A stretch of DNA of 27,046 nucleotides from Acidithiobacillus ferruginosus (GTDB taxonomy: Bacteria; Pseudomonadota; Gammaproteobacteria; Acidithiobacillales; Acidithiobacillaceae). The stretch covers positions 1 to 27,046 of the forward strand of contig NZ_JABBDR010000213.1 of the NCBI RefSeq assembly GCF_018854495.1. The letters are read 5' to 3'. The notes beneath the pieces are model-generated. The model did no database searches. It was not told where the DNA came from and saw only the letters and a list, made by a program, of their open reading frames with translations. Below are positions 1 through 27,046 of the stretch, piece after piece (within the stretch, counting starts at the first letter, position 1; each line of letters opens with the position of its first letter). Made by a program: the position numbers and the translations under genes.

Positions 1-981
1 CGCACTGCGGAGGGCCGCGACGGACACCGCCGTAAGGTCAAAGCCCACCCCACCGGGCAAGACCCGGTCCATAAGGTAGCGATGCCCGATATAGCGCTGA
101 TTCTCCCGCAGCAGATCCTCCTTGAGCGCCTGAAACTGGGTCAGAGCGAAGGCCAGTCCGGCGTCGTTGCCGAGGGCGCCGATGTCACCGAGGTGATTGG
201 CCAGGCGCTCCCGTTCCAGGCAGAGGGCGCGCAACCATTGGGCGCGCTCCGGGACCTGCATCGCGGCGATCTGCTCCACCGCCTGGGCATAACTCCACGC
301 ATACGCCACCGTGCTATCGCCGCTGATCCGTCCGGCCAGACGTGCGCCTGCGTCCACATCCAGGCCCTGGAGCAGGCGTTCCACCCCTTTGTGTGTATAG
401 CCGAAGCGTTCCTCCAGGTGCAGAATCTCTTCTCCCAGGACCTGGAAGCGGAAGTGCCCCGGCTCGATGATGCCGGCATGTATGGGGCCCACCGGAATCT
501 CATGGGCATCCGGGCTGGCTGCAGACACGAAGGCATAGTCTCCGTCGCCGGTCGTAGCCAGGTTTTCAACGCAAAAATCCGTGCGTAGGGGAAACTGATC
601 CGCAGGCCATGCGGCATGCCGCAGCCAGGGACGGGTGTCGCCGTTCCCCGCGCGAATGCCCAGCAGGTCGTATAGGGCGCGTTCCATGCGCAGCGCGCCC
701 GGAAAAATGGCGGCCAGGCTCGGGCAGGACGCCGCAGCCGGGTCTACGATCATCTCCGTATGCACGATGCCCGTCTCCGCCAAAAAGGCCGCATGGACGA
801 GATAACCAGGTTCTTCCGTACGGCGGTCCTCGCCCCAGAGGGCCAGCAGGCGACCCCCCTGCGCATGGATGTTTTCGGCGGCAAGGAGCCAATACTCTTT
901 GCAGAGGCGACCGGACCATACCGGCAAGGTCGTGCCCCATTGCCGGAAATCGGTCAGTACGCGCAGTGCGGGGTTGGGCAT
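1..981 (-). CDS. HyfG/HycE-like large subunit lacking N-terminal NiFe cysteines (partial, 3' end outside window)
   Basis: The frame is open from the ATG at 981 to base 1 (327 residues) with no stop; the C-terminus lies off the left edge. Residues about 1-140 resemble the NuoC/30-kDa domain (ERALYDLLGI followed by RPWL and FPLRTDF). From about residue 150 the protein resembles the NuoD/HycE large subunit (EIPVGPIHAGIIEPGHFRF, then YTHKGVERLL). In true group 4 hydrogenases the next motif is R-[IV]-C-G-x-C. Here it reads R218-I-S220-G-D-S223, so both Ni ligands are serine. The second, C-terminal cysteine pair cannot be seen. The start lies 10 nt after the HyfF-like stop, so it belongs to the same operon. 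Family knowledge: Ehr complexes keep the quinone/ion-pump architecture but have lost NiFe ligands. I infer a non-hydrogenase peripheral subunit. Confidence 0.85.
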   Translation of the reverse strand, partial: MPNPALRVLTDFRQWGTTLPVWSGRLCKEYWLLAAENIHAQGGRLLALWGEDRRTEEPGYLVHAAFLAETGIVHTEMIVDPAAASCPSLAAIFPGALRMERALYDLLGIRAGNGDTRPWLRHAAWPADQFPLRTDFCVENLATTGDGDYAFVSAASPDAHEIPVGPIHAGIIEPGHFRFQVLGEEILHLEERFGYTHKGVERLLQGLDVDAGARLAGRISGDSTVAYAWSYAQAVEQIAAMQVPERAQWLRALCLERERLANHLGDIGALGNDAGLAFALTQFQALKEDLLRENQRYIGHRYLMDRVLPGGVGFDLTAVSVAALRSA

Positions 982-991
982 GATGGCGTCC

Positions 992-2449
992 CTATCCGTG
1001 GAGAAGCTGGGCGGCGTGCTGCATCCACTGGACCAGCGTCAAGGGGATGAACACCCCGAGCATGGCGACGAGGGTCAATTGGACGAAGACCGGAATGATG
1101 CCGACGACGGACTGGCGCGCAACGCCTTCCTGATGCGCCCCGAAGACCATACCCTGCATGCGCGGGAAAATCCCGGCGAAAGCTACACCCAACCCCAGCA
1201 GGAGTAGGGGCGTGAGCCAGGGCTGGGCCTGCAGGGTGCTGGTGATGATCAGAAATTCGCTCAAGAAGAGCCCGCTGGGGGGCATTCCCAGGATGAACAG
1301 CACCGCCAGCATAAACGCCCAGCCCAGCAAGGGGCTGAATTCCAGCATACCGCGGATGCGCTGGATTTCACGGCTGCCGACGTCCTGTACCGCTTGCCCG
1401 ACCGAAAAAAATACCGAGGACTTGGTCAGGCTGTGGCTGACCATGTGCAGCAAGCCCGCAAAGCTCGCTAGTGGCCCGCCGATCCCGAAGGCGAAGGTGG
1501 CCAGCCCCATATGCTCGATGGAGGAATAGGCGAAAAGCCGCTTTACATCCCGTTGCCGCAGCATGGAAAAGCCTGCCACCAGCAGGGAGAGCAAACCGAA
1601 ACCCATCAGCAGGTGGCTGGCGAAGTCCCGACCCAGAGCGCCATCCACCAGTACCTTGGCGCGCAGGATGGCGTAGAGGGCGACATTGAGCAACAGGCCG
1701 GAGAGCACCGCCGAAACCGAACTGGGGCCGCTGGCGTGAGCATCCGGCAGCCAGTTGTTGAGGGGGGTCAGGCCGATTTTGGTGCCGTAGCCCACCAGCA
1801 TGAAGATGAAAGCGATGGCCATGACCTGCGGCTCCAACTGATGGCGCACGGCCGCCAGATGCGTCCACAACAATGCGTCTGCACCGTGCCCCATGATTTT
1901 CTGGGCGGCGAAATACAGCAGGATCGTACCGAATAGCGCCATCGCCAGACCGACGCCGCAGAGGATGAAATACTTCCAGGCCGCCTCCAGGCCCTCCGCG
2001 GTGCGGAAGAGGCTCACCAGCAGTACCGTGGACAGGGTGGCGCCTTCCATGGCCACCCAGAGGATGCCCATATTGTTGGTCAGCAGGGCCAGCAGCATGG
2101 TGGCGAGAAAGGTCTGGAACATGGCGTGATAAAGGCGGACACGCCGACGAGAGAGCGACCAGTGCACCGTTTCGTGCAGCATATAGTTGCGGGAGAACCA
2201 CGCCGTACTGAGCCCTACCACGCCATCCACCAGTACCAGCACGATACTGAGATCATCCACCAAGAATTGCCCGCCGCCCGCGGTAAATGCGCCGTCTTGC
2301 AGCACCTGTATGGCCAGGGCCAGGATGGCCAGCAGCGTCAGCGTATTGAAGCCGATGAACATCGCCGCCCCCCGGCGTCCGTCGCCCCAGAGGGCTAGCA
2401 GGGGGATGCCCATCGCCGCACAAGCCAGAACCAGCAGAATCAGCATCAT
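992..2449 (-). CDS. hyfF: HyfF-like proton-translocating membrane subunit (NuoL/M/N antiporter family)
   Basis: This 485-residue, highly hydrophobic protein has the antiporter-like core of complex I and formate hydrogenlyase. The conserved TM5 glutamate is in VAMEGATL (E135). The TM7 lysine is in GYGTKIGLTPLNNWLPDAH (K224), followed by RDVKRLFAYSSIEHMG and SHSLTKSSVFF. These charged residues form the proton path in the family, so ion pumping is expected. The length is somewhat below E. coli HyfF. The first ATG (2449) overlaps the hyfE stop as ATGA. A GGGAGG lies only 1 nt from that ATG and 4 nt from the next one (2446), so the second ATG may be the true start. It is an inner-membrane protein in the same operon as hyfE and the HyfG-like gene. 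Confidence 0.88.
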   Translation of the reverse strand: MMLILLVLACAAMGIPLLALWGDGRRGAAMFIGFNTLTLLAILALAIQVLQDGAFTAGGGQFLVDDLSIVLVLVDGVVGLSTAWFSRNYMLHETVHWSLSRRRVRLYHAMFQTFLATMLLALLTNNMGILWVAMEGATLSTVLLVSLFRTAEGLEAAWKYFILCGVGLAMALFGTILLYFAAQKIMGHGADALLWTHLAAVRHQLEPQVMAIAFIFMLVGYGTKIGLTPLNNWLPDAHASGPSSVSAVLSGLLLNVALYAILRAKVLVDGALGRDFASHLLMGFGLLSLLVAGFSMLRQRDVKRLFAYSSIEHMGLATFAFGIGGPLASFAGLLHMVSHSLTKSSVFFSVGQAVQDVGSREIQRIRGMLEFSPLLGWAFMLAVLFILGMPPSGLFLSEFLIITSTLQAQPWLTPLLLLGLGVAFAGIFPRMQGMVFGAHQEGVARQSVVGIIPVFVQLTLVAMLGVFIPLTLVQWMQHAAQLLHG

Positions 2450-3123
2450 TCCTCCCGGATATGTTCCAGATTCTGGAGATCCATGCTGTCGAAGGTCTCC
2501 CGTATCTGAAAAAAGAACACGCCGAGAATGACGAAACCGATCAGGGCATCCAGGGCCACCCCCAGTTCCACGATCATCGGCATACCCAGGGTGGCGCTGG
2601 TGGCGGCGAAGAAGAGGCCGTTATCGATGGCCAGAAAACCCACCACCTGAGAAATGGCCTTGCGCCGCGTGATCATCATCAGGAAAGCGAGCAGTACGGC
2701 GGCGAGGGCAATGCCGACCATGCCGCGGGTCACGGGGCCGGTCAGGGCGGTGATGGGGGCGGCAAGGGAGAATGCGAAGATGACCAGCGCGATGCCGGCG
2801 AGCAGGGTCAGGGGGATGTTGAGCACAGCCTCCACATCGCCATGCACTTGCAGGCGTCGTAACAGACGATGCAGTACCGTTGGGATCAGAATGGCCTTCA
2901 GCCCCAGGGTCAGGGCTGCGGAAAACCACAATTCCGTCTGCCCGGTCAGCAGCGCCACCAGCGCCGTGCCGGCCGCGAGGACTACTCCCTGCCAAGCGAG
3001 GAGATGGATCAGCGTGAGGAGACGCCGTTGCGCCAGCATGGCGAAAGCGAGCAGCAGGAGGAGGGCGGCGAGGAGCCTCAGCAGGGGGATGCCCCAGGCG
3101 AGTCCCTGTGCGGTGATGGTCAT
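2446..3123 (-). CDS. hyfE: HyfE-like membrane subunit
   Basis: A 225-residue membrane protein with about seven hydrophobic segments. The C-terminal half carries the HyfE hallmark AISQVVGFLAIDNGLFF followed by GMPMIVELGVALDALIG, the NuoK-like part of the subunit with a buried glutamate. HyfE sits between the HyfC anchor and the antiporter modules. The start is 1 nt past the hyfC stop, and the end overlaps the start of the HyfF-like gene by 4 nt. The length is close to E. coli HyfE. The family assignment is firm; the role in this complex is inferred from operon context. Confidence 0.87.
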   Translation of the reverse strand: MTITAQGLAWGIPLLRLLAALLLLLAFAMLAQRRLLTLIHLLAWQGVVLAAGTALVALLTGQTELWFSAALTLGLKAILIPTVLHRLLRRLQVHGDVEAVLNIPLTLLAGIALVIFAFSLAAPITALTGPVTRGMVGIALAAVLLAFLMMITRRKAISQVVGFLAIDNGLFFAATSATLGMPMIVELGVALDALIGFVILGVFFFQIRETFDSMDLQNLEHIREE

Positions 3124-3124
3124 G

Positions 3125-4066
3125 TCATGCCCCCAGCATAAAAAAGGTCAGAAGCCCGATGACCCCGAGCAGAAAGGCGGTGGCCATGAACTCCGGGGCG
3201 CGGAAAAGTCGGAGCTTGGCGAGCAGGGTTTCGATCAGTGCCAGGATCACGGCGGCGCCAGCGAATTTCAGCAGCAGGACTGGCAGGGTCACGGGCAGTG
3301 ACGCGACTTCTGCGGTAGGCACGATACCCCAGGGCAGGAACAACGCAATACCGATGGCCACATAGAGCGTCAGCTTGATCTGCGCCCCCCACTCCATGAG
3401 TGCGAGGTGTCGTCCCGAGTACTCCAGGAGCATGGCTTCGTGAATCATGGTCAGTTCCAGGTGGGTAGCGGGATTGTCCACGGGAATTCGCGCGTTTTCC
3501 GCCAGCAGCACGATGAAAAAGGCGGCGGCCGCGAAAACCATGCTGGGGTGCAGGGCGAAGCGGAGTTGCTCCAAATGGGCCACGATCACGCTCAGCGAAG
3601 TGGACCGGGAGAGCAGGGACGCCGTAAAGAGTGTGGCCAGCAGGGCGGGCTCCGCGAGTCCGGCGATCAGCATTTCGCGATGGGCGCCCAGGGTGGCGAA
3701 GGGTGTCCCCGTGTCCATGGCCGCCAGCACCTGAAAAACCCGTGCCAGGGCGAACAAACCCACCAGGGCGATGACGTCGGCGGCCGGTGCCAGAGGCAGG
3801 CCGGTGGCAAGGATGGGGACGATCGCCGCCGCCAGACAGAACGCGCCGAAAATCCCGTAAGGGGCAAAGCGGAAGAGCCAGGACGTGCCCTCCGCCTGTA
3901 GAGATTCTTTATGGAACAGGCGATACAGATCACGGTAGTTCTGCCAGCAGCCTGCCGGTCGCCGGTTTTGCAGGATCGCCCGCAAGGCCCGCAGCAACCC
4001 CGCAAAGAGTGGCGCCAGAAATGCCACCAGCAGTACCTGTGCCAGTTCTAGCAGTATGCCGGTCAT
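3125..4066 (-). CDS. hyfC: HyfC-like membrane anchor subunit (NuoH/HycD family)
   Basis: A 313-residue membrane protein of the NuoH/HycD family, which couples the peripheral arm to the membrane arm. The diagnostic stretch ENARIPVDNPATHLELTMIH, continuing into EAMLLEYSG, is present, with conserved acidic residues of the loop facing the quinone or electron-transfer site. I chose the ATG at 4066 because it overlaps the hyfB stop as ATGA and gives the natural hydrophobic N-terminus MTGILLELAQVLLVAF. The frame extends upstream to 4165, but that part only mirrors hyfB. It is co-transcribed with hyfB and hyfE. Confidence 0.88.
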   Translation of the reverse strand: MTGILLELAQVLLVAFLAPLFAGLLRALRAILQNRRPAGCWQNYRDLYRLFHKESLQAEGTSWLFRFAPYGIFGAFCLAAAIVPILATGLPLAPAADVIALVGLFALARVFQVLAAMDTGTPFATLGAHREMLIAGLAEPALLATLFTASLLSRSTSLSVIVAHLEQLRFALHPSMVFAAAAFFIVLLAENARIPVDNPATHLELTMIHEAMLLEYSGRHLALMEWGAQIKLTLYVAIGIALFLPWGIVPTAEVASLPVTLPVLLLKFAGAAVILALIETLLAKLRLFRAPEFMATAFLLGVIGLLTFFMLGA

Positions 4067-6045
4067 CGCCAGACCGCCAGCAGGATCAGCAGGGTCAGGA
4101 AGCTGTAGAGCAGATACAGGGTGATGCGGCCCTGCTGCAGGCGCAGCACCTGAGCCGAGAGCCATAAGGCAAGAAGGCTCAGGGGTTGGTAGAAGCCACG
4201 GTACAGGGGTTCTCCGATCCGCATGCGCCAGCGGCCGGCGCCGTCTACCTCCCGTTCCGCCTGGTACAGCGGGGCGAAGATGCGCAGCAGGGGTTGCGCA
4301 AACCCCAGTGAACTATCCTGCATGGCCGGCGTCCGGACGGGAAAACCGCAGGCCCAGGCCGGCACCCGCCGCAGGGGCCGGCCAAAAAAGCTCCAGATCA
4401 GGAGAAAACTCAGCCCCAGGGCGGTGGCCATGCCGAGGAAGAAAATGGCCGGACTGTAACTGGCGCGTTGCGCGGAGACCGGGGTCAGCCACAGCCCCTG
4501 CTGGACGGCGAAGCCTTGGCCGAGCATCTCCTGCAGTACGGGATGCAGCAGATTCAACAGGACACCCGGAAAGAGTCCGAGGAAAATACAGGCGACACTC
4601 AGCAGGGCCATGGCCGAGCGTTCCCAGCGTCCGGCCTCATGGGCATGCCGTGCGCCGCGCGCCTGGCCGAGAAAGGCGATACCGTAAAACTTGACCATGG
4701 CATAGGCCGCCAGCGCTACCGCCAGCACGACGCCGGAGGCCGCCAGGGGCAATACCGCGCTGAGGGTGCTTTGGGGCAAGGCGGGCGACAGCAGGAACGC
4801 CTGCAGGAGCAGCCATTCAGAGACGAAGCCGTTGAGGGGGGGTAGCCCGGCGATGGCGAGGGTGCCGAGGAGCATGAAGAATGCGGTTTGAGGCATCTGC
4901 CGGATCAGGCCGCCCAGTCGATCCATGGACACGCTGCCCGCTCCGTGCAGTACGCTGCCGCTGCCGAGAAAAAGCAGACCCTTGAAGAAGGCGTGGTTCA
5001 GGGCGTGATACAGAGCGGCGGCCAGAGCCAAGGCCGCCAGGGCACCGAGTCCATGGGCGCGGAAGATCAGGGCGAGGCCGAAGGCCACCATGATCAGCCC
5101 CATGTTTTCTATGGAGGAATAGGCCAGCAGGCGTTTCATGTCCGTCTGGACGGCGGCGAAAAGCACACCGAAGAGGGCCGTCGCCAGGCCCACCCCCAGT
5201 ACAAAGGGACCCCACCACGTGGCCAGCTTGCCGAGAAAGAGAAAGTCCACCCGCAACATGCCATAGAAGGCCATCTGCAGCATTGCCCCGCTCATCAGCG
5301 CGGAGACCGGGGCGGGGGCGGCAGGATGGGCATCCGGCAGCCAGATGTGGAGGGGAAGCAAGCCCGCCTTGGCACTGAATCCAAAAAAGGTCAGGAGAAA
5401 GGCGGCCGATGCCCAGAACGGATCGAGGGGGGCGTGCAGCATGGCGCTGAACGGCCCTCCCTGGGCTATGGCCGCTCCGGCGAGGAGGACGAAGCCCAGC
5501 AAAATGGCCAGCGCCCCAAGGTGGGCGATGAGCAGATAGAGGAAACCGGCATGACGGCTGCCCGCCTCTTCATGCTCCGTCACCACCAGGAAATACGAGG
5601 CCAGCGCCATGATTTCCCAGGCGACCAGGAAAGTGAAGGCATTGGCCGCTAGCAGAACCAGTCCCATCCCCAGCAGAAAGGTGTGGTATTGGAGCATGAG
5701 CCGACGCAGTGCCGGTCTCGACAGGGCGCGGAAATAGCCGGTGGCAAACAGCGTTACCGCGAAGGCTAGCAACCCCAGCAGAATCAGGAAAAATCCCGAG
5801 AGGGGATCGATCTGGAAAGACCAGGGCAAGGCGGGCAGGGGTCCGCGCAGTTGCAGTTGGTCTGGAGGGGCCGTCAGCGCGCTGAACCCGGAAACGGCCA
5901 GCAGCAGGGCAACCACGCTGCTGAGGGGGAAGATCAACCGGCAGGCGGCGGTTGGCCAGCCGCCCAGCAGAAAGCCCAGTAGCCCCAGACCCAGCCAGAG
6001 CAGTAATGCCCCAGTGGCGAGATCCAGAGGCAGGCAGGAGATCAC
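4063..6045 (-). CDS. hyfB: HyfB-like proton-translocating membrane subunit (NuoL/M family, long form)
   Basis: A 660-residue polytopic protein of the NuoL/HyfB type. The ion-path residues are visible: TM5 glutamate in FLVAWEIMALASYF (E144), TM7 lysine in GFSAKAGLLPLHIWLPDAH (K226), then DMKRLLAYSSIENMG and ALNHAFFKGLLFLGSG. The extra C-terminal region (from about residue 560) fits the long HyfB/HycC form. The start codon is GTG at 6045 and overlaps the stop of the upstream XRE-cupin regulator (GTGA), implying translational coupling. No HyfA-type ferredoxin gene lies between the regulator and this gene. HyfD is also absent, so the visible operon has two antiporter modules (HyfB, HyfF). Confidence 0.9.
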   Translation of the reverse strand: MISCLPLDLATGALLLWLGLGLLGFLLGGWPTAACRLIFPLSSVVALLLAVSGFSALTAPPDQLQLRGPLPALPWSFQIDPLSGFFLILLGLLAFAVTLFATGYFRALSRPALRRLMLQYHTFLLGMGLVLLAANAFTFLVAWEIMALASYFLVVTEHEEAGSRHAGFLYLLIAHLGALAILLGFVLLAGAAIAQGGPFSAMLHAPLDPFWASAAFLLTFFGFSAKAGLLPLHIWLPDAHPAAPAPVSALMSGAMLQMAFYGMLRVDFLFLGKLATWWGPFVLGVGLATALFGVLFAAVQTDMKRLLAYSSIENMGLIMVAFGLALIFRAHGLGALAALALAAALYHALNHAFFKGLLFLGSGSVLHGAGSVSMDRLGGLIRQMPQTAFFMLLGTLAIAGLPPLNGFVSEWLLLQAFLLSPALPQSTLSAVLPLAASGVVLAVALAAYAMVKFYGIAFLGQARGARHAHEAGRWERSAMALLSVACIFLGLFPGVLLNLLHPVLQEMLGQGFAVQQGLWLTPVSAQRASYSPAIFFLGMATALGLSFLLIWSFFGRPLRRVPAWACGFPVRTPAMQDSSLGFAQPLLRIFAPLYQAEREVDGAGRWRMRIGEPLYRGFYQPLSLLALWLSAQVLRLQQGRITLYLLYSFLTLLILLAVWR

Positions 6046-6587
6046 TGAGCTACCACCACCAACAGGGTCGTTGCGGAGTGGCCACGGTTGTGCCAGTTGT
6101 GGGGCAGACGCGGATCATAGTAAATGGCGTCGCCTTCCCCCAGTTCCGTAGTCACCCCGGATTGCTCAAAAGCGGCTGTCCCGCGGATGACGATGGTGAA
6201 TTCTTCTCCTTCGGCGCTGGTATAGGGGTGCTCACCACACTCTCCGCCCGGTTCAAGTACCATCAGCAGCGGTTGCATTTTCTTTTGTGGCAGGCCGCGG
6301 GCCAGCGGTTCCAGTGAAGCGTGGGAACCGGCACTGTAAAACTTGCGTCGGCCACCGCTACGCATGATCCATGGCAAACCCGCCGTTTCACCGTCATCGA
6401 AAATCGCGGCGATGGGAATCTGCAGCGCCGCGCAGATTTTTTCCAGTGTGGCGATGGAGGGGGAGTTCTGCCCGGCCTCGATCTGCGAAAGGGCACTGGG
6501 TGAAATTTCGGCACGCGCCGCCAGTCCGCGCACGGACCATCCCTTATCTTCGCGAAGTTGCCGAATTTTTTTGCAGACCTGTTCCAT
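6042..6587 (-). CDS. XRE-family regulator with C-terminal cupin domain
   Basis: The 181-residue protein starts with a helix-turn-helix of the XRE/Cro type (residues about 5-62: IRQLREDKGWSVRGLAARAE, then SALSQIEAGQNSPSIATLEKIC). It ends with a cupin_2 domain (about 105-178: MVLEPGGECGEHPYTSAEGE, later LGEGDAIYYDPRLPHNWHN). Such proteins are usually one-component transcription factors whose cupin senses a small molecule. It is the first gene of the Hyf-like operon, and its stop overlaps the hyfB GTG, so I infer that it autoregulates and controls that complex. No Shine-Dalgarno is visible before the ATG; a possible -10 lies only 8 nt upstream. The effector is unknown. Confidence 0.88.
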   Translation of the reverse strand: MEQVCKKIRQLREDKGWSVRGLAARAEISPSALSQIEAGQNSPSIATLEKICAALQIPIAAIFDDGETAGLPWIMRSGGRRKFYSAGSHASLEPLARGLPQKKMQPLLMVLEPGGECGEHPYTSAEGEEFTIVIRGTAAFEQSGVTTELGEGDAIYYDPRLPHNWHNRGHSATTLLVVVAQ

Positions 6588-6595
6588 GGGCGGAA

Positions 6596-6624
6596 AGTGT
6601 ACGTTAAAACACGCGCCATGTAAT
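6596..6624 (-). promoter_or_regulatory. Candidate promoter of the XRE-cupin/Hyf-like operon
   Basis: On the minus strand ATTACA (6624-6619) is followed after 17 bp by TACACT (6601-6596). The ATG of the regulator begins 8 nt after the -10 box, so the transcript may be leaderless. Each box matches the consensus in four of six positions. Only 57 bp separate the ychF stop from this gene, so read-through from ychF is an alternative. Confidence 0.35.
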
Positions 6625-6644
6625 CTATTTTGGACGGTATTCCC

Positions 6645-7736
6645 CTACACGTTGAACAAAAAGTTCAGCACATCCCCATCCTGCACCACGTATTCCTTTC
6701 CTTCCGCGCGCATCTTGCCCGCTTCCTTCGCCCCCTGCTCACCTTTGTACCGGATAAAATCGTCATAGGCGATGGTCTGGGCGCGGATGAAGCCGCGTTC
6801 GAAATCGCTGTGGATCACGCCCGCCGCCTGTGGCGCTGTGGCGCCCACCGGGATGGTCCAGGCGCGGACCTCCTTGACGCCGGCAGTGAAGTAAGTCTGC
6901 AGACCCAGTAAACGGTAAGCCGCACGGATGATGCGGTGGAGGCCGGGCTCCTCCAGCCCCAAGTCCTGCAAGAAAGCGCTTTGCTCCTCCGGTTCCAGTT
7001 CTGCCAGCTCTGATTCTATGGCGGCGCAGACAGGCACCACACTCGCATGCCGTTCGGTCGCCCAGGCTTCCAGGGGGGCACGCCAGGGGCCATCCTGCAA
7101 CTCGTCCTCAGCGACATTGGCAATAACCATGAGGGGTTTCATGGTCAGCAGACAGAGGCTGCGCAGATGCTCTTGCTCCTCACTGTTCAGGTTCAGGCTG
7201 GCGGCTGGCTTTCCTTCATTCAGATGGGGCAGGAGGCGGGCCATGGCGGCGACTTCGGCCACCGCATCCTTGTTGCCGCCCTTGGCCTGTCGCGCCACCC
7301 GTGCCTGGGCCTTCTCCACGGTGCCGAGATCGGCCAGAATCAGCTCCGTCAGCACCACCTCCAGATCCGCCACCGGGTCTACATGGCCACTCACATGGAC
7401 CACGTTGGGGTCCTCAAAGCAGCGGGTGACCAAGGCAATGGCGTCTGTCTCACGGATATGGGCGAGAAACTGGTTGCCCAGACCCTCACCCTGCGCCGCG
7501 CCGGCCACCAGTCCGGCGATATCCACGAACTCCATGGTGGCGTGTTGTACCTTCTGTGGTTTGACGATCTCTGACAGGGCCTCAAGACGGGGATCCGGCA
7601 CGGCAACCAGCCCGACATTGGGCTCGATCGTACAGAAGGGATAGTTTTCCGCCGCGATGCCCGCCCTGGTGATGGCGTTGAAAAGGGTGGATTTGCCGAC
7701 GTTGGGTAAGCCGACGATGCCGCAGGCCAAAGCCAT
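6645..7736 (-). CDS. ychF: Redox-regulated P-loop ATPase/GTPase YchF (OLA1 family)
   Basis: The 363-residue length matches the family. The G1/Walker A motif is G9-LPNVGKS16, the G3 motif is in [11 protein letters not shown], and the family-specific NxxE (in [10 protein letters not shown]) replaces NKxD, which is why YchF binds ATP as well as GTP. The TGS domain closes the protein ([18 protein letters not shown] to the C-terminal FLFNV). YchF is a cytoplasmic, ribosome-associated ATPase. The gene follows pth by 9 nt, a pairing seen in many proteobacteria, and ends the mrdA-rplY-pth-ychF run. I see no T-rich terminator hairpin behind it. Confidence 0.97.
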
Positions 7737-7745
7737 AAGAAACTC

Positions 7746-8315
7746 CTAATCGCTGTGCAGGGTTTTTTGCGCCGCATCCGTGCGGCCGCAGAGAAAGTCG
7801 GGAAGTACGCCGAGGCTGCGTTCAATCGCCTCGTCAATCAGGGTCTTATCCGCTGGCGGCGGGGCACTCAGCACATAAGGGATGACCGCGTCCTTGTGCC
7901 CCGGATGGCCGATGCCGATACGCAGTCGCCAGTAATCCCGTGTGCCCAGGGCACGGTCGAGGTCGCGGAGGCCATTGTGGCCGCCATGACCTCCACCGCG
8001 TTTCAGCCGCGCCGTGCCCGGCAGCAGGTCCAGTTCGTCATGCATCACCAGAATCCGTTCTGCGGGTACTTTATAAAAGGCCGCCATGGCCTGCACCGGT
8101 CCGCCACTGCGGTTCATGAAATCCTGGGGCATACACAGCCCCAGTTCCAGTTCGGAAGCTCGCGCCGTAGCGGCCAGACAATGCCAGCGCTTCTCCATAC
8201 GCAAAGACGCCCCGACCCGATCCGCAAGGGTCTGGAGCGTCCAGAAGCCGGCATTGTGGCGGGTCCGGGCGTATTCCGCGCCGGGGTTACCCAGGCCCGC
8301 CAACAACCAGTCCAT
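7746..8315 (-). CDS. pth: Peptidyl-tRNA hydrolase
   Basis: This 189-residue enzyme cleaves peptidyl-tRNA released from stalled ribosomes. Active-site residues fall at the E. coli positions: N10 in GLGNPG, H20 in TRHNAG, N68 in FMNRSG, D93 in MHDELD and N114 in GGGHGGHNG. The start ATG lies 6 nt after the rplY stop. The rplY-pth-ychF order is classic and supports co-expression with the translation machinery. Confidence 0.97.
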   Translation of the reverse strand: MDWLLAGLGNPGAEYARTRHNAGFWTLQTLADRVGASLRMEKRWHCLAATARASELELGLCMPQDFMNRSGGPVQAMAAFYKVPAERILVMHDELDLLPGTARLKRGGGHGGHNGLRDLDRALGTRDYWRLRIGIGHPGHKDAVIPYVLSAPPPADKTLIDEAIERSLGVLPDFLCGRTDAAQKTLHSD

Positions 8316-8321
8316 AAGGCC

Positions 8322-8930
8322 TCAGGCGGTGGTCTCCGGGGCCTCTTCCGCCTCGGCACCGGTACGCGGATTGTGGATGGAGACGACTTCCTTGTCGTCC
8401 TCATGCAGCAAAGGCACCAGTGTCACGCCGGCGGGCACACTGATCTGGGACAGATGCAGGCTGTCACCAATATGCAGCCCGGCGATGTCCACCTGGAGGG
8501 CTTCCGGCAGACGATCCACCGGCGCTTCCACTTCCACTTCCACCAGGGCGCGATGCAATACCCCGCCTGCCTTGATGCCGGCGCAGGTGCTTTCGTTCAG
8601 GAAGTGGACGGGCACATGCAAGCGTACCTGTTCGCCGGCGTGAACGCGCAGGAAGTCCATGTGCAGGACCTCTTCCTTATAAGGATGCATCTGAATATCG
8701 CGGATCAGAGCCGTCTCATTGCTGCCGGGGAGCTGCAGCGTGATGATGTGGGTATAGGCGCGCTCGTCGGGCAACAGCTTGCGCAGCAGGCGGGCTTCGA
8801 TGCTGATGCCCATCGCGGCCTTGCCGTCCCCGTAGAGCACGGCGGGCACCATGCCGGTGCGGCGCAGGCGGCGGCTGGCACGACGGCCGATATCTTCGCG
8901 CGGCTGGGCCGCAATCGCAAAATCTGTCAT
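8322..8930 (-). CDS. rplY: 50S ribosomal protein bL25 (Ctc/TL5 long form)
   Basis: The 202-residue protein contains the 5S-rRNA-binding L25 domain (residues about 1-95, with GRRASRRLRRTGMVPAVLYG and DIQMHPYKEEVLHMDFLRV). It is followed by the beta-rich TL5/Ctc C-terminal domain. This is the long general-stress-type form, not the about 94-residue E. coli form. It starts 12 nt after the mrdA stop and lies 6 nt ahead of pth. In many proteobacteria prs precedes it; here mrdA does. Confidence 0.96.
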   Translation of the reverse strand: MTDFAIAAQPREDIGRRASRRLRRTGMVPAVLYGDGKAAMGISIEARLLRKLLPDERAYTHIITLQLPGSNETALIRDIQMHPYKEEVLHMDFLRVHAGEQVRLHVPVHFLNESTCAGIKAGGVLHRALVEVEVEAPVDRLPEALQVDIAGLHIGDSLHLSQISVPAGVTLVPLLHEDDKEVVSIHNPRTGAEAEEAPETTA

Positions 8931-8942
8931 TTTCTGGACTCC

Positions 8943-10853
8943 TTATGGTATCGCGGATTGAGCGGGGCGAGGGTTGACAGAACCTTTCTCCCCAATGGCA
9001 AGGGGCGCATCATAATGCGCCGCGGTTTTTTCGGCAACCGTTTCCGGCATTTTTTCATTGGGCTGTAAATAGGCATTGATCACTGCGCGGGCTACCGGCA
9101 GGGCTTGCCAGGCATTATGCCCACCATATTCCACCACGACGGCGACGGCGATTTTGGGGTGATGTACCGGTGCCCAGCCGATAAAAAGAGAGTCGTTGTT
9201 ATAGACGGTGTGGCCATTTTTGTATCCCACCGGGACTTGCGCGGTGCCCGTCTTCCCGGCAATGGTGATGCCGGGGATGCTGATCGTATGGCAGGTTCCG
9301 CTGGTGACACAGGCCTCCATGCCTTTACGCACCGCCTGCATGGCCTCCGCCGAAATGTGGAGATCGGTGGGCGGTGCATCGGGGATGGGCTCCACCCTGC
9401 CATTGTCCGGATTGATGAAGGCTTTGGCCACCTGGGGCTGGACCAGATAGCCGCCGTTGGCGAGCGCGGAGACCGCCCGCGCCAATTGCAGGGGGGTCTC
9501 CAGAAGATACCCTTGGCCGATTCCGAGAATGACGGAGTCCCCGGTGTACCACGGGGCATGCAGATGCGCCTGCTTCCAGGCGGGGGTGGGCACCAGGCCA
9601 CTGGCCCCCCCCGGCAGATCGATGGGTGGTTTGCTGCCGAAGCCAAATCGCCACAGGGTCTTGTCCTGCAGGGCGATGCCCATCTTCACCGCGAGTTTGT
9701 AGTAGAAAACATCCACCGACCAGGTCAATGCCTTGGTCAGACCGGTGTTGCCAAATCCTCCCCGGTTCCAGTCCCAGTAGGTATGGCCGCCAAGCTGATA
9801 ATTGCCCGCGCAGAAGGTATGGTAATCGGGCGCAATGACGCCTGCCTGTATCGCCTCTATAGAATAAAAGGGCTTGGCACAGGAACCTGGCGGGTAGAGG
9901 CCATTGTCGGCGCGATTCATCAATGGGCGACCCGGATTGTCCAGGAGACTCTGCCAGTGGGCCGTGCTGATACCATCCACGAACCAGTTGGCATTGAAGC
10001 TGGGGCTGGTCACCATGGCCAGTATGGCGCCATTGTTCGGGTTCATGGCGACGACCGCGCCGCGATACCCCTTGCCCTGCAGGGCAAGTGCCCCCGCCTC
10101 CTGAACCCGCACCCGCAGGTGGGTGAGCAAATTTTCGCCAGGGCGCGCCGGGATCTCGCGCAGGGTGCCCACCTGCAGGCCGCGCGCATTGATATCCTTG
10201 ATCTGATAACCCATGGTGCCGCGGAGCTGGCGTTCATAATAGCGTTCCAGGCCATTCTTGCCGATATAGTTGCGTCCGACATAGTTGCTGGCGCGAAAAT
10301 CCTTGAGGTCGGTGGCGGTAATCGGGCCGACATAGCCGACGACGTGGGAAAAGAGCGCGTCGTAGGGATAATGGCGGTGAAGCATGGCGACCACCTGCAC
10401 CCCGGGCAGATCCAGCGCGCGCACGGCTACCGCGGCGATCTGTGCCGGTGTCAGACCGGCCTTGAGCACCACCGGATCGAAATCCGGTCTGCCCATGCGC
10501 CGTTCCCGAAAGCGGCGCATATCGTTCGCGTCCAGCCCGAGCAATTGCTGCAGGCGCTGCAACGTGTCCTGCAGTTTGGGCACTTGGTCGGGGGTGATTT
10601 CCAGGGCATAGGTGGGCTCATTTTCGGCCAGTACCGCGCCATGATCGGCCAGCACCAGGCCGCGGGGTGGGGCGACGGGCACGAGAGCCACATGATTATC
10701 GTAGGCCAGGGTGCGAAATTTGGAATAATGCAGCACCTGCAGGTCCACGACGCGCAGCACGACGACCAGTATCGCCAGCCACATTAGACCGGCTGCCACC
10801 CCTAGTCGGAAGCGGAAGCTGCGAATACGTTTCTCGTGATCAGAAAGGGACAT
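8943..10853 (-). CDS. mrdA: Penicillin-binding protein 2 (peptidoglycan transpeptidase, elongasome)
   Basis: A 636-residue class B PBP. It has a short cytoplasmic N-terminus, one membrane anchor (about residues 17-40), the PBP dimer domain (about 60-235) and the transpeptidase domain. The catalytic SxxK is S324-C-A-K327 in YPPGSCAKPF, the SxN-equivalent is S379-V-D381, and KTG is K534-T-G536 in IAGKTGTAQ. It cross-links peptidoglycan during side-wall growth in the periplasm. The cysteine next to the catalytic serine is unusual, because most homologues have Thr there. mreBCD and rodA are not adjacent; rplY follows after 12 nt. Confidence 0.95.
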   Translation of the reverse strand: MSLSDHEKRIRSFRFRLGVAAGLMWLAILVVVLRVVDLQVLHYSKFRTLAYDNHVALVPVAPPRGLVLADHGAVLAENEPTYALEITPDQVPKLQDTLQRLQQLLGLDANDMRRFRERRMGRPDFDPVVLKAGLTPAQIAAVAVRALDLPGVQVVAMLHRHYPYDALFSHVVGYVGPITATDLKDFRASNYVGRNYIGKNGLERYYERQLRGTMGYQIKDINARGLQVGTLREIPARPGENLLTHLRVRVQEAGALALQGKGYRGAVVAMNPNNGAILAMVTSPSFNANWFVDGISTAHWQSLLDNPGRPLMNRADNGLYPPGSCAKPFYSIEAIQAGVIAPDYHTFCAGNYQLGGHTYWDWNRGGFGNTGLTKALTWSVDVFYYKLAVKMGIALQDKTLWRFGFGSKPPIDLPGGASGLVPTPAWKQAHLHAPWYTGDSVILGIGQGYLLETPLQLARAVSALANGGYLVQPQVAKAFINPDNGRVEPIPDAPPTDLHISAEAMQAVRKGMEACVTSGTCHTISIPGITIAGKTGTAQVPVGYKNGHTVYNNDSLFIGWAPVHHPKIAVAVVVEYGGHNAWQALPVARAVINAYLQPNEKMPETVAEKTAAHYDAPLAIGEKGSVNPRPAQSAIP

Positions 10854-10876
10854 AACCGGGAATGACCTGATTCAGT

Positions 10877-10905
10877 TTGCAAATGGCTGGGACGCTTCGT
10901 ACACT
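10877..10905 (+). promoter_or_regulatory. Candidate promoter for the zapB-like/zapA genes
   Basis: TTGCAA (10877-10882) and TACACT (10900-10905) are separated by 17 bp and point toward the zapB-like gene. Each box has four of six consensus bases. It lies in the short gap divergent from mrdA. Confidence 0.45.
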
Positions 10906-10940
10906 CGAAAGCAAAATCCTTGGAGAGATGGGGTGGCGCA

Positions 10941-11177
10941 GTGGTGGAGTCCCGTTTTGAATCCCTGTTCATAGAGCTGGAGAGCATTATAACGGATTAT
11001 CGTGGCCTGCGTCGTCATCTCGAGGGCGACGGCCGCGACAGGCGTTCCCTGCAGGCGCTGCAGAAGCAAATCCAGATGCTGGATGCGGAAAATACCCTGC
11101 TGCGGGAGCGTCAGGAGGCAATATGTCTGCGACTCAGCGAACTGCTCACGCAGGTGAGTCGTTGGGAAAACGAATAA
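10941..11177 (+). CDS. Small coiled-coil protein preceding zapA (ZapB-like / TIGR02449-type)
   Basis: A short, strongly heptad-patterned protein (SLQALQKQIQMLDAENTLLR, then SELLTQVSRWE) directly ahead of zapA. Many gammaproteobacteria have such a short coiled-coil gene there. A role near the Z-ring is an inference from position and coiled-coil character. The start is uncertain. A TTG at 10920 has no ribosome binding site, whereas the tandem GTGs at 10941 and 10944 sit 7-10 nt behind GGGG. I use 10941, which gives 78 residues. It has no enzymatic motif and no signal peptide. Confidence 0.75.
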   Translation: MVESRFESLFIELESIITDYRGLRRHLEGDGRDRRSLQALQKQIQMLDAENTLLRERQEAICLRLSELLTQVSRWENE

Positions 11178-11192
11178 AGAACACCCAGACAG

Positions 11193-11519
11193 ATGGAGAA
11201 GACCGTGCCCGAAGCGACCCGTAATTCCGCCACCAACCGCGTCAACATCAACCTGATGGGACAAAGTTATCAGGTACCCTGTCTGCCCGAAGAGCAAACG
11301 CTGCTTCTGGAGGCGGTGGCTCTGCTCAATCAACAGCTCGACGCCGCCCGCGCGCAGGGGCGGACGATCAGCAAGGAGCGCACTGCTCTGATGGTGGCGG
11401 TCAATCTGGCCGCAGACCTGCAGCGCGCCCGCCAGGAGGTGCAGGCGCGCGATGAACAGCTCGATCGGCTGGAGAATCGCCTGCGCCGGCTGGTTGACAT
11501 GGGTAGGGGGGCAGAGTAG
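11193..11519 (+). CDS. zapA: Cell division protein ZapA
   Basis: ZapA bundles FtsZ filaments at midcell. The N-terminal globular part is recognisable (NRVNINLMGQSYQVPCLPEE), followed by a long helix and coiled coil (about residues 35-105). The 108-residue length is typical. The ATG at 11193 lacks a Shine-Dalgarno. A GTG at 11205 has GGAG six bases upstream and may be the real start (104 residues). The last 26 bases contain the 6S RNA promoter. The neighbour order (coiled-coil gene, zapA, 6S RNA, 5-formyl-THF cyclo-ligase) is conserved in gammaproteobacteria and supports the call. Confidence 0.93.
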   Translation: MEKTVPEATRNSATNRVNINLMGQSYQVPCLPEEQTLLLEAVALLNQQLDAARAQGRTISKERTALMVAVNLAADLQRARQEVQARDEQLDRLENRLRRLVDMGRGAE

Positions 11520-11522
11520 CTT
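11494..11522 (+). promoter_or_regulatory. Promoter of 6S RNA, inside the 3' end of zapA
   Basis: A perfect -35 TTGACA (11494-11499) and TAGCTT (11517-11522) are separated by 17 bp, at the end of the zapA frame. Initiation would fall near 11528, at the expected 5' end of the 6S RNA. Confidence 0.6.
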
Positions 11523-11526
11523 GGTT

Positions 11527-11712
11527 ACTGCCTCCTGCGGGGCTCGAGTGGCCGAGATGATTCCTGAACCAACATTGTCTATCCAGGGTATCCCCAGTCA
11601 TCGCCGTGGTGTGCCGCTCCCTTGCGGAGTAGCCTGAAGCGGTGTGTGGATTCCCACCTGTACATCAGGTTCATGGGGTAGCGGGCTGCACGACCCAGGC
11701 GGGGGGTTCCTT
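11527..11712 (+). ncRNA. ssrS: 6S RNA (regulator of RNA polymerase)
   Basis: The roughly 185-nt non-coding stretch between zapA and the 5-formyl-THF cyclo-ligase gene is the conserved site of ssrS. The 5' CCTCCTG (from 11532) pairs with 3' CAGGCGGG (from 11696) with one bulged base, closing the terminal stem. An internal hairpin (CCGCTCCCTTGCGGAG) and a mostly unpaired centre are compatible with the open-promoter mimic. 6S RNA binds the sigma-70 holoenzyme and tunes transcription with growth phase. The exact ends are estimated from the promoter and the closing stem. Confidence 0.85.
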
Positions 11713-11749
11713 ATTTCCAGGGCAGGATGATCTGCCGACCAAAAGTCAG

Positions 11750-12325
11750 TTGCGCCGACGGATGCGTCAGCAGCGACGTGCGCTATCGCCAGAGGCGTTG
11801 CACTATGCCGCCACGGCCCTCGCCAGTCACCTCGTGCGTCTCAAGCACTTTCGGCGGGCGCGGCATATCGGACTCTACTGGCCCATGCAGGGCGAAATCA
11901 GCCCCTTGCCGCTCATGCAGCATCCCACAGCCGTCAACAAGCATTTTTATCTGCCGGTACTGGCCGGGCACTTTGCGCGCAGCCTCCGCTTTGCGCCTTT
12001 TTATCCGCACATGAACCTGCGCAGCAATCGCTTTCACATCCCGGAACCGCAGGTGCCCCCAGGCTGTCAGCGGTCGGTACGCGAGCTGGATCTGCTGATC
12101 CTGCCGCTGGTTGCCTTCGACGCGGAGGGGTACCGTCTGGGGATGGGCGGCGGTTTCTATGATCGCAGCCTGGCGCATTTGCCCCATCGCCGCAGTTGGC
12201 GGCGCCCGCGTTTGATTGGTGTCGGGCATGCCTTTCAGGAGGTGCCCCGGCTGCCCAGAGAGCCCTGGGATATCCCACTGGGCATCGTTTGTACAGAAAA
12301 AGGCTGTTACCGGGTCGGATCATGA
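11750..12325 (+). CDS. 5-formyltetrahydrofolate cyclo-ligase (5,10-methenyl-THF synthetase)
   Basis: It converts 5-formyl-THF to 5,10-methenyl-THF with ATP. The N-terminal basic segment LRRRMRQQRRALSPEA, the middle IGLYWPMQGEISP and the signature GYRLGMGGGFYDRSL are present. E. coli YgfA/FAU1 is the equivalent gene, co-transcribed with 6S RNA. The start is unclear. A GTG at 11642 lies inside the 6S RNA. TTG at 11750 (used here) has no ribosome binding site and trims the N-terminus. A CTG at 11732 sits 4 nt behind AGGA, and an ATG at 11762 cuts into the conserved basic segment. The stop overlaps the ymdB-type gene (ATGA). Confidence 0.9.
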   Translation: MRRRMRQQRRALSPEALHYAATALASHLVRLKHFRRARHIGLYWPMQGEISPLPLMQHPTAVNKHFYLPVLAGHFARSLRFAPFYPHMNLRSNRFHIPEPQVPPGCQRSVRELDLLILPLVAFDAEGYRLGMGGGFYDRSLAHLPHRRSWRRPRLIGVGHAFQEVPRLPREPWDIPLGIVCTEKGCYRVGS

Positions 12326-13125
12326 TGGCACAAATATTGTTTGCCGGTGATGTGATGGGGTCCGCAGGAAGGCGTGCCCTGCGGTTGGCGTTGGCGCGGC
12401 TGCGGCAGGAGGGGCCGCTGGACGCGGTGGTGGTAAATGGGGAGAACGCCGCCGGCGGTATGGGGATCACGGCGACCATCGTCCGGGAATTCCGCGGTTG
12501 GGGCGTGGATGTGATTACCGCCGGGAACCATGTCTGGGATCAGCGGGAGGCGCTGACCTTCATCCGGGAGGAGCCGCGCCTGCTGCGGCCCTGCAATGCG
12601 CCGCCGGGCACACCGGGAGCGGGCTGGGTGGTGGTGGAGGCGCAGGGCGGCTGGCGTCTGGGGGTGCTCAATCTCATGGGACGGCTGTTCATGCATCCGG
12701 TGTATGATTGCCCGTTCCGTACCGCGGATGCCGTGCTGGCGCAAGAGGCGATGGATTGCGATGTCGTCCTCGTCGATATGCACGCCGAAGCCACCAGTGA
12801 GAAGACGGCCATGGGCTGGCACCTGGCGGGCCGTGTGGCCGGCGTCATGGGCAGCCACACCCATGTGCCTACGGCGGATGAGCGAGTGCTCCCTGGCGGC
12901 ACGGCCTACCAGAGCGATGCCGGCATGTGCGGTTGCTACGACTCGGTGATCGGCGTGGACAGGGACGCCGCCATTCGCCGCTTCATTACCGCCCTGCCTG
13001 GCCACGGAGAAGCGGTGGACGGCGTGGCCACCTTTTGCGGCCTGCTGATGACGGTGGATACGGGCACCGGCCGATGCAGCGCCGTGCGTCGTGTGCGTTA
13101 CGATTTTCCGCAGGAAATATCCTGA
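12322..13125 (+). CDS. YmdB-family metallophosphoesterase (TIGR00282 type)
   Basis: A 267-residue calcineurin-like phosphoesterase. Metal-binding motifs are in order: GDVMG (D10), NGENAAGG (about 39-46), GNHVWD (about 66), DMHAEATSEK (about 154) and GSHTHVPTAD, followed by DAGMCG. Relatives hydrolyse 2',3'-cyclic nucleotides in vitro and affect RNA levels and biofilm in Bacillus; the role here is unknown. I chose the ATG at 12322 because it overlaps the cyclo-ligase stop as ATGA; a second ATG at 12325 is equally possible. Its 3' end stands 2 bp from the convergent M61 peptidase gene, with no terminator hairpin between. Confidence 0.92.
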   Translation: MMAQILFAGDVMGSAGRRALRLALARLRQEGPLDAVVVNGENAAGGMGITATIVREFRGWGVDVITAGNHVWDQREALTFIREEPRLLRPCNAPPGTPGAGWVVVEAQGGWRLGVLNLMGRLFMHPVYDCPFRTADAVLAQEAMDCDVVLVDMHAEATSEKTAMGWHLAGRVAGVMGSHTHVPTADERVLPGGTAYQSDAGMCGCYDSVIGVDRDAAIRRFITALPGHGEAVDGVATFCGLLMTVDTGTGRCSAVRRVRYDFPQEIS

Positions 13126-13127
13126 GA

Positions 13128-14951
13128 TCACTCCCCGTCCGGTAGGAAAGCGCTCCGGGACGCTTCACCGGCCGCGCCCGTTCCCTCCAGCCAGGCGCGG
13201 CGACGCGCGAGGACCACATCATCTACGTCCTCCAGCAATTCCAGCCAGGCCGTATCCCGTGGTGGCGGAGTAGGGGTCACGTGGGTTTCCCGGAGGATGT
13301 CGTCACGGAAGAACTGAATGCGCAGCGCCGCGCCCTCTGGAACCGCATCCAGTTGCTCCGGTAATTGTTCTGCCGTAGTCCGGACGCCATCCAGGGCGAC
13401 GAGAATGTCGTCCGGCGACAGACCCGCCTGCTCCGCAGGGCTGTCCGTCTGCACATGGCGCAACTGCACACCCAGCGCATGGGGCAACCACTGCGCACCA
13501 AGCCATGCGCGCAGGGTTTTCTCTGCGGGCTGTCCACCTTCATCCTGCGGGCCGCTGGCCGCGCGCAGGCGCAGCGCAACGCCCATTTCCGCGAGCAGCG
13601 CCGGCAACGGTAAGTCGGTCCTCGCCGTGATCCAGTCCTGCAGACGCCCGGCGAGCGCAGGCCCGGCGAGGTTTTCGACTATCCCGACACACTGGCCTTC
13701 CGGCAGGGGGATGCCGGTGCGTCCGTAATCCTGCCACAGGCGCACAAGTACCGTGTCCAGGCTCAGGGCGCCGGCACTCTCCAGACGCAGACTGAGGTCC
13801 AGGCAGAGAGCGAGCAGGGCGCCCTTGTTGTAATAGCTGATCTCAAAGTTGGCGCTGTTGACATGGGGATGATAGAGCCTGATCCAGGCATCTTCACTGG
13901 ATTCCGCCACGCTTTGCAGGAAACGTCCCGGGCGGCGCAGCAGGCGGGTAAGCTCCTTCCCGACCCCGCACAAATATTGCGCGGGGGTCGTCAAACCGGC
14001 ACGACGCAGGCAGAGGTCGTCATAATAGGAGGTGATACCCTCGAAGACCCAGAGATCGCGAGTGAGCACCTCCCGGTCCAGTGCGCTGGCGCCGAGCACC
14101 GCGGGACGGATGGCCTGCACCAGCCAGCCATGAAAATACTCGTGGCTGGCCAGACCCAGAAAACGCCGGTAGTGGTCTTCGTTGCGACCGCTCAGGTCAT
14201 CCCGGGCGCAGAGGAGGGCGCTGGACGCGCGGTGCTCCAGCCCGCCATAGCCGTCGGTGCTGGTCATGCATAGAAAGTGATACCCGGCAAAGGCGGCATC
14301 CCCCCAGAAGCGCTGCTGCCAGTCGCAGATGCGGGTCAGGTCGGCACCGAGACGTTGCAGGTCCGCCTGGTGAGTGCCCTGGATAAGCAAATGATGGGGC
14401 CGTTCTCCCACGTCGAAATCCAGCAGGGTAAGGGACCCCATGAGCACTGGATGATCGATGAGGGCATCATAGCCGGGGGCTTCAAAACCGCCCCAGCTCC
14501 ACTCCGCACCGCTTTGGCGGGGGAGGGCGGTGGCTACCTGCCAGTCTTCGGGGCCTTCGAGGAGGACCGCGTGGGTTTGTGTCTCCTGTCCGGACACCCG
14601 CAGGTAGATGGCCGGGCCGTTGAAAAAGCCCCCCTGGTCATCCAGATATGCGGTCCGTACCGAGCGGTCGAAGGCATAGACGGCGTAACGGACGACCACC
14701 GGGCCATGCCCTGGCGCAAGTCGCCAGCGGTCTTTGGCGATTTTGCGCAGGGCGATATCCTGTCCGTTGCGTTCTGCGCGAATTTGGGTTACATGGCGGG
14801 CGAGGTCGCGGATGGTGTAGCTGCCGGGCACCCAGGCGGGCAGGGCGAGGATCTGTCCTTCCGGGTCCGCTTCGGAAATGCTCAGAGTTACCCGAAAAAG
14901 ATGGGCCTGCGGCTCGGGGTTGATCCGGTAACTCAGTGGGGCAATGGTCAA
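13128..14951 (-). CDS. M61-family metallopeptidase with C-terminal PDZ domain
   Basis: From the TTG at 14951 the protein has 607 residues. The N-terminal M61 beta domain (INPEPQAHLFRVTL to VPGSYTIRDLARHV) is followed by the catalytic zinc motif H270-E-Y-F-H274-G and the third ligand E304 in WVFEGITSYY, with YGGLEH upstream. A PDZ domain lies at about 495-570 (LRHVQTDSPAEQAGLSPDDI). Relatives are glycyl aminopeptidases. The TTG was chosen because AGGAAGG lies 5 nt upstream. The frame extends to 15104, but that part mirrors the isochorismatase gene. No signal peptide is seen, so it is probably cytoplasmic. It starts 10 nt after the isochorismatase-type gene. Confidence 0.9.
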   Translation of the reverse strand: MTIAPLSYRINPEPQAHLFRVTLSISEADPEGQILALPAWVPGSYTIRDLARHVTQIRAERNGQDIALRKIAKDRWRLAPGHGPVVVRYAVYAFDRSVRTAYLDDQGGFFNGPAIYLRVSGQETQTHAVLLEGPEDWQVATALPRQSGAEWSWGGFEAPGYDALIDHPVLMGSLTLLDFDVGERPHHLLIQGTHQADLQRLGADLTRICDWQQRFWGDAAFAGYHFLCMTSTDGYGGLEHRASSALLCARDDLSGRNEDHYRRFLGLASHEYFHGWLVQAIRPAVLGASALDREVLTRDLWVFEGITSYYDDLCLRRAGLTTPAQYLCGVGKELTRLLRRPGRFLQSVAESSEDAWIRLYHPHVNSANFEISYYNKGALLALCLDLSLRLESAGALSLDTVLVRLWQDYGRTGIPLPEGQCVGIVENLAGPALAGRLQDWITARTDLPLPALLAEMGVALRLRAASGPQDEGGQPAEKTLRAWLGAQWLPHALGVQLRHVQTDSPAEQAGLSPDDILVALDGVRTTAEQLPEQLDAVPEGAALRIQFFRDDILRETHVTPTPPPRDTAWLELLEDVDDVVLARRRAWLEGTGAAGEASRSAFLPDGE

Positions 14952-14961
14952 AGCGGCCTTC

Positions 14962-15507
14962 CTAACGCCATGCGGCGGCAAGGCGGCGAAAGGCCGGGTG
15001 GGTCGCGTCCCCCAGCCACTCGTAAAATACGGACTCGGCGACGGCGACCGTAACCCCGGCTTGTCGCAGCCGCTCCAAGGCAGGCTGCTGATGCCCGGCG
15101 TCACGACTGGCGCAGGCGTCAGCCACTACCACCGGTTGCCAGCCCGCCGCCTGCAGGTCCAGCGCCGTTTGCAGCACGCAGATGTGCAACTCTATGCCGG
15201 TCAGAATGACCTGACGCCGATCATCCTGTGCCGCCAGCCACTGGCGGATGTCGTCGCCGCGCCAGCAGGAAAAGGCGGTCTTCTCCAGAACCTCCGCAGC
15301 ATGGACGCAGATATCCTCTCGGACCGGTCCCAGTCCCTGCGGATATTGGGCGGTGGCGAGGACCGGCAGCTCCAGGGCGGTGGCCGCTTTCAGCAGCCGG
15401 GAGACATTGTCCAGGAGCGGCGCCCGCCGCGCCGGCGCAAGTGTACCGAGCAGGCGATCCTGTAGATCGATGGCAATGACGATGCTCTGCGCGGCCTCGA
15501 TACGCAT
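14962..15507 (-). CDS. Isochorismatase-fold cysteine hydrolase
   Basis: A 181-residue hydrolase with the Asp-Lys-Cys triad of the family: D14 in IAIDLQDRLL, K76 in LEKTAFSCW and C110 in TGIELHICVLQTAL. The sequence resembles the YcaC-like/nicotinamidase-related group; the substrate cannot be told from sequence. It lies 6 nt behind the Pcm-like gene and 10 nt ahead of the M61 peptidase, so the three form one unit, possibly for protein-damage repair or turnover (inference). Confidence 0.9.
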   Translation of the reverse strand: MRIEAAQSIVIAIDLQDRLLGTLAPARRAPLLDNVSRLLKAATALELPVLATAQYPQGLGPVREDICVHAAEVLEKTAFSCWRGDDIRQWLAAQDDRRQVILTGIELHICVLQTALDLQAAGWQPVVVADACASRDAGHQQPALERLRQAGVTVAVAESVFYEWLGDATHPAFRRLAAAWR

Positions 15508-15513
15508 GACTGC

Positions 15514-16167
15514 TCAGAATACGAAGTGGGCCGGTAACGGCTGGTGACGCAAAGGCGGGATCTCTGTCTCGAAAAGCTCCGAGCTCTCAAAAACACCAGG
15601 CCGGGAGTGCAGGATGCGCCGCACCCCCATGGCCGGACCGGTGCCGAGGATGGCGATCAGTCGCCCACCGATGGTCAGTTGCTGTTTGAAAATGTCCGGC
15701 AGTACCGGCAGGGAGCCGGTGATGCAGATGGCATCATATGGGGCATTGTCCGCCCAGCCCTCGGAGCCGTCGCCAATGTGCAGACAGGCATTCTGAACAC
15801 CTTGTGTGCGCAGATGATCTTCCGCCGTCCGGGAGAGATCGGCGCGGTCTTCAACGCTGTGTACCATTCCCGCAAGTTGTGCCATCAGGGCGGTCAGATA
15901 GCCGCTTCCGGTACCGATCTCCAGTACCCGGTCCTGTTCCCGCAAATCCAGTTCCTGCACGACCCGAGCCTCCATTTTCGGCGACCACATGGTTTCACCG
16001 TGCTCCAGAGGCAGGGTAAAATCAGCGAAAGCCAGGTGCCGGTAGGGAGCGGCTACGAAGTCCTCGCGCTTCACCTGCGCAACGGCGTTCAGCACGCGGG
16101 GGTCGAGCACATCCCAGGTGCGGATCTGGGTGTCGATCATGGTACGGCGGAGGATGTCAAAGTCCAT
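15514..16167 (-). CDS. Protein-L-isoaspartate O-methyltransferase family protein
   Basis: A 217-residue SAM-dependent methyltransferase of the PCMT family. SAM motif I is VLEIGTGSGYLTAL (81-94). The N-terminal RRTMIDTQIRTWDVLDPRVL and the WSPKMEARV preceding motif I are typical of the PCMT branch that lies next to tolC-like genes in other proteobacteria. Whether it repairs isoaspartate or methylates another target is unresolved. It is first in a three-gene unit with the isochorismatase-type hydrolase and the M61 peptidase. Confidence 0.88.
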   Translation of the reverse strand: MDFDILRRTMIDTQIRTWDVLDPRVLNAVAQVKREDFVAAPYRHLAFADFTLPLEHGETMWSPKMEARVVQELDLREQDRVLEIGTGSGYLTALMAQLAGMVHSVEDRADLSRTAEDHLRTQGVQNACLHIGDGSEGWADNAPYDAICITGSLPVLPDIFKQQLTIGGRLIAILGTGPAMGVRRILHSRPGVFESSELFETEIPPLRHQPLPAHFVF

Positions 16168-16196
16168 AGAGCATCAGCGTTCCTGTGAATTTCCGA

Positions 16197-16226
16197 CATT
16201 TAGGCATGGGTCTTGTGGCAAGTCAA
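16197..16226 (-). promoter_or_regulatory. Candidate promoter of the Pcm-like/isochorismatase/M61 unit
   Basis: On the minus strand TTGACT (16226-16221) precedes TAAATG (16202-16197) by 18 bp, about 30 bp ahead of the ATG at 16167. The -35 is five of six; the -10 is weak. Confidence 0.45.
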
Positions 16227-16318
16227 TCCGCGCGCCGAGCCATGGATGTGCCGGGTAGTCATTGGCTTGGCGCCCGTCCTGTGCTCCAATAGCCCAGGAT
16301 ACCGCAGAGGAGTTCCCC

Positions 16319-17257
16319 TTGGAGAGCCGTGCACACGCGCTGGTAGCACTCATCTTTCTGGCCGTTCTGGGCATTGGAATGGTGGTGGTCGGATTGTGGA
16401 TGCATCACGGGCAGAGGCCGGGCGTGACCTTCGATGTCATATCCCCGTATAGCGTAGCGGGTCTGACTCTACAGGCGCCGGTACGTTTCAAAGGCGTGCG
16501 GGTCGGAGACGTGACCGCGATTGGTCTGGATCCGGCGAATCCGCGCCTGATCAGGGTGCGGATCAAGGTGGATGAGGCGACGCCCATTACCCGAGCGACC
16601 TTCGCCGAACTGGCGCCGCAAGGGGTGACGGGGCTGAGTTATTTATCCCTGACTGATCGTGGTACCAACTTCGCGCCTTTGCCGAGGGTGGACGGCCGAC
16701 CGGCCGAAATTCCCATGCATCCCAGCTTTTTGGAGGTGCTGTCCCGCAAGGGCGAATCCCTGGTGAATCGTGGCAACGAGTTGGCCAGCCGTATGAACGT
16801 GCTGCTCAACAGCCAGAATCGCACACATTTTGCGCAGACCCTTACCCACCTGGACCGGGCCACGGACCATTTGGTGCAGATGGAGACGGCATTATTGCCG
16901 ACCATCAAGGCTCTGCCTGGGATGGTCGCCGCTACCCGGTCCACCATGGTGGCAAGCCAGCGAATGCTCAAACATCTGGATGCGCTGACGGTCGCCGCCC
17001 AGGCACCACTGGCGGACACGGCGGCGGCGGCCAAATCCTTGCGTGGACTTGCTGTGGCCGGGGAGCGGACAGTGAATACCCTCAATTACGACACGTTGCC
17101 GCAGGTGAATCGTCTGACACAAAGTCTGATCACCAGCAGTACGGCGGTGCAGAGTCTCAGCCGCTCGCTGCAACGCTCCCCGCAGTCGCTGCTCTACGGC
17201 GATCGTGGCCCGCCGCCGGGTCCGGGTGAACCGGGATTTTCCGCAGGAGGAAACTGA
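16319..17257 (+). CDS. MlaD/MCE-domain lipid-transport protein
   Basis: A 312-residue periplasmic MCE protein anchored by one N-terminal helix (about residues 7-28: ALVALIFLAVLGIGMVVVGL). It has an MCE domain (about 33-115: TFDVISPYSVAGLTLQAPVR, then FKGVRVGDVTAI and GVTGLSYLSL) and a long helical C-terminal part. MCE proteins form hexameric channels for phospholipid transport between membranes. The TTG at 16319 is used because AGAGGAG lies 6 nt upstream and MESRAH matches the usual MCE start; the upstream extension to 16262 is probably untranslated. Permease (MlaE) and ATPase (MlaF) genes, usually upstream, are absent here. The lipoprotein gene follows after 4 nt. Confidence 0.9.
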   Translation: MESRAHALVALIFLAVLGIGMVVVGLWMHHGQRPGVTFDVISPYSVAGLTLQAPVRFKGVRVGDVTAIGLDPANPRLIRVRIKVDEATPITRATFAELAPQGVTGLSYLSLTDRGTNFAPLPRVDGRPAEIPMHPSFLEVLSRKGESLVNRGNELASRMNVLLNSQNRTHFAQTLTHLDRATDHLVQMETALLPTIKALPGMVAATRSTMVASQRMLKHLDALTVAAQAPLADTAAAAKSLRGLAVAGERTVNTLNYDTLPQVNRLTQSLITSSTAVQSLSRSLQRSPQSLLYGDRGPPPGPGEPGFSAGGN

Positions 17258-17261
17258 GCGC

Positions 17262-17927
17262 ATGCGACACCTTTGTTCCAAATGTTCACCAGTTGGGAAG
17301 CGCGCGGTACTGGCAGGTCTGGTCCTGCTCGCCACAGGTTGTGCCACCAGTGTTTCCTGGCAGGCACCCTACGATATTACGCCCCCACATCCTGCCCCTC
17401 TGGCCAGCACCACGGGCTCAACGGCGATGCTGCCCGTGCTGCGGCTGAGGCCGGTCAGCGCCGTGCACTGGCTGGAAACGGACAGTTATCAGTACCACCT
17501 GCTCTACCAGGACCCGCAGCGGCTGCTGGCCTACCGGGACGCCCGCTGGATCGGCACCCCGCCGCAGATGATTGCCAGTCGCCTGCAACGGCAACTGGAA
17601 GAATCCAGTCAGTGGCGCGCCGTGTTGACGCCGCTGTCGAGAGGCAGTTCCGTCTGGTTGCTACAGGTTAGACTGACGGACTTCGTGGTGAATTTCAGCG
17701 GGCCGGATGCGGGCGCGGCGCTGGTCGCCGGTACGGCGACACTAGTGAAAACCGCCGATTATCAGGTGGTCGCGCAGCGTCATTTCCGTTTCACCGGGAC
17801 GCTTCCCAGTGCGAATGCACAGGGCGGCGCGAAGGCGATGGCCACGGCCAGCGCGCGCTTCGTGAGGGCGGTAAGCAGTTGGGCGGCGCAGACGGCGGCT
17901 ACGGAGCACTCCGCGCGCCAGCCCTGA
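17262..17927 (+). CDS. ABC-type transport auxiliary lipoprotein (PqiC/DUF330 family)
   Basis: A 221-residue lipoprotein. The signal peptide (GKRAVLAGLVLLATGC) ends in a lipobox-like A-T-G-C, with the lipidated cysteine at about residue 27. The mature part shows the family pattern LRLRPVSAVHWLETDSYQYH, YRDARWIGTPPQMIASRLQR and LTDFVVNFSG. Such proteins partner MCE proteins (PqiB-PqiC) at the outer membrane. The ATG at 17262 has AGGAGG 11 nt upstream and comes 4 nt after the MCE gene. It converges on the uspA-type gene with 12 bp between stops. Confidence 0.88.
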   Translation: MRHLCSKCSPVGKRAVLAGLVLLATGCATSVSWQAPYDITPPHPAPLASTTGSTAMLPVLRLRPVSAVHWLETDSYQYHLLYQDPQRLLAYRDARWIGTPPQMIASRLQRQLEESSQWRAVLTPLSRGSSVWLLQVRLTDFVVNFSGPDAGAALVAGTATLVKTADYQVVAQRHFRFTGTLPSANAQGGAKAMATASARFVRAVSSWAAQTAATEHSARQP

Positions 17928-17939
17928 CAATTCCCGGGC

Positions 17940-18422
17940 TCATTCCTCCGGCTGCTTGACCACCAGCACCGGGCAACGGGCGTAATGGACGATATCGTTG
18001 GCAACGGAGCCCAGCAGCAACCGGCCAATGGCGCCGTGGCCATGACTGCCCACCACCAGCATGTCCACTTCATGGGCCTTGCCGAAGGCAATCACTGCCT
18101 TGCCGATATTCTCCCCACTTTCCACCATTTCCACCTGCGGCGTGATTCCACCTTCGGTTACCGACTGACGCAGCTTTTCCATTTCGGCATGGGCCATATG
18201 GAGCAGTTTTTCGCGCAGATCCAGGGTGGGGGGCAGGATTTCTTCCGGCATCTGCAGATTGAGCATCTGCGGATTGAATATGTGCAGCAGGGTGAGGCGG
18301 GCGCCACGCAGTTGCGCCTCCTCTGCGGCCATCTGCGCGGTGACCAGCGCCATGGGCGAAAAATCCACGGCCACCAGAATATGCTTTATGAGCGGTTTTA
18401 CGGGCGATTTATCCACGGGCAT
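17940..18422 (-). CDS. Universal stress protein, UspA family (ATP-binding type)
   Basis: A single-domain USP of 160 residues: [20 protein letters not shown] at the N-terminus and the ATP-binding [19 protein letters not shown] (G-x2-G-x9-G-S) near the C-terminus, followed by RCPVLVVK. The ATG at 18422 lies 14 nt inside the end of proS, so the two are translationally coupled. The frame runs further upstream to 18593, but that segment mirrors proS. The cytoplasmic role under stress is inferred from the family. Confidence 0.9.
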
Positions 18423-20121
18423 GCTCCTCGCGCAGGCGTTCCATGAGTTGTGTTTCGTCCAGCAGCACATTTTCCGTAGACCGCCGGGCGCGATATTCCC
18501 ACACGCCCTGCGCCAGCACCGTGTCACTGACCACGATGCGATGGGGCAGACCGACCAGGTCCATGGTGGCAAACTGCACTCCGGGGCGCTCATCGCGGTC
18601 GTCGAGCAACACGCTGTAACCCTCCGCCTCCAGACGGTCGTGCAAGGCCTGGGCGGCGGCGGTCACATCCGGTGACTTGCGCGCGTTGATGGCGACGATG
18701 CCCACCTCAAAGGGCGCGAGGGCCACCGGCCAGGTGATGCCCCGGTCGTCGAAATGCTGCTCCACCGCCGCCGCCACCACCCGCGACACCCCGATACCGT
18801 AGCAACCCATGGTGACCGTGGCGTCGCGGCCGGTTTCGTCGAGCACGGTGATCCCCATGCTCTCGCTGTAGCGCTCGCCAAGCTGAAAGACGTGCCCCAC
18901 CTCGATGCCGCGGCGGATGCTCAGGGTGCCCTCCGCACAATGGGGGCAGGCATCCCCGGCGCGGACATTGCGCAGATCGGCCGCCGCCGGGCGCGGCAGA
19001 TCGCGGTCCCAGTTGAGGTGGATCCAGTGCAGGTCCGCCGCATTGGCGCCGGTGCTGAAATTGGCCACGCCAAGGGCGCGGTGATCCGCCAGGATGGGGA
19101 CGGACAGCAGCGGCTCCTTGGGGCCGATGAAGCCCAAAGGCGCACCCGTGGCCGATACGGCTTCCTCCGGTCTGGCCATTTGCACGTCCTGGGCATTCAG
19201 GGCGTGCCCTGCCTTGACCAGATTCAGTTCGTCGTCACCGCGCAGCAGCAGCATCACGGTCTTGCCGTCGGCCACCACCAATACGGTTTTGACGATTTTT
19301 GCGGTACTGATACCCAGGTGCTCCGCCTGCTCCGCCACGGTACGGATGCCCGGCGTCCGCACCCGCTCGGCGGCCAGCGGTATCTCCGTTTCCGCCAGCT
19401 CGGGGCGACTCGCCGCCTTTTCCATGTTGGCGGCATAGTCGCAGTGGTGACAGGAGACGATGGCATCCTCTCCCGAATCCGCCAGCACATGAAACTCGTG
19501 GGAGCGCTTACCCCCGATGGCCCCGTTATCGGCTTCCACCGCGCGGAAGTTGAGCCCCAGACGGGTAAATATCCGCTGGTAGGCCTCGTACATCGCCTGA
19601 TAGGTGATTTCCAGGGAGGTATGATCCATGTGGAAGGAATACGCGTCCTTCATGATGAACTCACGGCCGCGCATCAGCCCGAAGCGGGGCCGGATTTCAT
19701 CGCGGAACTTGGTCTGGATCTGATAGAAATTGACGGGAAGCTGCCGGTAGGAGTGAATCTCCCGCCGCGCGAGATCGCTGATGACTTCCTCATGGGTAGG
19801 TCCCAGGCAAAACTCGCGGTCATGGCGGTCGCGCAGACGCAGCAACTCCGGGCCGTATTGTTCCCAGCGGCCGGACTCCTGCCACAGTTCGGCAGGCTGC
19901 ACCACCGGCATCAGCAATTCCTGCGCGCCGCTGCGATCCATCTCTTCACGCACCACCCGCTCCACCTTGCGCAACACCCGCAACCCCAGGGGCATCCAGG
20001 TATATAAGCCGGAAGCCAGGCGGCGGATAAAGCCGCCACGCAGCAGCAACTGGTGACTGACGAGTTCCGCCTCGGCGGGCGTCTCTTTGAGGGTGGGGAT
20101 AAAAATCTGACTGGCGCGCAT
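18409..20121 (-). CDS. proS: Prolyl-tRNA synthetase (bacterial type, with INS editing domain)
   Basis: The 570-residue length matches bacterial ProRS. Class II motif 1 region ([24 protein letters not shown], residues about 43-65), motif 2 ([20 protein letters not shown], then DAYSFH) and motif 3 ([17 protein letters not shown]) are all seen. The YbaK-like insertion that deacylates Ala-tRNA(Pro) spans about 225-385. An anticodon-binding domain closes the protein. It is followed by an overlapping uspA-type gene. Upstream, the syntenic backbone is interrupted by a patch of mobile DNA. Confidence 0.97.
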
Positions 20122-20267
20122 AAAAATCCCTGTCTAGCTGAAGCGCACAGTGTAAGAAAGGGCGGCAGACAAAGGAAGGGGCAAAACGCGGTCCGGGATC
20201 TGGGCGCATTTCTTCTCCACCCGTGGCCGATTCGCTCCATGTCGTTGCCGAGGTTTGGCACGATATG

Positions 20268-20447
20268 CTAGCTTTGGATGCACTGGCCCCGCTGGGCGGA
20301 TAATGCCCCCAAGTCAACAGAGGTGGCGGGGATGTCGGTCGCGCGCAAGCGCTGCCGACATTGGCAAAAGCTGGCGTAGCTGATACCGCGCTGTTCGCAA
20401 AATGCCGGGGCGGATAAGTCGCTGGCTTGCCATTGGGTAACGAACGC
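20268..20447 (-). pseudogene. Fragment of IS66-family OrfA (TnpA accessory protein)
   Basis: The minus strand is open for 59 codons, reading WQASDLSAPAFCEQRGISYA, then SFCQCRQRL and later SVDLGALSAQRG. This is the central part of the small IS66 OrfA protein (usual pattern W..SGLS..FC...GIS..SF..WR.RL, then a DLG.L segment). The N-terminus is cut by a stop at 20450-20448 and the C-terminus is replaced after DLGALSAQRG. There is no OrfB or transposase nearby. It is a dead remnant whose upstream edge abuts the aldehyde dehydrogenase segment. The rest of the 20122-20490 gap holds no other gene that I can support. Confidence 0.65.
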
Positions 20448-20490
20448 TTACTGATCATGACCCCGTATCCGCATTGAGTGAGGACATAAC

Positions 20491-22011
20491 ATGCAATATG
20501 CAAATCCAAACACCGAAGGCGCAGTCGTCAACTTCAAAGAGCGCTATGACAACTTCATCGGCGGCCAGTGGGTTGCGCCAGTCAACGGTAAATACTTCGA
20601 CAATATTTCCCCGATCAACGGCAAGCCGTTCTGCCAAATCCCACGTTCCAGCGCAGAAGATATCGAGCTGGCATTGGATGCCGCCCACGCTGCCAAAGAT
20701 GCCTGGGGCAGAACTTCCGTTACTGCCCGTTCCAATATCCTGCTGAAAATCGCTGACCGCATCGACGCCAATCTGGAAATGCTGGCGGTGGCTGAAACCT
20801 GGGATAACGGCAAAGCCGTGCGCGAAACCCTGAATGCTGACGTGCCGCTTTCCTCCGACCACTTCCGCTACTTCGCAGGCTGCTTACGCGCCCAAGAAGG
20901 CACTATAGGTGAAATCGACGAAAATACCGTCGCTTACCACTTCCATGAGCCGCTGGGCGTCGTTGGTCAAATCATTCCGTGGAACTTCCCACTGCTGATG
21001 GCGTGCTGGAAGCTGGCTCCCGCACTGGCGGCAGGTAACTGCGTGGTGCTGAAACCGGCAGAACAAACCCCGGCCTCTATTCTGGTGATGATGGAACTGA
21101 TCGCCGACCTGTTGCCGGCAGGCGTGCTGAACGTGGTCAACGGCTACGGTGTGGAAGCAGGCAAAGCGCTGGCAACCAGCAAACGCATTGCCAAAATCGC
21201 CTTTACCGGCTCTACCCCAGTCGGTTCCCTGATCATGAAATACGCGGCGGAAAACATTATCCCGTCTACCGTGGAACTGGGTGGCAAATCCCCCAACATC
21301 TTCTTTGCCGACGTGCTGGATCAGGAAGATGCGTTTGTGAGCAAGGCGGTGGAAGGCGCGGTACTGGCATTCTTCAACCAAGGCGAAGTCTGCACTTGCC
21401 CTTCACGCCTGTTGATTCAAGAATCCATCTACGAAAAATTCATCGGCATGGTGGTTGAGCGTTCAGCGCAAATCAAACGCGGCAACCCGTTGGATACTGA
21501 AGTCATGGTCGGTGCGCAAGCTTCCCAGGAACAGTACGACAAAATCCTCAGCTATATCCAGATCGGCAAGGACGAAGGCGCTGAAGTCATTACCGGTGGC
21601 GCAGTGGAAACCATGTCTGCGGATTACTGCGAAGGTTACTACATCCAACCTACCCTGCTGAAAGGCACCAACAACATGCGCGTGTTCCAAGAAGAAATCT
21701 TCGGGCCGGTCGTGTCTGTGGCAACCTTCAAGGACGAAGCGGAAGCATTGGCGATTGCCAACGACATCGAGTTTGGTCTGGGTGCAGGCGTGTGGACCCG
21801 CGACATGAACCGTGCCTACCGCATGGGCCGTGGCATTCAGGCAGGTCGTGTGTGGACCAACTGCTACCACATGTACCCAGCCCATGCTGCCTTCGGTGGT
21901 TACAAAAAATCCGGCGTAGGCCGTGAAACCCACAAAATGATGCTCGACCATTATCAGCAAACCAAAAACCTGCTGGTCAGCTACGACATCAACCCGTTGG
22001 GCTTCTTCTAG
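20491..22011 (+). CDS. NAD(P)-dependent aldehyde dehydrogenase (AldB/ExaC-like)
   Basis: A 506-residue ALDH that oxidises aldehydes to acids. Visible elements are the cofactor loop [37 protein letters not shown], the general base in [14 protein letters not shown], the catalytic cysteine in [13 protein letters not shown], and EIFGPV with the C-terminal [11 protein letters not shown]. The overall form fits the acetaldehyde/ethanol-linked AldB-ExaC group. The ATG has AGGA six bases upstream. GC in three 60-base rows I counted is about 53-60%, against about 65% in a row of the hopanoid region, and Lys is mostly AAA. It stands between an IS66 fragment and tRNA-Glu with no operon partner, so transfer is likely. 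I see no convincing promoter. Confidence 0.95.
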
Positions 22012-22037
22012 GTTTCGCTTCCTTTGTGTAGATCATC

Positions 22038-22061
22038 GGTACAGGTTGTACAGCCTGTACC
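22038..22061. repeat. Inverted repeat with three GTAC units at 9-bp spacing
   Basis: Arms GGTACAGG (22038-22045) and CCTGTACC (22054-22061) flank TTGTACAG. GTAC recurs at 22039, 22048 and 22057, exactly 9 bp apart. It lies 27 bp after the aldehyde dehydrogenase stop. It could be a protein-binding site, an RNA hairpin or a mobile-element end; no T-tract follows. Confidence 0.6.
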
Positions 22062-22137
22062 TCGTTAACGCGCACTACTGGCAGAAAGAGGGTGAGGCCC
22101 CAGCCGCTTTACGGCACTGGACCAGATTGGCGGGGTA

Positions 22138-22168
22138 CATCTTTAAAGATGCCACCGCCCTGGTGGCA
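22138..22168. repeat. Palindrome CATCTTTAAAGATG fused to a second hairpin
   Basis: A perfect 14-bp palindrome (22138-22151) runs directly into TGCCACC (22150-22156), a 5-nt loop, and GGTGGCA (22162-22168). With the repeat at 22038 and the terminator at 22189 this makes four dyad symmetries in 190 bp. Confidence 0.55.
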
Positions 22169-22188
22169 CCCAATGCGGATTGTTCGCC

Positions 22189-22229
22189 AACAAGATACCC
22201 GTATAGCATCGGGTATCTTGTTGTTTTTA
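22189..22229 (+). terminator. Strong rho-independent terminator
   Basis: A perfect 13-bp stem (AACAAGATACCCG, 22189-22201, with its complement 22210-22222) has an 8-nt loop and is followed on the plus strand by GTTTTTATTT. It ends rightward transcription, most likely from the aldehyde dehydrogenase. The minus strand has the same stem but no U-run after it. Confidence 0.85.
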
Positions 22230-22231
22230 TT

Positions 22232-22307
22232 TGGCGTCCCCATGGGGGTTCGAACCCCAGTTACCGCCGTGAAAGGGCGGTGTCCTAGGCCACTAGACGA
22301 TGGGGAC
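22232..22307 (-). tRNA. tRNA-Glu (UUC)
   Basis: The minus strand folds as a cloverleaf. The acceptor stem is GTCCCCA/TGGGGAC, the discriminator is G, and CCA is encoded (22234-22232). The D-loop segment is TAGTGGCCTAGGACA, the anticodon loop is CTTTCAC with anticodon TTC (22273-22271), and the T arm is CTGGGGTTCGAACCCC. It is the only tRNA in the window. Its 3' end faces the foreign aldehyde dehydrogenase segment, a common integration side, but I found no second copy of the tRNA 3' end. Confidence 0.97.
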
Positions 22308-22323
22308 ATGGACAGCGCTGAGA

Positions 22324-22352
22324 ATCCTACACAGAACCGCGACACAGAGCAA
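22324..22352 (-). promoter_or_regulatory. Candidate promoter of tRNA-Glu
   Basis: On the minus strand TTGCTC (22352-22347) and TAGGAT (22329-22324) are 17 bp apart, with TGTG just before the -10. The -10 ends 16 bp upstream of the mature 5' end. The rest of 22308-22521 shows nothing that I can assign. Confidence 0.4.
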
Positions 22353-22521
22353 GTGCCCCCGGTGGGCAGGACTTGTTCACGGAAATAGGGCATATCAAAA
22401 AGCCCAGCCAAGTCAGGGGCAGCCAGGAGAAACGAGCAGCTTGGTGGGCGTCCAGCAGGCGAGACAAAAAATGGCATCATATAAAGCATACAAAGTGGAG
22501 ATATCGTAGTAGGGTGGAGCA

Positions 22522-22995
22522 ATGGTCCAATTTCACCGACAGGGTAAAGCCCCAGGGCATAGCAAAATGAGCAGCATCACTGTCTTGCCTCATAACGCCC
22601 CCTCACCGGCAGGCGGAGAACCCAGCAAAACCAGGCCATCTGTCCCGACCCCGCTAGCGGCCACAAGACAGAAGGATACCGAAGATCGTGTGGGCGACGG
22701 TACCGGTTCCACTTCAGGCTGGAAACCGCCAGTTGCCGAAATCGGCGAGGTGGCGAGAGGGACTAGCTTGCTTGCGCAGAAAAATCGCAAGTACTCAGAA
22801 CCTGTCGTGGCGATGATCGTTGGCATACTTGCCCTTGCTGTGCTCAACATAGCGATTTATGGCAGCGATAGCCTAAATTTTTTCATCTATGGCACCATCG
22901 GAATTGGACTCACCTTTGAGTACGGTTGGATTAGCGTGATACTTCGTGCTGCGGTCGCAGGTGGTGATCATGATTACGAGGATGCACACGAGTGA
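22522..22995 (+). CDS. Hypothetical small membrane protein, disordered N-terminus and two C-terminal membrane segments
   Basis: I do not recognise this 157-residue protein. Residues 1-75 are rich in Pro, Ser, Thr, Gly and charged residues (SPAGGEPSKTRPSVPTPLAA) and look disordered. Residues about 92-113 (EPVVAMIVGILALAVLNIAI) and 118-145 (LNFFIYGTIGIGLTFEYGWI) are hydrophobic, and the tail is acidic (GGDHDYEDAHE). The ATG at 22522 has GGAG only 2 nt upstream and AGGG about 8 nt upstream. An ATG at 22567 gives 142 residues and has AGGG nine bases upstream. It lies between tRNA-Glu and a decayed glycosyltransferase stub, so it may be accessory DNA. Confidence 0.55.
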   Translation: MVQFHRQGKAPGHSKMSSITVLPHNAPSPAGGEPSKTRPSVPTPLAATRQKDTEDRVGDGTGSTSGWKPPVAEIGEVARGTSLLAQKNRKYSEPVVAMIVGILALAVLNIAIYGSDSLNFFIYGTIGIGLTFEYGWISVILRAAVAGGDHDYEDAHE

Positions 22996-23043
22996 AGTGG
23001 CGCCTTCGTCTGGATGATAGCAGCGTGGTACGGGAAGAACTGA

Positions 23044-23112
23044 TCCCTGTGGTATGACATCGTCATCCTGCTGCGCACCGTAAAAGTGGCGTTGCTCCGG
23101 AGCCGGGCGTAC
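23044..23112 (+). pseudogene. C-terminal stub of a polyprenyl glycosylphosphotransferase (bacterial sugar transferase)
   Basis: This frame reads SLWYDIVILLRTVKVALLRS followed by RAY, which is the C-terminal signature of WcaJ/RfbP-type sugar transferases (typical form NWSLWLDIxILLRTxxVVLxxxGAY). An in-frame TGA at 23041 stands where the family's Trp codon (N-W-S-L-W) would be. The family's terminal stop is lost, and the frame runs on to a TAG at 23152. Nothing else of the about 450-residue enzyme remains upstream. It marks a deletion or recombination scar just before secB. The remaining part of 22996-23212 shows no gene. Confidence 0.6.
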
Positions 23113-23212
23113 CGACGGACGGCACAAATCCACGTTGGGGCGTGGGGGGCGTAGCCCGGTGGGGGAAAATTCAGTTAGACTACGCCTACCCACAACCCAA
23201 GAAGAAGGACTT

Positions 23213-23662
23213 ATGGACGAACAGGAAGCAGTTTTCATGATCGAACGCATCTACGTGAAGGACATCTCTTTTGAGTCGCCCAACGCGCCCCTCAGTTTTG
23301 TGCAGACCGAGGCGCCGACCGTAGATGTGGGGCTGAACACCGCTAGTACCGTAGTGGAAGGGATGGAAGGACTTACCGAAGTGACGCTGACGGTGACCGT
23401 CAAGGCCAAGGCGGGGGAGAGCACCTACTTTGCCGTAGAAGTTCAGCAGTCTGGTCTGTTCCGGGTTCAGAACATCCCGGAAGAGCACATGCCCGCCCTG
23501 TTGGCTGTGCATTGCCCGACCATCCTGTTCCCGTACGCGCGGGAAGTGGTTGCGGATCTCGTCGGTCGCGGTGGTTTCCAGCCATTGCACCTGCACCCGG
23601 TGAATTTCGAGGCCCTGTATCAGCAGGCGCAGACCCAGCAGCAGAACTATACGACGCAATAA
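23213..23662 (+). CDS. secB: Protein-export chaperone SecB
   Basis: The 149-residue length and sequence fit SecB, the tetrameric cytoplasmic chaperone that delivers unfolded precursors to SecA. The signature IYVKDISFESPNAPLSF is at residues about 12-28, then GLFRVQNIPEE, HCPTILFPYAREVV and RGGFQPLHLHPVNFEALYQQ. The ATG at 23213 has GAAGAAGGA upstream; the longer frame to 23135 lacks SecB homology. gpsA follows after 3 nt, the conserved secB-gpsA pair. Confidence 0.97.
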   Translation: MDEQEAVFMIERIYVKDISFESPNAPLSFVQTEAPTVDVGLNTASTVVEGMEGLTEVTLTVTVKAKAGESTYFAVEVQQSGLFRVQNIPEEHMPALLAVHCPTILFPYAREVVADLVGRGGFQPLHLHPVNFEALYQQAQTQQQNYTTQ

Positions 23663-23665
23663 TCC

Positions 23666-24700
23666 ATGCGTTGGGCAGTGCTGGGCGGCGGTCACTGGGG
23701 GACGGCGCTGGCCGTATATCTGCTGCGCCAGAGGCATATCGTGCAGCTTTGGGGACGGCGCGCCGAGCACCTGCCCTGTCAGCCCTCCCGGACGGACCTT
23801 TTCCCCGTATTTCCAGAGTGCGCGCGGCCGGAAGGACTGCACTGCACGGTGGACCTCGCCGCTGCGGTACGGGGCAGCGAGGGTATCGTCCTTGCGGTGC
23901 CCAGTCATGCGTTGCGTGGCCTACTGACGCATCTGCTCCCCTGTCTGCCGCCCACCGCGCTGCTCGTCCTCGCCAGTAAAGGGCTGGAAGTGCCGAGCGC
24001 CTTGCGCCTCGACCAGGTATTACGGGAAATCTTGCCGGAGGCGCCTCTGGTGGTGCTTTCCGGCCCGAGTTTCGCCCATGACCTGATGCTCGGCAAACCA
24101 CTGGCGATGACGGCGGCGTCCACCGATCCGACCTATGCCCAGCGGGTGGCCGAGGCCTTTGGCAGTGCGCAGATGCGGGTCTACACCAGTGATGATGTAG
24201 CGGGCGTCTGTCTCGGCGGGGCGATCAAGAATGTGCTGGCCATTGCCGCCGGGATTTCCGATGGTCTGGGCAATGGCGACAGTGCCCGTGCCGCGCTCAT
24301 CACCCGTGGGATGGCGGAGTTGCATCGCCTGGGAACGGCGCTGGGAGGACGAACCGAGACCTTCATGGGTCTGGCCGGTGCCGGTGACCTGATCCTCACG
24401 TCCTGCAGTGATCTCTCGCGGAACCGGCGGGTGGGGCTGGGCCTGGGCGGCGGCCTGAGCCTGGAAGCGGTGCTGCGCGGGATTGGCGAGGAGGCCGAGG
24501 GGGTACGCACGGCGCAGGCCTTGTTTCAGCTTGCGCAGAGCCTGGGGGTGGATATGCCGATTACCGAACAGGTCTATCGCGTGCTGTTCGAGGGCGCCGC
24601 GCCGCGCGCCGCGAGCGATGAACTGATGCGCCGCGCCCTGCGTTCCGAGTTGCATGTTGCAGATGACGGCGCCCCTGGGGGCGCCGCAAGAACCGAGTGA
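23666..24700 (+). CDS. gpsA: NAD(P)-dependent glycerol-3-phosphate dehydrogenase
   Basis: It reduces dihydroxyacetone phosphate to sn-glycerol-3-phosphate, the backbone for phospholipids. The nucleotide-binding loop is VLGGGHWGTALA (5-16), followed by SKGLE and SGPSFAHDLMLGKP. The catalytic lysine is in GGAIKNVLAIAAGISDGLG, and GLAGAGDLILTSCSDLSRNR is diagnostic. The 344-residue length is slightly above average because of a Gly/Ala-rich tail. That tail is encoded by an 8-bp GC hairpin (GGCGCCCC at 24668 with GGGGCGCC at 24678) that lacks a T-run. The start lies 3 nt after secB. Confidence 0.96.
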   Translation: MRWAVLGGGHWGTALAVYLLRQRHIVQLWGRRAEHLPCQPSRTDLFPVFPECARPEGLHCTVDLAAAVRGSEGIVLAVPSHALRGLLTHLLPCLPPTALLVLASKGLEVPSALRLDQVLREILPEAPLVVLSGPSFAHDLMLGKPLAMTAASTDPTYAQRVAEAFGSAQMRVYTSDDVAGVCLGGAIKNVLAIAAGISDGLGNGDSARAALITRGMAELHRLGTALGGRTETFMGLAGAGDLILTSCSDLSRNRRVGLGLGGGLSLEAVLRGIGEEAEGVRTAQALFQLAQSLGVDMPITEQVYRVLFEGAAPRAASDELMRRALRSELHVADDGAPGGAARTE

Positions 24701-24753
24701 CGGCGACGAGTCGCGCAGCGCCGACCAGGGTGGGCGGCATAGGGCTGCAAGAC

Positions 24754-24782
24754 TTGCAGAATGGGCCCGGGATCGTTACATT
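24754..24782 (+). promoter_or_regulatory. Candidate promoter of the hopanoid genes
   Basis: TTGCAG (24754-24759) and TACATT (24777-24782) are 17 bp apart, between gpsA and the squalene synthase gene. Initiation would fall near 24790, just ahead of an inverted repeat. Confidence 0.35.
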
Positions 24783-24798
24783 GCCGCCAGATGACAGG

Positions 24799-24824
24799 GT
24801 GTTTGTGCACACCCGGACAAACAC
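24799..24824. repeat. Inverted repeat in the 5' leader of the squalene synthase gene
   Basis: GTGTTTGT (24799-24806) and ACAAACAC (24817-24824) are perfect 8-bp arms around a 10-nt loop. The right arm ends 3 nt before AAGGAG (24828-24833). It could be an operator or an RNA hairpin next to the ribosome binding site. Confidence 0.55.
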
Positions 24825-24838
24825 AATAAGGAGTTTGG

Positions 24839-24865
24839 ATGTCACCAGACAGGACCGCATGTTGA
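24839..24865 (+). other. Possible eight-codon leader cistron (MSPDRTAC) ahead of squalene synthase
   Basis: The best Shine-Dalgarno in the leader, AAGGAG at 24828-24833, is spaced 5 nt from an ATG at 24839 that is out of frame with the synthase. The mini-frame ends with TGA at 24863-24865, and the last A of that stop is the first base of the in-frame ATG at 24865. This is a coupling arrangement, but it could be coincidence. Confidence 0.4.
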
Positions 24866-25902
24866 TGGCGGCGTTGGAGCGGGCCCTGGCGTACCAGGCA
24901 CAAAGCCTCCAGGCTGTTTCCAGGACTTTTGCCCTGACCATCCCCCAGTTGCCGGAGGCGCTCCGGGACGCGGTCGGCAACGGTTATCTGTTGTGCCGCA
25001 TTGCCGATACCATTGAAGACGACCCGGATATGCCCTGGGGAAAAAAGGCCTGCTGGCAGGCGAAATTTCTTCAGGTGGTGGAGGGTGCGGGCGATCCCGC
25101 CGCTTTTGCTGCCGCATTGGGCGCAGACCTGTCGCCGGCGATGCCCGAAGCCGAGCACGATCTGATTCGCCACACTCCGGAGGTCGTCGCCATCACCCAC
25201 AGCCTCAACCCCACCCAACAGGCGGCATTGTCCCGCTGCGTGCGGATCATGGGCATGGGGATGGCAGAGTTTCAGCAGCATGCTTCGTTGCAGGGGCTGG
25301 CGGACATGGCGGCCCTGGATCGATACTGCTATGTGGTCGCAGGTGTCGTCGGTGAAATGCTCACCAGTCTATTTGTCGAGTTCGAGCCGCTGCTGGCGGA
25401 GCATGATGCGGAGATGCAGCGTTTGGCGGTGTCCTTCGGGCAAGGCCTGCAGATGACCAATATTCTCAAGGACATCTGGGATGACTGGCAGCGCGGTGTG
25501 AGCTGGATGCCGCGCGCGCTGTTTCAGCGTCATGGCTGCGACATTGCCGGGGTGCGGCCCGGCAGTCGGGACCCCGCGTTCCAGGCGGGCCTCACCGAAC
25601 TGCTGGGCATTGCCGCGGACCACCTGCAAAATGCGCTGCGCTATACGCTGCTGATACCGGCCGGGCAGACAGGGATGCGGGATTTTTGCCTCTGGGCCAT
25701 CGCCATGGCGGTGCTGACCCTGCGGCGGATTGCCGAAAATCCGGCTTTTGCCTCCGGGAGCGAGGTGAAAATCAGCCGCCGCAGCGTACATCGGGTGGTA
25801 TTTCTGTCGCGTCTCCTGCATCGCTCCGATGCGCTCCTGCAGTGGAGTTTCCGGGTGGGCGTCAAACCATTGCCTCTGTCTTCCGCTGTCGCGCAACCAT
25901 GA
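24859..25902 (+). CDS. Squalene synthase (presqualene/farnesyl-diphosphate farnesyltransferase type)
   Basis: It condenses two farnesyl diphosphates to squalene for hopanoids. From the ATG at 24859 it has 347 residues. The first aspartate motif is D50-T-I-E-D-D in YLLCRIADTIEDD, the second is NILKDIWDDWQRG (D205, D208, D209), and YCYVVAGVVGEMLTSLF resembles true SQS, not HpnC/HpnD. VSRTFALTIPQLP near the N-terminus fits too. There is no C-terminal membrane helix. Possible starts are TTG 24835 (ribosome binding site too close), ATG 24859 (AGGA four bases upstream) and ATG 24865. The stop overlaps the cyclase gene (ATGA), so the product feeds directly into squalene-hopene cyclase. Confidence 0.9.
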   Translation: MLMAALERALAYQAQSLQAVSRTFALTIPQLPEALRDAVGNGYLLCRIADTIEDDPDMPWGKKACWQAKFLQVVEGAGDPAAFAAALGADLSPAMPEAEHDLIRHTPEVVAITHSLNPTQQAALSRCVRIMGMGMAEFQQHASLQGLADMAALDRYCYVVAGVVGEMLTSLFVEFEPLLAEHDAEMQRLAVSFGQGLQMTNILKDIWDDWQRGVSWMPRALFQRHGCDIAGVRPGSRDPAFQAGLTELLGIAADHLQNALRYTLLIPAGQTGMRDFCLWAIAMAVLTLRRIAENPAFASGSEVKISRRSVHRVVFLSRLLHRSDALLQWSFRVGVKPLPLSSAVAQP

Positions 25903-27046
25903 ATCGTATGCTGCAACCGGTGCGCTCTGGCGCGGGCATTTTTCGTTCGTCACTGGATCGGGTGATCGCGCAGGCGCGTCAGGCGCTGGGCGCTCGGCAG
26001 GCGGAGGATGGTCACTGGTGTTTCGAGTTTGAGGCCGATTGCACCATCCCTGCCGAATATATTCTAATGCAGCATTACATGGATGAGCGGGACGAGGTTC
26101 TGGAGGCCAGGATCGCTGTCTATCTGCGCAGCAAGCAGGCGGATCACGGGGGCTGGCCCCTCTATTACGGCGGCCATTTTGACCTGAGTGCATCGGTAAA
26201 GGTCTATTACGCCCTGAAACTTGCGGGCGATGACCCAGAACTGCCGCACATGCGGCGCGCCCGGGAGGCGATTCTCGCCCATGGCGGAGCGGAACACAGC
26301 AATGTGTTCACGCGCATTACCCTGGCGCTTTTTGCCCAGGTGCCGTGGCGGGCGGTGCCCTTCATTCCGGTGGAAATCATGCTGCTGCCGCGCTGGTTTC
26401 CCTTTCATATCTACAAAGTCGCTTCGTGGTCGCGCACGGTGATGGTGCCCCTGTTTATTCTATGCAGCCTCAAGGCGCGCGCCAAAAATCCCCTGCAGGT
26501 GCATATTCGGGAGTTGTTCCGTCGACCGCCGGAACAGATTACGGATTATTTCAGCCCCGCCCGGCAAGGGATTGTGGCACACTTCTTTCTGTCTCTGGAT
26601 CGATTCTGGCGGTTGATGGAGGGTTGGATACCGCACGGTATCCGGCGTCGTGCCCTGAAGAAGGCGGAGGCGTGGTTTACCGCGCGGATCAATGGAGAAG
26701 ATGGTCTGAACGGCATTTTTCCGGCCATGGTGAACGCCCACGAGGCCTTGGAGCTGCTCGGCTATCCGCCGGATCATGATTATCGTCGGCAAACCGGGGC
26801 GGCGCTGCGCAAACTGGTGGTGGAGCGGGCGAACGACGCCTATTGTCAGCCCTGTGTATCACCCGTCTGGGATACCTGTCTCGCGCTCCACGCCCTGCTC
26901 GAGCAGGATGGCGAAGTCTCTCCGGCGGTGCAAAATGGTATCCGCTGGCTCAAGGACCGGCAGATCGGTGCCGAACCCGGCGACTGGCGGGAGTCACGGC
27001 CCCATCTGGCGGGCGGTGGCTGGGCGTTTCAATATGCCAATCCGTA
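25899..27046 (+). CDS. shc: Squalene-hopene cyclase (partial, 3' end outside window)
   Basis: The frame is open from the ATG at 25899 to the right edge (382 codons plus 2 bases), about 60% of the usual length. It cyclises squalene to hopene or hopanol at the inner membrane. Repeats of the QW type are visible: ARQAEDGHWCFEFEADCTIP, SKQADHGGWPLYYGGHFDLS and LNGIFPAMVNAHEAL. The sequence stops at GGGWAFQYANP, immediately before the catalytic DxDD segment, which therefore cannot be checked. It overlaps the squalene synthase stop by 4 nt. Confidence 0.95.
   Translation, partial: MNRMLQPVRSGAGIFRSSLDRVIAQARQALGARQAEDGHWCFEFEADCTIPAEYILMQHYMDERDEVLEARIAVYLRSKQADHGGWPLYYGGHFDLSASVKVYYALKLAGDDPELPHMRRAREAILAHGGAEHSNVFTRITLALFAQVPWRAVPFIPVEIMLLPRWFPFHIYKVASWSRTVMVPLFILCSLKARAKNPLQVHIRELFRRPPEQITDYFSPARQGIVAHFFLSLDRFWRLMEGWIPHGIRRRALKKAEAWFTARINGEDGLNGIFPAMVNAHEALELLGYPPDHDYRRQTGAALRKLVVERANDAYCQPCVSPVWDTCLALHALLEQDGEVSPAVQNGIRWLKDRQIGAEPGDWRESRPHLAGGGWAFQYANP

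Follow-up and report, generated by a model that had tools for sequence, protein, structure and literature searches.

The window (the whole stretch of DNA analysed here, 27,046 nucleotides of Acidithiobacillus ferruginosus) is contig C127 from its first base; the genome, of 3.0 Mb, is assembled in 309 contigs. On its minus strand the window carries an operon with the gene order HTH-cupin regulator, hyfB, hyfC, hyfE, hyfF and hyfG (Table 1). Overlaps or gaps between these genes are about 10 bases at most, and the operon is intact. In full it comprises hyfBCEFGI as one cluster, with hyfBCEFG in the window and hyfI on contig C298 of the same genome. C298 also carries the rest of the large-subunit gene hyfG (here ehrL, with the product EhrL) and, following hyfI, the genes cbbM, cbbQ, cbbO and a convergent cbbR-like gene.

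Table 1. Features of the Ehr operon in the window.
Feature	Position	Strand	Basis or remark
Contig end shared with contig C298 (identical sequence)	1..33	.	33-bp end overlap
ehrL/hyfG, large subunit	1..981	-	first 327 of 515 aa; remainder on C298
RISGDS motif in place of hydrogenase RxCGxC	313..330	-	translation and alignment to HycE C241/C244
hyfF, antiporter-like membrane subunit	992..2449	-	NF005045 hydrogenase 4 subunit F, 796 bits against a cut-off of 543
hyfE, membrane subunit	2446..3123	-	NF008556 hydrogenase 4 membrane subunit, E 3e-19, below cut-off
hyfC, NuoH-like membrane subunit	3125..4066	-	PF00146, E 5.5e-35
hyfB, antiporter-like membrane subunit	4063..6045	-	NF005086 hydrogenase 4 subunit B, 805 bits against a cut-off of 667
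HTH-cupin regulator, first operon gene	6042..6587	-	PF01381 and PF07883; 4-bp overlap with hyfB

The large subunit matches the Pfam family Complex1_30kDa; its match to NiFeSe_Hases is weak and sub-threshold, and its NuoD-type NCBIfam matches all stay below cut-off, the NuoD equivalog cut-offs being unreached. Stretches of it are 82–88% identical in loci L005–L007. HyfE has no match in a Pfam search. Comparison with L005 places the start of hyfC likely at 4066, the longest open reading frame beginning at 4165. Thirteen Acidithiobacillaceae loci reach that far, and 12 of them, all but L130, have a homologue of the regulator 5' of hyfB. A scan of window positions 5900–7000 found no promoter or terminator. 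At 24697–27044 on the plus strand, squalene/phytoene-synthase-like and squalene-hopene-cyclase-like reading frames were recognised by eye in the translation, which suggests hopanoid genes.

The original prediction held that both N-terminal NiFe-ligand cysteines of the large subunit are replaced by serine, and this is what we find. Residues 218–223, encoded by codons 330..313 of the minus strand, read R218-I-S-G-D-S223, with Ser220 (AGC) at 324..322, Asp222 at 316–318 and Ser223 (AGC) at 315..313; the wider interval first assigned to the feature, 292–331, covers RISGDSTVAYAWS. HMMER aligns RISGDS with R-V-C-G-I-C of E. coli HycE, and both the HMMER and the MAFFT alignments pair S220 and S223 with C241 and C244. 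Leftward extension gives the same picture for the second motif: C298 supplies the EhrL C-terminus ...NKSFNLSYSGHDL, to a total of 515 residues, and DPCxxC is absent. The C298-encoded part terminates FPLINKSFNLSYSGHDL at residue 515, with NLSYSGHDL as the final motif. HycE C241, C244, C531 and C534 thus correspond to Ser, Ser, Ser and Gly in EhrL, and all four NiFe ligands are gone. EhrL ends three residues past the fourth ligand position, HycE (569 residues) running 35 residues beyond C534, and a C-terminal extension of the type removed by a maturation protease is absent from EhrL.

The replacement is shared by the relatives of EhrL. We aligned 93 family sequences. Of the 80 loci, 77 contributed, after three truncated at contig ends were dropped, and 16 further loci were added, some of which are near-duplicates of the 77. 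The four ligand columns hold Ser in 90, Cys in 2 and Val in 1; Ser in 51, Thr in 41 and Ala in 1; Ser in 89, Ala in 3 and Asn in 1; and Gly in all 93. Invariant throughout are Asp224, Asn505, Lys506, Ser507, Tyr512, Gly514 and Asp516 (numbered as in the L005 reference row, two higher than in the window); opposite the first three HycE has Ile, Ile and Gly. Among the best 120 database proteins the ligand columns read S119/I1, S116/N2/T2, S117/T2/N1 and G120, with no Cys at any of the four positions, and Asp224, Asn505 and Lys506 are kept in 120, 120 and 119 of them. The large subunits of L010 and L012 (2 of the 93) have Cys at the first ligand position only.

A sequencing error at the serine codons is not likely, because the same columns are mostly Ser or Thr in the 93 sequences and free of Cys in the best 120, and both motifs are kept across Ehr family sequences. 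A pseudogene is ruled out as well, the motifs being kept across the family and the operon being intact and tightly packed. The ligand site of the large subunit appears, as judged from sequence, to be a conserved replacement pocket, rebuilt and under selection and not decaying, because the replacement residues are conserved across the family and in the best 120 database proteins.

Of the two genes to be looked for further to the left, hyfI is present on C298, and the HyfH gene is absent from the operon. HyfI retains the four cysteines that bind the proximal [4Fe-4S] cluster, as does every one of the 75 rows of a HyfI/NuoB alignment (74 loci, one entered twice, with E. coli HyfI, NuoB and two paralogues included and matches below 140 bits excluded). 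The operon, which holds the regulator, hyfBCEFGI and then the cbb genes, contains no ferredoxin-type gene of the HyfA or HyfH kind and no electron-input genes of the NuoEFG/NuoI kind. The claim that all membrane subunits keep their ion-path residues, which we take to be the TM5 Glu, TM7 Lys, TM8 Lys and TM12 Glu together with the acidic stretch of HyfC, holds in part, most of them being kept. HyfB and HyfF have the TM5 Glu, TM7 Lys and TM12 Glu; the TM8 Lys is replaced by Gln in HyfB and by Asn in HyfF (E. coli HyfF likewise has Asn), and HyfC reads PATH where E. coli HyfC has the acidic stretch AEAE.

Complexes named energy-converting hydrogenase-related (Ehr) are said to have been described by Coppi in 2005 and by Marreiros in 2013. 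In a tree of 33 of the 93 Ehr sequences, with the catalytic enzymes represented by HycE and HyfG only and long branches flagged by the program, the Ehr sequences form one clade (support 100/100) with E. coli HycE and HyfG outside; Ehr and two complexes, A and B, encoded on contig C124 of the same genome are joined at 98/96. The proposed assignment of the window complex to Ehr is thus borne out by the missing ligand motifs, by the gene set hyfBCEFGI without HyfA/HyfH and by the single clade outside HycE/HyfG, the only catalytic sequences compared, and we regard this identity as near certain. Ehr is widespread, with at least 8000 scored database candidates matched. Complexes A and B are encoded by two further Hyf-like clusters on the minus strand of C124 (L085, genome G000; 320–1897 and 9989–11716). 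Their large subunits are without the Cys motifs and end in ...TWGLSVAENDR and ...SFGLTIAGCDR. The small subunit of cluster B is fused to ferredoxin-type domains; the rest of cluster A, which is accompanied by DUF211, is on contig C205 (the contig ends overlap by 71 bp), and an Nramp gene comes after it there.

Ehr complexes have the subunit set of complex I and group 4 hydrogenases and no NiFe ligands (PMC10284858, PMC12342949, PMC4378227, PMC6349859, PMC7894505); the first four of these sources (PMC10284858, PMC12342949, PMC4378227, PMC6349859) describe what they do as unknown or untested. A 2018 paper (PMC6002666) gives the motifs SGD[TS][TS][AV][GA]Y and NLSYSGHDL for all Acidithiobacillus spp. 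Ligand loss is thus already known for Ehr and has been printed for Acidithiobacillus, and its novelty is lower than the original prediction implied. The 'group 4 hydrogenase' hyfBCEFGI of Acidithiobacillus (AFE2149-54 of A. ferrooxidans, named hyf in PMC2621215; the fdh-mhy cluster of A. thiooxidans) is the same complex by its genes and its motif; earlier papers treat it as a hydrogenase or a formate hydrogenlyase, whereas we regard it as Ehr.

E. coli hydrogenase-3 and -4 (HycE, HyfG) have homologous B, C, E, F, G and I subunits, and the small subunit with the proximal [4Fe-4S] cluster is shared with group 4 [NiFe] hydrogenases. However, unlike the E. coli enzymes, the window complex is without the Cys ligands, the HyfA, HyfH and HyfD genes and the C-terminal extension. 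Respiratory complex I and the sulfane reductase MBS are NiFe-free relatives, matched among solved structures; in contrast to complex I, the Ehr operon is without NuoI/NuoEFG-type input genes. The CO2-hydration complexes DAB2 and cyanobacterial NDH-1MS have, like Ehr, membrane parts derived from complex I (PMC13144422), but a DabA-type carbonic-anhydrase subunit is absent from the Ehr operon. Ehr loci of Desulfuromonadales (L019–L021) have two HyfB, whereas the window has one. A further difference is that the complex of the window lies beside Rubisco genes and an HTH-cupin regulator.

This Rubisco neighbourhood was followed through the family, in 28 of the 29 Acidithiobacillaceae genomes among the matches listed; G028 (61% complete, without an Ehr match) was excluded. 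Ehr of the window type occurs in 18 of the 28, and a contig of G012 ends inside the gene, which leaves 17 assessable genomes; in 15 of these Ehr adjoins a Rubisco locus. Ehr stands before cbbM in six genomes (G000, G002, G008, G011, G013, G014). In G000 and G013 this order was pieced together from contig ends that overlap by 33 and 53 bases, and cbbQO are missing at the Ehr–cbbM locus in G002 and in G008 contig C312. Seven genomes (G001, G004, G005, G021, G022, G024, G026) have cbbMQO before the regulator and Ehr. The third arrangement, found in G017 and G020, runs Ehr, cbbR-like gene, Rubisco gene, cbbQ, cbbO; with about 34% identity to CbbM this Rubisco is presumably form I. The exceptions are G006, which retains the cbbR-like gene only, and G023, which has nothing adjacent. 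The cbbM of C298 is 96% identical to that of L005, which matches RuBisCO_large at 1e-121. A second EhrL-hyfI-cbbM-cbbQ-cbbO arrangement occupies positions 1–4123 of L153 (G008 contig C219), in the same assembly as L128; the G008 assembly may be mixed.

As a control we used 25 paralogous large-subunit loci among the matches listed (28–34% identity, four typed by tree, not counting complex I-like large subunits or short fragments), and none of the 25 had a Rubisco gene seen within 20 kb. Six of them (in G004, G019, G021, G022 and G026) lie on a Rubisco contig, at least 180 kb apart; the control is partial, since the remaining 19 have Rubisco on another contig and fragmented assemblies could hide neighbours. 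Across the 28 genomes Ehr and cbbM occur together in 14, Ehr only in four, cbbM only in two (as fragments) and neither in eight (Fisher p 0.005, ignoring relatedness); the linkage itself gives p 1e-9, and both values are descriptive only, because the genomes are related.

In A. ferrooxidans the cluster cbb5 comprises AFE_2155-58 and is tabulated without hyf in the accessible part of PMC6458275; the locus numbers of hyf (AFE2149-54) and cbb5 are consecutive. Co-occurrence of a core hyf cluster with carbon-fixation genes was noted for A. caldus in 2013 (PMC3826726). In the literature searched, with subscription papers such as Marreiros 2013 outside its range, we found no statement of an Ehr–Rubisco link. 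The link was not seen in other phyla: among the 80 loci cbbM is present in L005 and L006 only, both close relatives of the window. Outside the family 33 of 50 Ehr-bearing genomes are without a Rubisco match; Rubisco is not a general partner of Ehr, because no more than 17 of these genomes give a Rubisco-family match at all, and some of the matches are weak.

The commonest non-subunit neighbours in the 80 loci are SulP transporters, with two-component regulators second, in a screen of hand-picked reading frames, which covered 108 of the 280 upstream and 126 of the 328 downstream ones. One SulP query places SulP inside 15 of the 80 Ehr loci, or 16 if a broken copy in L048 is counted. In 50 genomes searched whole the 15 loci compare with 0.57 expected, and outside Methylococcales 4 of 37 compare with 0.195 expected; these expected values are valid for the 50 only, which were picked after the SulP result and retain every SulP locus, with the broken L048 copy counted as absent. 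The 30 omitted had none, and the rate is 15 of 80. Thirteen loci were assigned to Methylococcales by record titles. The four SulP loci outside this order belong to Geobacteraceae, Nitrospirae, Thiohalobacter and a gammaproteobacterium, and their SulP-STAS genes are placed variously: between hyfG and hyfI, upstream, downstream or divergent. The SulP cargo near Ehr may be sulfate or bicarbonate. In L020, a Geobacteraceae Ehr operon, a SulP-STAS-cNMP-binding gene lies between hyfG and hyfI at 11529–13799.

DabA was considered as a hidden partner of Ehr and rejected: it lies on contig C97, outside the operon, and occurs in 25 of the 28 family genomes with no complementary pattern. In 16 of the 19 genomes computed, or 16 of the 25 that bear DabA, no more than 20 kb separates it from a non-cbbM Rubisco gene; in the six DabA-bearing genomes beyond the 19 the two are on different contigs. 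This parallel to Ehr beside form II is suggestive, and if it holds, each Rubisco locus would have its own complex I-derived neighbour. Carbonic anhydrase was likewise rejected as a regular neighbour, lying outside the 25 most frequent neighbour families. A beta-carbonic anhydrase gene (PF00484) is present at 9337–9999 (minus strand) of L163, about 3–4 kb from the cbbR-cbbM-Ehr region of G005, and another core hyf cluster is reported to adjoin a beta-carbonic anhydrase (PMC3826726). CupA/B are reported absent from A. ferrooxidans in the accessible part of PMC6458275.

We suggest that Ehr is a complex I-related membrane machine, of the same stock as the formate-hydrogenlyase-type hydrogenases and built without the nickel-iron site. 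Going by its residues alone, the pocket beside the cluster would bind a small polar or anionic substrate instead of NiFe, and the reaction in the pocket may be coupled to ion movement through HyfB, HyfC, HyfE and HyfF. In Acidithiobacillaceae such a complex would support CO2 fixation by the adjacent Rubisco by way of the steep inward proton gradient of an acidophile, either by supplying or converting inorganic carbon or by keeping the cycle's protons and reductant in balance. We take this as the best reading because of the gene-neighbourhood evidence, which comes from one family, and hold it tentatively, at slightly less than an even chance.

Several facts stand against a role in carbon fixation. 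The cbbM transcript rises at high CO2 (PMC6458275), unlike what is expected of a carbon-scarcity pump. In A. ferrooxidans grown on H2, CbbM is the most abundant Rubisco and group 4 subunits go undetected in the accessible part of PMC7735108. DabA is already present in nearly all genomes of the family, G006 and G023 have Ehr without adjacent Rubisco, and most Ehr-bearing genomes outside the family are without a Rubisco match. The linkage comes from one family of related genomes, and cbbM may have its own promoter, because about 250 bp separate it from hyfI. The evidence for formate, given next, also counts against this role.

Electrons from a cytoplasmic formate dehydrogenase might drive ion translocation by Ehr, the released CO2 being fixed by the adjacent Rubisco. 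In Geobacter sulfurreducens all Ehr subunits are more abundant on formate than under hydrogen-containing conditions (PMC7894505), and complexes of formate dehydrogenase with Ehr have been proposed in Margulisbacteria and relatives (PMC6349859). Within the genus, the core hyf cluster of A. caldus reportedly has a formate dehydrogenase upstream, a few genes away (PMC3826726), a protein annotated as formate hydrogenlyase is upregulated in A. ferridurans (PMC12053936), and growth of A. ferrooxidans on formate is cited in PMC7735108. G021 has a molybdopterin oxidoreductase gene about 10 kb from cbbM; however, it is the only one of five gene-listed stretches with such a gene (judged by eye and with one Pfam check), molybdopterin families do not reach the 25 most frequent neighbour families beyond Acidithiobacillaceae, and the operon has no ferredoxin-type subunit to wire a formate dehydrogenase. 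We consider the link to formate unlikely, if well worth keeping in view.

The pocket might instead reduce or oxidise a quinone, polysulfide or a similar compound beside the single FeS cluster, as a redox pump unrelated to carbon, with Rubisco and SulP as mere neighbours. The archaeal MBS complex is NiFe-free and carries out analogous redox chemistry. The retained FeS ligands, the wide distribution of Ehr among organisms without Rubisco and the presence of NuoD and MBS chain 6u8y_L among the solved-structure matches are in line with such a pump. On the other hand, adjacency to Rubisco is kept across two gene orders and two Rubisco kinds, and the column of the NuoD Tyr, which presumably faces the quinone, is Gly in Ehr. 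We rate this pump just as unlikely as the link to formate.

Less probable again is genomic hitch-hiking, an account overlapping with the redox pump, by which Ehr and Rubisco would share an autotrophy island with no functional coupling. A small number of events in a single family could account for the two gene orders, related genomes do not count independently, and hyfI and cbbM may have separate promoters. Nevertheless, the linkage survives the change of order and of Rubisco gene, and only about 0.17 of 17 linked genomes would be expected by chance (assuming 3 Rubisco genes, a 3 Mb genome and a reach of 5 kb).

The role in carbon fixation can be put in a narrower form, with Ehr of Acidithiobacillaceae as a further complex I-derived inorganic-carbon machine alongside DAB2 and NDH-1MS: the polar Lys/Asp pocket would handle CO2 or bicarbonate, inward protons would give the reaction its direction, and the product would feed Rubisco; in other phyla SulP would be the partner gene in its stead. 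We regard the narrower form as distinctly improbable. Bicarbonate uptake, raised in passing by the original prediction, is backed circumstantially by the Rubisco and SulP genes nearby. A catalytic NiFe hydrogenase with unusual ligands is scarcely credible, since the homologous subunits and the HyfB and HyfF scores above the hydrogenase 4 cut-offs are set against the loss of four ligands family-wide, the missing C-terminal extension, the classification of the A. ferrooxidans cluster as non-hydrogenase by HydDB (PMC7735108) and A. thiooxidans, which carries these genes and in the accessible part of PMC6002666 is reported without growth on H2.

Many database Ehr sequences are still named hydrogenase or NADH-quinone oxidoreductase, and because Ehr bears such names, metabolic models of bioleaching bacteria, methanotrophs and nitrifiers can be misled. 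Its gene links, with Rubisco inside one family and with SulP anion transporters elsewhere, offer a concrete, testable lead on the function of Ehr. In Acidithiobacillaceae the adjacency of Ehr and Rubisco points to a possible role of this complex in carbon fixation.
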